From the NCBI RefSeq assembly GCF_002072955.1, contig NZ_LPUF01000001.1:2378896-2442895 (forward strand): a stretch of 64,000 nucleotides of DNA. Reading direction: 5' to 3'. How positions within the stretch are numbered: the first letter of the stretch is position 1; each line of letters begins with the position of its first letter. Source of the DNA: Methyloprofundus sedimenti (GTDB lineage: Bacteria > Pseudomonadota > Gammaproteobacteria > Methylococcales > Methylomonadaceae). The notes below the pieces were generated by a model. That model saw only the letters and a list, made by a program, of their open reading frames with translations. It was not told the DNA's origin and searched no databases. Shown piece by piece: positions 1 through 64,000 of the stretch. Both the position numbers and the translations under genes were made by a program.

Positions 1-2292
1 ACTGTTGGTGGTGTGATCATTATGCGCTTTGGTGAAAATGCAAAGTCAACTATTGCTGGCGTCAGAAAAAAACTCGATGAACTTAAACTAGGACTGCCAG
101 AAGGAGTCGAAATCGTTACCGTTTATGACCGGGGCGATTTGATTGAACGCGCAGTCAATACATTAAAAGAAGCGTTAAGCCAAGAATTGATCATCGTCTG
201 TCTTATGGTAGCTCTATTTTTGCTGCATTTACGCTCGGCTTTGGTCATTGTCATCACCTTACCTTTAGGCATTTTAATTGCCTTTATCGTGATGAAAATG
301 CAAGGGCTGAATGCCAATATTATGTCACTGGGTGGTATAGCCATTGCCATCGGTGATATGGTTGATGGTGCTATTGTGATGGTCGAAAACGCACATAAGC
401 ATTTGGCTGAGGCAGCCGAAAAGAAGAAATCTGAGCTAACTAAAGATGAGCGCTGGCAAGCTATTGCTAATGCATCAAAAGAAGTCGGTCCCGCGCTGTT
501 TTTTTCCTTATTAGTGATCACTGTATCCTTTATCCCTATTTTTGCCATGCAAGCTCAGGAAGGTCGATTATTCGGGCCACTCGCTTATACAAAATCTTAC
601 GCAATGGCTGCTGCGGCATTCCTGACCATCACAGTAGTACCGGTCTTAATGGGTTATTTTATTCGCGGAAAAATCATTCCCGAACACAAAAATCCGGTTA
701 ACCGTGCGCTACATTTTGTTCACTCACCGCTATTAAAAATCGCTATGCGCTGGCGGCCTGTCACCTTAATACTTGCTATAGCCTTGCTAGTATCCACAGC
801 GTATCCATTAAGCAAAATCGGCAGTGAATTTATGCCGCCCCTGGATGAAGGCGATATTCTGTATATGCCCAGCACTTTCCCCGGTATTTCCATCACCAAG
901 GCTAAGGAGCTATTGCAGCAAACGGACAAGATCTTAAAAACCTTTCCCGAAGTGCAAAGTGTATTCGGCAAAGTGGGTCGTGCCGATACTGCCACTGACC
1001 CCGCACCGCTATCAATGACCGAAACCACTGTGCGCCTTAAACCCCGAGGAGAGTGGCCAAACCCAAAGAAAACCACGCCACAATTGATGTCGGAAATGGA
1101 TAAAGCCATTCATTTTCCCGGTGTTGCCAACGCCTGGACCATGCCCATTAAAACCCGTATTGACATGCTTTCCACCGGCATTAAAACACCGGTCGGTATT
1201 AAAGTATCCGGCCCTGATTTGAATGAATTGCAACGTTTATCCAAAGCCATTGAACAGGCGATGAAAACAATACCGGAAACCTTATCCGCTTTCGGTGATC
1301 GTGCGGTCGGTGGTTATTATCTGGATTTTGATATAAACCGCGAGGAAGCCGCGCGTTACGGGCTAACTACCGGTGACGTACAAGATGTGATTCAAAGCGC
1401 TATCGGCGGCATGAATATCACCGAAACCGTAGAAGGTTTAGAGCGTTATCCGGTCAATCTGCGCTACCCGCGTGAACTGCGCGATAATATGGAAAGTCTG
1501 AAACGCGTCTTGATTCCCACGCCCAGCGGTGCGCAAATCCCGCTAATTCTGGTCGCTGAACTGAACCTAAGACGAGGGCCGCCAGCCATTAAAAGTGAAA
1601 ACTCGCGGCCTAATGCCTGGATCTATGTCGACATTAAAACGTCTGACATTGGCGGTTTTGTCAGTCTGGCAAAAAAAGTCTTGGCCGAGCAAGTTACAAT
1701 ACCTAAAGGTTATACCGTCAGCTGGTCGGGGCAGTTCGAGTATATGCAAAGAGCCGCAGAGAGACTACGCACGGTCGTACCGTTAACGCTGCTGCTGATA
1801 TTTCTATTGTTATATTTCACTTTCCGCAATCTGGTCGAACCAGTCATCGTGATGCTAACCATTCCTTTTGGCTTAATTGGCGGTATCTGGACGATTTTCT
1901 GGTATGACTTTAACTTGTCCGTGGCTGTTTACGTGGGCTTTATTGCCCTGGCAGGAACCGCCGCCGAAACCGGCGTGATGGTACTGAATTTTATTGATAT
2001 CGAAATTGCCCGCCTGCGCGAACAAAAACAAGCCCCCTTAACCCCCGAAGAAATTAAATCATCAGTAGAAAATGCCACTGCTTTACGTGTGCGTCCGGTT
2101 GCGATCACCGCCTTTACCACCATGTTGGGTTTATTACCGATTATGTGGGCAACCGGTACCGGAGCCGATGTTACCCAGCGCATAGCCGCGCCCGTTCTGG
2201 GTGGTATGGTAACGGTACTGATGTTAAGCTTATTGGTATTTCCGGTAATCTACAGCCTGGCTTTGCAAGTACAAGAACGGCGACAACAGTAG
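1..2292 (+). CDS. cusA: CusA/CzcA-family heavy-metal RND efflux pump, 5' end missing
   Basis: The frame is open from base 1, so the N-terminal third lies outside the window; 763 residues of a family usually about 1040 long are present. This is the inner-membrane, proton-driven subunit of a tripartite heavy-metal exporter that works with a periplasmic adaptor and an outer-membrane channel. The visible part has the RND transmembrane segment with the acidic motif IAIGDMVDGAIVMVEN, a periplasmic porter domain, and the second helix bundle (VAVYVGFIALAGTAAETGVM). Three methionines, in LYMP, PLSMTE and RIDML, sit where I recall CusA placing its Cu(I)/Ag(I) ligands, which favours monovalent copper/silver over zinc/cobalt. 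A copper ATPase follows 170 bp downstream on the same strand, supporting copper handling. The substrate assignment is an inference from these residues and the neighbour. Confidence 0.9.
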   Translation, partial: TVGGVIIMRFGENAKSTIAGVRKKLDELKLGLPEGVEIVTVYDRGDLIERAVNTLKEALSQELIIVCLMVALFLLHLRSALVIVITLPLGILIAFIVMKMQGLNANIMSLGGIAIAIGDMVDGAIVMVENAHKHLAEAAEKKKSELTKDERWQAIANASKEVGPALFFSLLVITVSFIPIFAMQAQEGRLFGPLAYTKSYAMAAAAFLTITVVPVLMGYFIRGKIIPEHKNPVNRALHFVHSPLLKIAMRWRPVTLILAIALLVSTAYPLSKIGSEFMPPLDEGDILYMPSTFPGISITKAKELLQQTDKILKTFPEVQSVFGKVGRADTATDPAPLSMTETTVRLKPRGEWPNPKKTTPQLMSEMDKAIHFPGVANAWTMPIKTRIDMLSTGIKTPVGIKVSGPDLNELQRLSKAIEQAMKTIPETLSAFGDRAVGGYYLDFDINREEAARYGLTTGDVQDVIQSAIGGMNITETVEGLERYPVNLRYPRELRDNMESLKRVLIPTPSGAQIPLILVAELNLRRGPPAIKSENSRPNAWIYVDIKTSDIGGFVSLAKKVLAEQVTIPKGYTVSWSGQFEYMQRAAERLRTVVPLTLLLIFLLLYFTFRNLVEPVIVMLTIPFGLIGGIWTIFWYDFNLSVAVYVGFIALAGTAAETGVMVLNFIDIEIARLREQKQAPLTPEEIKSSVENATALRVRPVAITAFTTMLGLLPIMWATGTGADVTQRIAAPVLGGMVTVLMLSLLVFPVIYSLALQVQERRQQ

Positions 2293-2462
2293 CGGGATGT
2301 TTTTAATCTGTTTATGCAATTATCATCCATAATGATTCAGACAGCTTGTTTAATAATTTGAATGTGTCTAGGATGAGCAGATCAAAGCCCGCATACCTCT
2401 AGGTAAAATTAACTTTGGGGGCTTGTAAATAATTTTTCACTATTTGTCAAAATGATAATGCC

Positions 2463-4730
2463 ATGAAAACATCACAAACAAAATCAAGTACTCAAGATCA
2501 GCCCTCAGGTATTTATACCTGCCCTATGCATTCTGAAATACGTCAACCCGAACCGGGAAACTGTCCAAAATGCGGAATGACACTGGAACGACTACCCACA
2601 TCAGATAATTCCAAAACGACCGAGTATGTTTGTCCCATGCATTCAGATATTGTGCGTACCGAACCCGGTAATTGTCCCAAGTGTGGCATGACTTTAGAAC
2701 CTAGAGATGTTTCCGCAGAAAGCCAGGAAAGTCATGAACTGACAAATATGAGCCGACGATTTTGGCTAAGTTTACTACTGTCATTACCTGTCTTTATTCT
2801 TGCTATGGGACATGACTGGGTTAAACCATTACTTGCTGAAACTATCTCCTCCTTTGAACTGCAACTTATCGAATTCGTCCTAGCCACGCCCGTGGTTTTA
2901 TGGGCTGGCTGGCCATTTTTTCAACGCGGCTGGCAATCTCTGGTTAAGCGCAGCTTAAACATGTTCACCCTGATATCCATAGGCATAGGCGTAGCCTGGG
3001 TTTACAGCGTGGTGGCCACATTTATACCTGATTTATTTCCGCTAACAGTACGCAATCCAGACGGTACGGTTGCTGTGTATTTTGAAGCGGCTGCGGTTAT
3101 TACTACATTAGTGCTGCTGGGACAGGTTTTAGAGCTACGCGCACGCAGCCAAACCAGTCAGGCCATTAAGCTGCTATTACAACTGGCGCCAAAAACAGCG
3201 CGTTTAGTTAATACCAATGGCGAGGAAGTCGATATTCCGCTGGAACAGGTGCAGCCAGGCAATATCTTACGCATCCGACCAGGTGAAAAAGTACCTGTTG
3301 ACGGCGTAGTGCAGGAAGGTCATAGCACTATCGATGAATCCATGGTCACAGGTGAACCCATTCCAGTAGAAAAAAATGTCGGCGATCACTTGATAGGCGC
3401 AACGATTAACAGCACCGGCAGTCTCTTGATGTGTGCCGAAAAAGTAGGCAGCGAAACTCTGTTAGCGCGTATCGTAAAAATGGTCAGCGAAGCACAACGC
3501 AGTCGAGCACCCATCCAAAAACTAGTCGATGTTGTGGCCGCATACTTTGTACCCACAGTCATAATTATCGCTTTGCTAACCTTAATCAGCTGGTGGTTAT
3601 GGGGGCCTGAGCCCCGTTTTGCTCATGCTATCATCAACGCCGTCGCCGTTTTGATTATCGCCTGCCCATGTGCGCTAGGGCTTGCTACGCCAATGTCGAT
3701 TATGGTGGGTACTGGACGTGGTGCTCAGGTGGGTGTTTTGATTAAAAATGCCGAAGCACTGGAGATCATGGAAAAAATTGATACGCTGGTCGTTGATAAA
3801 ACCGGTACGCTAACAGAAGGTAAACCGCAACTGATGGAAACGATTGCTAATCACTCTTTTTCTGCACAAGACATACTGCGTTTTGCAGCAAGCCTGGAAA
3901 AAGCGAGCGAACACCCTCTAGCCGCCATTGTCAAAGGAGCCAAAGATAAAGGTCTTGATCTGATTCCAGTAGAAAAATTTGCTTCAGTGACAGGGCAAGG
4001 CGTTAAAGGCACTGTTAATCAACACTCTATTGCGCTGGGTAATAGTCGATTGATGGAAATGGAACACATTGACATCACAGCACTACAGGCAAAAACCGAA
4101 ACCTTGAGCCAGGAAGGCCAGACCGTGATGTTTATCGCCGTAGACGGCAAACTTGGTGGCCTTATCAGTGTCGCTGATCCTATCAAACAGTCAACAGCCG
4201 AAGCACTTAAAGCCCTACATGCGGCAGGTATTAAAGTGGTTATGCTGACCGGAGATAATCAGATCACAGCCCATGCTGTCGCCAAAAAACTGAACATAGA
4301 TCGAGTTGAAGCCGAAGTATTACCGGAACAGAAAGCAGCATTGGTCAAGCAATTACAGGATGAAGGTGCCATCGTCGCCATGGCCGGAGACGGTATTAAT
4401 GATGCCCCGGCACTCGCTCAGGCGCATGTTGGTATTGCCATGGGGACAGGCACCGATGTTGCGATGGAAAGCGCGGGAGTCACATTGGTTAAGGGTGACC
4501 TACGCGGTATTGTCCGTGCCCAGCAATTAAGCCGGGCGACCATGAAAAATATCCGGCAAAACCTGTTTTTCGCCTTTGTCTACAATGCTTTGGGAGTTCC
4601 TGTAGCCGCAGGCATACTGTACCCGTTCTTTGGTATCTTGCTTTCTCCGATGATTGCCGCCGCAGCAATGAGCTTCAGCTCGGTTTCAGTTATTCTAAAT
4701 GCATTACGACTTCGGAAGTTATCACTTTAA
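2463..4730 (+). CDS. copA: Cu(+)-exporting P1B-type ATPase with two N-terminal HMBD repeats
   Basis: ATP-driven export of Cu(I) (possibly Ag(I)) across the inner membrane. The 755 residues begin with two copies of a heavy-metal-binding repeat (CPMH...NCPKCGM) at about residues 20-43 and 57-80, in place of the usual ferredoxin-like CxxC domains. Then come membrane helices, the actuator TGEP loop, the CPC metal-transport motif ([12 protein letters not shown], near residue 400), the phosphorylation motif [11 protein letters not shown] (near 444), the SEHPLA motif of the nucleotide domain and GDGINDAP (near 641). All catalytic motifs are intact. The 170-bp gap to the RND gene shows no clear CueR-type dyad, so regulation is unknown. 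The double HMBD module is seen in copper ATPases encoded beside Cus systems. Confidence 0.93.
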
Positions 4731-5027
4731 TATTTTTAAACCGAAGTTTCCTAAATTTCAGGAAGAATCCGGGCAGGTAGAGTAATTTTTTAACCGGTTT
4801 GTCGATGCATCTAACTCCAATGCATAATCGCAAAGCCCTTTATATTTCTAAAGTTGGCATTTCAATTATTTGGAGATTTCCGTATCTAAAAATGGCCGCA
4901 TTTTTTAATAACAGTAGCTTTAGCTACAATAATTATTTTCAATATAGAAGAGCAGCTCCATTATTTACTAGCGGGCTTTAACAGCCTGCAGATAATGGAG
5001 AAATGCCATAAAACCCTCAATACGGCA

Positions 5028-5612
5028 TTATGCAGGAGCTAAAAATTTATAAACACCCACACCAACAACTACTAACACCACAACACCCCAACCAATAATA
5101 TTTATATATTGACGCAGTTTGTTTGCAAAGCGCTCTCCTCCCCAGGCCAATAAAAGAGCAATCAGAAAGAAACGTCCACCACGCCCTATAAAAGACGCTA
5201 ACACAAAAGGCAAAAACATCATGGATAAAGCGCCGGCGGCAATGGTAAAAACTTTATACGGTATAGGCGAAAAACCCGCGACAAAAACAGCCCAAAAACC
5301 CCAGTCTTTAAACCATTGCTCTGCGAGTTGATACTTGGTCCAATAATGCGATCCTTCCAGCCATGGCTGAATCAGATCAAAAGCAAAAAAGCCAATCGAA
5401 TAGCCTAACATCCCGCCTATCACTGAAGCGATAGTAGTAATAAGCGCTAATCGCAAGGCCTTATCGCGTTGAGCTAATACCATCGGAGCCAACATCACAT
5501 CAGGAGGAACAGGAAAAAAAGAAGACTCAGCAAAACTTAAAGCTGCCAGGTATTTCGTTGCATGACGGTGTTTAGACCATAGTATAGCCTGATCGTAAAG
5601 TTTTTGGAACAT
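5028..5612 (-). CDS. yqaA: YqaA/DedA-family inner-membrane protein
   Basis: A 194-residue polytopic membrane protein of the DedA/SNARE-associated superfamily, closest by eye to the YqaA branch. The N-terminal half carries the re-entrant-loop signature FAESSFFPVPPDVMLAP, followed by GYSIGFFAFD and FSPIPYKVF, the second loop motif of the family. DedA proteins are linked to lipid flipping and membrane homeostasis; the substrate cannot be told from sequence. It stands alone, on the strand opposite copA and the RIO kinase gene. Confidence 0.85.
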   Translation of the reverse strand: MFQKLYDQAILWSKHRHATKYLAALSFAESSFFPVPPDVMLAPMVLAQRDKALRLALITTIASVIGGMLGYSIGFFAFDLIQPWLEGSHYWTKYQLAEQWFKDWGFWAVFVAGFSPIPYKVFTIAAGALSMMFLPFVLASFIGRGGRFFLIALLLAWGGERFANKLRQYINIIGWGVVVLVVVGVGVYKFLAPA

Positions 5613-5891
5613 CGGAAAATAAAGGGAGAATAAGATTTATAATAAATGTCTTTAAGTATCTCATGTTTTATCAAATTAAATTAACAAAAATAGCATAACT
5701 GGTTGTTGAGGTCCTGCTTCCATAATGACCCTTTGAAACTTTAATAAACTGTCTGACTTTTTTGATTAGGTCGGAAATAGCATCAGTTGAGTGAGTGACA
5801 ACGTAAATTTTTTATCAACGTCATACCAGTCAGGAAACCGGTATCTTGTCATTTTGATGTGTGTCAAAAAGCTAATGCTTGCTGAGTATTG

Positions 5892-5900
5892 TTATACACA
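5892..5900 (+). promoter_or_regulatory. DnaA box (TTATACACA)
   Basis: Exact match to the R2-type DnaA box of enteric origins. It pairs with an inverted consensus box six bases further on. Confidence 0.5.
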
Positions 5901-5905
5901 TTTTC

Positions 5906-5914
5906 TGTGGATAA
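5906..5914 (-). promoter_or_regulatory. DnaA box (TTATCCACA on the minus strand)
   Basis: Exact match to the strong R1/R4-type DnaA box, read on the minus strand and facing the box at 5892-5900. Confidence 0.55.
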
Positions 5915-6192
5915 GCTTGTGTGTATTTTTTGAGTAACTTCTTAAACCCACTGTATATAGTGGCCTAAGCTTAGATTGTACAAATTAAATACAAGTCTTT
6001 TGGATTCCTTTGTGCATCTAATCCTCTATCAATGTAAAATACAATTTATAAGCTTACTGACCTAAGTGACTATAATATTAATTTACACTTTTAATTTTTT
6101 ATTTAATCCCCTTAATACTCTATTTCGCAATAGATTTGCCATAGCAAACCTAAGCCCCAATTTTTAACCAGAATAAGTTATAAATATCAACC

Positions 6193-7038
6193 ATGAAAAC
6201 ACCCAAAAGTCTTGAATCACTGGTTCTTGATGGTTTTATCGATGAAGTGATCCACCCTCTAAAAAGCGGGAAGGAAGCCGCTGTTTATGTTGTACTCTCT
6301 GAAGGTGAAGTTCGCTGTGCAAAAGTTTATAAAACAGCAAACAAACGCAGTTTCCATAATCAGGCCACGTATCAAGAAGGACGCAAAGTCAGAAATAGTC
6401 GCCAGGCTCGTGCGATGGAAAAGAAAAGTCAGTTCGGGCGTAAGCAGCAGGAAGAAGTCTGGCAAAATGCCGAAGTCGATGCTTTATATCAACTTGCAGC
6501 TGCTGGTGTGCGCGTTCCGCAGCCCTATAACTTCGTTGAAGGCGTATTACTAATGGAGTTGGTCACGGATGAACACGGAGCCGCTGCGCCTAGGCTTAAC
6601 GATCTTGAATTAAGCCGCGAGCAAGCTCTGGTATATCATGACCTGCTGATTAAAGAGGTCGTTAGAATGCTCTGTGCCGGGCTGGTTCACGGCGACCTTT
6701 CTGAATTCAATATCCTTATTGACGCGCATGGGCCTGTAATTATCGATCTGCCACAGGCTGTAGATGCAGCAGCGAATAATAATGCCGCCAGAATGCTGGA
6801 ACGAGATGTCAACAACCTGGCTACCTACTTTGGACGTTTTGCGCCAGAACTGCTTGCAACCAGCTACGCTAAAGAAATCTGGAAAATCTACGCGAGCGGC
6901 AATTTAACACCTGATACCAAACTATCAGGCCATTTCAAGGGTAGTAACAAACGGGCTGATGTACAAAGTATCCTGCAGGAAATCAATGATGCACGGGATG
7001 AAGCGATAAAACGTAAGTACGAACACGTCGAATCATAA
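6193..7038 (+). CDS. RIO1-type serine protein kinase
   Basis: A 281-residue RIO-family atypical kinase. The glycine-poor ATP-binding region reads LKSGKEAAVYVVLSEGE with the lysine of CAKVYK. The catalytic loop is LVHGDLSEFNILI (Asp and Asn ligands present), and the metal-binding motif appears as VIIDLPQAV, where RIO proteins usually have IDFPQ. Length and organisation match the stand-alone bacterial RIO proteins of pseudomonads and other gammaproteobacteria, whose substrates are unknown. The start is the first ATG after a long AT-rich leader. No operon partner: the next gene is more than 200 bp away, across a repeated hairpin element. Confidence 0.9.
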   Translation: MKTPKSLESLVLDGFIDEVIHPLKSGKEAAVYVVLSEGEVRCAKVYKTANKRSFHNQATYQEGRKVRNSRQARAMEKKSQFGRKQQEEVWQNAEVDALYQLAAAGVRVPQPYNFVEGVLLMELVTDEHGAAAPRLNDLELSREQALVYHDLLIKEVVRMLCAGLVHGDLSEFNILIDAHGPVIIDLPQAVDAAANNNAARMLERDVNNLATYFGRFAPELLATSYAKEIWKIYASGNLTPDTKLSGHFKGSNKRADVQSILQEINDARDEAIKRKYEHVES

Positions 7039-7097
7039 AATGCTAAGCAAGGAAAAATACCAGGCTACAGCTGAGTACAAAAACCACTAAAGAACAT

Positions 7098-7162
7098 GCA
7101 CGAAATAATATGAGCAACTTGTAGGATGGGCAAAGGTCTTTTTCGTGCCCATCTTTATATAG
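7098..7162. repeat. 65-bp REP-like hairpin element, copy 1
   Basis: Exactly identical over 65 bases to positions 39055-39119. It contains a perfect 8-bp inverted repeat, GATGGGCA/TGCCCATC, around a 13-base loop, and starts with GCACGAAATAATATGAGCAA. It follows the RIO kinase gene by 60 bp. Short palindromes of the GTAGGATGGGCA type are widespread dispersed elements in proteobacteria, probably mobilised by REP-associated transposases; none is seen in this window. Confidence 0.85.
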
Positions 7163-7253
7163 AGTACAGCCCTCAGTCTATAGGTAGCTAAATACATTAT
7201 TTAGCTCAGCCAGCCAGCTTCATTTTTATAAGTAACAGCCGTACATAACCCCA

Positions 7254-7535
7254 ATGTTAAACTCTAAAATATATCTCAATGTTCCTTATGCAGAAAAAGA
7301 GGCAGCTAAAGCGCTCGGTGCAAAATGGGATGCCGCAAAGAAAAAATGGTATGCACCAGCAGATAAGGACATAACGCTTTTTGCCAAATGGCAAACTGAA
7401 TCCCCCTCTTCAACATCATGCCCTAAAAAACCGAAATCTAGTGCCTCTGGCAGCAATATACTTCTGGGCGTCACCACACATGCGCAAGATAAAAACTTTG
7501 TTGCCTATAACGGTGATGAGCCGCCGTGGGATTAA
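7254..7535 (+). CDS. DUF5710 domain protein
   Basis: A 93-residue soluble protein. The N-terminal 45 residues carry the DUF5710 pattern YLNVPYAEKEAAKALGAKWD followed by KKWYAP, a small module often fused to DNA primases, replication or exonuclease proteins and sometimes stand-alone. The C-terminal half is low-complexity (Ser/Pro/Lys) and ends EPPWD. Its molecular function is not established. It lies 18 bp before a YgjP-like protease gene on the same strand, so the two may be cotranscribed. Confidence 0.75.
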   Translation: MLNSKIYLNVPYAEKEAAKALGAKWDAAKKKWYAPADKDITLFAKWQTESPSSTSCPKKPKSSASGSNILLGVTTHAQDKNFVAYNGDEPPWD

Positions 7536-7553
7536 CCAGCGTATGCTCACAAA

Positions 7554-8057
7554 ATGAACACTTTAAAATACTTAAAGGGTTATCCTGCTGCAGTAAAAGA
7601 TCAAATACAGATATTGATCAGCAATGATAAATTAGCGGAGTACCTGTTAAAAAAATACCCGGTTGCACATGATATCAGTAGCAATAAAGCGCTTTATATC
7701 TATGTCGTGGATTTAAAAAATCAATTTATACGCAAATCCGATTCGCTGAGTAAAGTGGTTTACGATGATAAACTCGATGTATTGCATCAAGCACTTGGCT
7801 TGCATTCTTTTGTCGCCAGAGTTCAGGGTAGTAAATTAAAAACCAAAAATGAAATTCGCATAGGCTCAGTATTTAAAAAAGTGCCCATTGAATTTCTCAG
7901 AATGATCGTTGTCCATGAATTGGCGCATATCAAGGAGAAACAGCACAACAAGGCATTCTATAAATTATGCCAACATATGGAGCAAAACTATCACCAGCTT
8001 GAATTTGATATGCGCCTCTATCTGACCTATCTTGATATGACTGGAAAGCTATACTGA
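7554..8057 (+). CDS. YgjP-like zinc metallopeptidase-type protein
   Basis: A 167-residue protein with a zincin-like motif VVHELAHIKEKQHNKAFYKL: two histidines of HELAH plus a third downstream histidine, the layout of the YgjP/DUF45 (COG1451-like) group. The N-terminal 90 residues are less characteristic. Predicted cytoplasmic: no signal peptide. Activity as a peptidase is inferred from family membership only. It ends one base before the convergent putA stop codon, so the two genes meet tail to tail without room for a separate terminator. Confidence 0.75.
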   Translation: MNTLKYLKGYPAAVKDQIQILISNDKLAEYLLKKYPVAHDISSNKALYIYVVDLKNQFIRKSDSLSKVVYDDKLDVLHQALGLHSFVARVQGSKLKTKNEIRIGSVFKKVPIEFLRMIVVHELAHIKEKQHNKAFYKLCQHMEQNYHQLEFDMRLYLTYLDMTGKLY

Positions 8058-8058
8058 A

Positions 8059-11000
8059 TCAATCTAGATCTTGCGCCAATAAACCGGCATTGCCGCCTAT
8101 GGCAGCAGTATTTGTTGTTAGTGTTTGTTCATTAGTAAATCTCTGCAAATAATTCGGCCCACCCGCTTTTGGCCCTGTACCGGAAAGCCCGGTACCGCCA
8201 AAAGGTTGCACACCAACAACAGCTGAAATCATATTTCGATTAATATATATGTTGCCTACTTTACTATTTTTAACCAGAGTGTTTATTGTGCTGTGAATAC
8301 GGCTGTGTATACCCATTGTTAAACCATAACCACTAGAATTGATATCTGTAATTAGTTGCTCCAGTTCATTGCTATGATAACGAATAACATGTAATACCGG
8401 GCCGAAATTTTCCTTCGTCAGCTGCTCTAGCGAGCTTAATTCAATCAGTGTTGGTGGAAAAAAACAACCCTTGTTTAACGACTTATCAAGTTGCATTTGA
8501 AATAAAATACTGGCATGCTCACGCAGAGTTTCAACATGCTCCCTCAACTGCCTGGCAGCATCCATACTGATGACCGGACCTATATCCGTGGTAAAGTCCT
8601 GAGGGTCAGCAACAACTAGTTGCTGCATAACACCGATTATCCGCGAAATAATATTATCCGCATTAGCATGAGGGATATATAAAACCCGCAATGCTGAACA
8701 ACGTTGGCCAGCGCTATTAAATGCTGATTGCACTGCATCCATGATCAGTTGTTCACTGTGTGCTGAGCTATCGGCAATCATCACATTTTGTCCCCCGGTT
8801 TCAGCAATCAAAGGAATAATACCGGGAAGTTGTGCAAGTTGCTGATTAATAACTCGGGCAGTCGTCAGGGAGCCTGTAAATGCTACTCCTGAAATACGCT
8901 GGTCGCTTAATAAATATCGCCCTACAGTCACCCCATCGCCCGGCAAAAAGTGCAATACATCCTTAGGAATACCAGCCTGATGTAATAGTTGAATACAGCG
9001 CATAGCAATCAATGGCGTTTGCTTGGCGGGTTTGGCAATGACTGTATTGCCACTGGCTAATGCCGCTGTCACTTGTCCTATAAAAATCGCAATCGGGAAG
9101 TTCCACGGACTAATACAGACAAAAACCCCTCGACCATATTGATAAAGCAGATTTTGTTCACCGGTAGGTCCAGGCAAGGTCAAGGGTTGCGCAAATAATT
9201 CCTGTGCAGATTGTGCATAATAGCGACAAAAATCGACCGCCTCTCGCACTTCATCCAGTGCATCTTTAATTGTTTTCCCGGCTTCACGCACACAGAGAGC
9301 AACCAGTTCCAGGCGATTTTCTTCCAATAGTTCAGCAGCTTTGAGCAGATAAGTTACGCGTTTATTTACTGCTGATAAACGCCAGTGTTGAGTTGCATCT
9401 GCAGCAATACTGATTGCATCAGCAATTGCTTTTGTATCGCTGTCTGTTACATGGCCGACTATTTGCTGGCTATATGCTGGATTGATTATTTGCTGCTCTA
9501 TTCCCGCATACACTCTACCATTAACCAGTGGTGCAGCGTGCCAGGTTTGTATTTTAAAGGGCTCTAGGTATTGCTGTAGTCCGGATAATACTTCAAGGTC
9601 TGATAGGTTTAAGCCAGCTGAGTTAATACGCTGTTTTCCATATAAATCTCTGGGTAACACGCAGTTTGTAGATAACTGTTTTATGTTTTTAAAGTGGGCA
9701 ACAGGGTCGGCTATGAGTTTTTCAATATTAATATCTGTATTTTCGACCTGATTTATAAAAGACGTATTAGCTCCGTTTTCTAGTAAGCGCCTGACCAGAT
9801 AGGGCAATAACTCTTGATACATACCGACCGGCGCATAAATACGACAAGGGATTTGACCATTGGTTTGCCTCTGCAGTTGCCTGTACAGTTGCTCACCCAT
9901 ACCATGCAAGCGCTGAAATTCATAGCCTGGATGTTTCTTAGCCTTAACCATTTCCATAATAGCAGCAACAGTATGTGCATTATGCGTAGCGAACTGAGGG
10001 TAAAAGACATCGACTTGAGAGAGCATAAACTGTGCGCAGGCTAGATAAGAGAGATCAGTAGCCGTTTTATGCGTAAACACGGGATAATCTTTCAGGCCGT
10101 TCACTTGAGCACGTTTAATTTCACTATCCCAGTAAGCACCTTTTACCAGGCGAACGGGGATTTTGCATTGCTCCACTTTAGCCAATTCGGCCAGGTAATG
10201 CAGGGTATCAAGCGCTCTTTTTTGATAAGCTTGAACGGCTAAGCCTAAGCCAGACCAGCCTTTTAACTCAGGATCTGATATTACCCTGCTAAATACCTCC
10301 AATGACATTTCCAGTCGTTCGGACTCTTCGGCATCTACGGTGACACTAATATTTGCTGTGCGAGCTTTTTTGGCCAGATATAAAAGTTTGCTGCTGATTT
10401 GGTGCACCGCCTGCGTATGCTGAAACACTTCATAGCGCGGGCATAATGCAGACAATTTAATGGAAATCCCCGGAGTTTTATATAGATCACTATTAGCATG
10501 TCCGGCTAAAGCTGCAATAGCCTGTGCATAAGCATTGATATAACGCTCCGTATCACTTGCAGTTAATGCCGCCTCACCCAGCATATCAAACGAGTATAAA
10601 TAACGGGATTGCTGGCTGGCAATGTGTAAAGCTGCTTCTATCGTCTCAGCAATAACAAACTGGTAGGCTAACTGCTGCATCGCTTGAGTTAATGCCGTAC
10701 GAATTACTGGCAATCCTAGACGAGAAGATAGTCGAGAAAAAACGGATTGATAGGCAATGTTAGAGAATTTGAATTGTTGTTCGATTTTAGCAGTGAGGTT
10801 AAGCGTATGAGTGGCAAAATTAACCAGCAAAGAATCACTGTGTTGCAGATGTTTTTGCCAATCCGCTGTGCTTAATTTTTCATGTAAAAACAGATCTTGA
10901 GTATCGCTGTCCGGTATGCGTAATAAAGCTTCGGCTATTTCCATTAATACGATACCTTCATCTGAATTGAGCTGGTACTCGTGTAAAAATGCTTCCACTA

Positions 11001-11175
11001 GCGTTTGCTGGTCTCTTTTTTCTCTTATGGCTGAAACCAGAGTATGCGCTTGTTGGTGAATTGCTGTTACGGAATAGTCTGGCAATTTAAGCAATAACGC
11101 TTTAATTAGCTTTTGCTCATTCGCAAGATAATGCCGGTTTATTCGTTGGCGATTGTTTTCTAAAATAGTCTGCAT
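8059..11175 (-). CDS. putA: Bifunctional proline dehydrogenase / L-glutamate gamma-semialdehyde dehydrogenase PutA
   Basis: Two-step oxidation of proline to glutamate: an N-terminal FAD-dependent proline dehydrogenase feeding electrons to quinone, then a C-terminal NAD-dependent aldehyde dehydrogenase. The 1038 residues carry the PRODH barrel motifs (RLVKGAYWDSEIKRAQ; QFATHNAHTVAAIM; EFQRLHGMG) and the ALDH domain (ISPWNFPIAIF, catalytic Glu in LIAETGGQN, catalytic Cys in NSAGQRCSALR, and PFGGTGLSGTGPKAGGP near the end). The length matches short PutA enzymes without the ribbon-helix-helix DNA-binding domain, so it should not autoregulate its own gene. It is a single-gene unit; upstream lies a decayed insertion sequence. 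Confidence 0.96.
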   Translation of the reverse strand: MQTILENNRQRINRHYLANEQKLIKALLLKLPDYSVTAIHQQAHTLVSAIREKRDQQTLVEAFLHEYQLNSDEGIVLMEIAEALLRIPDSDTQDLFLHEKLSTADWQKHLQHSDSLLVNFATHTLNLTAKIEQQFKFSNIAYQSVFSRLSSRLGLPVIRTALTQAMQQLAYQFVIAETIEAALHIASQQSRYLYSFDMLGEAALTASDTERYINAYAQAIAALAGHANSDLYKTPGISIKLSALCPRYEVFQHTQAVHQISSKLLYLAKKARTANISVTVDAEESERLEMSLEVFSRVISDPELKGWSGLGLAVQAYQKRALDTLHYLAELAKVEQCKIPVRLVKGAYWDSEIKRAQVNGLKDYPVFTHKTATDLSYLACAQFMLSQVDVFYPQFATHNAHTVAAIMEMVKAKKHPGYEFQRLHGMGEQLYRQLQRQTNGQIPCRIYAPVGMYQELLPYLVRRLLENGANTSFINQVENTDINIEKLIADPVAHFKNIKQLSTNCVLPRDLYGKQRINSAGLNLSDLEVLSGLQQYLEPFKIQTWHAAPLVNGRVYAGIEQQIINPAYSQQIVGHVTDSDTKAIADAISIAADATQHWRLSAVNKRVTYLLKAAELLEENRLELVALCVREAGKTIKDALDEVREAVDFCRYYAQSAQELFAQPLTLPGPTGEQNLLYQYGRGVFVCISPWNFPIAIFIGQVTAALASGNTVIAKPAKQTPLIAMRCIQLLHQAGIPKDVLHFLPGDGVTVGRYLLSDQRISGVAFTGSLTTARVINQQLAQLPGIIPLIAETGGQNVMIADSSAHSEQLIMDAVQSAFNSAGQRCSALRVLYIPHANADNIISRIIGVMQQLVVADPQDFTTDIGPVISMDAARQLREHVETLREHASILFQMQLDKSLNKGCFFPPTLIELSSLEQLTKENFGPVLHVIRYHSNELEQLITDINSSGYGLTMGIHSRIHSTINTLVKNSKVGNIYINRNMISAVVGVQPFGGTGLSGTGPKAGGPNYLQRFTNEQTLTTNTAAIGGNAGLLAQDLD

Positions 11176-11267
11176 GTAAATAGCACTCTTGTGAGCTGTT
11201 TATGGACTTATCTTGCAGGACATAAAATCTAAAATGCTCGGCGACAGCCATCAAGTATGATGGTGGT

Positions 11268-11836
11268 TTACTTGTTGAGCATACAATTATCTGATTTCCC
11301 AAAAGCCTCAGCCAACTTTTAGAGCTGCATAAGCATGATAGGTGATCATACAGCAACATAAGCCAATCAAAGAATAATAGCTTCCAACCGAAACCATCGA
11401 TTAACGCTAGCAGAGTTCTGCTAGATACTGTTGCAAGTGCTTTTGACTAACAGAATGATAAGTTCCAATTGACGCATTTTGTACATTACCAATCATGATC
11501 TTAGCCCATGTGAATTCATCTAATACAACGCAATCTGGACCTCCACCCGTTACGATCCTTGTGAGTAAACACCTCTCCACCTAATAACACATATCGTCTA
11601 ATTGAATAATGCCACACTCAATGGCTTACTGTCATCACAATCTTTCATGACTTTCTGCTTAAGGCTTCAAGCTGTATTGTATGAAACACTGAGTTGATGC
11701 ATTAAAGCTAAAGAAGAGATCGACGTTTTAGCTTGGCTAATCAAATGCATCGCCATAAACCATGTCGTTAGTTTGTTCAAAAATTGTTCCAATTTTTAGT
11801 GAAGTCTGATGATCACAATGCTTACGTGCTTTTTAA
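11268..11836 (-). pseudogene. Degraded IS1595-family transposase
   Basis: Translating the minus strand across several frames gives consecutive blocks of an ISXO2-like/IS1595 transposase: HQTSLKIGTIF; WFMAMHLISQAKTSISSLAL then SVSYNTA; LGGE; IVTGGGPDCVVLDEFTWAKI and GTYHSVSQKHLQQYLAELC; LAYVAV and LLKLAEAF-like remnants. Stops, frameshifts and a deletion between the DD..LGGE region and IVTGGG have destroyed it. The zinc-ribbon N-terminus is missing, and I could not define terminal inverted repeats. It occupies most of the 800-bp gap between putA and the cytochrome operon; the remaining flanks hold nothing recognisable. Confidence 0.8.
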
Positions 11837-11981
11837 TGTGCAATAACTACCTTTGTTGCACTCAAGAGAACTAAATCTCTCTGTCCAGACATTTGAACAA
11901 AGCTTTCACCCCCTGATATTCAGTTCCATAGTCTTTAAATAACACCGTAAAGCTATTACAACTACAACTTTAGTCCTCGTA

Positions 11982-14771
11982 TTACTTCAAGTAATCTACT
12001 CCAATCCCGCGTACTTTATCTTCGTGATGGTAATATTTATATTTAGACAAAGCCTCGATACCATGACAATCAACACAGAAAGTTTTCTCTACGCCTTTAT
12101 GACGTAAAAAACTATTGCTTATATCACCCTCAATATTTTCCTGTTTTTTATAATCTAGAACTGGGTAATCTTTTTCTTTCGAATCTATTAAAGGTTTCCA
12201 GCTATGCGGGTCATGACAAGTAATACAGGCTATTGCACCTAATTCGGAGATCTTTTCATGATTGGTTTCTACTAAAGGCATCACTTTTTCATCAGAACGT
12301 AAAACCATATCCTGATATGGGTGCCCGTAAAACGCGATTGGTTTTTCTTTGCCTATACTGTCTTTTTGATGACAATTCATGCACATTTCATCTATCCTAA
12401 AACCAGGGGCTGTTTTATCTCGCGCCTGAACCTTTGTATTTATAACCGATGACAGGAATGGGCTTTTTGCTTCACCCCTATGTAAAGTATGACAGGCTCC
12501 ACAGGCACCTGATTGAAGCGCTGTTTCTTCCTGCTGGTTTTGCGTTTCATCCGCGCTGACACGTAAATCATGATCCGTCCCTATCAACCGCTGCTTGCCA
12601 GCATGACAATTCTCACATAGCTGACCATCACGATGATCCTGTAGTAACGCAGGTGTGTTAGGCTTGCCAGAGTGCACAGCATGACAGCTTAAACAACCAA
12701 TCTTTTTTACCTCTACCCCTGCAATTTTTATCACCTCATCCAGCTCCAGATTCATTGGGTGAATGCCTTTTTTAGCCGCGTCTTTTTCATCCTTGGCATG
12801 TTGTCGTTCATGACAGTCGAGACATAATTTTTCAGCATCTTTTATTTTGTCTGTATATAAAGCAGTTCCCAGAGTTCCTTTATGTACACTGTGACAACTT
12901 GAGCATTGTACTGTTTTAACTTTTACGCCACGGATTTCAAGTGCTTCTTCCAGCTCAACATTCACTGGGTGAACTCCGGCTTTCCGTGCCGCTTTTTCAT
13001 CCTTAGGTGCCTGACGTTTATGACAACTTGCGCAAAGCGCGCCATTTTCATCAGTCTGAGTCAGTAGGTTTTTGGTCTTGCCTTCATGTACTTGATGACA
13101 GGATTGACAAGCGATTGCATCGTCTTTGGCCAAAACACCGCCACCCGCTAGCAGAATTTTAGGCAACCCTTTTTGTAAATGTGGATCATCTGTGGATAGA
13201 TGCTGCGCTTTCTTTTCTGGTTTTTGCATTTTGACACCCAAAGGGTGATTCAAGCCAAATTGTCCGGCGTCTTCCCTACCCGATTTTTTAGTATTTTTCT
13301 CATGACAGGCCTCACACTGCTCACTACCGTAATCCGTTCCTCGTAACCAGGCATTATGGTTTTCTTCATATAAAGACTGAGGTTGTTCATTATCATTATG
13401 TGGCGTATGACAACTCGTACAACTTAGGTCATTTTTATCGCTATGTGGGTATAATTCAGGGATTTTATCCTTACGCAAGGGTTCTTTGTAATACGTCTGT
13501 TTTTTTTCTTGCGTGTCATAAACAGTAGGATGTTGATGACCGAATGGAATGGCTTGCCGGGAATCAAAAACCGCTCCATGATGACAGCTGTAACACATAT
13601 TAACCGACGCAACAGGCAAAACGTTCTCGGAATCAAGCATTTTAGTGACATCGTCATTATTTCCCCAGCTAAAATGACAGACAACACAGTTCTTTCGTGA
13701 TATTTCTTTTTGTTGTTCAGGTAGCGAGACTAAAACCTGATAGCCAAGTTGTATTTTTTGTATTAGATTAGCCTGAGAGTCTACTACATAGAGATACCCA
13801 GAGGGATCGTAAAATAATCGAGACGGTGTGGTCAATTTAATAACTTGCCCGGTCATATCTTGTAATAACCCTAAAAAACGTCCTTGATAATAAAGACTGA
13901 TCGTCCCTAAATAACTATCACTTATATATTGATAATCCAGTGCATCAAAAACATTACCATTAGGCCGGTACATTTTATCCAGAGAAAAACGACCTGTTTG
14001 TGAATAATAGCGCCCCCCTCGATCGAACACTTGCACCCTGGCATTCAACACATCGACAACATTCAAATAACCATCCCGGTCTTGTGCAATTTGAAACGGG
14101 AACTGAAACTGTCCTTCCATTTCACCGCGTTCACCTACACAGTGTTTTTCTTTTCCACCCGATAATTCTAAATAACAGATACGATGCCAACGACGGTCTG
14201 CATAAATCAGTTCATTCTCTCGAACCAGTAGAGAGACGGGCTCGGGTAATGCGGATAAAGATTTAGGTTCCTTTGTCTCTTGCACTTTTGAACCATCTTC
14301 TGCTTCTAGTGACACTGGTGCCGTTAAATTAAAATCGCCTAACCATTTTCCCTGTAAGGAAAAACAGCTGATTTTATGTTGTAACGTATCTGCAACGTAT
14401 AACACGTTGTTATCAATAGCCAGCGCCATTGCCCGGTCAAAGCGATGTTTGGTCTTTGCTGTATTGATCTCCCGTATTAATTGACCTTCAGTTGATAAAA
14501 CAACAATTCGCGAATTTAACCCATCTAGTACATAAAGCAAACCTTGTGCGTCACTGACAATATCACTGGGCTGGTTGAAATTCGATTGTATCTCTATACG
14601 CTCTTTAGCCATGGGAATTTGCTGAGCGGCTGAGACAACTTGTGTTGGCAGCAATATAAGGAAAATTGCCGCCAACAGCCTGCAAAAAAAAACAAACAGT
14701 GGTAAAAACAAGTGCAAGACCTTCTTTACCAGAGTTTGAAATACAATCTTACTTTTTAAGTTACTCAGCAT
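11982..14771 (-). CDS. NHL-repeat / 14-heme c-type cytochrome fusion
   Basis: A 929-residue exported protein. A hydrophobic N-terminus (to about residue 50) is followed by an NHL-type propeller (about 55-350, with repeats such as QPSDIVSDAQGLLYVLD and DGYLNVVDVLNARVQVFD), then a C-terminal region with 14 CxxCH heme-binding sites. Two neighbouring heme pairs are clear internal duplicates: each has CxxCHxRQ, a KDEK segment, HPxNxELxE and a second CxxCHxVHxG. It is the last gene of the operon, and its start codon overlaps the upstream stop by one base. The size and the fusion suggest a large periplasmic or surface electron-transfer protein whose propeller may dock a partner. Its role is inferred from context only. 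Confidence 0.85.
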   Translation of the reverse strand: MLSNLKSKIVFQTLVKKVLHLFLPLFVFFCRLLAAIFLILLPTQVVSAAQQIPMAKERIEIQSNFNQPSDIVSDAQGLLYVLDGLNSRIVVLSTEGQLIREINTAKTKHRFDRAMALAIDNNVLYVADTLQHKISCFSLQGKWLGDFNLTAPVSLEAEDGSKVQETKEPKSLSALPEPVSLLVRENELIYADRRWHRICYLELSGGKEKHCVGERGEMEGQFQFPFQIAQDRDGYLNVVDVLNARVQVFDRGGRYYSQTGRFSLDKMYRPNGNVFDALDYQYISDSYLGTISLYYQGRFLGLLQDMTGQVIKLTTPSRLFYDPSGYLYVVDSQANLIQKIQLGYQVLVSLPEQQKEISRKNCVVCHFSWGNNDDVTKMLDSENVLPVASVNMCYSCHHGAVFDSRQAIPFGHQHPTVYDTQEKKQTYYKEPLRKDKIPELYPHSDKNDLSCTSCHTPHNDNEQPQSLYEENHNAWLRGTDYGSEQCEACHEKNTKKSGREDAGQFGLNHPLGVKMQKPEKKAQHLSTDDPHLQKGLPKILLAGGGVLAKDDAIACQSCHQVHEGKTKNLLTQTDENGALCASCHKRQAPKDEKAARKAGVHPVNVELEEALEIRGVKVKTVQCSSCHSVHKGTLGTALYTDKIKDAEKLCLDCHERQHAKDEKDAAKKGIHPMNLELDEVIKIAGVEVKKIGCLSCHAVHSGKPNTPALLQDHRDGQLCENCHAGKQRLIGTDHDLRVSADETQNQQEETALQSGACGACHTLHRGEAKSPFLSSVINTKVQARDKTAPGFRIDEMCMNCHQKDSIGKEKPIAFYGHPYQDMVLRSDEKVMPLVETNHEKISELGAIACITCHDPHSWKPLIDSKEKDYPVLDYKKQENIEGDISNSFLRHKGVEKTFCVDCHGIEALSKYKYYHHEDKVRGIGVDYLK

Positions 14772-15607
14772 TATTTTAATAAACTCATGATCCGGATACG
14801 CTGTTCTTCATCCTTATAACGACTGAAAAACTGAGTCACAATATTATTCTGAATTTTTTGTAACTGATATCTTGTCGCTCCTAACTCAGCAAGATCAAGT
14901 AACGGATTCTTCTCGTTATGACAAGCCTCACACTTTGGCCCTTTTTCAGTTAAAGGGGCGTGTATCAAAGCCCTGCGCTCTGCCTTTAGTTCCAAAGCGC
15001 TCCCTTCTTGTTGCCAAAGTTTTCTGGTTTCTTCTGCAAACGCGTTATCGTTACGCAAACCGATGGCTTGCTGCTGATAAAACGGAGTTATTTTATAAAA
15101 AGAGTTAATTACATAAGTATCTTTGGTGATCACTTTTTTTTCAGGTAAGCTCGTGTCTTTATTCTCAGCTTCCACAGCCTGACGAAATAATTTTGGCTTG
15201 GGAGTAACAATACTTGCATCACGGGTATCTTGCCATTGATAACTTAACTGTACGTTCTCAGGCCGAAAATGGCAGGTTTCACAAGCGATATACTGAGTAT
15301 GCATATTCATAAATGTACGACTGCGTATACTTTTTGTATGTGGAGGAGAAAGATGACAAGTTGTACAAAAGCTATTTCCCAGAGAAGCATCTTCTTTACC
15401 GCGCTTATGAAACGGAGGCACTTCCAGCTCTCCTCTTAAAACAATCTGTTTATGTTCTGTCACTTGCTTGAGTGATTTCTGTCTCTGCTCTTCAGTCAGT
15501 TGGGTATTATTTAGCGTTTGCAGGTATAAGCCTTCTGCCCATAAAACATTTGAGATACTGCATAGCAGCATAACCAATACTATTCTACCAACCATGCTAG
15601 ACTCCAT
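14771..15607 (-). CDS. Three-heme c-type cytochrome-like protein
   Basis: A 278-residue exported protein with a signal peptide (VGRIVLVMLLCSISNVLWAE) and only three CxxCH sites: FCTTCH near residue 82, ACETCHF near 110, and KCEACHN near 228. The middle is hydrophilic and free of cysteine. The first ATG overlaps the upstream gene by 11 bases; a second in-frame ATG (15595) begins just after the upstream stop and gives a more compact signal peptide, so either could be used. Its position between the membrane-anchored 8-heme cytochrome and the NHL/14-heme protein implies translational coupling and a role in the same complex. I recognise no characterised homologue. Confidence 0.8.
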   Translation of the reverse strand: MESSMVGRIVLVMLLCSISNVLWAEGLYLQTLNNTQLTEEQRQKSLKQVTEHKQIVLRGELEVPPFHKRGKEDASLGNSFCTTCHLSPPHTKSIRSRTFMNMHTQYIACETCHFRPENVQLSYQWQDTRDASIVTPKPKLFRQAVEAENKDTSLPEKKVITKDTYVINSFYKITPFYQQQAIGLRNDNAFAEETRKLWQQEGSALELKAERRALIHAPLTEKGPKCEACHNEKNPLLDLAELGATRYQLQKIQNNIVTQFFSRYKDEEQRIRIMSLLK

Positions 15608-16979
15608 TATCTTCTTGATTAATATTGGTTTTTAGCTGTTTAGCATTACTTTCACCTGAAGCTTCTGACTTTTCTTTTTGCTTTGTATCACCTGATACTT
15701 GAGTAGCCCCAGTTTCAGCGATAACTGCTTTCTCAGTCACCTCGGCTCTCGGTTTAGGCGCTTTTTTTACTGCAGCACCTTTCGCTGCAGTCTTACGCTT
15801 CGCTTTCGATTTACGCCCTATCATAACGCGCTCAAAACGATCACCACCGACAATGGGAATGATTTTCTTGACATGACGAAAACCTATCCACCAGATCGCA
15901 CTACTTATTGCAAAAACCAAACCGGCCAATAACAAGGGCCAACTACTCCAGAACCACTTTGATTCAAACAAGGCCTCTGCCTGAAACGGCTTATGCATTC
16001 GTGTTAAACTGAGCAATGACATGTCATGCATATCGGTCAGGGTAAAGCCTTCATTACCCGGTTTTTTAGCATAACCATGACAATCCGATTGGCCACAGGT
16101 TTTCGGTAAATTATCCGGATGTGACGCAGACTGAGGGTCAGTAAAAGCACGTATTTCATGCTTCCAGCCTTCAGGTGAATGGCAATCGATACACGAAGCA
16201 CCATACGCGGAACCATCGACTATTAAACGTCCATGCAGAGTCTTGGCATAGCTGTCTGCACTATGCACGAAGCGGTCACTCGGAGAGTGTTTTTCCAAAG
16301 TCTCTGGATCTTCTTGTTCAACATCGCGCATTTTATCCAGATCACCATGGCAGGCAATACACATGTCATTATTTTCCTGGTTATTCCAGCGCCGCCCCAC
16401 CAGTCTCCTTAAAATATGCCCACCAAATTGTCCCATCCAGGCCTGGCCTTGATGACAGTTACCACACTCGGTTTCGGCATGATCAAAATCAGCTTTGAAT
16501 TGCTCTAACTGTGTTTCAGCAATATAGAGGGTATTACTATGACAGCGACGACAAGAAGGGTCTTGTTCAGTTTCAATCTCTTCCAGTCGATTGCCGCCAG
16601 TTAAGCCTTTATACCAGCCCCCTTCATGAACTGATTTAACCATTTCTTCATGAATGACATCATGCGAGTATTTAACCCCTTTCGAAGGCTCTTCAATATG
16701 GCAAGACTCACTACAATCCGCTTCCGTATTTTCTACTTCATGCGGATAATCGACTACCTCCCGATGGCAATCTTTGCATGGCACACTACCATGCAAGGAG
16801 CTCGCATAGTGACTACTATCAATCGTAGCGCTGCGCATAACCCCAAATTCATCTATATAATCTAGCCCTTTATAAGCATGACAAGACAAACACCCATCAG
16901 GGTCACTATATCGTGAATTAGCATAAACCTGCTCGTGACCCTGTACGAAAAACAATGTGAACAAAAAAATACGAAACAC
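15597..16979 (-). CDS. Membrane-anchored octaheme c-type cytochrome
   Basis: A 460-residue protein with a signal peptide, six standard CxxCH sites, one CX3CH (CSESCH) and one CX4CH (CGQSDCH), so probably eight hemes. A single transmembrane helix follows (about 345-367, SWPLLLAGLVFAISSAIWWI), then a basic Lys/Ala-rich cytoplasmic tail of about 90 residues. The start is GTG; an in-frame stop lies a few codons upstream and no ATG is available. This topology (periplasmic heme domain plus one helix) suits an inner-membrane quinol-linked electron-transfer subunit acting with the NapH-like protein encoded just upstream. The long charged tail is unusual for such cytochromes. Confidence 0.83.
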   Translation of the reverse strand: MFRIFLFTLFFVQGHEQVYANSRYSDPDGCLSCHAYKGLDYIDEFGVMRSATIDSSHYASSLHGSVPCKDCHREVVDYPHEVENTEADCSESCHIEEPSKGVKYSHDVIHEEMVKSVHEGGWYKGLTGGNRLEEIETEQDPSCRRCHSNTLYIAETQLEQFKADFDHAETECGNCHQGQAWMGQFGGHILRRLVGRRWNNQENNDMCIACHGDLDKMRDVEQEDPETLEKHSPSDRFVHSADSYAKTLHGRLIVDGSAYGASCIDCHSPEGWKHEIRAFTDPQSASHPDNLPKTCGQSDCHGYAKKPGNEGFTLTDMHDMSLLSLTRMHKPFQAEALFESKWFWSSWPLLLAGLVFAISSAIWWIGFRHVKKIIPIVGGDRFERVMIGRKSKAKRKTAAKGAAVKKAPKPRAEVTEKAVIAETGATQVSGDTKQKEKSEASGESNAKQLKTNINQEDNGV

Positions 16980-17008
16980 GCCTACGACAACCCTAATCTA
17001 CTAATGTA

Positions 17009-18052
17009 TTATAAAAAGGAACCAACAATCACAATTGATATGACGGTTAGTAAAATCATCGCATTGACCACACTGACCCAACTGACCGCGGGCCCAGCTT
17101 TTGTATCCCCTCCTTTATTAACATCAAAATGTATGGCCTGCCAATTAGGTAATGGGAAAATTTCAGTATTCTTTTTAATCCGTTTGGGTTCATTCACTTT
17201 ATGACTAGGAGGTGTTGTCCATGCCAGAGCGTTCCAGTCACAGACATCAACACATTCATGACAAGACATGCATGAGACTTGATCTACAGTGGCAATTTTA
17301 TCGACCATCTTAATAGCTCCACACATACAATTACGAGCACAAATATTACAGCCGGTACAACGCTCTTTCGCCACTCGAATACGACGTGCAAACGGAAAAT
17401 TGGCACCAATGCGATTCACAAGTCCATCTGCTGCTCCAATAGGACACATAAACTGACAGTACGCTCTGCCTTTACTGGCAAAGACACCCAGTAGTAGCAA
17501 TAAACCCAGATTCACCATACCAACACTCGAAACCAGAAAAACCATGCCTCGATACTCACCACTCATGGCTTCTATTAATCGAGGGATGGTGATGAAATTA
17601 CATAAACTACAGGCACTGATACCTAAAGCCGGCATAGCTACAAGAAAAAAACCAAAATAACCGTAACGAATTTGTACCTGAGGTAAGGAACGAAATTCTA
17701 TTTTCCAGCGATCATTCAGCATCCGTGAGCTTAATTCAGCCAAACCACCCACTGGGCATAGATAACCACACCACATCCGTCCAAAAAATAAAGTCGTCAG
17801 CATAATCAGGCTAAATGCCATCACCCCGATAGCAGCTGCATTCACATGCACGAAAAAATCCTCCCAGCTCATGCCTGGAAAATATAAATAAAAGCGGCGC
17901 ATGCATAAAGACCCGCACAAATCATCGCTACCGACTAACTGTGGCAAAAAAGCCAGGGGGCCGAGCATACTCGCACTCGCTAGAATTATCAGAAAATATC
18001 GGTACTTCTGAACTTTAGGGATTGCTTTTATATCGTTTATGACTTGCATCAC
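17009..18052 (-). CDS. NapH/NosR-like membrane-bound polyferredoxin (quinol dehydrogenase type)
   Basis: A 347-residue membrane protein with about five or six helices, the two CxxxCP motifs of NapH/CcoG-like proteins (CGYLCPVG and CQFMCPIG), a CSLCN motif, then two 4Fe-4S cluster motifs (CTGCNICARNC and CMSCHECVDVC) and one more C-terminal helix. Family members pass electrons from menaquinol or ubiquinol to periplasmic cytochromes. Here it is flanked by cytochrome genes and no napG, napA or nosZ is present, so it probably feeds the multiheme chain instead of nitrate or N2O reductase. The CMSCH within the second cluster looks like a heme site but is better read as part of the ferredoxin motif. 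Confidence 0.87.
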   Translation of the reverse strand: MMQVINDIKAIPKVQKYRYFLIILASASMLGPLAFLPQLVGSDDLCGSLCMRRFYLYFPGMSWEDFFVHVNAAAIGVMAFSLIMLTTLFFGRMWCGYLCPVGGLAELSSRMLNDRWKIEFRSLPQVQIRYGYFGFFLVAMPALGISACSLCNFITIPRLIEAMSGEYRGMVFLVSSVGMVNLGLLLLLGVFASKGRAYCQFMCPIGAADGLVNRIGANFPFARRIRVAKERCTGCNICARNCMCGAIKMVDKIATVDQVSCMSCHECVDVCDWNALAWTTPPSHKVNEPKRIKKNTEIFPLPNWQAIHFDVNKGGDTKAGPAVSWVSVVNAMILLTVISIVIVGSFL

Positions 18053-18070
18053 TCTTCCTTTTTTGTTGTT

Positions 18071-18952
18071 TTAATCTTTAAAATCATGACAAACCAGACA
18101 CAATTGACCATCCTTAGCAGGCAAGCGTAATAAAGCCTCCTGAGTAATGCGCTGATAAGAGAATTGAACATTCATATTATGTAACTGGTTAAACGCTTGT
18201 AACCGGGCATCCTTATCCGCTGAAAACACTTCATTCCAGGGGTGCTCTTCATACTCGATACCTTTTTCTAGATCCTCAATAACGACTTGATTACCCGCTG
18301 GTTTTTCAGGATCAATCACCCCATATTGATGTGGTGTATGACAGCTGATACAAATAACTTCTTCTTTTTCGCTAAGCGGTACCAGAATATTCAATTCTTT
18401 ACTGTGCTTATGAATACGCTCCAGCATCTCCTTTTGCGCGGGCTTAACCTGATGTTCGACAGAATTAAAATGAGGGTCTTTTAAATGACAGCCATAGCAA
18501 ATTTTCTGCATCGACACACGTAACTTTAGTTCTGAAGACTCTAGTTTTTTATCTCGATCCGGCACTTCTTCATGGCAAAAAGTACAATTTTTCTTTTTAA
18601 TTTCACCTTGCGAATCCAGCATGACATGAATATTGTCTCGTTGCGTTTTTTCCTCATCATGACAGCGATAACAAAAGCCGGTAATACGTCTATAACTGCC
18701 ACCGATCAAAAAATCTACTGAATTTTTGTCTACTTTCTCAACAGATGTTTTATCAATATCCTTTAGTCCATGACAGGTAGCGCAAATTAATTCACCCTGC
18801 TCCCCTAATTTAAACTTTTCAGGCACCTCAATCGCCTTTGATGGTTTAACACCGACAATATGATGAAAAGGGGGTAATTCAGGTTTCTCTTCTGCAAACA
18901 CAACCGTTGCGAAACCAAAAAGAATAAAAACACGAATAATTTTATCATGCAC
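18071..18952 (-). CDS. Hexaheme periplasmic-type c cytochrome
   Basis: About 293 residues when started at the GTG at 18952, two bases after the upstream stop codon. This places a signal peptide (RVFILFGFATVVFAEE) at the N-terminus. A longer frame starting at 19003 overlaps the upstream gene by 49 bases and looks less likely. Six CxxCH sites are present: CATCH, CYRCH, CTFCH, CYGCH, CISCH and CLVCH. No membrane anchor follows the signal peptide. Likely a soluble periplasmic electron carrier in the conduit; redox partner unknown. Confidence 0.83.
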   Translation of the reverse strand: MHDKIIRVFILFGFATVVFAEEKPELPPFHHIVGVKPSKAIEVPEKFKLGEQGELICATCHGLKDIDKTSVEKVDKNSVDFLIGGSYRRITGFCYRCHDEEKTQRDNIHVMLDSQGEIKKKNCTFCHEEVPDRDKKLESSELKLRVSMQKICYGCHLKDPHFNSVEHQVKPAQKEMLERIHKHSKELNILVPLSEKEEVICISCHTPHQYGVIDPEKPAGNQVVIEDLEKGIEYEEHPWNEVFSADKDARLQAFNQLHNMNVQFSYQRITQEALLRLPAKDGQLCLVCHDFKD

Positions 18953-18954
18953 CC

Positions 18955-19944
18955 TTAAAGCCCTGTTTGTACAGCCATGCCATGCACATGGCAATCGAGA
19001 CAAGATCCACCGACCTGATGCACACCACTCAATCCATTACCTGTATCTTCATCTGACTCTTCTACCTGAAACTCTGACTCATGACAAACAACACAATGTT
19101 GCGCATAGTTGCCATTTTCTACATCAATAAAAACCGGTTGCGAGCGTACTTGTGGGGGTAATAAAAAAGCGCCCGTATCACTACGATCAATGATCAATTT
19201 TTCATTATGAGTACCGTGCATTGCATGACAGTCAGTACATTCCACTAAGCTGCCATATTGATATCCGCTGTCTCGTAAACCTGCATAAGTACGCTCTCCA
19301 CTCCCTTTAGGATAACCATGCTTATCAATATATCGATAATTTTTTTCCATCATAACCAGCGGATCACGCAAGAATCGTGGCGTCATTTCATAACCCGGCT
19401 GCTGTTTATCCTGATTATGACAACGTAAACAAAACTCGGTTTGATTACTGTATGGTAAATCCAGACCCCGTTGATTGATGAAGTGTGTTAAATCCACACT
19501 GGCTTCAAATTTACCATCCATATCAGAGCTATCATGACAGGCGATACATTCCGAATCAGCTAGAATACTGTCTTTATCCACGTTAAAATTATGGTTTTTA
19601 ATCTCATTCATTATCGGGTTTTTAGGCAATAATGCAGAATTATGGCAAAGCACACACTTTCTTGGCGCTGACGTTCCATTCTGACCATGGCACCCCGTAC
19701 AACTTGCATAACCGGTCTGTAAAACAATGTCACGTATCTCTGGAACAGTGCGGTGAATATTGCGCCTTACATGACAGGCTGCACAATCACTTTGCCCCCA
19801 GGCACTACCATCACTGCCATGAGTTTTAGTTAATAAGATTTGATTATTTGCCAGTGAAACATCACGCGCATAAAGCGTTTGACTGGCCATTAACAAACTC
19901 GCCAAGAAAAAAATTTCGATAAATAATGAACGATATTTACGCAT
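18955..19944 (-). CDS. Octaheme periplasmic-type c cytochrome
   Basis: A 329-residue protein with an N-terminal signal peptide (FFLASLLMASQTLYA) and eight CxxCH sites: CAACH, CTGCH, CVLCH, CIACH, CLRCH, CTDCH, CVVCH and CLDCH. Several histidines lie between the sites and could be distal axial ligands, as expected for bis-His multiheme cytochromes. It sits two bases downstream of the heptaheme gene in the operon. No transmembrane segment beyond the signal. A soluble periplasmic carrier, or the heme wire inside a porin-cytochrome complex, would both fit; the sequence does not decide. Confidence 0.85.
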   Translation of the reverse strand: MRKYRSLFIEIFFLASLLMASQTLYARDVSLANNQILLTKTHGSDGSAWGQSDCAACHVRRNIHRTVPEIRDIVLQTGYASCTGCHGQNGTSAPRKCVLCHNSALLPKNPIMNEIKNHNFNVDKDSILADSECIACHDSSDMDGKFEASVDLTHFINQRGLDLPYSNQTEFCLRCHNQDKQQPGYEMTPRFLRDPLVMMEKNYRYIDKHGYPKGSGERTYAGLRDSGYQYGSLVECTDCHAMHGTHNEKLIIDRSDTGAFLLPPQVRSQPVFIDVENGNYAQHCVVCHESEFQVEESDEDTGNGLSGVHQVGGSCLDCHVHGMAVQTGL

Positions 19945-19946
19945 AA

Positions 19947-20588
19947 TTATTGATTATGACAATCCTGGCAATAAAATGAGTTATGGCATTGTGCGCAATT
20001 AGCAGGCATCATGCGCGCTTCTAAACCATGTCGATTTATATAGTTTAAAGGATGATAAGAGCGATTAAGTGTATCCCGCCGGAAATGGCAATTCGTACAA
20101 AACTTCTGGTCTAAATGACACGTTTCACATATCGCGGTATCTTGCTTACTATCCTCCTGATGATTCTGGATGTAGCCAGAGTTATGATCGGCTGGCCAGA
20201 TTTTTTTGGGATCATCATGGCAAAGGTTACAACGCCACGGTCCTCGTAATTCAGTCACATGACAATCATGGCAAATGGCCTCAAGCGGCTCATTGGCAAC
20301 CGTATTAAGCGGCTTACGTTTGGTTTCATCATGTTCATCATTTTTCTGAAAAGCGTGGCAAAGTAAACAACTATCCCCTTCCTCTTTCATGACTTCATAA
20401 TGCACTTTATGCGGATAATAAATATCACTGCGTTGATCTCGTTTTTCCCACCAGGTTGCTTCTTTCTTATTATCTTTCGGATCCTGGCTCTGCTTTTCCT
20501 GACCTGGCACGGTAGGAATGAAGGGCTGTTCTGCTGCAACGCAAACCATACTCAGAGACAATAACAAACTATAAATAATCCAACGCAT
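19947..20588 (-). CDS. Heptaheme c-type cytochrome
   Basis: A 213-residue protein with signal peptide (YSLLLSLSMVCVAAE) and seven CxxCH sites (CLLCH, CHDCH, CNLCH, CETCH, CTNCH, CAQCH, CQDCH), a dense heme content for its size (one per about 27 mature residues). Its ATG overlaps the stop codon of the beta-barrel gene, so the two are probably translated together. In known porin-cytochrome complexes a small multiheme protein encoded next to the porin threads the barrel; this protein and the following octaheme one are the natural candidates here. Confidence 0.85.
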   Translation of the reverse strand: MRWIIYSLLLSLSMVCVAAEQPFIPTVPGQEKQSQDPKDNKKEATWWEKRDQRSDIYYPHKVHYEVMKEEGDSCLLCHAFQKNDEHDETKRKPLNTVANEPLEAICHDCHVTELRGPWRCNLCHDDPKKIWPADHNSGYIQNHQEDSKQDTAICETCHLDQKFCTNCHFRRDTLNRSYHPLNYINRHGLEARMMPANCAQCHNSFYCQDCHNQ

Positions 20589-21865
20589 TACAACTTGGCC
20601 TTTGGCTGAAAATTATCGAAATACCAGGTCGCTTGCAAGCCTGCCTGATATTCATTATCTAAGCGGGAATTAACAATATAACTACCCGATATATCGATAA
20701 AAACATCACTGAATAATTTATACCGATAGCCCAACTGCGTTCCTGCTGCTTTATTCTGACCATAAAGGGGGCTCTCATCCAGTGAATACGCTAGATCCAA
20801 AACCAATAAAGATTTTCTTGATAAAGAGTATTCAGAACTAAAGTACAGGTTATAACTACTACTGGTCCCAAATTCGAGCATATCAAAATCGCCACTGAGC
20901 ACAAAGTTTCTAAAATAATGACTCCGCACACCCGCATCAAATCCGTAGCCAATATCTTCCCCTTCATTTCTGGCTGCCCGCTTACCACCGATATGATAGG
21001 AAAATGTCTCGGTCAGTTCCTGATCATAACTGACTCTTACTAGATCCTGACGCCCTTGATGATAATCGCTGTAAAACTTTTCTTTAAACGTAGGATAAGG
21101 GATTTTTGGCTCATATAATGAATAGCTGACGCGGATGCGACTTGCTTCAGTAATATCCAGTAATAAGCTACTGTATACTTCTTCAAAAACACCCGTATTT
21201 GTTTCTAATGTTGCCATGAAAGAAAGTTCATACGCATGCAGGTAACTTTGTTCAAACTCCCCTTCGATGGTATTAGCCATAGTTAAGCGGGTTGAAGTAT
21301 GCTCATCATGGAATTGCTGAAAGCCAAAGCGAAACAACCAGGTTTTAATCGGCAAGATCCTATTATCCCAATCGAGTTGCTGATTACTCATTAGCTCAAG
21401 TCCATAGAGCCAGTCACCTTGAACAGTACGTACATCCTCCTGACGTGTTGGTCTACCACCATAAACATTAAATGTTAAACCCTGGTTAGGTAGCTGATAG
21501 CGCACCGCGACGCCATCCAGGCTATAAAACCCTAAACTATCCGAACGTTGAAAACGTCCAGCTTGTATGGTGGTATCCCATTGTTCTATCAGTTTTTCAA
21601 TAACAAGTTGATAAATATCACCCTCAAACCCAAATAAACTACTCTGCCTGGCAACAAAATCTAAGGATGTCCGCCAACTTTCATTATCAAATGCGACAAA
21701 ACTACCCCACACTTCACCAAAAACCTGAGAATCATCCGTGTAACGAGTATAACGATTATCGCCTTGAACTTTTGCCTTTACAGTACCATTCCAGTTCCAG
21801 GCACTATTCGCACTGGGCATAGGTAATAACAATACAGTTGATAAAAAAAAAGGAACGGCCTTCAT
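20588..21865 (-). CDS. Outer-membrane beta-barrel protein of the cytochrome operon
   Basis: A 425-residue protein with signal peptide (FFLSTVLLLPMPSANSAW) and alternating hydrophobic/polar strands rich in Tyr, Phe and Trp throughout, typical of a large outer-membrane barrel. Examples are SLDGVAVRYQLPNQGLTFNV and YNLYFSSEYSLSRKSLLVL. There are no cysteines, so it binds no heme. Position next to hepta- and octaheme genes is the arrangement of porin-cytochrome electron conduits (MtrB-, Omb- or PCC-like in concept). I see no signature tying it to a named porin family, and it lacks an obvious MtrB-type CxxC motif. Confidence 0.8.
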   Translation of the reverse strand: MKAVPFFLSTVLLLPMPSANSAWNWNGTVKAKVQGDNRYTRYTDDSQVFGEVWGSFVAFDNESWRTSLDFVARQSSLFGFEGDIYQLVIEKLIEQWDTTIQAGRFQRSDSLGFYSLDGVAVRYQLPNQGLTFNVYGGRPTRQEDVRTVQGDWLYGLELMSNQQLDWDNRILPIKTWLFRFGFQQFHDEHTSTRLTMANTIEGEFEQSYLHAYELSFMATLETNTGVFEEVYSSLLLDITEASRIRVSYSLYEPKIPYPTFKEKFYSDYHQGRQDLVRVSYDQELTETFSYHIGGKRAARNEGEDIGYGFDAGVRSHYFRNFVLSGDFDMLEFGTSSSYNLYFSSEYSLSRKSLLVLDLAYSLDESPLYGQNKAAGTQLGYRYKLFSDVFIDISGSYIVNSRLDNEYQAGLQATWYFDNFQPKAKL

Positions 21866-21884
21866 GCAAATAAATTCTTCAGCC

Positions 21885-22130
21885 TTAGTGATTATAAAAG
21901 TCGTCGCCTTGACGTTTTTTTATCATGGCCCAACCGACCAGTGATCCTAAAGCCACCACACACCCACCACAAACAGCACAACGCCCTTGTTGTGGAAGAG
22001 TACAGCTCGATGCAGTTAACAAATGCCCCGCCGCGATACCTGCACCAAACAACCAGGGAATACTTTGATTAAGACGTGTTATGGATGCATCACTTTTCAC
22101 ACTCTCACTTAAATCACCTACTTTTTTCAT
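21885..22130 (-). CDS. Small Cys-rich membrane protein heading the cytochrome operon
   Basis: About 81 residues when started at the ATG at 22130, which has a GGGAAGG ribosome-binding site; a longer frame from 22157 lacks one. A polar N-terminus is followed by two hydrophobic segments (SIPWLFGAGIAAGHLLTAS and GGCVVALGSLVGWAMI) separated by a short loop with four cysteines (C-T-L-P-Q-Q-G-R-C-A-V-C-G-G-C). The clustered cysteines could bind a metal or cluster, or form disulfides. It is the first gene of the nine-gene operon, directly after a terminator-like hairpin. I do not recognise the family and give no function. Confidence 0.7.
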   Translation of the reverse strand: MKKVGDLSESVKSDASITRLNQSIPWLFGAGIAAGHLLTASSCTLPQQGRCAVCGGCVVALGSLVGWAMIKKRQGDDFYNH

Positions 22131-22159
22131 TAATTTACCTTCCCTCTTAAACAACAAAA

Positions 22160-22184
22160 GGAGCGCCTAAACTACAGGCGCTCC
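22160..22184 (-). terminator. Terminator/attenuator-like hairpin before the cytochrome operon
   Basis: A perfect 9-bp stem, GGAGCGCCT with AGGCGCTCC, around a 7-base loop. On the minus strand it is followed directly by TTTTGTTGTTT. It ends 30 bases before the ATG of the first operon gene, which leaves no room for a conventional promoter in between. Transcripts of the operon should therefore read through it, as in attenuation control. Confidence 0.65.
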
Positions 22185-23050
22185 CCAGAAAATAGACTCT
22201 CACAAGCGAGAATTCGCGAGAATGATAAGTCTGATGCTTAACAAAATAACCATTCTAGTAACTAGCTTCGCTAAATATATCCTTATCAAACCATAAGTTA
22301 GACATTTTATTTTTGGCTAAGGCTTCCTTGTAAAACTATTTTTACTTGCCCCTGGTTGCATCCCTGCACTATATTTTGTTCCCCTATTCCCTAGTGAAAC
22401 TCCTTATTTCCTTTATTATCCTAAAAAGCCAAAGCTTATCCCTTTACTTTGATTCGGCAATCCTTTGCCTCCTTGCCTATACTGCTTTCCTAAACAGTTC
22501 CTTAATCCCTGCATTGAGCATCCCGCCCTGCACTATCCTAAATCAAAATCCATATCAAACACAGATCCATTTGCGCCACTCCTAGTCAGTTTAACGTCCA
22601 GTCAAACAGGAAAATACCCTCTCGAATAAATTCCTTCTATTGAAATTGATACAGTCCCTACATCAATACCAACACAACATATAAAGCACCATCCATGCCA
22701 AAAATACATACCTGTAAATAATTTATGTATTTTGAGAAAATATTACTATTAATTCAATACCTTAAAATAATAAAATCTATTGAAATAAAAAATAGCTAGT
22801 CGCAAACCGCCCTAATTAATACATAATTAACAGGCTAAATGCCGCAACTACCCGACAAACCTAAGGCATTTGCCTTACTTTATTTTTAGTTCAGTTTACC
22901 TTCGAAAAGTGCCCTTTTTTAACAAAAGACACCCATAGCACTAACTGTTCTCCCATAGATTGAAAGCATAAAAAAAGGGGAAGTAAAATACCCCCCCCTT
23001 CTTTTTTAATGCCTGATAATAAAACTCAGGCGATTTAAGCTAGATCGTTA
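22185..23050. other. Long intergenic region upstream of the cytochrome operon
   Basis: No convincing gene. The plus strand is pyrimidine-rich, with an 80-codon frame that looks like chance. A 16-base inverted repeat CTTAT-N6-ATAAG at 22282-22297 could be an operator. On the minus strand a small hairpin (GGCAA/TTGCC) lies around 22460, and the segment between it and the attenuator is rich in GGG/AGGG runs. The operon promoter must lie here. I looked for the c-di-GMP-I (GEMM) consensus and did not find it. The distal end holds the terminator of the 916-residue cytochrome gene. Confidence 0.5.
22970..22998 (-). terminator. Intrinsic terminator after the 916-residue cytochrome gene
   Basis: On the minus strand a G-run and a C-run (paired GGGG/CCCC extended by A-T pairs) enclose a loop of about ten bases and are followed by seven T. 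It lies about 50 bp past the stop codon. The mirror arrangement (T-run on the plus strand at 23002-23007) could also stop transcription from the other side. Confidence 0.7.
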
Positions 23051-25801
23051 TTATTTATCCGCAATAACAAAATAGCCTGGTTCAGTTGTTTTAAAGATGA
23101 CATAACCTTCTTCATCATCGCTAGCAGGCACTATCATTAACAGATCCGACTCAAGTGCTTTGTAGACAGAATTCAATGCCCAGTTAGCCATAATGACATT
23201 AATATCGCTTAGATTGGTTTTAGTACCTTTATAAGCGACTTTAATAAACATTGGCACCCCATTATAGCTATCCACATGCTTTTTACTGCTATCACGTATA
23301 TCAAAGAAATATACATTGGAGCGCAATTTCCCATAAGAACGTGCATCCAGGATGCCTTGCGCGGCATCTTCCGCGCCATTTATTAATCCTAAAGCACCGC
23401 GATAAGTCGGGAACAGGATGTTATTAACAGTATTACCGTCAATTGCCGCCGCCATGTTTCTTAAGTTAAAGTTACCTTTATTAACTTGAAACACGAAAGT
23501 ATCAGTGCTAGGAAGATCTGGAGCCATTAAGCCGCCAAGCTCCGGTCCAAGAGCGTGTAGCAGGCTGTCTGTATTAAACTTTTTGAACTCACCGATAATC
23601 TCGGAAGCGCTGGAGTTTTTCAGACGACTCATAAAGGGATCAATTTTGGTCTCAAACAGAACATCTGAAACATTCTCAGTAATATCACCATTAGCCTGTA
23701 GTTTCATATAAGACAAGTCTAGCTTATAAAGTCCTTCTTCTACCAGACGTGGATCAGGAATGGTTCTAATTACTTGTGAATTAGCCTCACCGAGAATACC
23801 TTTGGGTGAAATCAATGCACTAAATGCACCACTTTGTTTACGTTCATGGCATTCCTCACACTGCACTGAGTCAGGTGATGGGCGCGTATTATGAGAAATA
23901 ATATACTCATTTGATTCGCTCAACACTTCAGCTGTATCAGGGTTTTTGTAGCCTTTTTGAGTGAGTAAAGCATCATAAGCTTTTTTTAGCGCAACATACT
24001 GCTCATAAGTTTCAGGAGGAAGTACGGTTGGTGAGGGCGCACCGCCACCATGGCCGGCAACCAGTTTAACCGGAAGTGTACCCAGTGATTCGCCGGTAAT
24101 GACATTTTTAATATTGCCATAAGGATTGCCTTCAGCATCTTCAAGAATTTCCTTAACGACAAGAAGCTCGTATTTTGCCAATATGCGCTTGCTTACTTTA
24201 TCTTGCCAGTAACTGCGAACTCTAGGGTTATAAGGTACCATGGTTGACTTGCCATTTGCAGCAATGCGGTAACGATACATTAACTGAATAGGTGTACCAC
24301 GACTTTTCTTATTATTGATATGACACGCCTGACAAGAAACTACATCAAAGTGAGTTTTGGTTATTTTTGTTAAGGACTCTTTACTATAGCCCGCCATATC
24401 GCCACTCGCTTTCCATAGTTCACGGTGAGCATCCAGTAAGGTGTCGTGACCTGAAGGAACAACCGCATTTTTTGAGTTGATATGGCACGCTTCACAGGAT
24501 TTTGCATTAGGCGCATAGTCTAAATCATTGCGCACATCATTGTCTGAGTTCCCTTTTGGGAAATCATGATTAGCGTCTAAATCAACATTAGCTAGTGGCG
24601 ACTTGAAATACTGCTTCGCATGACAAGAATTACAATTTTCAATATCACGGGTTTGGCCATTGTCATCGGTGTAGCTTTTGCCTTTATGTACATCGTCCTG
24701 ATAATCATCCACCAAAGTACCATCAGCAGCATCTTGACCTGCTTCGGTCAGCGTTGCAGCTGCAGCATCACCGAAACCGTAAAAACCGCGACGTGAATTA
24801 CTGGTTAAGTGACAATCCATGCAATTTTCGTTAGCAGGAAAGCGTAACATAGGAATGGTAGTTCTGCCGTTTTCATCAAAGGCATCGGCATGCCAGTTAA
24901 AAATAGGCATACCTTTTTCATCTAGTGTAGGCTGCATCGTTGCGGCGCCACCACCATGAGCCGCATGTTCTCCACCTTGCATTGATCTGGCTACGGTCAC
25001 CAGGTTTTTACCGTCTTTATCAACGACTAATTCCATTAGACCTGATGCTGCCTGGCGAAAAAAGCCTTTACTAGCAAATTGTGAACGGGCAGTCCTGGGA
25101 GACGGAATGAGTGTTGTAAGGCCGCTATCTTCTGGAATTTTTAAATTAGAAATGTCTACATGACAGAACATACAGTCTGCTTCACCAACGCCACTTTTTT
25201 TCCAGTCCCAGAGCACTAAAGTTTGTTCTCCGGTGACGCTATCAACTTCACGTTCATAGTAATCGCCATCATTGAGGGCAATATCTTCGATCTTTTTTTC
25301 ATCATAGCGAATGCCATCACGGTCTCTTTCAGCCCAGCCTCCACCAACATGACAAGACATGCAGTTTTTGACCTGATGCGCAGAACCATAGTCTGCAAAA
25401 TCCAATGGATTCGAGTTGGTTTTTTTGGCTAAAACGGTTGGCGTATCGCCCCCCATACAGTTATAGCCACCGTAATAGCCAGGAGAGACCAGATGTGGTA
25501 AACCGCGTGTAGCGCCATAAGTATCACTGGCTTCATCGCGTCCTTGCTGGAAATGAAATGCATGCGTTAAGGCCTCATAATCATGACAGCCACTCCCCGC
25601 ACAACTTTTTTTCGGGCTATACGGATTATTAGATTCCAGTACATGATTACCCTGCTCATCGAGCAAAGGGATCGGTGGGTGATTAACAGGCTTATCAAAC
25701 GCGTTCATCACCGCGTAACTGTTAGTAAACATGAAAAGTAGATACAAACAACTCAGATTAATGAGCCATTGCTGCTTTCCATGAGGTTTTGTTGATTTCA
25801 T
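23051..25801 (-). CDS. Large octaheme c-type cytochrome (exported)
   Basis: A 916-residue protein with an N-terminal signal peptide (LINLSCLYLLFMFTNSYA), one CX4CH site (SCAGSGCH, near residue 67) and seven CxxCH sites (CMSCH, CMFCH, CMDCH, CNSCH, CEACH, CQACH, CEECH). The last lies near residue 650, leaving a heme-free C-terminal domain of about 260 residues. Low heme density and long insertions (for example a Gly/His-rich stretch GGEHAAHGGGAATMQ) are typical of surface-exposed or enzymatic multiheme proteins, not simple wires. A strong ribosome site (GGAGGGG) precedes the ATG. It is transcribed separately but in the same direction as the nine-gene operon; a catalytic or terminal extracellular partner role is inferred. 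Confidence 0.87.
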   Translation of the reverse strand: MKSTKPHGKQQWLINLSCLYLLFMFTNSYAVMNAFDKPVNHPPIPLLDEQGNHVLESNNPYSPKKSCAGSGCHDYEALTHAFHFQQGRDEASDTYGATRGLPHLVSPGYYGGYNCMGGDTPTVLAKKTNSNPLDFADYGSAHQVKNCMSCHVGGGWAERDRDGIRYDEKKIEDIALNDGDYYEREVDSVTGEQTLVLWDWKKSGVGEADCMFCHVDISNLKIPEDSGLTTLIPSPRTARSQFASKGFFRQAASGLMELVVDKDGKNLVTVARSMQGGEHAAHGGGAATMQPTLDEKGMPIFNWHADAFDENGRTTIPMLRFPANENCMDCHLTSNSRRGFYGFGDAAAATLTEAGQDAADGTLVDDYQDDVHKGKSYTDDNGQTRDIENCNSCHAKQYFKSPLANVDLDANHDFPKGNSDNDVRNDLDYAPNAKSCEACHINSKNAVVPSGHDTLLDAHRELWKASGDMAGYSKESLTKITKTHFDVVSCQACHINNKKSRGTPIQLMYRYRIAANGKSTMVPYNPRVRSYWQDKVSKRILAKYELLVVKEILEDAEGNPYGNIKNVITGESLGTLPVKLVAGHGGGAPSPTVLPPETYEQYVALKKAYDALLTQKGYKNPDTAEVLSESNEYIISHNTRPSPDSVQCEECHERKQSGAFSALISPKGILGEANSQVIRTIPDPRLVEEGLYKLDLSYMKLQANGDITENVSDVLFETKIDPFMSRLKNSSASEIIGEFKKFNTDSLLHALGPELGGLMAPDLPSTDTFVFQVNKGNFNLRNMAAAIDGNTVNNILFPTYRGALGLINGAEDAAQGILDARSYGKLRSNVYFFDIRDSSKKHVDSYNGVPMFIKVAYKGTKTNLSDINVIMANWALNSVYKALESDLLMIVPASDDEEGYVIFKTTEPGYFVIADK

Positions 25802-26496
25802 AAGTCCCCTCCAGGTAAGTGAAATTCAGGTTCTTTTTAGTAACGCAAAGCTTAGCAATCGTTGAACTTTAACCAGAGCATTAAGTTCCTGTTATTTAAA
25901 ACAGCCTGAGAGTACCCCCCAAAAAATAAAACCCACACACTTTGTTATCATTCAAAAGTTGAAATATCTTAGCCTTTAAAAAAACATGCTTTTGTTGAAA
26001 AAAAACATGCTAACCTCGACCCAAGCAATAATTAAGCCATACATGGCCATCCTGAATACGTAATCACATACAAAGGATATTTTCATAAATATTTTGTAAC
26101 ATTTACTGCAAGTTTAAGACTACAAGTCATTGTTTATTTGTATGTTTTTTAAATTATCACTTGGAATTATCAATTACCTTTATGCTGCATCGTGTACTTA
26201 TATTAAGACTGACTTTTATTTAAATCAGTAGAAACTCTTTTTCCAAAATTCAGCTGGCAAGCTAAATGGCTCGGTAGTTCAAGCCTTATAACAATGTTTA
26301 ATTAAAAGGTTTAGAGTGAGCGCAAAGACATCTCGATATTTCTCTTTGTGAGTTAGCGAGAGTTAAATTATGTGAATGTGGAGGAGAAAAATAAAGCAGC
26401 TACTTTTAAGCTCACTATATTATGCGACTGAACTAACCGTAACGTTTTAGATGGCCTTCCCTCCGAATCGACGGGGGGGTAGATCCACTTTTTTGA

Positions 26497-26552
26497 AACC
26501 AAATAAGTGCTCTAGTCTTAGAGCGCTAACAATATTGTTTAATTATTTGGTT
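26497..26552. repeat. Nested inverted repeats forming a possible three-way junction
   Basis: A 10-bp outer stem (AACCAAATAA with TTATTTGGTT) encloses two inner hairpins: GCTCTA/TAGAGC at 26509-26524, and the palindrome AACAATATTGTT at about 26528-26539. This is the fold of a small cloverleaf-like RNA, or of a mobile-element end. Which strand is transcribed is unknown. Confidence 0.55.
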
Positions 26553-26560
26553 AAGAGGCT

Positions 26561-26582
26561 GGTTAAATCAGAATGATTAACC
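26561..26582. repeat. Hairpin GGTTAA/TTAACC
   Basis: Perfect 6-bp stem with a 10-base loop, directly after the three-way-junction element. Too weak for a terminator and has no T-run on either side. Confidence 0.4.
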
Positions 26583-26596
26583 GGGTATTAATTTTT

Positions 26597-26626
26597 CTTA
26601 TACCGCTGTTATAACAACGGTATAAG
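26597..26626 (+). terminator. Hairpin with T-run between ccmI and the intergenic element
   Basis: Perfect 9-bp stem CTTATACCG/CGGTATAAG with an inner GTTATAAC palindrome, followed by ACTTTTTC on the plus strand. The only good T-run is on the plus strand, so it fits termination of a transcript from the structured region to its left better than the end of the ccm operon. Confidence 0.45.
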
Positions 26627-26682
26627 ACTTTTTCATCACGTACAAATCAATTTTGATGGACACTGCCACCTAGAAATGACTT

Positions 26683-27951
26683 TTATTCCACTATTTTATC
26701 AATCACCAGAGTCAGCTCTTCACCCTTATGCACTGCAACCTGCTTTGCTGTGACGTAAAAATCCCCTTTAGTGGCTCTCGGACTGCCTGATATGGCAACG
26801 CGAGCTGTGATATCAACAAACTCAGCTGAGGAGATTTTTGCAGTGGGCATCGCCGCTTTTGTATCATCCAGTATGATAGTTATCGGCAAATCCTGTACTT
26901 GCAATCTTTCTGCCGCTAATGGCATAGGCATTCCCGCTTTAGCGAAAACAAACACACGATCCTGACCACTCACTTTGGCACGCAATGCAGGGCTTATATC
27001 CAGATTAATTTTAATACTTGCCGATGCTATGACAGCCTCTTGTGCTGGTTTTGCTTGCTGTACGGGAGCCGGTTCACCTGACTGCTTACGCGCTTCGGCA
27101 ATAGCAGGGTCAATAAAGTTGCTGACCAGTGCATTCCCGGCTTTGATTTTAGCTTTTTCCCACGAACTAATTGCCTTTGCGTAGGATTGTTGCTGATACG
27201 CATCCAGACCCTTTAAAATTAGTGCTGTAGGTTCTTCTGGATCAACTCTTAAAGCTTCATCTATCGCTACCTGCACCACTGGAATCATTCGCTCACCCGC
27301 CACTTGATACATCATCTGCGCGTAAGCTGCTTTTGCCGCTGCGTAGCCCGGGTTATTTTCTCCTAACAAGCCCGCAATTTGCTTATATACATCGCCCGCC
27401 TGTTGAAAATCTCCCATTGCAGCATAGGTATTTGCCAGCAGAAACCATTTTTCAATATCTTCAGGGTTTTCAGCTAATTTTGCTTTTAAAGCAATTAATG
27501 CAACCGAAAAATCAGTAGTGGTTTGTTGATGTTCTTCTGGACTATCAGCTAAGGCTAAATATTGTTGGAATTTATCACTGGCCCCCAGGCTGTTATAGGT
27601 TGCCAGACTACCCAGAATAAACACACTGGCAATAACAGCCATGACCAGCCAGTGCTGGATACCAGCGATATTAGCTGTTTTAACTATAGGCTGCTCTACA
27701 AACTGTACATCACCTAATAATGTTTTTTCCAGTTCCGTTTTTAATTGCTGAAAGGTGGATGCATCAAGATTGCCTTGTGTTTGTTCATTTTCCAGTTCTG
27801 CCAGACGCTCCTTAAATATGCTGATATTTTTCTGTTTCTGTGAAATACCTTGCTCATTGTTTTGCGTCCCTTTATAAATAGCTAAGGGCCACAATAATAG
27901 AATTACTGCCAGCAATAACATGGCTGCAATAACTATCCATAGTGTCATCAT
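26683..27951 (-). CDS. ccmI: Cytochrome c biogenesis protein CcmI
   Basis: A 422-residue apocytochrome chaperone of the System I heme-lyase complex. Two transmembrane segments (about residues 3-20 and 100-120) flank a cytoplasmic loop. TPR repeats of the periplasmic domain follow (WFLLANTYAAMGDFQQAGDVYK; ALILKGLDAYQQQSYAKAISS), then a C-terminal CcmI/CycH beta domain (SGQDRVFVFAKAGMPMPLAA). The C-terminal domain binds the apocytochrome CxxCH tail in studied systems. Start overlaps the ccmH stop by one base. Last gene of the ccm operon. Confidence 0.93.
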   Translation of the reverse strand: MMTLWIVIAAMLLLAVILLLWPLAIYKGTQNNEQGISQKQKNISIFKERLAELENEQTQGNLDASTFQQLKTELEKTLLGDVQFVEQPIVKTANIAGIQHWLVMAVIASVFILGSLATYNSLGASDKFQQYLALADSPEEHQQTTTDFSVALIALKAKLAENPEDIEKWFLLANTYAAMGDFQQAGDVYKQIAGLLGENNPGYAAAKAAYAQMMYQVAGERMIPVVQVAIDEALRVDPEEPTALILKGLDAYQQQSYAKAISSWEKAKIKAGNALVSNFIDPAIAEARKQSGEPAPVQQAKPAQEAVIASASIKINLDISPALRAKVSGQDRVFVFAKAGMPMPLAAERLQVQDLPITIILDDTKAAMPTAKISSAEFVDITARVAISGSPRATKGDFYVTAKQVAVHKGEELTLVIDKIVE

Positions 27952-28439
27952 TATTTTTTTCCTTGTTTTGTTTTAAGCAAAGCATCCAGAGTTTTGGCTT
28001 CGCTATTAGATAGTGATGGCGCATGATCATTAGCTTCTTTATAAGCTTTGTTGCGGCTACGAATAATCAAAACGACAACCAGCAGACCTAATAATAAAAA
28101 CAGGCCTGGTCCAAACCAAAGCAGATAGGTTTGTGGTTTTACTCGTGGTTCATAGAGTACAAAGTCACCATAACGCTCGACCATATAGTCAACAATTTCA
28201 TCATCGCTTTTACCCGCATTCAACATCTGGAAAATTTTAGTACGCAAATCCTGAGAAATTTCTGCATTTGAGTCAGCAATATTTTGGTTTTGACATTTAG
28301 GACAGCGCAATTCAAAAGTCAGATGCTGAAAACGCTTTTCCTTTTCTGGGTCATCGAATTGATATACATCGATCGCAGCTGATAACATAAAACTGCTTAG
28401 CAGTATCAATAAACCGAATATTATTTTAATTTTCAACAC
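27951..28439 (-). CDS. ccmH: Cytochrome c biogenesis thioredoxin-like protein CcmH
   Basis: A 162-residue membrane-anchored periplasmic protein with a signal peptide, the redox motif LRCPKCQNQNIADSN, the helical domain ending with YGDFVLYEPRVKP, and a C-terminal transmembrane helix (YLLWFGPGLFLLLGLLVVVL). It reduces the apocytochrome cysteines (or resolves mixed disulfides with CcmG) before heme attachment. Single-domain CcmH, with CcmI as a separate gene, as in Pseudomonas. Overlaps the end of ccmG by 14 bases. Confidence 0.95.
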   Translation of the reverse strand: MLKIKIIFGLLILLSSFMLSAAIDVYQFDDPEKEKRFQHLTFELRCPKCQNQNIADSNAEISQDLRTKIFQMLNAGKSDDEIVDYMVERYGDFVLYEPRVKPQTYLLWFGPGLFLLLGLLVVVLIIRSRNKAYKEANDHAPSLSNSEAKTLDALLKTKQGKK

Positions 28440-28962
28440 CGCCCCATCCTTTGATTATCAGTTTTAATTCCAGCCAGTCTTGCGCTGTCAACACACCCAC
28501 ATGGCGATGACGAATAATACCCTGGGCATCCAGTAAATAGGTTTCTGGTGCGCCATAAACCCCCAAGTCCAGACCCAGCATGCCTTCTTCATCATAAATA
28601 TTGAACTGATATGGATTACCCAGTTGCTGTAACCATTGCAAAGCCAGGTCACGCTCATCTTTATAATTCAAACCTATAACAGGAAGCTCCTCTGCCTGCG
28701 CAATTACCAGCAATTGCTCATGTTCTTGCCGGCAGGAGGGACACCAGGTTGCCCAGACATTGACTAACACTGGCCGACCAATAAAGTCTTTTTTAGTTAA
28801 AATACGCTCTGGCTGCTGCAAGGCAGGCAAGCTAAATTCCGGAAAGGGTTTATTTATCAATGCTGAAGGCAATTCTCTGGGGTCTATGCTTAAACCTTTC
28901 CATAAAAAAGCGGCCAGTACAAAAAATAACAATAAAGGAATAAATAATAGCAGTCTAGGCAT
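28426..28962 (-). CDS. ccmG: Thiol:disulfide interchange protein CcmG/DsbE
   Basis: Membrane-tethered thioredoxin that keeps apocytochrome c cysteines reduced. Started at 28962 ([20 protein letters not shown]), about 178 residues, with the ATG nested in the last codons of ccmF; a frame from 29010 adds 16 unlikely residues. Active site WATWCPSCRQEH. The TlpA/DsbE-like GVYGAPETYLLDAQG segment provides the cis-proline and acidic surface typical of the family. Confidence 0.94.
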   Translation of the reverse strand: MPRLLLFIPLLLFFVLAAFLWKGLSIDPRELPSALINKPFPEFSLPALQQPERILTKKDFIGRPVLVNVWATWCPSCRQEHEQLLVIAQAEELPVIGLNYKDERDLALQWLQQLGNPYQFNIYDEEGMLGLDLGVYGAPETYLLDAQGIIRHRHVGVLTAQDWLELKLIIKGWGGVEN

Positions 28963-30913
28963 GTGCAGCCTCCAGTTTGGCACTGCGTTGACGATAACGT
29001 TTGTCTGCAACAGTTAGTAATCCCCCTAAAGCCATTAAGATTCCACCCAGCCATAACCAGCGTACATAAGGTTTATAATGCATTCTAACTGCCCAGGCAC
29101 CCTTTCCCAGTGGCTCCCCTAATGCAACATATAAATCCCGGAACAAGCTTGGATCAATATCCGCTTCCGTCATCATGGCATTTTTAACATTATAACGACG
29201 TTTCTCTGGATTTAAGGTCACAACAGCATTACCGTCTTCCGTAACCACAATAGTTGCCTGGTCTGCCATATAATTAGGGCCTTTTACTACATGCGTTCCC
29301 TGAAAAGTAAACAGATAGCCTGCAAGTTCAACACTATCGCCTTTTAGCATACGCATATCACGCTCTTCACTATAGGTTGACACCAGCGTGATGCCTATTG
29401 CCGTTACGGCAACGCCAATATGAGCGACCATCATTCCATAATAGCTGAGCGGAAGTTGTTTTAGCCTATTCGTAATCGACTGCGCATTACGAAATTTCCC
29501 TATAAATTCGGTGAGCACAGTACTCATAACCCAAAGGCTGACACTAATACCTAGAAAAACCCGGACGTCAAAACCACTACCATAGGTCAGTGGAAAGATA
29601 AGACCACACAAGATACTTATTGCTGCAGGCAACCAAAGCTTATCAATTACAGCTTTAACTGTAGTTTCTCGCCATCTAACAGCAACAGACAACCCCATAG
29701 CAACTGACATAGTACACATAATAGGTACAAATACAGCATTAAAATAAGGTGGGCCTACTGAGATTTTCCCTATTCCCAATGCATCAATCAATAAAGGATA
29801 TAAGGTGCCTAATAGTACCGTCACCGCCATCACAGTCAGAAAAACATTGTTAATCAGTAAAAAAACTTCTCTGGACAGCCAGGAAAAACTTGATTCACTT
29901 TTTACATTAGGCGCTTTAAGTGCGTATAAGGTTAGTGAGCCTCCCATCGTCAAGGCTAATAACATTAAGATAAAGAAGCCACGCTCCGGGTCGCTGGCAA
30001 AAGCATGCACGGAGGTTAAAACTCCTGAGCGGACCAGGAAGGTGCCTAATAAACTTAACGAAAAGGCAAAAATAGCTAATAATAAAGTCCAACTTTTAAA
30101 CACGCCACGCTTTTCAGTGGCTGCCAAAGAATGCACTAACGCTGTACCAACCAGCCAAGGCATTAATGATGCATTTTCAACAGGATCCCAGAACCACCAG
30201 CCGCCCCAGCCTAATTCATAATAAGCCCACCAGCTACCTAAAGTGATTCCCATGCCCAGAAATGCCCAGGCAATATTAGTCCAGGGTCTTGCCCACCGTG
30301 CCCATGCGGCATCCATTCTGCCAGATAATAAGGCAGCGATAGCGAAGGCAAAAGCAACCGAAAATCCGACATATCCCATATACAGCATGGGCGGATGAAC
30401 AATTAAACCAAAGTCTTGTAATAAAGGGTTCAAATCTGCACCATCTGCAGGAAAGCGGGGCAAATAACGAGCAAAGGGGCTGGATGTAATTAATAAAAAC
30501 GAAATAAAACCGGTTGCTATGATACCCATCACAGATAAAACACGAGCCAGCATATCCAGCGGTAATGCTTTACTAAAACGACTGACAGCAAAAGTCCAGC
30601 CACTTAAAATAAGTGCCCATAACAGCAAAGAGCCTTCGTGTCCGCCCCAAATCGCACTCAATTTGAATTGCATCGGCATTTGACTGTTGGAATGTTGTGC
30701 CACATATACAACGGAGAAGTCATCCTGCGAAAATGCATAGCCTAAACAAGTAAAGCTGATAACAACAAAAATGAACTGCCCCATCACCAATGGCTTGCCA
30801 AAAGTCATCCACATTTCATTACCTGTCGAGGCTCCATACATAGGTATCAAGGCTAAAACGACTGATAAAAATAAAGCTATAATCAGAGCAAACTCTCCTA
30901 TTTCAGGGATCAT
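28955..30913 (-). CDS. ccmF: Heme lyase subunit CcmF
   Basis: A 652-residue polytopic membrane protein that, with CcmH/I, ligates heme to apocytochrome c. The WWD motif is present ([20 protein letters not shown]), as are the conserved [10 protein letters not shown] segment, a large periplasmic loop, and histidines expected to ligate heme. Length agrees with the family (about 650). Overlaps ccmE by four bases and ccmG by eight, implying translational coupling. Confidence 0.97.
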
Positions 30914-31347
30914 TTGGCAACCTCCTGCTTTTTCTTCATCGACTCTGCAATTTCTGGCGGCATATAGTTCTCATCGTGTTTCGCTAAGACTTCATCTGCC
31001 TGGAAAATGCCATTCGCATCCATTTTTCCCTGCGCAATAATACCCTGCCCTTCACGAAATAAATCCGGCAAAATGCCAGTGAATTCGACCACCACCTGAT
31101 GCTCAAAATCGGTTATTGCAAACTGTACTTTTAATGAATCTGTTGACCTTTTAACACTGCCATCAACGACCATTCCGCCTGCACGAATTCTAGCGCCTAC
31201 TGGAGCTTCACCTTCAGCAATCTGGCTAGTTGAATAAAATAAATTAATATTCTCACTCAGAGAATACATCACCAGGCCTACTATCAAGGCTGTGCCGAAA
31301 ACCAAGCCTAAAATAATGCTTAATCTTTTTTTTCTTTTTGGGGTCAT
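30910..31347 (-). CDS. ccmE: Heme chaperone CcmE
   Basis: A 145-residue membrane-anchored periplasmic OB-fold protein that carries heme covalently to CcmF. N-terminal anchor ([20 protein letters not shown]) and the heme-binding histidine in [14 protein letters not shown], with the usual tyrosine four residues later. Overlaps ccmD by four bases. Confidence 0.96.
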
Positions 31348-31526
31348 ACTCTTCCCTGTTCACGTCTTAGACGACGTTTTGCATTAATAAAAAACTGCCT
31401 TTTCAGCCAGTAAGCTGAGACGATATTATAAATAAATATGACCAAGGCGATGCCGTAACTTAGCCACACATAAAGCCCATGTTTACCCATTTGTAAAAAA
31501 TCAGCAAATGATGTGAAATTTCCCAT
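31344..31526 (-). CDS. ccmD: Heme exporter protein CcmD
   Basis: A 60-residue protein with one transmembrane helix ([20 protein letters not shown]) and a basic cytoplasmic tail (KRRLRREQ). It joins CcmABC and helps release holo-CcmE. About 130 bp separate it from ccmC, an unusually wide gap for this operon; the gap holds no gene and no obvious terminator. Confidence 0.9.
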
Positions 31527-31658
31527 TACTAGAATCCTTTAAATAAAACTACCTTTCCCAATCTCTGCAGTGAGCGACATTTTGCATCACAGAATGTGGA
31601 GCTTTTGTTGACATATTGGTTTCCACGCAGAGCATGGCAACCAGAAGCCATATCAACT

Positions 31659-32417
31659 TCAATAATTTTCAATTACTTTTTTTACCCAGTCACTGCGTTT
31701 TTCACGCTGTAAAACGTCTATACGTGCGCGACTCATCAAGACCACAGCAAAAAAGCAATAAAAGCCCAGCACCATAACCAGTAATGGCATCCACATTTCC
31801 GGAGGCATTGCAGGTTTTTCTGTCACGGTAAAAGTTGCAGGCTGATGCAAGGTATTCCACCATTCAACCGAGTACTTGATAATCGGAATATTGACCAGGC
31901 CGACTAAAGATAAAACAGCCGTCGCTTTATCAGCGCTGGCTATATTTGTAAAAGCTGAATTTAAGGCAATCACCCCGATATACAGAAATAACAAAACCAG
32001 CATCGCTGTTAAACGTGCATCCCAAACCCACCAGGCACCCCAGGTAGGTTTACCCCAGATGGCACCTGTTGCAAGAGACATAACTGCGATAGATGCGCCG
32101 ATAGGAGCACAGGCTCCGGCAACCACATGCGCAATTTTCATCTTCCAGATTAAGCCGATTGCGCCTGCCACAGCCATCAACATATAACAGGATTGCGCTA
32201 AAATTGATGAGGGGACATGTATGTATATAATACGAAAACTATTACCCTGCTGATAATCTGACGGCGCGAAAACCAGCCCCCAAACCAAACCAACTATTAA
32301 TAATAGTATTGCTGCCGCACTAAACCAGGGCAATAAAGCCCCCGTAAAATCATAAAACCATTTAGGTGATGCTAATTGATAAAACCACCTGGGCATTTTT
32401 ATTTTCATTGTTATCAT
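31659..32417 (-). CDS. ccmC: Heme exporter protein CcmC
   Basis: A 252-residue membrane protein with about six helices and the tryptophan-rich heme-handling motif WGKPTWGAWWVWDARLTAML. It loads heme onto CcmE. Two conserved histidines lie in IIYIHVPSS and WNTLHQPAT. Confidence 0.96.
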   Translation of the reverse strand: MITMKIKMPRWFYQLASPKWFYDFTGALLPWFSAAAILLLIVGLVWGLVFAPSDYQQGNSFRIIYIHVPSSILAQSCYMLMAVAGAIGLIWKMKIAHVVAGACAPIGASIAVMSLATGAIWGKPTWGAWWVWDARLTAMLVLLFLYIGVIALNSAFTNIASADKATAVLSLVGLVNIPIIKYSVEWWNTLHQPATFTVTEKPAMPPEMWMPLLVMVLGFYCFFAVVLMSRARIDVLQREKRSDWVKKVIENY

Positions 32418-32454
32418 CCTTAAGCATTAATCAATGCAAATATCTTAAAACCAA

Positions 32455-33123
32455 CTAACTTCGTACACTAATCTTTAACGCTGCGGCTATCGCAAAGGGT
32501 GCCAGCATTAAACTAAATACTAAAATAGCGCCTAATAAGGCCAGATACCCCTGAATAGGCAAACCCATCGAACCTGCCTGCACTGTACCTGCGCCAAAGA
32601 TTAACACTGGAATATACAAAGGCAATACGAGTAAAGAGATTAAAACACCGCCTCTACGTAAAGCAACCGTAAGACCAGCACCTATTGCGCCCATTAAGCT
32701 TAAAGTCGGCGTCCCTAATAATAAACTCAAAATTAGAGCGGGATAGCCTTGCTCAGGAAGAAAAAACATCATCGCAACTAAAGGTGAAATTATCGCCAGA
32801 CAAAAACCGCTGACCAGCCAGTGACTCAGTACTTTTGCCATAACTATAACCAGCAAGGGCTCTGGACTGACCAGCATTTGTTCTAAAGAGCCATCCTCGT
32901 AATCAGAACGAAAAATACCATCAACTGATAATAAACAGGCTAAAAGAGCAGCGACCCATATGACCCCTGATGCAACTTCAGATAAAAAAGCAGGGTCAGG
33001 ACTCACGCCTAAAGGAAACAGCACTGCGACCATCAGAAAGAAAGCCAGAGGGTTAATAATATCGTTACGATGGCGAAAAACCAGCAATAAATCACGCTTT
33101 AACGCGGCAAAGAAAAAACTCAC
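32455..33123 (-). CDS. ccmB: Heme exporter permease CcmB
   Basis: A 222-residue permease with six predicted helices. The conserved N-terminus (KRDLLLVFRHRNDIINPLAF) and the internal DGSLEQMLVSPEPL segment mark the CcmB family. It partners CcmA in the ABC complex that releases heme-loaded CcmE. Overlaps ccmA by four bases. Confidence 0.96.
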   Translation of the reverse strand: MSFFFAALKRDLLLVFRHRNDIINPLAFFLMVAVLFPLGVSPDPAFLSEVASGVIWVAALLACLLSVDGIFRSDYEDGSLEQMLVSPEPLLVIVMAKVLSHWLVSGFCLAIISPLVAMMFFLPEQGYPALILSLLLGTPTLSLMGAIGAGLTVALRRGGVLISLLVLPLYIPVLIFGAGTVQAGSMGLPIQGYLALLGAILVFSLMLAPFAIAAALKISVRS

Positions 33124-33746
33124 GCCACTGCAACCTCGTCCAGATTAATCGGACGTATTATTTGTCCCGGAATCATTAGATCATGATGAGTCGTTAAAAT
33201 AACGGCTCCCCCCTCTTGAATATGATTGGCAATCAACGCTTCCTTTTCCTTGACACCTTGTTTATCCAGGGCAGTAAACGGTTCATCTAAAATCCATAGG
33301 GGCGCACTACTTAGATATAAACGTGCCAGGCCAACTCGCCTCTGCTGTCCTGCGGACAAACTATGACAGGGAACATCTTCAAAACCACACAGCCCAACCT
33401 GTTTTAAAGCTTCTGCAATAGTACATTTATTTAAGCTCTTGTCCAGTTGCATCATCCAGCGTAGATTTTCTTCAGCCGTTAAAGAGCCTTTAACTCCTGC
33501 CAGATGGCCAACATATAGCATCGCTTGAAAATACTGTTCACGCTCGTCATCAAGAGCAACTCCATGCCAATATATTTCCCCGGTATAGGCATCTGATAAA
33601 CCACATAAAATACGTAATAATGTCGTTTTTCCACTGCCATTTTGACCTATAATCTGTACCACCTCAGCAGCATTGATCTGAAATGAGAAATTTGCAAATA
33701 ATACTCGTTCGTCTCGTTCGCAAAACAAATTTTTCACTTCTAGCAT
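33120..33746 (-). CDS. ccmA: Heme exporter ATP-binding protein CcmA
   Basis: A 208-residue ABC ATPase: Walker A GQNGSGKTTLLR, signature LSAGQQRRVGLARL, Walker B LWILDEPFTALD and the H-loop TTHHD. First gene of the complete ccmABCDEFGHI operon. The 219 bp upstream, before the manC stop codon, should carry the promoter; I see no certain regulator site there. Confidence 0.96.
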   Translation of the reverse strand: MLEVKNLFCERDERVLFANFSFQINAAEVVQIIGQNGSGKTTLLRILCGLSDAYTGEIYWHGVALDDEREQYFQAMLYVGHLAGVKGSLTAEENLRWMMQLDKSLNKCTIAEALKQVGLCGFEDVPCHSLSAGQQRRVGLARLYLSSAPLWILDEPFTALDKQGVKEKEALIANHIQEGGAVILTTHHDLMIPGQIIRPINLDEVAVA

Positions 33747-33965
33747 CTTGGATAATAATTGAACACAGTCGAGAGTTTAAAGAAAATAGTACTGAAGTCA
33801 TCGCTTTAGAAGATTTTATAAGTAATCTTAAACTATGACTTATATAATTTTTGGGGAAAAACAAGTGAAAAGAGTCCTTTCTCAAATCTGCTGCTTATAT
33901 TAATAACCGGTTATTCAACCATTTTTAGAGTGACTTTTCAAACATATTTTATAGTGAGTATATTA

Positions 33966-35366
33966 TTATACTCTACCATACTTATCCTCAAAACGAACAA
34001 TGTCGTCTTCGCCCAAATAACTGCCCGATTGTACTTCAATCATTTCCAGGGGAATCACACCAGGATTTTCCAGGCTATGTATTACACCAAGAGGAATATA
34101 AGTAGATTCATTTTCAGAAAGTAGTAATATTTCATCACCCTTGCTAACTAAGGCTGTTCCTTTCACCACAACCCAGTGTTCTGCGCGATGGTGATGCTTT
34201 TGTACTGATAATTTAGCGCCTGGTTTGACCACTATACGCTTGGTTTTATGCCGCTCGCCACTATCCACTGAATCATAATGCCCCCAGGGACGATAAACTT
34301 TACGATGTAAATCAGCTTCAATGCGTTGACTTTTTTTTAAGACCTCAACAATTTGTTTAACTTCCTGTACTCTATCTTTAGGGGCAATCATCACGGCATC
34401 ATCCGTTTCAATAATGATCATATCCCGAATGCCAATTGCGGCAACCAGTTTATTTCCCGCGTGTATAAAAGAGTTCTCAGTATCTATTGCGATAACATCG
34501 CCTGTTAAAGCATTACCAAAGGAATCCTTTTTTCGTACTTCCCACAATGCCGACCAGGACCCCACATCGCTCCAGTCAGCATCTAGAGGTATCACCACTG
34601 CTTTATCTGTTTTTTCCATAACAGCATAATCTATCGAGTCTGATGGGCACTGGATAAAAATATCCTTATTTAAACGCACAAAATCCACATCAATCTTAGC
34701 ATCCGCAAAAGACAAGCGACAGGCAGCCAACATTTCCGGCGAAAATTTTTCCAGCTCTTCCAGGTATCGTCCTGCTTTAAATGCAAACATGCCGCTATTC
34801 CAGTAATATTCTCCACTGTTTAGATAAGTTTCGGCGACCACTGCATCTGGCTTTTCAACAAATTCAGCCACCTTGAAAGCATCGGCAATATTTTCAGCAG
34901 ATCGTTTAATATAGCCGTAACCTGTTTCAGCAGCTGTTGGAATAATGCCAAAAGTTACCAGATAGCCTTGTTCTGCCAATTGCTCTGCTTTAACCACTGC
35001 TTGCTGAAAAGCAGGAATATTTTCGATAACATGATCAGCTGGCAATACCAGCAGGATATCATCATAATTTTTTGCCGCTAAAGCCGCCAATGCTACTGCC
35101 GGTGCAGTATTTTTACCTACAGGTTCCAAAATTATAACGTCTGGTTGAGCATCAATTTCCCTTAATTGCTCGGCCATCATAAACCGATGGGCTTCATTAC
35201 AAACAGCAATAGGGGCTTGTAAATGATCCAGCCCCTGTAAACGGAGTACCGTCTCTTGTACCATAGTTTTATCTGAGACCAGAGGCAAAAATTGCTTGGG
35301 GTGTTCGCCTCGAGATAAAGGCCATAAACGGGTTCCTGAACCACCAGAGAGTATTACAGGTATCAT
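33966..35366 (-). CDS. manC: Mannose-1-phosphate guanylyltransferase / mannose-6-phosphate isomerase
   Basis: A 466-residue bifunctional enzyme giving GDP-mannose for exopolysaccharide or LPS. The N-terminal nucleotidyltransferase domain has GGSGTRLWPLSRGEHPKQFL and VEKPDA. The C-terminal cupin isomerase domain has VYRPWGHYDS and KHHHRAEHWVVVKG, with the metal-binding histidines. Length and domain order match ManC/AlgA/XanB. No other capsule gene is adjacent, so it appears to be a stand-alone unit. Confidence 0.95.
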   Translation of the reverse strand: MIPVILSGGSGTRLWPLSRGEHPKQFLPLVSDKTMVQETVLRLQGLDHLQAPIAVCNEAHRFMMAEQLREIDAQPDVIILEPVGKNTAPAVALAALAAKNYDDILLVLPADHVIENIPAFQQAVVKAEQLAEQGYLVTFGIIPTAAETGYGYIKRSAENIADAFKVAEFVEKPDAVVAETYLNSGEYYWNSGMFAFKAGRYLEELEKFSPEMLAACRLSFADAKIDVDFVRLNKDIFIQCPSDSIDYAVMEKTDKAVVIPLDADWSDVGSWSALWEVRKKDSFGNALTGDVIAIDTENSFIHAGNKLVAAIGIRDMIIIETDDAVMIAPKDRVQEVKQIVEVLKKSQRIEADLHRKVYRPWGHYDSVDSGERHKTKRIVVKPGAKLSVQKHHHRAEHWVVVKGTALVSKGDEILLLSENESTYIPLGVIHSLENPGVIPLEMIEVQSGSYLGEDDIVRFEDKYGRV

Positions 35367-36212
35367 GATATTCCTTGTTTTATTTAAATATGGCTAAGTA
35401 TGAAAACATTTTATAGAAAATGCTAGATTAAAGATCTACATAATTAATATTTGCTCATTGGCTACCGTCTTTTAGTAAATACTATATCCCTTACTTTTTC
35501 AATGGCCAACCTTTGTCAGTTTGATAAAAAAGCATGCTGTACTTTTTATTATCGTTGCGGGCGCCTCTTACAAAAAAAAGAGAGTAGCAGTTAAATAATC
35601 ATCAGCATACTATTCATTGGCACCTTACTTTCGCTAGTGGTTTTTTATTTCGCTGCTCAACTGCTTGAAATCAGCCTTCAGGCATCTAACTTACCGGGCC
35701 TTATCAAGAGAACCATCAATCTTTAAGTAGTGAATTCCAGGCAAAACAAGACAATGACATTGCTTCGACAAAGAGCGTGTAAAGTATTTCTAATTTTCTT
35801 GAATGTATTTATTATAGCCAATATGAAAGCAATAGCCCCTCTTAAAGACTGCTAGATAATCTGTCATTGCGATTTATATTTTGAACATTACCGCCGCTGC
35901 TGACCAAAGTGTTTTTATGATCTGCGGCGGTTCATCGCCACCTTCGAGCATCAACAAAAAATGCTCGTGGTTAATGATAAAAACATATGCATGGCGGTCA
36001 CCGCCCCATACTTCTTGCGAGCGTGTTGTAAGATATTCACAATGAGTAAACCTTCCATATGAATGTGCGCCCAACACCGAGCGCAAAACATTTTGCGTGT
36101 TTTAATTTTTCACGGTACATTAATCCTCAAGTTTTTCCCCGGGCACTCTGGAATATTTTAGCTCACCTGAGTGTAAGATTCGATTAAGCAACAGCAATAG
36201 GAAGGAGGATGT
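35367..36212. other. Intergenic region upstream of manC and of the methyltransferase gene
   Basis: About 850 bp. The left part near manC is AT-rich and probably holds its promoter. A stretch at about 35597-35725 can be read as a hydrophobic peptide without a start codon (possible decayed gene). A short minus-strand frame at 35874-36086 is listed separately. The last 20 bases carry a good AGGAGG site for the next gene. Confidence 0.4.
35874..36086 (-). CDS. Hypothetical 70-residue protein (doubtful)
   Basis: Reads as a soluble mixed alpha/beta peptide with start TTG, containing THCEYLTTRSQEVWGGDRHA and HEHFLLMLEGGDEPPQIIKT. The amino acid make-up is more gene-like than most chance frames here, and the local G+C is higher than in its surroundings, like the adjacent methyltransferase gene. 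No clear ribosome site; a +1 frame upstream starts with ATG (MYREKLKHAK) and could mean the gene is frameshifted. I do not recognise it. Confidence 0.35.
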   Translation of the reverse strand: MRSVLGAHSYGRFTHCEYLTTRSQEVWGGDRHAYVFIINHEHFLLMLEGGDEPPQIIKTLWSAAAVMFKI

Positions 36213-37298
36213 ATGCCAAGTACAACTGGTATGAAGGGCGGGGGATATTATGACGCCCATTCAAAAGAGCAGCGCTCTGCATTGGAAGCATTTCTTCCCT
36301 GGATAGAAGAAGCCATTGCAGACTTGCCGATATTATCTGACAGCCAGGAATCTTTGGGCATTTTGGATATCGGATCTTCTGAAGGAGGCAATGCTATTTA
36401 CGCTATGAATCGTCTGATCAGTGGACTACGTTGCATATCCAGCCTACCTATAGGGGTGTTTTTTAACGATCTTCCAACTAACGATTTCAATCATCTATTT
36501 AAGAATCTTTACCCTGATGGAGAAGCAGCTCTATCAGGCACGAATATCTTTCCCAGTGCAATTGGCGGTACAGCATACGGCCGTATTGTTCCTCCTCAAA
36601 GCTTGCATATTGCCACCACTTTCAACACAATCGGCTGGCTTGAGAAAAAACCGGATGCCAGACTTCCAAATTATATTCTCCCTATGGGGCCTGGACCATT
36701 AGCTCCGCGTGAAAGCATCTCGGTCTCGGAGACCGAACGAGCACCTTTTCGGATTCAAGCCGCAGATGATCTGCATCGTTTCTATACAGCACGAGCCGAC
36801 GAGCTTGTTAATGGCGGTAAACTCCTGGTTCAGGTGTTCGGAAGGGATGAAAGATTCTCGACCAGTGATGGTCTTTATGATGTGCTGAGCGATTCGGTGC
36901 TTAACTGCGTCGAAGAAGGGACGCTCCCGCTCGAAGTCTATGAAAAACTCGTCTTCCCGATCTATTTCAGAAACCTGGAGGAGCTACTCGCACCTATTGC
37001 AACAGATGCACAGTTGGCCAAGTCTTTTCGTATTGACAAAGCCGAGACCTGCGAGGTTTCCGTCCCCTTTAACGTGGCGCTCTCGGATAACGGAGATATA
37101 GCTGCATGGTCTCGTAGCTACACAGGATTCTTGCGTGCCTTTACGGAGGCGATTCTTGCCTCAGCATTACCAGGCGATCTTCCTCTGGGTGATACGCTGG
37201 ACAAGATCTATCATCAAGTGGAACATCGGCTCGCCGCCGATCCTGCCCGCTATGAATTTCACTACATTTCCATTGCTGCATTACTCACTCGTGTCTGA
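36213..37298 (+). CDS. SABATH-family SAM-dependent carboxyl methyltransferase
   Basis: A 361-residue protein resembling the plant-type salicylate/jasmonate/farnesoate carboxyl methyltransferase family (PF03492). Visible signatures are the N-terminal GGGYYDAHSKEQ, the SAM-binding LGILDIGSSEGGNAIY, VFFNDLPTNDFNHLF, and the substrate-pocket ATTFNTIGWL followed by FYTARADELVNGGKLLVQ. Such enzymes methylate carboxyl groups of small acids to esters. The substrate cannot be read from sequence. Strong AGGAGG ribosome site. A hairpin with T-run lies 200 bp downstream. Base composition is more GC-rich than the flanking genes, suggesting acquisition; the family is sporadic in bacteria. Confidence 0.8.
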   Translation: MPSTTGMKGGGYYDAHSKEQRSALEAFLPWIEEAIADLPILSDSQESLGILDIGSSEGGNAIYAMNRLISGLRCISSLPIGVFFNDLPTNDFNHLFKNLYPDGEAALSGTNIFPSAIGGTAYGRIVPPQSLHIATTFNTIGWLEKKPDARLPNYILPMGPGPLAPRESISVSETERAPFRIQAADDLHRFYTARADELVNGGKLLVQVFGRDERFSTSDGLYDVLSDSVLNCVEEGTLPLEVYEKLVFPIYFRNLEELLAPIATDAQLAKSFRIDKAETCEVSVPFNVALSDNGDIAAWSRSYTGFLRAFTEAILASALPGDLPLGDTLDKIYHQVEHRLAADPARYEFHYISIAALLTRV

Positions 37299-37714
37299 AG
37301 AATATTTCTTGCTATATAACGGTAAAGAATGGGGTCTGCTATTGAGAGAAATGATTAGTAAGTTTTAAATATCAAGTTGTCCGGCCCAAGAAAGTTCTAT
37401 TCTCAACAAGGTCTGCACAACGATTTTACACAACATTGACCTGAATAGCCGACCGACCCACATAAGAAAAAATTGCTCGTAACCGCAGCCCAAGAAATAT
37501 AAACGGATCCGGAATAAATCCCGTTTTTTTTCAACCCCAAATAATCAACATAATTCGATCGTTTTCGATATCGAGCAACACTTTTTCTGAGAATTTTTCC
37601 ATCGGTAAAAGAAACAGAAACGACCTATACTTTTTCTTCTCTTGTTAATTGAATAGAATCTTAAAAAACATTTTTCTGTTATTATAACTTTGTTGCAATT
37701 CCGGACTGTACAAA
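37299..37714. other. Intergenic region between methyltransferase and mltD-like genes
   Basis: About 415 bp; apart from the terminator-like hairpin at 37501-37531 I see no gene. The A+T-rich 37560-37710 stretch should contain the promoter of the transglycosylase gene. Confidence 0.4.
37501..37531 (+). terminator. Rho-independent terminator
   Basis: AACGG-AT pairs with AT-C-CCGTT (one bulged base), followed by eight T. It lies 200 bp after the methyltransferase gene on the same strand. Confidence 0.6.
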
Positions 37715-39043
37715 ATGATAAATCATCGAATTTTGATAAAGGTGTTATTTTGTTTTACACTGACAGCAGTTAATTTTATTGGCAATGCTGTCGCTGGAAC
37801 TCGCCCTATTGTCACCGTGAAAGGCGAGGAAATTTTTCCGGTGCATGTTCAGGATCGTCTGGTTCGTTTGCTCCATGAATTGGGTGAACCAGCATGGTCA
37901 AAAAAAGAGACTGAGAAAATGATGAATCCGGTTTTTTCCTACTTGCGCGCTTTTACGGGCCGCCAGTTTGACCGCACATTAGCAGCTCTTCAGCGGGGCG
38001 ACAAATATCGTCCGATGATTCGAAAGAAACTTAAACAGTATCAACTCCCTCTTGCCTTAGAAGCTTTACCCATGGCAGAAAGCGCGTTTCGTTATGACGC
38101 TCTCAGCAATCAGGGCGCTTATGGCTTGTGGCAATTTATGCCGGTAAGCGCCCGACGGTATGATTTGCATGTGAGCTCTCGGCTGGATGAGCGCGCAGAT
38201 CCAGCACTAGCGACCAATGCAGCATTGAAATATCTAAAAGATATCAACAAAAAATTTGGTCGCATTTCAATTCTTTTATCAATTGCCTCTTATAATGCGG
38301 GCGAGGGTCGAATTCAAGGCATTGTTCGCAAAAGCGGGATAAATCGCAAGGCAAGAGGATATAGTCGGATTGTCCGTTTTCTGCCAGAGCAAACACGCGG
38401 ATATGTGCCAGAATTTCTGGCAGCTGCGTTAATCCTAAAAGACCCTTCTTTTTTTGGTTTTCCGGTAACCCAATCACATGTTTACCGATATATTCAAATT
38501 CCAAAAGCCTATTCCCTGGATAAGTTAGTAAAACTGACACATATTTCCAGTAACACTCTGTACGAATTAAACCCTGAGTTGGGAAAACATAAACGCACTC
38601 CGACTAATAATTTTATTCTGCGACTTCCAAATAAATCGGCTATTCAACTCAACAAGCGCTTGCCAACAAGTATTGCCTGGCAACCTGTGACTAATCCCAT
38701 TGACTTAAAATACCAACTAAAAGCTAAAACGCAGCTAGTTTATACTGTGCGCACAGGTAATTATTTAGGCGGTATTGCTGATCTGTTTAATATCCCCATT
38801 CAAGATTTACGTAAGTGGAACCAGATTAAAGGAAATAATATCAAAGCCGGTCAGCGCATTGTCATTTATACTAAAACGCCCCTGATGCGGAAATTTTATC
38901 TTATTAAATCTGGAGATAATCTGGGATTAGTTGCACAGACTCTTGGTGTTCCTATTGATCATTTAATGTTTATCAATGGCATGAATAGTCCACGCCAGCT
39001 CAAAATTGGAAATCGATTGTTTTACTATGAACAGCAGGTTTGA
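37715..39043 (+). CDS. mltD: MltD-like membrane-bound lytic murein transglycosylase with LysM domains
   Basis: A 442-residue exported peptidoglycan lytic transglycosylase. Signal peptide (VLFCFTLTAVNFIGNAVA), SLT domain with catalytic Glu in LPMAESAFRYDALSNQGAYG and LWQFMPVSARRYDL, the family's SIASYNAGEGRI and YVPEFLAAALI motifs, then two or three LysM-like peptidoglycan-binding repeats (VYTVRTGNYLGGIADLFNI; FYLIKSGDNLGLVAQTLGV). Domain order and length match MltD. No typical lipobox is seen, so it may be soluble periplasmic instead of lipid-anchored. A REP-like hairpin repeat starts 11 bp after the stop. Confidence 0.92.
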   Translation: MINHRILIKVLFCFTLTAVNFIGNAVAGTRPIVTVKGEEIFPVHVQDRLVRLLHELGEPAWSKKETEKMMNPVFSYLRAFTGRQFDRTLAALQRGDKYRPMIRKKLKQYQLPLALEALPMAESAFRYDALSNQGAYGLWQFMPVSARRYDLHVSSRLDERADPALATNAALKYLKDINKKFGRISILLSIASYNAGEGRIQGIVRKSGINRKARGYSRIVRFLPEQTRGYVPEFLAAALILKDPSFFGFPVTQSHVYRYIQIPKAYSLDKLVKLTHISSNTLYELNPELGKHKRTPTNNFILRLPNKSAIQLNKRLPTSIAWQPVTNPIDLKYQLKAKTQLVYTVRTGNYLGGIADLFNIPIQDLRKWNQIKGNNIKAGQRIVIYTKTPLMRKFYLIKSGDNLGLVAQTLGVPIDHLMFINGMNSPRQLKIGNRLFYYEQQV

Positions 39044-39054
39044 TTATGAAATGC

Positions 39055-39119
39055 GCACGAAATAATATGAGCAACTTGTAGGATGGGCAAAGGTCTTTTT
39101 CGTGCCCATCTTTATATAG
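39055..39119. repeat. 65-bp REP-like hairpin element, copy 2
   Basis: Identical to 7098-7162 over all 65 bases. It sits between the mltD-like stop and the 3' end of the group II intron, which lies 13 bp further on. Confidence 0.85.
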
Positions 39120-39131
39120 TAGCTTGATGGG

Positions 39132-41176
39132 ATCGGGTCAGAGGGAGCCCCGCAGCTCCCGTCTGCCCACAGAACCGTGCGTACGGGTCCGTACACGGCT
39201 CCTCACGCAAGACGTATCCATTGAGAAACTTCAAACCAATGCTCTAACTTTCGGTCGGATCGTATTTCCTGCCCTTTCAGATTTATAAACCAACTGTTCG
39301 GATAAGCCCTCGTCACTGCTCGCGCATTGGAGAGTTGCCACCGTTTGTTGTTTGAAAAGACGGCTTTTGATGCTTGTTTTCGTGGTACGCCCCGTTTGAC
39401 CAGTTTTCGATATAGATGCTGTTTTCTCTTTTGTTGATCGACTATTCGTGATCGTAGTCGTCGCCTGATATGGGCTTCGATTTTATTCAATTGTAAGGGG
39501 TAGTAAGTCAAACTGTAGTAATTTGACCAGCCCACATACCATTGATTGATCTCGTCCAGTGATGTATCCAGAGTCTGATGTGTACCTCGCGGTGTCAGTG
39601 CTTCGATTTTACTCATGGCTGTTTGCAGGGCTTTATGCGCAATGGCAATTGTCCCCTTAACCACGGTAAAACCTAAAAACTTTACCGCATCGGATTTAGC
39701 CACCTGGCTTTTCTCCTGATTCACTTTCAGTTTCAGCTTCTTTTCGATGAATTGGCTGACTTTTTCCATCACTCGATCTGCCGCTTTTTGCGATTTTACG
39801 AAGATATTACAGTCGTCCGCGTACCTGCAAAATTCCAGTCCACGTTTTTCCAATTCCTGATCCAGTTCATCCAGAACGATATTGCTCAGCAAGGGACTGA
39901 GTGAGCCCCCTTGCATTGCGCCTTCCTTGCTGGGGTTGACGATGCCATTGATCATGACGCCGCTACGCAACATGTTTCCGACTAGGCGAAGTATCCGTTT
40001 GTCGGATATTTTCTCGCCCATTCGGGCTATCAGCCTGTCGTGATGGATTCTATCAAAAAACTTGGATAGATCTATATCCACCACGTAGGGCTTGCCACTG
40101 TTCACTATCTGTTGTGCCGCTTGTACCGCTTCGTGCTGGCTTCGCCCTGGGCGAAATCCATAGCTGTGCGGTGAAAAATGCGGATCAAAGACCGGTTCCA
40201 GCAGTAGCTTTAATGTTGTTTGTACCACTCGATCCCGTACCGTCGGTATGCCGAGTAGTCGTACACCTTTGCCTCCCGGCTTGGCTATTTCTACTCGACG
40301 GACTGGCGAGGGTTGATAAGTCCAGTTTGCGAGTTCCTCTTGCAACTGACTTAGCTCTTCGTCTAAACGAGTTTCAAAGTCTGCAATGGTTATTCCGTCT
40401 ATGCCGGGTTTACCTTTGTTTTTCTTTACCTGTTTAAAAGCGACGCCCAAGTATAAGGTTGAGCATAACTGGTCGAAAAGTCTGGGTTCCTCTATTAATA
40501 GGTCGTGTTCGTTCAGTTCACTTTTTTTTTCTTTCTTTTGCAATGGGCTTTCTTCAATCTCGCACAACCGATTCGTTCACTGTTTACGACGCGAATAGAG
40601 GGTTGTTCCTGTTAGGCTGATCTCAGTCCATCAGTTTATAATCAACGGCCATGGCCGCTTACGTGTTCCGCCCTTCACCTCCAACGTCCTGTTGCTGATT
40701 TGATGTTTTACCCTCCTTCATGTCACCATGAATTCATCGGCACCAAACTTTACGATTACTATGGCTTCATCTGAAAACCCTCGGTTCATAACGTCTACAT
40801 TACTGTAGCGCTTAGGGCTTAAGGAGTCGCAGTTACTCCGACCCAAAGCCGACGGCTCTTCACTGGGTAAGATAGTCAACTATCTCTCGATCTACCTACC
40901 TTCAATACAACAACACGTTACGGTGAGAATATTGGACTTCGGTGGTCGCGGGCACCTTATCCCCTTGTTGCCGCCTTACGAAGGTTCACTTTCGTTTAGG
41001 TGATCGATTTGGCTAGAGCTTCCTTCAGATTCCGCATTGGCTCCCAATAACCGTGTTTCCCTGTTGGGTAGCTACCGGGAGTTTCTTTGGACACCCTTGC
41101 TTTCGCCTACTTTTTCCCTTCTCACAGGGCAAAGGCTGGACTTCCACCAGCTAGCTGACTATCATGCCAGTCACAC
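39132..41176 (-). ncRNA. Group II intron (complete, about 2.05 kb)
   Basis: Self-splicing retroelement on the minus strand. The 5' end is GTGTGACTGG at 41176. The 600-nt structured 5' half contains GAAAGCAAGG and similar domain I motifs. The maturase ORF follows; then a domain V hairpin (39170-39201, starting GAGCCGTG with the AGC triad) and domain VI, which ends CTGACCCGAT with a bulged A seven bases from the 3' end. The 3' boundary at 39132 follows from the domain VI geometry. The 5' exon ends in GTTAGCG, next to a GTAGGTCGGGTTA half of a REP-like palindrome whose other half is not found at the 3' exon. Confidence 0.85.
39203..40567 (-). CDS. ltrA: Group II intron-encoded reverse transcriptase/maturase
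   Basis: A 454-residue multifunctional protein. Reverse transcriptase motifs include KGKPGIDGIT, GIPTVRDRVVQTTLKLLLEP, SYGFRPGRSQHEAV, the catalytic CRYADDCNIFVKS (YADD intact) and KVNQEKSQV; then the maturase (X) region (INQWYVGWSNYYSLTYYP). The C-terminus is short and no HNH endonuclease motif is visible, so it lacks the En domain. The start is probably TTG at 40567, since an in-frame stop lies just upstream. It supports splicing and mobility of the surrounding intron; all catalytic residues look intact. Confidence 0.93.
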   Translation of the reverse strand: MCEIEESPLQKKEKKSELNEHDLLIEEPRLFDQLCSTLYLGVAFKQVKKNKGKPGIDGITIADFETRLDEELSQLQEELANWTYQPSPVRRVEIAKPGGKGVRLLGIPTVRDRVVQTTLKLLLEPVFDPHFSPHSYGFRPGRSQHEAVQAAQQIVNSGKPYVVDIDLSKFFDRIHHDRLIARMGEKISDKRILRLVGNMLRSGVMINGIVNPSKEGAMQGGSLSPLLSNIVLDELDQELEKRGLEFCRYADDCNIFVKSQKAADRVMEKVSQFIEKKLKLKVNQEKSQVAKSDAVKFLGFTVVKGTIAIAHKALQTAMSKIEALTPRGTHQTLDTSLDEINQWYVGWSNYYSLTYYPLQLNKIEAHIRRRLRSRIVDQQKRKQHLYRKLVKRGVPRKQASKAVFSNNKRWQLSNARAVTRAYPNSWFINLKGQEIRSDRKLEHWFEVSQWIRLA

Positions 41177-41221
41177 CGCTAACGCTAAATAAACTATAAC
41201 CCGACCTACCAGAAAATATTA

Positions 41222-42547
41222 TTATATTCCTACTGGAATAGATAATACCTGCCCTACCCTGATATTATTACCTTTAGAAATTGTATTCGCTTGTTTAAGC
41301 TGATCCAAGGTAACCCCATATTGCAAGGCAATACCTAATAATGTTTCGCCTTTAGATATTTTATGCACTGACCCATCAGTTGTAGATGAAGCATTTAAAG
41401 CAAGCGAATATTTCTCTGCGTAAGACAAAATGCCTTTTTTAATTGCTTGTGCCATTTTCAATTGATAATGACGACTTTTGAGACGGCTCTCTTCTTTTGG
41501 ATTTGATATAAAAGCGGTTTCAACCAGAATAGAGGGGATGTCGGGGGATTTTAACACCATAAACCCTGCTTTTTGTACTTTATGTGAATGTAAATCGCCA
41601 ATATCCCCGAAATTCTTTAATACTTCTTTAGCGACAAGCTGACTGATATCCTGAGAAGCGGTTTGTGATAAATCCAGTAACACAGAAGCTAAAATATCAT
41701 CTTTATCGTCCAGACTAACCCCTCCGACCAAATCTGCTGCATTTTCGTTGTTAGCCAGCCAGCGAGCTGCCTCGCTTGTTGCGCCTCTACGCGATAAGGT
41801 GAATACCGATGCTCCTGTTACACTTGAATTATTAAATGCATCTGCATGGATGGAAACAAATAAATCTGCATTTGCCTTTCTGGCAATGTTCATGCGCTCA
41901 CGCAGACTGACATAATAATCACCCTTACGCACCATAACGGCTTTCATACCAGGTTGCTTATTAATTGATGCAGCCAGTTTCTGCGCTATTTGAAAGACTA
42001 CCTTTTTTTCCAGAGTCCCATGCTTTCCTCTAGCGCCTGAATCCTTACCACCATGTCCCGCATCAACAGCAACAATAAACGGCTTAGTAAAATGATTAGT
42101 GGTTTTAACTGTTTTGCTTGGTTTGTAGGATGTTTTTTTACTGACGACATGCTGACTTTTGGTCGGCAAATCAATAACTAACCTCGGCCCATATTTTTTA
42201 TTGGCCTGCAACACAAAACTTTTAGGTGCAACGTTATTCTGTAAATCAATAACCACACGTAAGTCTTTTTTATTTCGATGCGCAGTACGTATGCCTGTTA
42301 ATAATGGATGACGTTTTTCTGGTTGCTTAAGGTTTTTGTCTAAATAGGAATCAGAAAAATCAATCACTAATCTATCTGGATTTGTTAATTGAAAAACCTT
42401 ATGACTCGGTATTGCAGACACATCAAAGACTAAACGAGTGTTATTACCCACTGAACTAATACGTAATGATTTTATTTTAGTTTGCGCTGCAAAACAGACC
42501 GAGATATTTAAAATAACCAGAACAAATAAAATACTTAATTTCCGCAT
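41222..42547 (-). CDS. amiC: N-acetylmuramoyl-L-alanine amidase AmiC type (AMIN + Amidase_3 + LysM)
   Basis: A 441-residue periplasmic septum-splitting amidase. Signal peptide (LSILFVLVILNISVCFAA), AMIN septal-targeting domain (about 25-130), zinc-dependent Amidase_3 domain with ligands in VDAGHGGKDSGA, GTLEKKVVF and LFVSIHADAFN, catalytic Glu in ILVETAFISNPKEE, and a C-terminal LysM repeat (VHKISKGETLLGIALQYGV). The layout is closest to AmiB/AmiC with a LysM tail, as in Pseudomonas AmiB. A group II intron sits 45 bp beyond its stop. Confidence 0.93.
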   Translation of the reverse strand: MRKLSILFVLVILNISVCFAAQTKIKSLRISSVGNNTRLVFDVSAIPSHKVFQLTNPDRLVIDFSDSYLDKNLKQPEKRHPLLTGIRTAHRNKKDLRVVIDLQNNVAPKSFVLQANKKYGPRLVIDLPTKSQHVVSKKTSYKPSKTVKTTNHFTKPFIVAVDAGHGGKDSGARGKHGTLEKKVVFQIAQKLAASINKQPGMKAVMVRKGDYYVSLRERMNIARKANADLFVSIHADAFNNSSVTGASVFTLSRRGATSEAARWLANNENAADLVGGVSLDDKDDILASVLLDLSQTASQDISQLVAKEVLKNFGDIGDLHSHKVQKAGFMVLKSPDIPSILVETAFISNPKEESRLKSRHYQLKMAQAIKKGILSYAEKYSLALNASSTTDGSVHKISKGETLLGIALQYGVTLDQLKQANTISKGNNIRVGQVLSIPVGI

Positions 42548-42884
42548 ATCTCTCCCCTTTTTTGTTTATAATCTTAATTAGATTATAGCAGTAGGTAATT
42601 GTTTTTACACGGGGAACTTAAATATAATTTATTATTTTATTGCTATATCAAAATAATATACTTTCATACGGGGCTCAATTACGGTAATTTCTTTGTGTGA
42701 ACCATGGAAGTGACGGGAGATAACAGGTATTTACCGGATAGCTTTATTGCAGTGATTTATATAGGAGCACACAGTACTAAAAGTAAAAGTCACCATCAGA
42801 GAGCGGACAACAGTGCCATTAAGGGCAGCTGATGATGAAATTGCATTGAATAGCATAAATTATCCGGGAGGATTGTGTTTTTCC
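42548..42884. other. Intergenic region between amiC and cupin genes
   Basis: 337 bp, AT-rich near amiC (probable promoter), with no recognisable gene or strong inverted repeat. Confidence 0.4.
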
Positions 42885-43301
42885 TTACTTTTCAATGCTT
42901 AATGGTTTCCCTTCTATACCTGCATAGAAAACTATAATTTCAGCCGCTTCATGACCTTCATTCTTTCCGTAATGCCACTTATTGACAAGTTCAATAATAG
43001 TATCCCCAGCTTTCATGTGCAATGTAGTCTTGTCTTCCGCCACGACCGTTAATTCACCCTTTAGTAACATGCCTGCATTAATCAGTGGGTGTTTGTGTAA
43101 CGGCAATTCTGTGCATGGGGGAATTATGATTTTCAATATCGATATCTCCGGTTGCCCATTTGCATAGTTTGGCAGCAGAGCACCGTCCCAACTTTTACTG
43201 GATTGTGTCAGGACGTCCACATCGATTTTATTTTCTATCTTTGCCGAAGCACTCATTAACAATAACAGCACTAAACCTATTACTTTAATTATACTTTTCA
43301 T
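42885..43301 (-). CDS. Exported cupin-domain protein
   Basis: A 138-residue protein with a signal peptide (VIGLVLLLLMSASA) and a single cupin barrel: motif 1 ELPLHKHPLINAGMLLKGELTV with two histidines and a glutamate, and motif 2 GDTIIELVNKWHYGKNEGHEAAE. A periplasmic cupin of this kind may bind metal; substrate and role are unknown. It stands alone. Confidence 0.8.
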   Translation of the reverse strand: MKSIIKVIGLVLLLLMSASAKIENKIDVDVLTQSSKSWDGALLPNYANGQPEISILKIIIPPCTELPLHKHPLINAGMLLKGELTVVAEDKTTLHMKAGDTIIELVNKWHYGKNEGHEAAEIIVFYAGIEGKPLSIEK

Positions 43302-43761
43302 TTTGCCTCAATTTTTTACACATAATGACAAGCGTCAGTTGACGCTAACAGATAGTCAATAAATTCTGATAACGCCTTAATCATTGATAAAAAATGCCCT
43401 GCATCAGCGATGAACAGGAGCATATTATGTACACCAAAGGTATAGACTTACCTGATTACGTACAACTCACCACCATTAAGTTAGGGAATAAATCTATATT
43501 AAACAAAATATTACACTTATGTTGGGTTAGATTTTTATTGCTTTGCAACAAAAATCTAACCTATATTATTAAGATCTGTGCTTTATTTGTTAAATCTTGT
43601 TCGCTGAAAAGGCTAATCGATATAATTTATCAATACTCAAAGCAATTCATACCTAATCACCATCGGTGCTGACACTCTAGCAAATGATATGCTATTATTT
43701 CCTTACTAGTATAAATGCTTCTCACCCATCGCTCTATGAGTGACCGACATCAACAATAATA
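43302..43761. other. Intergenic region with a REP-like hairpin
   Basis: 460 bp before the LonB-like gene. A plus-strand frame at 43394-43672 starts plausibly (MYTKGIDLPDYVQLTTIKLG) but then runs through the hairpin at 43525-43561, so it may be the start of a gene broken by the element, or chance. Confidence 0.4.
43525..43561. repeat. REP-like palindrome
   Basis: A 12-bp perfect arm (GGTTAGATTTTT / AAAAATCTAACC) continues through one mismatch into a 4-bp stem TTGC/GCAA with a TTT loop. The flanking GTTGGGTTAG is typical of dispersed bacterial palindromes. Confidence 0.65.
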
Positions 43762-46170
43762 ATGAAAAAACAAGCACTGGATTCTGACCAACTTTACACA
43801 CCGTGTAATACCGAGCATTTTCATTTTGAGAATACCGATGAACTTGATGATGTAGATGTTTTTATTGGTCAGGAACGGGCCGTTGATTCCATTGAGTTTG
43901 GTATGCGTGTGGGCCAGTGTGGCTATAATATTTTTGCACTGGCTCCCTCGGGAACGGGAAAATTAACCACGATACAGCAACTCGTACATAAGGAATCCAG
44001 CCAGCACCCGGCACCGCCGGACTGGTGTTATGTTAATAACTTTATCGAGCACGCAAAACCCAGAGCGCTTGAATTTTCACCAGGAAAAGGCAAAGAATTT
44101 CAAAACGATATGCTGCAACTGGTTGATGAACTCAGTGTTGCTATACCCGCAGCTTTTGATGGTGATGAATATCGTGCCAAAAGCGAAGAAATTGAGGAGG
44201 AATACCGGCAACGCGAGATTGAAGAGATTAGTCAATTACGTGAAGAAGCCATTAACGCCAGAATTATTCTGACGGAAACACCGACCGGTTATGCATTTTC
44301 ACCCCTGGATGATAAAAAAGACCCGATCACCCCGGAAGAATTTAATAAGCTAGATAAAGCGGAACAAAAAAAATATCAAAACAGTATTTTGGAATTGCAA
44401 CAGCATCTGCAAAAATTACTGAATAAATTTCCTGCCTGGCGTAAAGAAGCTAGACGCAAACAGCAACAGCTTAACCGCACAACTGTCTCATTAGCTGTCA
44501 ATCACACTATTGACGAGCTGAAACATAAATATTCTGACCATAACATGGTTACCTCCTATCTGGAAGATGTTGATGCTGATATTTTACTGCATGTTCGCGA
44601 CTTTATTCCGCATCGCGAACAAATGTCACCTTTTATGGAGTCTGTTCAAGACGCAAATCCGTTTAAACGTTATCAGGTTAATCTGATTATCTCTAATGAT
44701 GACAGCCAATTTGCCCCCGTCATTCTTGAAAACCACCCTAACTACGCTAATCTTCTGGGGCGTATTGACCATCAAGCCTATATGGGCACTCTGGTAACAG
44801 ATTTCACCATGATCAAACCGGGTGCGCTACATCGCGCAAATGGTGGTTACCTTATTTTAGATGCCCGTAAACTCCTGATGCAGCCCTATGCCTGGGAATG
44901 TTTAAAAAGATCCCTGCAATTCGGTGAAATTCGTATCGAATCATTAGAACGCTCTCTCAGTCTAGTCAGCACTTCATCACTGGAGCCTGAGCCTATTCCA
45001 CTCGATTTGAAAGTTATTATCTATGGCGATCGGATCATTTATTATCTGCTGAATCAATATGATCCTGAATTCCAGGATCTATTTAAAATTGCTGCTGATT
45101 TCGATGACTCTGTTGGCCGCGAAGGCACAGAACTGGAATATGCCTGCCTGCTTGCTACGCTGGCAAAAAAAGAAAAATTACTCCCTGTCAGTCGCCATGC
45201 TGTGGCACGCATTATTGAACAAAGTTCCAGACTTAGCGGTGATGCTGAAAAATTATCTACTCATCTACGCAGCATTAATGACTTGTTAACTGAATCCGAT
45301 TATTGGGCCAGGTTTCACGGCCATGACGTCATCGCCAATAGTGATGTGCAACAGGCCATCGAACATAAAGTTCACCGGCTGGACAGAATTCGCGAAAAAG
45401 TATACGAAAATATCCACCGTGGCACGGTAATGATTGACCTGCAAAATAAAGTGATCGGTCAAATCAACGGGCTTTCAGTCATACAGCTGGGCGAATTTAT
45501 GTTTGGCCAGCCTTCGCGTATTACTGCCACGACCCGTCTGGGCAATGGTAAAGTGATCGACATAGAAAAAGAAACTGAACTGGGTGGCGCAATTCATTCC
45601 AAGGGTGTTTTAATTTTATCCAGCTTTATCGCAGCTCGTTATGCACGTAAAACCCCTTTTTCCATGGCAGCCAGCCTGGTATTTGAACAATCCTACGGGT
45701 ATGTGGAAGGAGACAGTGCCTCTTTAGCTGAGCTATGCGTCATTTTATCCTCACTAGCGGAAATACCTTTACGTCAGGATTTGGCCATTACCGGTTCAGT
45801 TAACCAACTAGGTCGAGTACAGCCCATTGGTGGCGTTAATGAAAAAATTGAAGGCTTCTTTGATATTTGTAAAGCACAAGGCTTAACAGGTAAACAGGGA
45901 GTCATTATTCCCGCCAGCAACATCAAATATCTGATGTTACGCTGGGATGTCGTGCATGCGGCAAAAGCAGGACAGTTTGCAATCTATGCCGTAGAAACGG
46001 TTGATGAAGCCTTGCAGTATTTAAGTGATATGGACGCCGGTACGTGTAACGATAAAGGAGACTTTCCTGAGCATTCATTTAATGGCAAAGTGCAGCAACA
46101 GCTGTTGACCTTTAATACCATCCAACAGCAAATCAGGGCAACTGAAAACACCCATGATGCTGGCAAGTAG
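43762..46170 (+). CDS. LonB-like ATP-dependent protease (AAA + Lon S16 domain)
   Basis: An 802-residue cytoplasmic protease of the COG1067 type. Near the N-terminus a Walker A variant APSGTGKLTTIQQL, then a long coiled-coil insertion (about 130-270, rich in Glu/Gln/Lys), a lid region with HRANGGYLILDARKLL, and the C-terminal S16 peptidase domain with catalytic Ser in EGDSASLAELCVI and Lys in GGVNEKIEGFFD. It lacks the N-terminal substrate domain of LonA. Substrates are unknown. A strong hairpin and T-run follow 56 bp after the stop. Confidence 0.92.
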   Translation: MKKQALDSDQLYTPCNTEHFHFENTDELDDVDVFIGQERAVDSIEFGMRVGQCGYNIFALAPSGTGKLTTIQQLVHKESSQHPAPPDWCYVNNFIEHAKPRALEFSPGKGKEFQNDMLQLVDELSVAIPAAFDGDEYRAKSEEIEEEYRQREIEEISQLREEAINARIILTETPTGYAFSPLDDKKDPITPEEFNKLDKAEQKKYQNSILELQQHLQKLLNKFPAWRKEARRKQQQLNRTTVSLAVNHTIDELKHKYSDHNMVTSYLEDVDADILLHVRDFIPHREQMSPFMESVQDANPFKRYQVNLIISNDDSQFAPVILENHPNYANLLGRIDHQAYMGTLVTDFTMIKPGALHRANGGYLILDARKLLMQPYAWECLKRSLQFGEIRIESLERSLSLVSTSSLEPEPIPLDLKVIIYGDRIIYYLLNQYDPEFQDLFKIAADFDDSVGREGTELEYACLLATLAKKEKLLPVSRHAVARIIEQSSRLSGDAEKLSTHLRSINDLLTESDYWARFHGHDVIANSDVQQAIEHKVHRLDRIREKVYENIHRGTVMIDLQNKVIGQINGLSVIQLGEFMFGQPSRITATTRLGNGKVIDIEKETELGGAIHSKGVLILSSFIAARYARKTPFSMAASLVFEQSYGYVEGDSASLAELCVILSSLAEIPLRQDLAITGSVNQLGRVQPIGGVNEKIEGFFDICKAQGLTGKQGVIIPASNIKYLMLRWDVVHAAKAGQFAIYAVETVDEALQYLSDMDAGTCNDKGDFPEHSFNGKVQQQLLTFNTIQQQIRATENTHDAGK

Positions 46171-46225
46171 ATAGTCTGTAAAAGGGCAATTTCTTTGGGA
46201 TTGGCAAGTAAAAATAAAGTCTAGG

Positions 46226-46282
46226 GCATCGCTTGTTTTGGTTACATGCTGTGACCAGCGATGCTCCACTGTGGCTTTTTTT
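46226..46282 (+). terminator. Terminator region after the LonB-like gene
   Basis: An 8-bp outer stem (GCATCGCT/AGCGATGC, 46226-46264) encloses a 7-bp inner hairpin around TGC (GGTTACA/TGTGACC, with one G-T pair). Then follow CCACTGTGG and a run of seven T. Confidence 0.6.
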
Positions 46283-46348
46283 CAGTTTCTTTCTGAATTG
46301 ACATACGATGCCTAACGATAGATATAGCTTGACCCGAAAAACGAAGCG

Positions 46349-46476
46349 GTGTGATGTGATAGTCAGCCAGCTGCTGAAAGTCCAGCCTTTGCCCTGTAAT
46401 AAGGAAAAAGCAGACGAAAGCAAGAGTGCTTTCTATAGTTCCAAGCCCCTGTGGAAGCGCCAATCTGAAAGCTCTA
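46349..46476 (+). pseudogene. 5' fragment of a group II intron
   Basis: Starts GTGTGA and shares long blocks with the 5' end of the complete intron at 41176: GATAGTCAGC, AAGTCCAGCCTTTGCCCTGT and CGAAAGCAAG, plus a later AATCTGAA..GCTCTA block after an internal deletion. No maturase or domain V follows. It is a truncated domain I scar on the plus strand, upstream of the DUF1538 operon. The exon just before it ends GAAGCG, similar to the other insertion points. Confidence 0.7.
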
Positions 46477-46666
46477 CGTTCAGTGACACGGAGCATCGCG
46501 CCATACATTCCAACGCAGAGCGTTAGAACAAGTTAAATCCCCTGCTACCGCACCTACCTTTAGTCATTCCCACTCCGGCTTCATTGTAATTATTGAGTAA
46601 GTATTTGGTATTTAATCAACAAGTTCGCTATAGTTGTTGTTACATCGATGATTAAAATACTCTGTG

Positions 46667-47395
46667 ATGATAAAAAACCGTTTTATAAAGCAGCTTGTTA
46701 ACAGTTTTATCGACCTTATCCCCATTTTAGTTGTGGTACTGGTTTTTCAAATCCTTATCATTCAACAACCGATTCCTGATGTTGCTGAGCTGGTCATAGG
46801 TATGTTATTGGTTGTTCTGGGGCTTGCTTTTTTTATTCAAGGACTGGAACAAAGTCTGTTTCCTCTTGGTGAGGCCATGGCTTTTGATTTTGCCCGTAAA
46901 GGCAGTTTGTTTTGGTTGCTGGTTTTTGCATTTTTCCTGGGATTTGGCACTACCGTTGCAGAACCAGCGCTGATTGCCGTCGCTGATGAGGCGGCCTCTG
47001 TCGCAGCAGAAGGAGGAATGATCAATAAGTCTAAGGATGCAAAAGATGCCTATGCTCTTGGGTTGCGATTGACAGTGGCTTTGTCTGTCGGGTTCGCAAT
47101 TTTGATAGGTGTTATTCGCATCATTAAAGGCTGGCCTTTGTATTATCTAATCATTTCTGGTTACAGTTGTATTATTATCATGACTGTATTTGCACCTGAT
47201 GAAATTATTGGAATCGCTTACGACTCGGGTGGTGTGACTACATCAACCATAACTGTGCCTTTGGTGACGGCTTTGGGCCTTGGGCTCGCGTCGGCAATCA
47301 AAGGTCGTAATCCCATGATAGATGGCTTTGGTTTGATCGCTTTTGCTTCCTTGACGCCAATGATATTTGTAATGGCTTATGGAATGATTATATGA
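46667..47395 (+). CDS. DUF1538 membrane protein (UmpA-like)
   Basis: A 242-residue polytopic membrane protein of the DUF1538 family, with motifs [20 protein letters not shown] and [23 protein letters not shown] at 46664 is an alternative start one codon earlier. Paired DUF1538 proteins (UmpAB) have, as I recall, been reported to act as a two-subunit Na+(K+)/H+ antiporter; direct evidence in this organism is absent. Its last bases overlap the second DUF1538 gene (ATGA), as expected for a two-subunit transporter. A PII-like and a CBS gene follow, suggesting nucleotide-responsive control. Confidence 0.85.
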
Positions 47396-48148
47396 GTGAG
47401 TTGATGCTATCGCTTTGGGAGACTATGCTGGGTACCCTGCGTGATGTTATGCCGATTGCGGCCATCATTATCGGTTTCCAGATTCTTGTCATCCGTAAAC
47501 CGATACGTCACCCAAAGCAACTTCTCAGCGGATTTTTTTATGTCTTGCTAGGTATCTCGTTATTTCTGGAAGGGCTTGAAATGGCGCTTTTTCCTCTGGG
47601 TGAATTAATGGCAAAACAGTTGACCTCGCCAGAATTTATTCAAGTGGATATTTCCTTGGCTGGCGCACCATGGAGTGCTTATTTTTGGGTTTATGTTTTT
47701 GCTGCCAGTATCGGTTTTGCGACCACATTGGCCGAACCTTCCGGCAATCAAGGCACAAGAAATTTCTGGTGGTGCGATTCAAGCCTTGGGCTTGAGATTG
47801 GCAGTATCGGTAGGTGTTGCCTTTGGTATTGCTCTTGGTGCTTTTCGTATTGTTACCGGCACGGATCTCTATTTATATATCGTTGCCGGGTATATCATTG
47901 TCATTATCCAGACGCTGTTCGCACCTAAGGTTATCATCGGTTTAGCCTATGATTCAGGCGGCGTTACAACGTCAACGGTGACAGTTCCACTGGTAACAGC
48001 ACTTGGTCTAGGGCTGGCTTCTACGGTGCCGGGGCGTAGTCCACTGCTGGATGGCTTTGGTCTTATTGCATTTGCCAGTCTATTTCCCATCATTGCTGTA
48101 TTGGGCTACGCACAAATTGCTGATTGGCGCAGCCGTTATAATAATTAA
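47392..48148 (+). pseudogene. Second DUF1538 membrane protein, frameshifted
   Basis: Two overlapping frames together give one DUF1538 protein. The first runs in frame to TTLAEP at about 47741. The second continues from [20 protein letters not shown] to the end ([20 protein letters not shown]) at 48148. Compared with the first DUF1538 gene ([10 protein letters not shown]), about three codons are missing at the join and the reading frame is lost, so a small deletion that is not a multiple of three has occurred. It may be a true inactivating mutation or an assembly error. If real, the transporter pair is probably broken. A PII gene starts 26 bp later with an intact frame. Confidence 0.8.
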
Positions 48149-48173
48149 ACTATAAGATAAAGAGGAATTTTTA

Positions 48174-48524
48174 ATGCATTTCAAACTGATTATTGTTTTT
48201 GTAGAAGATGATAAAACGGATTTGGTTCTGGATACTTCGCGTGAATATGGAGCAACTGGCGCGACCGTGATTAATAATGCTCGAGGAGAAGGGTTGAAAA
48301 CGTCAAAAACATTTCTGGGATTGACCCTGGAAACACAGCGGGACGTATTACTCTTGCTGGTTGAAGAGCATCTTAGCCGTACCATTTTGGAGGCTATTTC
48401 AAAAGCCGCAGAATTTGACTCCAAGCCTGGAATTGGGATTGCTTTTCAGATTGATGTAGAAGATGCCATTGGTGTTATGCGCCAGGTCGAAAAACTCACG
48501 CCGATAGTCGAGGAAGAATTATGA
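48174..48524 (+). CDS. PII-like signal-transduction protein
   Basis: A 116-residue PII-superfamily protein. It shows the ferredoxin-like beta-alpha-beta start (FKLIIVFVEDDKTDLVLDTS), the RGEG segment before the T-loop, and a C-terminal VEDAIGVMRQ. The T-loop is short and lacks the uridylylated tyrosine of GlnB/GlnK, so classical nitrogen control through GlnD is unlikely. Its place between the DUF1538 pair and a CBS protein suggests it gates the transporter in response to a nucleotide or other small ligand. That is an inference. Overlaps the CBS gene by four bases. Confidence 0.85.
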   Translation: MHFKLIIVFVEDDKTDLVLDTSREYGATGATVINNARGEGLKTSKTFLGLTLETQRDVLLLLVEEHLSRTILEAISKAAEFDSKPGIGIAFQIDVEDAIGVMRQVEKLTPIVEEEL

Positions 48525-48934
48525 ATGAAAGAGTAATCGTAAGAGTCTGTGATGTGATGAAAACGAATTTTGTCACTATAGATGGCATCGCTACAATCAG
48601 TGACGCACTGGATAAGATGAAAGCCAACAAAACCTCGGTGCTAGTAGTCAATAAACGTCATCCAGATGATGAGTATGGTCTGGTGACGGCAGGCGATATT
48701 GCTCGGCATGTGCTTGCCAGTGATAAAGCTCCGGAACGGGTGAATGTCTATGAGATTATGACGAAACCAGTCATATCAGTTCATCCAGATATGGATATCC
48801 GTTATTGCTCCAGATTGTTTGCCAAATATGACCTGGTTCGTGCACCGGTTTTGAATGGTCGAGAAGTAATCGGAACAATCAGTCCCAATGCTCTGGTTTT
48901 AGATGGGCTATCTAAAATCAATCAACGATCATGA
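48521..48934 (+). CDS. Tandem CBS-domain protein
   Basis: A 137-residue protein made of two CBS motifs (about residues 10-65 and 75-130; VCDVMKTNFVTIDGIATISD and YEIMTKPVISVHPDMDIRYC). CBS pairs usually bind adenine nucleotides and regulate transporters or enzymes. The four-base overlap with the PII-like gene indicates coupled translation. Likely a sensor for the DUF1538 transporter in this operon. Confidence 0.88.
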   Translation: MNERVIVRVCDVMKTNFVTIDGIATISDALDKMKANKTSVLVVNKRHPDDEYGLVTAGDIARHVLASDKAPERVNVYEIMTKPVISVHPDMDIRYCSRLFAKYDLVRAPVLNGREVIGTISPNALVLDGLSKINQRS

Positions 48935-48987
48935 AGAATATTGTCATGATACTCGAAAATGAAAGATACTGTGCGGGAATTGCTTAA

Positions 48988-49001
48988 TTGATATCGATCA
49001 A
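48988..49001. promoter_or_regulatory. FNR/Anr-type box
   Basis: TTGAT-ATCG-ATCAA, a full match to the symmetric consensus. No intact gene starts downstream on either strand within 1 kb, so it may be a remnant. Confidence 0.4.
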
Positions 49002-49357
49002 CTCTTTAGAGACCTGGTCCTGAAACTCAATGTGACCCATAAAACTGACTCATACCCCGGAATGAATCGTTAGAAATGACATGGCAAAAAGGCTAAAGTT
49101 GTTTCCCTGATTCCCGTGGGAACGAGTTAATCACTCTAACAACTATTTATGTTATTTCGTTTTTTGCTATTGTCAATTGGTCTTACTCAAATGAATTTTC
49201 TAAACTTTTACTGAAAGCATTTGATAATTCAATGTCTGTTGAAATGGACTCAAATCCTTTGTCTATTCATTTTTCAACAGCCTCTTTTACTTCACTGGAA
49301 AAAACAATTTCTCCATGTAGTCTGGCAGAGTAGCTTCTATAGAAAAACTGTTTTCAG

Positions 49358-49375
49358 ACATCATGCCAGTCATAC
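49358..49375 (-). pseudogene. Group II intron 5'-end scar
   Basis: On the minus strand GTATGACTGGCATGAT follows GAAGCG, matching the first 16 bases of the complete intron (GTGTGACTGGCATGAT) with one difference. Similarity then stops. Only a few bases are preserved, but the boundary and exon end coincide with the other two copies. Confidence 0.45.
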
Positions 49376-49411
49376 CGCTTCGCGATCACAAGCTAACCTT
49401 GTTCGTCAGTT

Positions 49412-50182
49412 TTATAATTTGCTCACTTTGTCTTTAGTTCCCGAAGGGCAGTTATTATCAAAACCAGGTCTATCAACTTCAATAGTAGCTACTTTAACTT
49501 TGCCATCTTTTTTTTCCCAACATAACCGTGCATACTCATAAGCAAACACTGTTCCATCAGATAACGTTGCAATAGTTTCACCCGTACTTTCTTGTTTAAT
49601 AGAAAATTCTGGACTCCCTGTTTGAGGGTTCTTAATTTTTAAGTATACATTCCCAGAAGTTATAATTTTATTATTTGATTTTCGATTAAACACTGTTGCG
49701 ATACTAGTTACAACCCTTGGCCTATCATACTTCATCAGTAATTCTAGACCTTCTCTATTTTGCTCGCTATTTAGTTCAGTTACAAAGTCGTTTACATCAA
49801 ATAATATGAAAACGTGATATAAGCCAGTAGCACTATTTTCAGTTGAAATAGCACCCGAAACATTACCTTCTGCAATCTCTATTCCCGCTTTAGCAGCAGC
49901 TTCATAAGCAGCTTTACGAGTTTGATCATTAAAAGCTTCTGTCACTTTTCTTGCAGTAATTGCTTTTTCAAGTTTTGGCAGAAATTTAGGGTCAAAGGAG
50001 TTAACACTATCAGACCTTCCGACACCAGCCCACAAGAGATCTGTATTAATAGAACCTTTTTTTCTAAACTCTAAGCCCTTTATTTCCAGATATTTAGAAT
50101 TCTCTTTTATATCGAAAACTTCTGGGCACCCAGTAAGTCCAATAATAATAAAACAAAAAGCAATTGCAATATTTTTCTTCAC
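49412..50182 (-). CDS. Hypothetical lipoprotein
   Basis: A 256-residue exported lipoprotein: lipobox IGLTGC with the cysteine at about residue 19. The remainder is soluble mixed alpha/beta with no recognised domain (for instance GLYHVFILFDVNDFVTELNS; YARLCWEKKDGKVKVATIEV). The AT-rich codon use fits the neighbourhood. It is an isolated gene in the accessory block between an intron scar and an RHH fragment; function unknown. Confidence 0.7.
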   Translation of the reverse strand: MKKNIAIAFCFIIIGLTGCPEVFDIKENSKYLEIKGLEFRKKGSINTDLLWAGVGRSDSVNSFDPKFLPKLEKAITARKVTEAFNDQTRKAAYEAAAKAGIEIAEGNVSGAISTENSATGLYHVFILFDVNDFVTELNSEQNREGLELLMKYDRPRVVTSIATVFNRKSNNKIITSGNVYLKIKNPQTGSPEFSIKQESTGETIATLSDGTVFAYEYARLCWEKKDGKVKVATIEVDRPGFDNNCPSGTKDKVSKL

Positions 50183-50720
50183 GATTATTCCTCACATGTG
50201 TACAGGGGTTTAAAAAACTAATCGGGATAGGGATGTAATATTTGAGGTCATAGTAATAATTAAAAAATAATTCCCCAAATATTGTGTGCCATGCCCGACA
50301 CACATGCCAAAATCAGATGTTGTTGGCAGATATTCGATGAACCTGGGCAAAGCACTAAAATTTTAGATAAACATGACTTCTGAAAACTAGCTGCGCTACC
50401 AAGGGTCAGCTGGTTTTTTTTGATAGCATTTTTTTTGATATGCAACATATTCATCCAGTAATTGCCTGATGATCTTTTGATATTGCATATGATATGATTC
50501 AGTAACATCTTTAAAATATGAAAGACTATCAGAACTCAGTGAAATAGTAATTTTCGTATTTTTATTTCTTAAAGCCAATTCAGAGGGAAAAGGTAAAAAT
50601 ATGTTACCAATTTAAACTCACCAATGGGCTCACCATTTTGTATTGTGAAATTCCCCTAATAGTTGATAATATTCAATTAATTATGAAGATTAACTGCTAA
50701 AGTAATTCTTTTTAGTTCCT
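50183..50720. other. Intergenic region containing an RHH fragment
   Basis: Apart from the short gene fragment at 50396-50578, about 360 bp without recognisable features. Frames on the minus strand around 50094-50508 look like chance. Confidence 0.35.
50396..50578 (-). CDS. Ribbon-helix-helix antitoxin-like fragment
   Basis: A 60-residue peptide with start TTG (no ATG available) resembling CopG/BrnA-type antitoxins: KNTKITISLSSDSLSYFKDV, then TESYHMQYQKIIRQLLDEYV. The open frame continues upstream as FPSELALRNK, typical of the protein's interior, until a stop codon, so the N-terminus is probably lost. No toxin gene (BrnT/HicA-like) is found next to it. Probably a decayed toxin-antitoxin relic. 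Confidence 0.5.
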   Translation of the reverse strand: MALRNKNTKITISLSSDSLSYFKDVTESYHMQYQKIIRQLLDEYVAYQKKCYQKKPADPW

Positions 50721-51047
50721 ATGTCAACTACAACTCCTGAAAAAATCCTGCTTGAGAAAACCCGCGATACTATGCAACGCTTACATTATTCTATTCATAC
50801 TGAGCGCACCTATTGTGACCGGATTACCCAATATATCCTGTTTCATTATTTGCAAGTTAGAGCCGTTCTACTTATTGAACCTGAGAAGAAAGTTGAGGTT
50901 TTTTTAACGTACTTAGCTGTTCAGGATAAAGTGGCTGCATTTACTCAAAATTGGGTCTTTAATACTCTCATTTTCTTGTATAAACGGATCCTTGAGTATT
51001 CAAATAATTTATACGCATGTGTTATAGCAAGAGAGAAGGCCTTGTAA
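50721..51047 (+). pseudogene. Truncated integron-type tyrosine integrase
   Basis: The 108-residue frame matches the N-terminal SAM-like domain of IntI-type recombinases: LLEKTRDTMQRLHYSIHTER, TYCDRITQYILFHYLQ, VEVFLTYLAVQDKVAAFTQN and NTLIFLYKRIL. The catalytic domain with its R-H-R-Y residues is missing; the last 15 residues are junk and the next 180 bp do not restore it. It is a remnant of an integron or related element, at the right edge of the scarred accessory block. Confidence 0.7.
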
Positions 51048-51233
51048 GTCCGTTAGATGATTTGTAGTTGTTGCTGAAGATTATGAACCAACAAGGAGAG
51101 TCTCGATTAATATTGTTTATTTAAATCACGTGTTGTTTTCAAGGAGGGAGCGCAGACAGATCCGCTTGCTAGCTACTCCAGAGCTGTTGTATCGTATTCA
51201 TTGCAGGCAAGCCAATACCTGAGTGTTTTATGC

Positions 51234-52211
51234 TCATGGACTGGCTTCTGAACAATCAAGGTCTTTATCTATATATTTAGCAAAGCGTTGCTCAAAGGCA
51301 GAAATATCCTGTTCCTGCTCTGCACTGATAGTGACTTGGGTGACTGAGTGTGTTTGCCAGCTGGGGGCTACATCCAACGGTTCGCTTGTTAGTCTGGCAT
51401 ATTGCTGTTTAGCAAATTCTGCTTTTTCGAGTGTACTAAATAAACCGAGTGAAATCCGCCATTTGAATATCCCTTTCTCGAACAGCCATAAATCTTTTAT
51501 ACCTTGCAGTTTAAGTATTTTCTGCCTGTTTTGTGCTAGCTGAAGAGTCTCAGCTGGCAAAGTAAGCACTATATAGTTACTAATATAAGGTACTTTCTGC
51601 CCGGCAAATGCCAATGTATAATTAGTTTGCTTATCTGTTTGGCTGATAAAGTCTGCTTTAGTTGCACTGGTTTTTAATTGATAACAGGCGACAACACTAG
51701 CAACGTGTTTAATCGTCTGATTTTTTTCAGCATCGCTTAGCGTTGAATCCGCTGGCTGTCCCTCTTTCTCTTGATGTCTAACCGTTTCTACTGGTTGCGA
51801 AAATTGTTCATTGACAGGGGCTGGCAATTCATCTTCCTGTATGACAGCAGGCTGCTGGTAAACGGGGTCAACAAACTCACTTGTCTCCGCATTTTTACTG
51901 TCTGTATCTGATAGCTTGCTTTGATTTGAAGCGTTTAATTGCCTGGGGTCAACATAATCCATTGCTTCAATTTCATCAACCGTCTCAGCTTGTTTTTCAG
52001 CATTACTGACCAGCTCACCTTCAGCAGTATCAACACTCTGTATGGACTCTTTTGCAATCGCGGGAGAATTGCTGAGTAAGATGATTTTTTGTGTATCACT
52101 GTTTGCCGAATCTATGGGGGGTGGCAAATAAATGTCAGGGGCACCTTTACGATATTCCCAGAGGAAGAAGGTAATATTGATCAACAAAACCAGGGAAAAA
52201 ATAAATTTCAC
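51234..52211 (-). CDS. SPOR-domain-like membrane protein
   Basis: About 325 residues when started at GTG 52211, six bases after the coaX stop; a frame from 52268 would overlap coaX and puts a soluble stretch before the membrane segment. N-terminal single helix (KFIFSLVLLINITFFLWEYR), a long low-complexity periplasmic linker rich in Ser/Gln/Glu, and a C-terminal SPOR-type fold (FKWRISLGLFSTLEKAEFAK) followed by a short beta region. SPOR domains bind denuded glycan at the septum. Cotranscribed with coaX and birA, an arrangement seen in other gammaproteobacteria. Confidence 0.75.
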   Translation of the reverse strand: MKFIFSLVLLINITFFLWEYRKGAPDIYLPPPIDSANSDTQKIILLSNSPAIAKESIQSVDTAEGELVSNAEKQAETVDEIEAMDYVDPRQLNASNQSKLSDTDSKNAETSEFVDPVYQQPAVIQEDELPAPVNEQFSQPVETVRHQEKEGQPADSTLSDAEKNQTIKHVASVVACYQLKTSATKADFISQTDKQTNYTLAFAGQKVPYISNYIVLTLPAETLQLAQNRQKILKLQGIKDLWLFEKGIFKWRISLGLFSTLEKAEFAKQQYARLTSEPLDVAPSWQTHSVTQVTISAEQEQDISAFEQRFAKYIDKDLDCSEASP

Positions 52212-52218
52212 AATATAT

Positions 52219-52944
52219 TTACTCTTTAGCGACGAGAGACAGGCCTTTAAGGACCAGTCGGGCATCAATGATAGCGACTAATTTTAAGCTATCAGCCAAA
52301 AATTCTGCATCCCCGCCGGTGAGTATTAATTGCACAGGATTTTTGTATTGAGCCAGTCCTTGCTCTATAAAACCTTTGATAGCGTTAAGGTTGCCATTAT
52401 ATATAGCCGCTTGTGTATCATTTGCCAGGCCCCGCGGGTATTGCTCTGAGCAACTGTTCAAGTTTGCAGTTCCTTTAGACAGGGCCTGTTGCAGCAAATT
52501 CAAGCCCGGCATAATCATGCCGCCTAAATGCTGACCAAGCTCATCTATAATATCCAGGGTTAGTGCTGATCCACAGGATACTATGCATACCGGCCTGGTG
52601 TAATAATGATATGCAGCTACCATTGAGAGCCAGCGGTCCACTCCGAGCCTGGTATAATCCGGGTAGGCATTGCGCACTCCATGCGCGTATTTCTGTGTTG
52701 TTATTTCCTGTATGATGATATCGGGCCATAATTGATAAGCAATGTACATGACTTGCTGTTTGATGCGTTGTGCTCCAACACAGGCCAGATAAATGCTTTC
52801 CGGTTTGCTTAATTGCTGCCAGGCAGCGCCTAATAACAGATCAATATTTGCATTAAGATATGCAAGAGCATGCATTTTGCCCAGATTACCGGCTTGCTGC
52901 TCCGCCCATTTTATGCGTGTGTTACCAATATCAATGAGTATCAT
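52219..52944 (-). CDS. coaX: Type III pantothenate kinase
   Basis: A 241-residue cytoplasmic enzyme for the first step of coenzyme A synthesis. The ASKHA-fold motifs are visible: phosphate-binding LIDIGNTRIKWAE, GVDRWLSMVAAY, VSCGSALTLDIID, GGMIMPGLNLLQQAL and LILTGGDAEFL. Its start overlaps the birA end by four bases, a linkage common in gammaproteobacteria. Confidence 0.94.
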   Translation of the reverse strand: MILIDIGNTRIKWAEQQAGNLGKMHALAYLNANIDLLLGAAWQQLSKPESIYLACVGAQRIKQQVMYIAYQLWPDIIIQEITTQKYAHGVRNAYPDYTRLGVDRWLSMVAAYHYYTRPVCIVSCGSALTLDIIDELGQHLGGMIMPGLNLLQQALSKGTANLNSCSEQYPRGLANDTQAAIYNGNLNAIKGFIEQGLAQYKNPVQLILTGGDAEFLADSLKLVAIIDARLVLKGLSLVAKE

Positions 52945-53993
52945 AGACGACGAAAACTCACTTCTCCGGAGGCAAAACTTTGTATTTGTCCTGTTTCAGT
53001 TTGTAATAATAACAGGCCTGCATCATTGATACCCATCACAGTACCATCGATTTTTGTATTCCCCATAAATAGACTTACTTGCTGTCCCTGCATACAATCA
53101 AACTGTCGCCACTGATCTCGATACTGTGCAAAAGCAGCCGGGGTGTAATGATGCGTCACTGCTATAAGTTGCTCAAGCAGGGTTGCGAGCAGTTGATTGC
53201 GTGAAAGCTTATGGGAGTTACCCAGGATTTCGTTGATATCCACCCAATCCTGTTGTATTTGAGCTCCGTCTTGTTCTGCCAGGTAAAGATTTAAACCTAA
53301 ACCGATAACCGCATGACAAGGTCCATCAGATTCTCCAGATACTTCAACGAGAATGCCGCCTAATTTTCGTTGCTGCCAATAGATATCATTGGGCCATTTA
53401 AGCCCTGCGTCATGAATACCATGTATTTTGAGTGCATTAATGACAGCAACACCGATTGCCAGACTTAAGCTCGACAAACTCGATGGGCCGCCTTGAAATT
53501 GCCAGGCAATCGACGCGTAAATATTACTGCCAAAAGGAGAAACCCATTGCTTGCCGCGCCGGCCTTTGCCTGCAGTTTGTTGTTCAGCTAAACAACACAC
53601 TGCAGAAGTTTCAGGGCGGGCATTACATAAAGCAACAAGATAGCGATTGGTGGAGTCTATTTGATCATGAATTTCAAGCTCTGCCAGGCATTGCCTAGTC
53701 TTAGTATTCAATAAACTATAAATAAGTGACTTATCCAGCAATTCCAGAGCAGTATGCAGACGATAACCTTTGCCATTAACGGCACTTATCGCTATGCCCT
53801 GCTCTTCCAGGCTATTAAGCTGCTTCCAGATAGCTGATCGACTAAGACCAATCTGTTCAGCTAATTCTGTTCCCGAATGAAACTTACCATCAGCTAATAT
53901 CCGTAATAAAAGCTTCTTGTTTGCTGAAAATTGCACCAGCTTCTCTAAAAATTGATTGAGAAATACACTATTGCAACATAAATTGCTGCCCAA
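52941..53993 (-). CDS. birA: Biotin-[acetyl-CoA-carboxylase] ligase / biotin operon repressor BirA
   Basis: A 350-residue BirA with an N-terminal winged helix (DGKFHSGTELAEQIGLSRSA, IWKQLNSLEEQGI) and a catalytic domain with the biotinyl-AMP loop QTAGKGRRGKQW, LKWPNDIYWQQRKLGGILVE and a C-terminal SH3-like domain. The DNA-binding domain implies it also represses biotin genes, none of which lie in the window. The exact start is uncertain: the frame opens at 53993 inside sppA, but GTG at about 53936 (VQFSANKK) is a tighter alternative. Confidence 0.93.
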   Translation of the reverse strand: MGSNLCCNSVFLNQFLEKLVQFSANKKLLLRILADGKFHSGTELAEQIGLSRSAIWKQLNSLEEQGIAISAVNGKGYRLHTALELLDKSLIYSLLNTKTRQCLAELEIHDQIDSTNRYLVALCNARPETSAVCCLAEQQTAGKGRRGKQWVSPFGSNIYASIAWQFQGGPSSLSSLSLAIGVAVINALKIHGIHDAGLKWPNDIYWQQRKLGGILVEVSGESDGPCHAVIGLGLNLYLAEQDGAQIQQDWVDINEILGNSHKLSRNQLLATLLEQLIAVTHHYTPAAFAQYRDQWRQFDCMQGQQVSLFMGNTKIDGTVMGINDAGLLLLQTETGQIQSFASGEVSFRRL

Positions 53994-54951
53994 GACTGCT
54001 TATAGACTGCGCAAATGAGGCTCCCATTTTTCCGGCAAGACGATCAATCAAGCGTTCTTGAACAGTAAAATCGACGCGTTTTTTAGCACCAATAATATCA
54101 GTTGCAACACTGTCATCATTACCAAAATCATCGACTAAGCCGATTTTTATTCCTTGTTCTCCAGTCCAGACCAGACCTGAGAAAGTATCATCATTGATGA
54201 GCAGGCGATCACCACGACCTTCTTTTACCGCAGCAATAAATTGTTGATGCACTTGTTCCAGCACGGCCTGCATATACTTCTTATCGCTTTCTTTTTCCGG
54301 AGAAAAAGGATCCATTAGTGCCTTATGCGCACCCGCAGTGACCAGGCGACGTTCCACACCCAGTTTTTTCATGGTATCAACAAAACCAAAACCATCCATA
54401 AGTACGCCTATAGACCCTACCAGACTGGATGGGTTAACGTAAATTTTATCGGCGGCGGCGGCAATAAAATAACAGCCTGAAGCACAAATATCTGAAGCAA
54501 CTGCATAAATAGGCAATTCCGGATTTTCAGATTTTATTTTTCTTATCTCATTAAATACATATGAAGATTGAACTGGACTGCCTCCAGGACTATTCACATG
54601 TAAAATAATCCCTTTCGTGTTTTCGTCTTTAACGGCATTACGTAAAGATTTTATAATTGCATCCGCATTCGCTTCCTGGCCTTCTGCAATCGGTCCGGTG
54701 ATATTAATCACCGCTGTATGTCCTTTACCCTCTGCATCATCCATACTTTGTTTTAGCGATGGATACATGCCTATGCCCAGGAGCGCGGCCAGATAAACAA
54801 ACATTAAACTTTTAAAGAAAATACCCCAACGCCTGGTGCGACGCTGTTCGGTAACAGCGGAAAAAGCAAGTTTCTCTATTACTTCACGTTCCCAACCGGC
54901 ATTCATGTCTTTTTTTTGATTGGGAGATTCGTCCCACTGGTTTTCACTCAC
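53968..54951 (-). CDS. sppA: Signal peptide peptidase SppA (S49 family, short form)
   Basis: A 327-residue inner-membrane serine protease. One N-terminal transmembrane helix (FFKSLMFVYLAALLGIGMYP), substrate-groove LHVNSPGGSPVQSSYVFNEI, catalytic Ser in ASDICASGCYFIAAAADK, NPSSLVGSIGVLM, and Lys in RRLVTAGAHKALMDPFSPEK. It is the single-domain form, half the size of E. coli SppA. It removes remnant signal peptides after cleavage. The 3' end overlaps the presumed birA start. Confidence 0.93.
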   Translation of the reverse strand: MSENQWDESPNQKKDMNAGWEREVIEKLAFSAVTEQRRTRRWGIFFKSLMFVYLAALLGIGMYPSLKQSMDDAEGKGHTAVINITGPIAEGQEANADAIIKSLRNAVKDENTKGIILHVNSPGGSPVQSSYVFNEIRKIKSENPELPIYAVASDICASGCYFIAAAADKIYVNPSSLVGSIGVLMDGFGFVDTMKKLGVERRLVTAGAHKALMDPFSPEKESDKKYMQAVLEQVHQQFIAAVKEGRGDRLLINDDTFSGLVWTGEQGIKIGLVDDFGNDDSVATDIIGAKKRVDFTVQERLIDRLAGKMGASFAQSISSLGQQFMLQ

Positions 54952-55124
54952 TCTATATCTCCTGCGTTATATTTTACTGTCTGGTGTAAATACTATCGTT
55001 ATTTTTACTCTATTTAAGGATACTAATTAACAAATAGACATCCTCTTGTTTTATGGGCATTATTGTATATATCAAGGGTACACGCCAGAATGTATAAAAT
55101 GATGACAAGTTGCGGTTACAGCAG

Positions 55125-56078
55125 CTATTTTTCTTTATCTAGCAGGGCTTGCAAATCTACGGGTAATGGTGCGATTAATTTCAGGATTTCCCCACTTATC
55201 GGATGCGCAAATTGTAATTTATGGGCATGTAAAAATAAGCGTTTATAGCCACGCCGTCTAAAATCTTTATTAATTTCATTTTCGCCATAGCGCTCATCGC
55301 CGATAATGGCATGCCCCAGCCATGCTGCATGCACTCTGATCTGATGGGTACGTCCAGTATAGGGTGACGCTTCAACCAAGGTAGTGTCATGATATAAGGC
55401 TAGTCGTCTAAACAGGGTTTTAGATGGCTTGCCTGAGGAACTTATTTTTACCATTCGTTCGCCTCCCTGGCTAATATTTTTTAACAAGGGCTGGTCAACG
55501 ATTATTTTTTGCTGTTCCCATCGGCCATGGAGCAAGGCTAAATAGTTCTTTTTAACGCCGTCTCCTCTAAAATACTCATGCAAAATACGTAATGTACTGC
55601 GTTTTTTAGCGATAATTAAACATCCTGAGGTATCACGATCCAGGCGATGAACTAATTCCAGAAAACGGCTATCCGGGCGTAATTCACGTAATGCCTCTAT
55701 CACTCCTGAACTTATACCCGAACCACCATGCACCGCAAATCCGGAAGGTTTATTGATCACTAATATGGCATCATCTTCAAACAAGATATCCCGTGTAAGA
55801 CTGGCGGTCAGGTATGCAGGTGCGGATACTAGCTGTTTTTCTTCAGTCACTCTTACCGGGGGAATTCTAACTATATCCCCTATACTTAATTTGTGTTTTG
55901 CATCGCAACGCCCTTTATTAATTCGAACTTCACCTTTACGTATAATCCGATAAATATGACTTTTAGGAACGCCTTTAAGTATATTCATCAAGAAATTGTC
56001 TAAACGCTGCCCTTCATGTGCATCTGTAATTTCTTTTAACTGAACCTTGGGAATAACTTTACTATCTTCTAATTTCAT
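55125..56078 (-). CDS. rluC: 23S rRNA pseudouridine(955/2504/2580) synthase RluC
   Basis: About 317 residues when started at ATG 56078 (MKLEDSKVIPKVQLKEI); a longer frame from 56156 adds an unlikely 26 residues. N-terminal S4 RNA-binding domain (GQRLDNFLMNILKGVPKSHI), catalytic Asp in ELVHRLDRDTSGCLIIAKK, and the YTGRTHQIRVHAAWLGHAII motif of RluA-type synthases. Divergent from rne across 676 bp, as in E. coli, which supports the RluC assignment over other RluA paralogues. Confidence 0.92.
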   Translation of the reverse strand: MKLEDSKVIPKVQLKEITDAHEGQRLDNFLMNILKGVPKSHIYRIIRKGEVRINKGRCDAKHKLSIGDIVRIPPVRVTEEKQLVSAPAYLTASLTRDILFEDDAILVINKPSGFAVHGGSGISSGVIEALRELRPDSRFLELVHRLDRDTSGCLIIAKKRSTLRILHEYFRGDGVKKNYLALLHGRWEQQKIIVDQPLLKNISQGGERMVKISSSGKPSKTLFRRLALYHDTTLVEASPYTGRTHQIRVHAAWLGHAIIGDERYGENEINKDFRRRGYKRLFLHAHKLQFAHPISGEILKLIAPLPVDLQALLDKEK

Positions 56079-56754
56079 AAGCCCATAATAGTGTAATCTT
56101 CTGTGGTATTCTATAAGTTTATTACAATTGATAATGTAACAGGTTATAATTGTCAAGCTATAGACTGAAATATGAATTGTCTATGCAAAGCTTGATATTT
56201 AGGAGTCTATATTCATTTCAAAGACATAACAACATATAAAAAACCGGTTGTTCCCGTGAATAGTCACTGATAATAATAAAGCAAAAAAATAGAATTTGGG
56301 TTTTTTCGCTCGACCCATGACGAGCGATACTCGACCTGATAAAGACCGAACGATAAGATAAGACCGTGTATTTTGCTTATCAATCCAGACTGTAATAACT
56401 TTTAGATATAACACCAGTAGAGCGCTACTATACCTGTTAGCCATGCTCCTGAACATGTGTTTTCAACTTAACAGTCAATCACTTGATTGAAAGCCATCAA
56501 ATTATATCGCTATTGCCAGTATGCAATATCAGTCGATGAAGTATGATGATATAAACACCAAAACTTTGAGTCTTTCTGTAAACTTCTGCGTAGTGAAATA
56601 ACTCATAGCTTGCTATGCGCCATCACAGTTGAATTTTACTAGATCGTCTATTCGGCCTGTTGTTAGTAGCTATTTCTATAGCCATTAACTGGCTGTATTA
56701 CAAAGTCTTATTTATCTTCTGCACGGAACATCAGGATCAAGCAAGGATAATTTA
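56079..56754. other. rluC-rne divergent intergenic region / rne 5' leader
   Basis: 676 bp without a gene. In enterics the rne gene has a long structured 5' UTR used by RNase E for autoregulation; the space here is compatible with that. I see several short inverted repeats but no match I can name. A minus-strand frame at 56199-56456 appears to be chance. Confidence 0.45.
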
Positions 56755-59001
56755 ATGAAAAGAATGCTTATCAACGCGTCGCAGCCTGAAGAACTGCGTG
56801 TAGCTTTGGTAGATGGTCAGAAACTATATGATTTCGACATAGAACACCCTTCACAAGAACAAAAAAAATCTAATATCTATAAAGGTATTATTACCCGCAT
56901 TGAACCCAGTCTGGAAGCAGCATTTGTTAACTATGGTGTTGATAAACATGGCTTCTTGCCACTTAAGGAAGTTTCACCCAGTGCTGTAAATTCAGACGAC
57001 CCAAATTTAAGTCGTGCAAAAATCAAAGACCTTTTAAAAGAAGGACAGGAAGTCATTGTTCAGATTGAAAAAGAAGAACGTGGCAACAAAGGTGCGGCGT
57101 TAACAACGTATATCAGTCTGGCAGGAACCTATCTGGTTTTAATGCCAAATAATCCCAAGGCTGGCGGGATTTCACGTCGTATTGAAGGTGAAACCCGCAA
57201 TGAATTACGTGACGCAATGGCTGGTCTGGAAGTTCCCGAAGATATGGGACTGATCGTGCGTACTGCCGGTTGCGGTAAAAGTACTGAAGAATTGCAATGG
57301 GACTTGAACTATCTATTGCAATTATGGGAAGCGATAGATCGCTCTTCTAAAGAACAAAGCATTCCTTTTTTAATTTTCCAGGAAAGCAATGTCATTATTC
57401 GTGCTTTACGTGATCATTTACGTGCAGATATAGATGAAATTCTGATTGATAAAGAGGCCTCTTTTAAATTAGTGCATAACTTCTTGAAACAAGTTATGCC
57501 GCATTATCTTAAAAAAGCGAAATTATACAGTGACGATGTGCCACTGTTTAATCGCTATCAGATAGAATCACAAATTGAAACTGCTTATAGCCGTGAGGTC
57601 CCGCTACCATCAGGTGGTGAACTTGTTATTGATCATACCGAAGCACTTACTTCAATAGATATTAACTCGGCACGCTCAACTAAAGGTAGCGATATAGAAG
57701 AAACTGCGCTAAATACCAATCTGGAGGCTGCTGATGAAATTGCTCGGCAACTAAGGTTACGTGATTTAGGTGGTCTGTTCGTTATTGATTTTATTGATAT
57801 GTTGTCTAATAAAAATCAACGCTCAGTTGAAAACAGATTACGTGATGCCTTAAAGATTGATCGTGCTCGTGTACAGACCAGCCGTATTTCTCGTTTTGGT
57901 TTGCTGGAAATGTCGCGTCAAAGATTACGCCCTTCTCTCGGTGATACAACTCAACTTACCTGCCCTCGCTGTAATGGTCAGGGAGAAATTCGTAATGTTG
58001 AATCGGTCGCTTTGTCTGTATTGCGTATTCTTGAAGAAGAAGCAATGAAAAGTGGTACTGATAAAGTTATTGCCCATTTGCCGATAGAATGCGCTACCTT
58101 CTTACTTAATGAAAAACGCCCTGCTATCGATCAAATTGAATCACGCTTGAATGTACGTATTATTGTCTTGCCGAGTAAGTATTTAGAGACACCCGCATAC
58201 GATATAGAACGCATTAAGTCAAAAGACGATGAAGGCACTGAAGAAACTGCCAGCTACACCCAGATAAAAGTAGAAGACACTTCATTGCCGGAATTTGCCA
58301 GGCAAGCAACACCTAAACCCGAGCAAGCTGCGATTAAAGAATTTTTGCCTGACGCACCTGCACCCGTGCAAAATAAAAAGACATCGGCTGGCTTGATTAA
58401 TCGTTTCTGGACTAAACTCATTGGCTCCTCAGAGGAGATCTCAAAAGAACCAGCTGAAGAAACATCAGAAAAAAGCTCAAGACCGGCTAGAGCGCCTGGC
58501 GACAAGCCACAAAACAACCGCAGAAACCCGAATAACCGCAGAAATTCACCTAACAGAAACAGGAACCCGAATAATCGCGATCGTAACGCCCAGCAAGGCA
58601 ATAAACCAGCTGATAACAGTGGTAATATTCAAAAACCAGCCGAGGTGAAAAGCAAAGAGCCCATAGCACCAACGACTGAGAGTAATGCCGAAGCGACTGA
58701 GTTAAAACCAAGAAACCAGAATCGCAAACCTAATCGTAGAGGTTATAACAGAAAGCCAAGAGCAGCAAAGCAAGGGACTGAAGACAATCAAGTCTCTGAG
58801 CCGTCTTCGCCTACACAGGAAAATACTAAAGTCGAGAAACAACAAGGCCCAAGTGAAGCTCCGGCGAAATTCGAAAAAAACACCGAAAGCCAGTCTTACG
58901 CAGCAAATTATCAAAAAATATTTCTGCCGCTAAAACAACACCATCAGAAACAAAACCTGATGTATCTGTATCTAATAAAGAAGACTAAATTAGGTATATA
59001 A
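56755..59001 (+). CDS. rne: Ribonuclease E
   Basis: A 748-residue endoribonuclease and degradosome core. N-terminal S1 domain ([20 protein letters not shown]), the 5'-sensor and DNase-I-like catalytic domain with Asp residues in [10 protein letters not shown] and [11 protein letters not shown], the Zn-link [11 protein letters not shown], then a disordered Arg/Asn-rich scaffold ([10 protein letters not shown]). The last 30 residues look wrong: the adjacent frame gives [20 protein letters not shown] and then NKED plus stop, more like a natural acidic tail. Insertion of one A in the A6 run at 58913-58918 would restore it. A strong terminator overlaps the stop codon. Confidence 0.94.
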
Positions 59002-59042
59002 AGGGCATAAACAGGTCATTCCTGTTTATGCCCTTTATCTTT
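59000..59042 (+). terminator. Rho-independent terminator of rne
   Basis: A perfect 16-bp stem (AAAGGGCATAAACAGG with its complement) around the loop TCATT, followed by ATCTTTTTA. It begins inside the rne stop codon. Confidence 0.92.
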
Positions 59043-59129
59043 TTATTTCTGTCTTTAGTGGAATTTATCTGCTATGATTGAAAAAATTTACAGATATTAT
59101 TTATAGACATTTTAGAGAACACAAGAAAC

Positions 59130-59348
59130 ATGGCAAAAGAAGATCAAATTGAAATGGATGGTACGATTATCGAAACCCTCCCGAATACAATGTTTAGAGT
59201 TGAGCTGGAAAACGGCCACGTTATCACGGCCCATATATCTGGCAAAATGCGTAAACATTATATTCGCATCCTGACTGGTGATAAGGTTAAGGTAGAAATG
59301 ACCCCTTATGATTTAACAAAAGGACGCATTACATTCCGTATGCGCTAA
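59130..59348 (+). CDS. infA: Translation initiation factor IF-1
   Basis: 72 residues, full length, a single S1-type OB fold. Hallmark segments: [39 protein letters not shown] and [13 protein letters not shown]. It binds the ribosomal A site of the 30S subunit during initiation. Convergent with clpA, whose stop lies 28 bp further, as in many gammaproteobacteria. Confidence 0.98.
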
Positions 59349-59376
59349 GCTTACGCCTAACGCATACCCCCCTAAT

Positions 59377-61638
59377 TTAATTATTTTCCGGTAGACTTAG
59401 CTGTTTACTTTCAATGGCAAATGCTAATTCTTTATTCTGAACGGTCACATGTACATGACCACCCTGCTCTAGTTTTCCGAATAATAAATCGTTTGCCAAA
59501 GGTTTTTTAATTTTTTCCTGAATCAGTCTAGCCATCGGTCTCGCCCCCATTTTTGGGTCACAACCGTGCTCTGCTAACCAGAGTCTTGCTTCCGCATCAA
59601 GACTAAAGGTTACATTTTTCTCTAGTAATAATGTTTCCAGTTCAAAAATAAATTTATCAACAACATTTCCTACAATTGCGATATCCAAAGGCTTGAATTG
59701 AATAATCGTATCCAGGCGGTTTCTAAATTCAGGAGAAAATGACTTTTCCACGACACGCAAGCTATCACTAGAATGCTCTTGTCTGGTAAAACCTATAGAA
59801 GCGCGGCTACCCTCCTCTGCTCCCGCATTTGTCGTCATCACCAGAATAATATTTCTAAAATCCGCTTTACGCCCATTATTATCGGTTAATGTGCCATGAT
59901 CCATAACCTGTAGAAGCAAATTAAAGACATCAGGGTGTGCTTTTTCCAGCTCATCTAATAATAATACTGCATGAGGGTGCTTATTCACCTGTTCAGTCAA
60001 TAAACCCCCTTGATCATAGCCGACATAACCCGGTGGCGCTCCAATTAAGCGTGAAACTGTATGGCTTTCCATATATTCAGACATATCAAAGCGAATTAAC
60101 TCAACTCCCATCAGGTTAGCCAATTGTTTGGTTACTTCTGTTTTACCAACACCTGTAGGTCCGGCAAATAAAAATGAGCCAATAGTTTTAGTCGCTTCTC
60201 TTAGTCCTGCTCTGGATAATTTAATCGCTGAGGCTAAAGCCTCAATTGCATCATCCTGACCAAATACCAGCATTTTTAGATTTTTCTCAAGACTTTTTAA
60301 CTTATCTTGATCATTGCTAGAAACAGATTTAGGTGGAATTCTTGCAATTTTAGCGACAACTTCCTCGATAGCATGCGCATCGACCAAATTATTACGCAGT
60401 TCATCAGGCACCAGTCTTTGTCTCGCACCTGCTTCATCAATGACATCTATCGCTTTATCGGGTAAAAATCGGTCACTAATGTGTCTATCTGATAATTCGG
60501 CGGCTACACGCAAGCTCTCCAGAGTGTATTTAAGCTCATGATGCTCTTCAAAACGGCTTTGCAAACCTTTTAAAATCATAAATGTTTCATCAACCGTAGG
60601 TTCACTTACATCTATTTTCTGAAAACGACGTGCCAAAGCGTGGTCTTTTTCAAAAATACCTCTATATTCATTATAAGTTGTGGAACCTATACATCGCAAT
60701 TGCCCAGAGGCTAAAGCGGGCTTAATTAAATTGGAAGCATCCATGACCCCGCCAGAGGCAGAGCCGGCACCGATAATAGTATGAATTTCATCGATAAATA
60801 AAATGGCATTGCTATCCATGGCTAGCTGATTCATCAAAGCTTTAAGACGCTTTTCAAAGTCACCGCGATATTTTGTACCTGCAACCAGAGCCCCTAAGTC
60901 AAGAGAATAAATAACGCATCCATGTAGAATTTCAGGAATATCTTCTTCAACAATTTTCTTAGCCAGGCCTTCTGCAATGGCTGTTTTACCAACTCCTGCC
61001 TCACCAACCAATAAAGGGTTATTTTTTCGACGACGACATAAAACCTGGACAGTGCGTTCTAATTCCAGCTCACGGCCAATTAACGGGTCAATTTTACCTT
61101 CGACTGCCTTTTGATTCAGGTTAGTTGTATATTTATCTAATGGAGTTTCAGCTGCTTCTGGCTCAACATTTCCAGCACTTTCTTTTTGCTCTGGAATTTC
61201 ATGGTCTGCTCTTGATATACCGTGCGATAAATAATTAACTACATCCAGGCGCTGTATGTCCTGTTTATTTAATAAATATACAGCATGCGAATCTTGCTCA
61301 CTAAATAAAGCAACTAATAAGTTTGCCCCATCAACTTCCTTTTTATCAGACGCTTGAGCATGAAATACAGCGCGCTGCAAAACTCGCTGAAAACCTAATG
61401 TCGGTTGTGTTTCTCGTCTGCCTTCTATGGATAATAAGCTGATAGTTTCATCAATAAACTGGGTTAAGTCTCCACGTAAAGCAGGGACATCACAAGCGCA
61501 AATTGATAATACCTGCAGAGCACTATCATTATCCAAAAGTGCTAATAACAAATGCTCAACAGTAATAAATTCATGGCGCTTTTCATGTGCTGATACAAAA
61601 GCCAGATTCAGTGTTACTTCAAGGTCTTTACTTAACAT
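59377..61638 (-). CDS. clpA: ATP-dependent Clp protease ATP-binding subunit ClpA
   Basis: A 753-residue AAA+ unfoldase of ClpAP. Clp-N domain repeats (residues 1-145), first AAA module with Walker [15 protein letters not shown] and Walker [16 protein letters not shown], second AAA module with [15 protein letters not shown] and [14 protein letters not shown]. An IGF-type ClpP-binding loop is visible ([14 protein letters not shown]). clpS lies 21 bp upstream and supplies the N-end-rule adaptor. Confidence 0.97.
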
Positions 61639-61659
61639 ATTAAATGCTCCTCAAGCCGT

Positions 61660-61983
61660 TTAGGCTTCTTCCATTGCACACAATAAAGGATGCTGATTTT
61701 CGCGTGAATAATTATTTACTATCTCAACTTTTGTTTCTGCCACGTCTTTTGAGAATACACCACAGACCCCCATACCTTGAGTATGTACATGCAACATAAC
61801 TTGTGTTGCAGCCTCTTCGCTCATGGCAAAAAAATCAACCAATACCTCAATTACAAAATCCATTGGAGTGAAGTCATCATTAAGTAAAATCACTTTAAAT
61901 AAAGGCGGTTTTTTTAATTTAGGTGTCGCTTCTTGTATAGCTAGTGCATCATCATGGTCTATGGATGTATTAAGGTCACTCAT
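61660..61983 (-). CDS. clpS: ATP-dependent Clp protease adaptor ClpS
   Basis: 107 residues. The core motif is [20 protein letters not shown] (the NDDFTPM pocket that binds N-degrons), followed by [20 protein letters not shown]. It delivers N-end-rule substrates to ClpAP. Cotranscribed with clpA; divergent from nudJ-mnmA. Confidence 0.97.
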
Positions 61984-62118
61984 TTTTTTCTACAATTTCA
62001 ACAATAATCTAATTTAGCATTTAATATTGAGGTTAAATTCTCAATTTCAATTCTTTATAAAGTATAATAGCCTTTAATTGATTAGACTACAGCCTTTTTT
62101 ACAACTAAAGGATAATTC

Positions 62119-62574
62119 ATGGTTTGGAAGCCTCATGTAACAGTCGCAGCCATCATTGAACGCGATCAGCGTTTTCTTTTAGTCGAAGAGGAAACTGTCA
62201 ACGGCATAGCATTCAACCAGCCAGCAGGGCATTTAGAACCAGGCGAAAGCCTTATTAATGCAGTAAAGCGCGAAGTTAAAGAAGAGACGGCCTGGCAGTT
62301 TACACCTGAATTTATTACCGCTATACAACTTTGGCGTAAAACGCCTGATTTTCCAAGTTTTCTGCGAGTCTGCTTTGTGGGTGCATGCCATAATCATCAG
62401 CCTGACCAAACACTGGATGATGGCATTATAGCGACACATTGGTTAACACGCGATGAAATTATTGCCAAAAAATCAGCATTGCGCAGTCCTCTGGTTTTAA
62501 CAACCATTGACCAATACTTACAGGGTGAACGTTATCCGCTCACCTTATTAAAAACATTTTTAGATTTAGAATAA
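62119..62574 (+). CDS. nudJ: Nudix hydrolase NudJ-like
   Basis: A 151-residue Nudix enzyme with the complete box [20 protein letters not shown] plus TAW. Preceding [14 protein letters not shown] and the [12 protein letters not shown] stretch match NudJ (phosphatase on HMP-PP and nucleoside di/triphosphates). Its stop codon overlaps the mnmA start (TAATG), the same neighbour as in E. coli. Confidence 0.92.
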
Positions 62575-63665
62575 TGAGTAAAAATATTATCGTTGGCATG
62601 TCAGGAGGCGTAGACTCTTCAGTAACTGCCGCGCTATTACTGGAACAAGGCCATCAAGTCTCCGGCGTGTTCATGAAAAACTGGGATGAAGATGACGGGA
62701 CAGATGAATGTACGGCCTTAGAAGACCTGGCTGATGCTCAGCAAGTCTGTGATACCTTAGGTATCGAATTAAAAACTGTTAATTTTGCAAGCGAATACTG
62801 GGATGAAGTTTTTGAAGTTTTTCTTGCAGAATTTGCTGCTGGACGCACGCCTAATCCAGATATACTGTGCAACAAACATGTCAAATTTAAAGCATTTTTA
62901 AATTATGCAACTGAAGACCTCGGGGCTGAGTATATCGCCACAGGCCACTACGCTCGTGTTAATGAAAAAAAAGGTGAATATTTTTTACTCAAGGGTTTGG
63001 ACCCAGGTAAAGAACAAAGTTATTTTTTATACACTTTAGGTCAAACAGCCTTATCAAAAACCTTGTTTCCCATTGGTCATTTACATAAAACCGAAATCCG
63101 CAAAATGGCTGAAAAATATGGCTTTGCGAATCATCACAAAAAAGACAGTACCGGAATTTGTTTTATAGGCGAGCGTAAATTTAAGGAATTTCTACAGCGC
63201 TATTTGCCAACGCAGCCTGGAGAAATGCGCACTTCAGAAGGTCAATATATAGCTCAGCACTCGGGCTTAATGTATTACACCTTTGGTCAGCGACAGGGTC
63301 TTGGTATTGGAGGCGTTAAAAATGCCCCTGATGAGCCCTGGTATGTATTAGATAAAGATTTAGACAACAATATACTGATAGTTGGTCAAGGCCATGATAA
63401 CCCTTTAATGCTACATAATGTATTAGAAGCAAATCAACTAGACTGGTGCAGTAACCAGCCGCTCACTAACATTATCCAATGTACTGCAAAAACACGTTAT
63501 CGCCAGAAAGATCAGACCTGTAAAGTCATCCCTCTACCCGAGAATAGAGTAAAAGTTGTATTTGAACAGCAACAACGTGCGATTACACCAGGACAATCAG
63601 TCGTATTTTATGCCAGCGAGGTTTGTTTAGGCGGTGGAATTATTGAAACTAAATATAATAAATAA
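62574..63665 (+). CDS. mnmA: tRNA-specific 2-thiouridylase MnmA
   Basis: A 363-residue ATP-dependent enzyme that makes the 2-thio group of s2U34 in tRNA. PP-loop [16 protein letters not shown], catalytic Cys in [12 protein letters not shown] and in [13 protein letters not shown], and [13 protein letters not shown]-type motif ([17 protein letters not shown]). Translationally coupled to nudJ. Confidence 0.97.
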
Positions 63666-63743
63666 TCTTTAATCAAAGGATTTGACGATTCGAGTTATTG
63701 ACACTGTTATGCAATAATCAGGATATCCAAATATTCAGGAAAA

Positions 63744-64000
63744 ATGCATACGATGCTACTATGGGTACTACAGTTTTGCTTTGGCTTATTAATCGCTAAT
63801 GCCGGTGAATGGCTTATTCACCGTTATTTGCTACATGGACTGGGGAAGCACCCGAAGAGTTTCTGGGCATACCATATATACCAGCATCACCCTATTGCCT
63901 GGCAACTCAAAATGCTCGATCCTGGCTACCAGAAATGGCCAGAACTCTGGAATAGTCAGGCGAAAGAATGTCTGGTCTTATTAATTATTCTAATTCTCAA
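63744..64000 (+). CDS. Fatty-acid-hydroxylase-like membrane protein, 3' end missing
   Basis: Open frame to the window edge (85 codons). Start ATG 63744; a second in-frame ATG at 63753 has a better-spaced AGGA site. A hydrophobic N-terminus (MLLWVLQFCFGLLIANAGEW) is followed by histidine motifs HRYLLHGLG and FWAYHIYQHHP, the HX3-4H and HX2-3HH pattern of the membrane di-iron sterol/fatty-acid hydroxylase superfamily. The rest of the motif set lies outside, so the assignment is tentative. Confidence 0.6.
   Translation, partial: MHTMLLWVLQFCFGLLIANAGEWLIHRYLLHGLGKHPKSFWAYHIYQHHPIAWQLKMLDPGYQKWPELWNSQAKECLVLLIILIL

Follow-up and report, generated by a model that had tools for sequence, protein, structure and literature searches.

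A ten-gene cytochrome and beta-barrel locus of Methyloprofundus sedimenti as a candidate outward electron conduit of the MCA0424 type

Methane oxidation by aerobic methanotrophs extends to oxygen-poor water and sediment, and the pathway by which Methylococcus capsulatus reduces iron oxide and anodes is not settled. The closest described system is the MCA0424-MCA0433 cluster of M. capsulatus Bath (Larsen and Karlsen), 11 genes encoding eight cytochromes with 58 CXXCH motifs, which is repressed by copper and for which electron export has already been suggested (PMC4831470). The products of MCA0424 and MCA0426 were detected at the cell surface, TonB-family genes lie in the region, and MCA0424 is preceded by a predicted FUR box (PMC4831470). 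Whole cells reduce ferrihydrite and an anode, and deletion of MCA0421, which neighbours the operon and lies outside it, lowered the maximum current only from 118 to 86 nA per cm2; that study saw no anaerobic growth on Fe(III) (PMC6281684).

Judged by gene content and order, a counterpart of this cluster is present in the window, the whole 64,000-nucleotide stretch of Methyloprofundus sedimenti DNA that we analysed. The gene set is thus not new; a preliminary description had not recognised it, and a synteny search matched it to MCA0424-MCA0433 as published (PMC4831470). We estimate a probability of roughly 0.7 that the set is an outward trans-envelope electron conduit of the MCA0424 type.

Nine packed genes occupy 11982-22130 on the minus strand and were read from their open reading frames as a small four-cysteine protein, a beta-barrel and proteins with 46 heme motifs in sum; the preliminary description of nine tightly spaced minus-strand genes is borne out in place, strand and count. 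The gene g1 (21885-22130) encodes an 81-aa membrane protein with an invariant CxxPxxGxCxxCxxC, and 19 bases on lies g2 (20588-21865), encoding a 425-aa beta-barrel. Three exported cytochromes follow, the 7-heme g3 (19947-20588), overlapping g2 by 1 base, and then, each after a gap of 2 bases, the 8-heme g4 (18955-19944) and the 6-heme g5 (about 18071-18952), whose GTG start was picked by eye and whose listed frame begins at 19003. The remainder are a NapH-like polyferredoxin, g6 (17009-18052; gap 18), an 8-heme cytochrome with a C-terminal membrane anchor, g7 (15597-16979; gap 29), an exported 3-heme protein, g8 (14771-15607; overlap 11), and an exported fusion of an NHL propeller with 14 hemes, g9 (11982-14771; overlap 1), the NHL part of which scored above its Pfam cut-off (37.8 versus 20 bits). 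The six cytochromes (7, 8, 6, 8, 3 and 14 motifs for g3, g4, g5, g7, g8 and g9) hold 44 CXXCH motifs, whereas 500 residue shuffles averaged 0.21 and never exceeded 2; g7 combines 6 CXXCH with one CX3CH and one CX4CH, and the string CMSCH in g6, which sits within a ferredoxin motif, was not counted. Matches of g4, g5, g8 and g9 to the DmsE model reached 17.7 to 58.4 bits versus a cut-off of 192.2; g3 had no match to it at E 0.01, and the set has no ten-heme gene.

Although these nine genes stand as described, their extent had left out an upstream gene for a surface-type cytochrome (23051-25801, minus strand). This tenth gene encodes an exported 916-aa octaheme cytochrome with 7 CXXCH motifs and one CX4CH, the sole match of its kind in a search of the genome, and its product is 43 percent identical to that of the MCA0424-position gene of M. 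capsulatus Texas. It lies 0.9 kb upstream of g1 on the same strand, and in 30 of the 34 loci having both genes it is the same-strand neighbour of g1 within 600 bases. On this synteny, the gene belongs to the set, making ten genes and seven cytochromes with 54 heme motifs (51 CXXCH, the rest CX3CH or CX4CH). A terminator-like hairpin of 12 pairs with a T-rich tail (22158-22186, minus strand) precedes the g1 start by 27 bases and may be an attenuator or mark where an upstream transcript ends; the region has 19 terminator-like sites versus 11.3 in shuffles. An Rfam scan of 22100-23060 returned five matches, all far under their gathering scores. Promoter-like sites equalled the shuffled expectation (38 versus 38.3), and we therefore claim no promoter.

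Gene order was compared on the M. capsulatus Texas locus, and the Texas motif total (7+7+7+8+6+6+3+14 = 58) is the same as that published for Bath (PMC4831470). The two loci have in common their gene order, the barrel, the 7-, 8-, 6-, 8-, 3- and 14-heme set, the Fe-S membrane protein and a surface-type octaheme gene. Unlike the Texas locus, the window has neither a diflavin domain on g7 nor the second surface octaheme (MCA0426 position), which in Texas is 51 percent identical to its MCA0424-position neighbour. We take seven cytochromes here versus eight in M. capsulatus as variation within the type, not as part of its definition. The 7-heme gene was found in 47 of 301 sampled Methylococcales genomes, and in the class samples g3 accompanied the g6 family in each of the 6 genomes that carried the latter. 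The set also occurs in a Nitrosomonas and a Venteria.

The reading of g2 as a beta-barrel was supported by structure prediction, which gave 22 strands and no plug domain (pLDDT 86.6, pTM 0.74); such a barrel, if unfilled, would form a wide hole. Its candidate plug is g3, in which 7 CXXCH motifs and 7 further histidines are all invariant across 29 sequences and thus suffice for seven bis-His hemes. The density of g3 is 30 residues per heme; MtrA homologues have about 33, and low ratios have been tied to wires (PMC5566968). Barrel and 7-heme genes are adjacent in 41 of the 41 loci having both, as are NapH-like and octaheme genes in 48 of 48, the loci not all being independent in either case, which supports the earlier reading of a barrel together with multiheme proteins. 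No Pfam family, MtrB_PioB included, matched g2 at E 0.01. Assignment of g2 by fold was dropped, as the best 50 of 962 Foldseek matches showed generic porins and ushers at TM of at most 0.49, with MOMP, FimD, PapC and AlgE at the top and MtrB not among the 50. Against PDB sequences, the g2 profile gave three antiterminator matches (E 0.02 to 0.056) that we judged to be chance, and the g3 profile gave none at E 0.01; an AlphaFold2 model of g3 from the 29 sequences (pLDDT 47.5) was set aside. Elsewhere in the genome, a search for MtrB/PioB returned only a 59-residue frame with a stop.

The four cysteines of g1 are invariant in all 26 aligned homologues. One hydrophobic segment exceeded the threshold and a second, shorter one was spotted by eye; the cysteines may lie on either side of the membrane, and no Pfam or NCBIfam family matched g1 at E 0.01. 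Some relatives of g4 carry a lipobox, and two have 16 or 24 hemes. Lipobox matches were found in 9 of 54 g4 entries (5 distinct loci), 3 of 35 for g9 and 1 of 40 for g8, with 0 of 35 for the tenth gene and 0 for g3, g5 and g7. The barrel, for which none was expected, gave 2 of 49, and single matches thus carry little weight.

Hydropathy and charge predict five hydrophobic segments in g6, with the N terminus inside and the C terminus outside. Both NapH features, two CX3CP pairs and two 4Fe-4S ferredoxin motifs, are present, and 16 cysteines are invariant: eight in the ferredoxin motifs and four in CX3CP, on the cytoplasmic side, and four predicted on the periplasmic side. The latter four have no counterpart in E. 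coli NapH. NCBIfam scores fell under the curated cut-offs (81.1 versus 213.05 bits for NapH/MauN, 69.4 versus 234 for NapH), and all nine matches to PDB sequences were to ferredoxin-type stretches. The product of g7 has a single membrane anchor, at its C terminus, and a basic tail. The two genes share one frame at seven loci (six in our tree plus L083), none placed in Methylococcales. At seven other loci, M. capsulatus Texas included, a flavodoxin-FAD-NAD(P) reductase follows the g7 membrane anchor. On midpoint rooting, the tree gathers the diflavin loci in a single group (0.989) and joins the six g6-g7-fused loci to one unfused locus in another, seven-member group (0.999).

These fusions point to a NapH-octaheme complex with entry at the cytoplasmic face, which leaves an origin in the quinone pool unproven. 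In relatives, the g7 diflavin fusions argue for a cytosolic donor, or at minimum for adding one. The link to the quinone pool, as first proposed, is not sustained, given the four cysteines that set g6 apart from E. coli NapH and the diflavin-fused relatives of g7. We looked in the genome for a stand-alone diflavin protein that could partner g7 of the window and rejected what we found: the sole strong match, 45 percent identical to the fused domain, is a CysJ-like protein outside the operon, adjoining a glutamate synthase gene. Three further matches in that search were weak and partial. The M. capsulatus g6 and g7 genes were noticed already in 2004; our searches of an open-licence library yielded no description of a 16-cysteine NapH-like protein, a NapH-octaheme fusion or a g7-diflavin fusion.

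Gene content, synteny, conserved cysteines and histidines and the fusions were observed here, and topology and the barrel fold were predicted; we infer each electron-transfer step, the seating of g3 in g2, the place of each cytochrome, the outward direction and the acceptor. A cytosolic donor, or quinol, would reduce g6 at its cytoplasm-facing ferredoxin motifs and two CX3CP pairs. Electrons would cross the inner membrane within a g6-g7 complex, handed on to the g7 octaheme domain by the paired cysteines that g6 is predicted to have on its periplasmic side, and g5, g8 and possibly g9 would relay them through the periplasm. The outer membrane would be crossed via g3 inside the 22-strand barrel, and g4 and the secreted octaheme (23051-25801) would deliver electrons to an outside acceptor such as metal oxide, an electrode, humics or another cell. 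The small g1 protein may provide a metal or Fe-S site or assist assembly. Of the conduit first proposed, the route to the surface is supported by the barrel, the multihemes and the matching cluster of M. capsulatus, with its MCA0424 product in the surface fraction of a bacterium that reduces ferrihydrite and an anode (PMC4831470, PMC6281684); the quinone link as first worded is not.

A bolder version, possible though doubtful, is a wire from cytoplasm to surface that needs no quinone, in which g6 would be a transmembrane Fe-S bridge feeding g7 directly, charged in M. capsulatus, Methylothermaceae and a Nitrosomonas by the attached NAD(P)H diflavin reductase. The 16 cysteines would then ligate clusters at both faces, in the ferredoxin pair, the CX3CP pair and a periplasmic pair of CX3C and CX2C. 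The iron count of NosR, 8 Fe (cited in PMC5928378), argues against clusters at CX3CP motifs.

The same wire might instead reduce Cu(II) or Fe(III) at the surface for metal uptake, an assimilatory and not a respiratory role that we consider unlikely. The flavodoxin/FAD/NAD(P) reductase borne on g7 in seven relatives resembles the plan of NAD(P)H-driven metal reductases, and 7 kb off the window encodes a heavy-metal P-type ATPase and an RND efflux protein. Copper repression of the M. capsulatus cluster, which is switched on when the metal is limiting, could likewise mean acquisition, and the TonB-family genes and predicted FUR box point the same way (PMC4831470). However, no Fur-box-like site stands out here: the stretch upstream of the tenth gene scored at best 11 of 19 and the interval from that gene to g1 at best 13, within a window background of mean 11.8 and maximum 15, and among 25 scanned relatives none exceeded its own background maximum and three equalled it. 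The TonB family is absent from the seven proteins scanned on the g9 side, and the occurrence of the set in a Nitrosomonas and a Venteria also speaks against this role.

Electron uptake, with the conduit running inward from Fe(II) or another outside donor to quinone or NAD(P), is similar in plan to barrel-cytochrome systems of iron oxidisers (PMC10734462, PMC5566968), and multiheme chains are reversible in principle. We hold it to be very unlikely, as methanotrophs and ammonia oxidisers are already supplied with a donor, the g7-diflavin fusions fit NAD(P)H in that role, and electron export has been demonstrated in M. capsulatus (PMC6281684). Least probable of all is a periplasmic reductase pathway (nitrite, hydroxylamine, tetrathionate or similar) beside an ordinary porin. 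Ordinary porins do lead the Foldseek list of the barrel (best 50 of 962), and the tenth gene and g8 matched octaheme tetrathionate reductase at 31.3 and 27.4 bits, but these lie far under the cut-off of 375. Additionally, Pfam and NCBIfam reported no molybdenum or siroheme enzyme family among the ten proteins, the surface fraction of M. capsulatus contained the MCA0424 product (PMC4831470), and the invariable adjacency of barrel and 7-heme genes weighs against an unrelated porin.

As a candidate for the M. capsulatus iron-oxide and anode reduction pathway, the ten-gene set is concrete and deletable, and the fusions in relatives offer a handle on the electron entry point through a separable diflavin domain and a single-chain g6-g7. 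On the bolder, quinone-free version, aerobic oxidisers of methane and ammonia could discharge cytosolic NAD(P)H to the exterior; if such venting occurs, models of hypoxic methane and ammonia oxidation would require another electron sink.

Several known systems share parts of this plan. The NapH/NosR/RdhC module resembles g6 in its two CX3CP motifs and, for NapH, its ferredoxin motifs (PMC5928378, PMC8238504), whereas g6 has the four extra cysteines, a fifth segment, a predicted periplasmic C terminus and, with NapG absent from the set, an octaheme partner. Uet of Tenderiales also combines a barrel, NHL-repeat proteins and triheme cytochromes, but its undecaheme, tetraheme and peptidyl-prolyl isomerase are not among the ten window proteins (PMC10734462). 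PCC3 and PCC4 likewise have a barrel, multihemes and a five-TM inner-membrane protein; the latter has HX13H motifs, where g6 has none and 16 invariant cysteines instead (PMC5566968). A Methylobacter porin-cytochrome cluster, also proposed for electron export in Methylococcales and scattered in distribution, is not the same system, as it has an MtrA-family decaheme, an MtrB/PioB barrel and two monohemes (PMC13322032). With MtrCAB, MtoAB and PioAB, the locus shares a layout in which a barrel is paired with a heme-dense periplasmic cytochrome and a surface multiheme; in contrast, its barrel has no MtrB_PioB match and 22 predicted strands versus 26 (PMC7198977), its candidate plug carries seven hemes where theirs is a decaheme, and its inner-membrane part is NapH-like.

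The ten-gene set formed by nine packed minus-strand genes (g1-g9, 11982-22130) and an exported octaheme cytochrome gene 0.9 kb upstream (the tenth gene, 23051-25801, minus strand; seven CXXCH and one CX4CH) probably works like a porin-cytochrome conduit. Open reading frame coordinates place the nine genes where the preliminary description had put them, and the tight spacing it claimed holds, neighbours overlapping by 1 to 11 bases or lying 2 to 29 apart. Its total of 46 heme motifs is correct provided that it includes one CX3CH and one CX4CH from g7; CXXCH motifs in the six cytochromes number 44, whereas 500 shuffles average 0.21. A 12-pair terminator-like hairpin (22158-22186) lies 27 bases 5' of the g1 start codon, past the 0.9-kb gap; an Rfam search of it returned nothing above gathering, and it might be an attenuator.

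Synteny was compared across 59 of 69 loci; several of the 59 are probably one species sampled in two collections, and many stop at contig edges. The comparison left out the window itself (L001), the short pieces L056-L063 (most replaced by longer versions of the same pieces, L057 excepted) and L068 (score below threshold). Counting as neighbours same-strand genes with a gap of <600 bases, among loci holding both, adjacency within the nine ranged from 33/40 (g7-g8) to 48/48 (g6-g7), with 40/42 for g1-g2, 41/41 for g2-g3, 42/43 for g3-g4, 37/38 for g4-g5, 44/45 for g5-g6 and 33/35 for g8-g9; the tenth gene adjoins g1 in 30/34. Five of the seven g7-g8 exceptions arise because of a diflavin domain, and in the other two (L036 and L038) about 8 kb is inserted between g7 and g8, splitting the operon. 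The complete ten-gene set is present on 21 of the 59 loci.

At the outer membrane, g2 is modelled as a barrel of 22 strands with no plug domain (pLDDT 86.6, pTM 0.74), and a Pfam scan of it found no family at E 0.01. By the McLachlan formula, 22 strands correspond to a backbone diameter of ~39 to 41 Å and 26 strands to ~47 Å. In the Mtr system, MtrA carries ten hemes over 80 Å within 26-strand MtrB (PMC7198977). At 8 Å per heme, seven hemes would span ~56 Å, roughly one membrane. The 7-heme cytochrome g3 has seven CXXCH, seven further invariant histidines (H60, H63, H107, H135, H143, H179 and H187; 29 sequences) and, with its signal peptide counted, 30 residues per heme, and we infer that it is a candidate plug of the g2 barrel. 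A lipobox in the 8-heme g4 of six loci, none titled or placed as Methylococcales (L048, L064, L065, L067 and L069 by script, L044 by eye), points to a membrane-anchored place for g4. Residues after a lipobox indicate membrane destination, and in g4 they suggest that the lipoprotein would sit in the outer membrane. The same gene is expanded to 16 hemes in L025 (L025:4753-6753) and 24 in L023 (L023:2728-5679), as if the wire had been lengthened. Separately, g9, an NHL/multiheme fusion, carries 20 hemes rather than 14 at L020:5267-8599.

The inner-membrane architecture is the part deserving a second look. The NapH-like polyferredoxin g6, the sole Fer4_5 protein identified in the window's own genome (4.29 Mb, 6 contigs), has five hydrophobic segments, two overlapping windows having been merged by hand, and a positive-inside pattern predicting N-in, C-out topology. 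Sixteen cysteines are invariant wherever covered in 51 sequences (coverage 48 to 51), and a 17th, C244, varies (46/51). Topology prediction puts C46/C50 and C148/C151 on the periplasmic side and the CX3CP pairs C95/C99 and C199/C203 on the cytoplasmic side; the remaining invariant cysteines lie in the ferredoxin part. Escherichia coli NapH, the sole NapH compared, shares the CX3CP and ferredoxin cysteines but lacks C46, C50, C148 and C151. NapH-like proteins are thought to carry electrons across the membrane, some from quinol (PMC8238504). The role of CX3CP is debated, and one discussion (PMC5928378) considers disulphides likelier than a cluster, citing at most 8 Fe per NosR, which counts against an Fe-S bridge through g6.

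In six loci (L044, L047, L048, L051, L065 and L069) g6 and the membrane-anchored 8-heme g7 share a single frame, in agreement with a periplasmic g6 C-terminus; a seventh fusion, L083, combines two ferredoxin motifs with 7+1+1 heme-like motifs in a 791-aa frame. In seven other loci a diflavin reductase follows the g7 anchor: Pfam identified Flavodoxin_1, FAD_binding_1 and NAD_binding_1 in both loci scanned (L049 and L054, the latter from Methylococcus capsulatus Texas), and phmmer matched the L054 domain in L040 (cut by a contig end), L041, L042, L045 and L053. In a midpoint-rooted FastTree phylogeny of g6+g7 (47 rows), the diflavin loci cluster together (support 0.989); another group, of seven (support 0.999), comprises the six fused loci and unfused L066. 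The two fusions never occur together in these loci, and the window has neither. Judged from the fusions, g6 and g7 very likely form a complex, with one electron entry placed on the cytosolic face. The donor in Methyloprofundus may be quinol, ferredoxin or NAD(P)H.

Heme maturation genes accompany the set, consistent with a high demand for heme attachment. On the same strand, upstream of the tenth gene (26683-33746), lie ccmA, ccmB, ccmC, ccmE, CcmF/NrfE-family, DsbE-family, NrfF-like (below cut-off) and CcmI genes. In relatives, by contrast, 14 of the 23 loci with >1.5 kb of sequence beyond g9 match a window ccm protein on that downstream side, a count including three loci with a ccmG match alone, maybe general thioredoxin-like (L037, L039 and L054), and one with ccmA alone, 3.3 kb off (L014). 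Elsewhere in the window, at 13-4730 and ~7 kb from the set, are a heavy-metal P-type ATPase carrying HMBD domains and an AcrB-family efflux protein, truncated by the window start. Two group II intron-type reverse transcriptases (RVT_1 and GIIM; window 39203-40567 and L076:5078-6391), in two places in the genome, are 99 percent identical over 437 residues. Also in the genome is a short, 59-residue MtrB_PioB-like frame, interrupted by a stop within the match (L080, G000:C1:1202910-1203101), perhaps a relic of another conduit.

The g2 barrel is present in 19/41 genomes of the relatives sample (11/18 within the genus, own genome included). The g3 profile matched 47/301 sampled Methylococcales genomes in 15/50 genera, once per genome; 8/369 in a class sample, including the own genome, one of the same order and a weak match (G617, 1.5e-12); and the own genome alone among 398 in the phylum sample. 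All six genomes matched by g6 in a class sample of 274 (6/274 at E 1e-20) also hold g3; G514 and G617 hold g3 with no g6 match listed, both possibly lying outside the g6 sample. By record titles, g6 matches at 82 to 89 percent come from Methyloprofundus, Methylomonas, Methylococcaceae and mussel gill methanotrophs; further holders include Candidatus Venteria ishoeyi, a Nitrosomonas and a Chromatiales MAG. In a distant gammaproteobacterium (L068:363-2977), a 506-aa frame, barrel-like by eye, precedes a 363-aa many-heme protein with weak similarity to g3; the two may be a divergent porin-cytochrome pair.

In Methylococcus capsulatus Bath, a putative eleven-gene operon from MCA0424 onward has eight multiheme cytochromes with 58 motifs and a beta-barrel, MCA0427 (Larsen and Karlsen, PMC4831470). 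In the same report the listed cytochrome genes are induced 2.3 to 8.6-fold when cells produce sMMO under copper limitation, MCA0424 and MCA0426 are assigned to the surface fraction, and electron transfer to the exterior is already suggested (PMC4831470). M. capsulatus reduces ferrihydrite and produces anodic current, more so after copper-free growth, with partial loss on deletion of MCA0421, which lies outside the operon (Tanaka et al., PMC6281684). Respiratory electron export is the best reading of the set's putative role, and metal acquisition is the best rival.

The L054 locus likewise gives 7+7+7+8+6+6+3+14 = 58 CXXCH. With MCA numbers assigned to L054 genes by order and motif totals, the MCA0426-position gene is paralogous to the orthologue of the tenth gene, at 51 percent identity, and shares 41 percent with the window's tenth gene itself. 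This paralogue is absent from the window, and the genome contains a single match, the tenth gene. Where tested, the features that define Mtr, PCC3/4 and Uet are lacking in the window's set. The gene set falls within the MCA0424 type, as a variant that lacks both the second surface octaheme and the diflavin domain.
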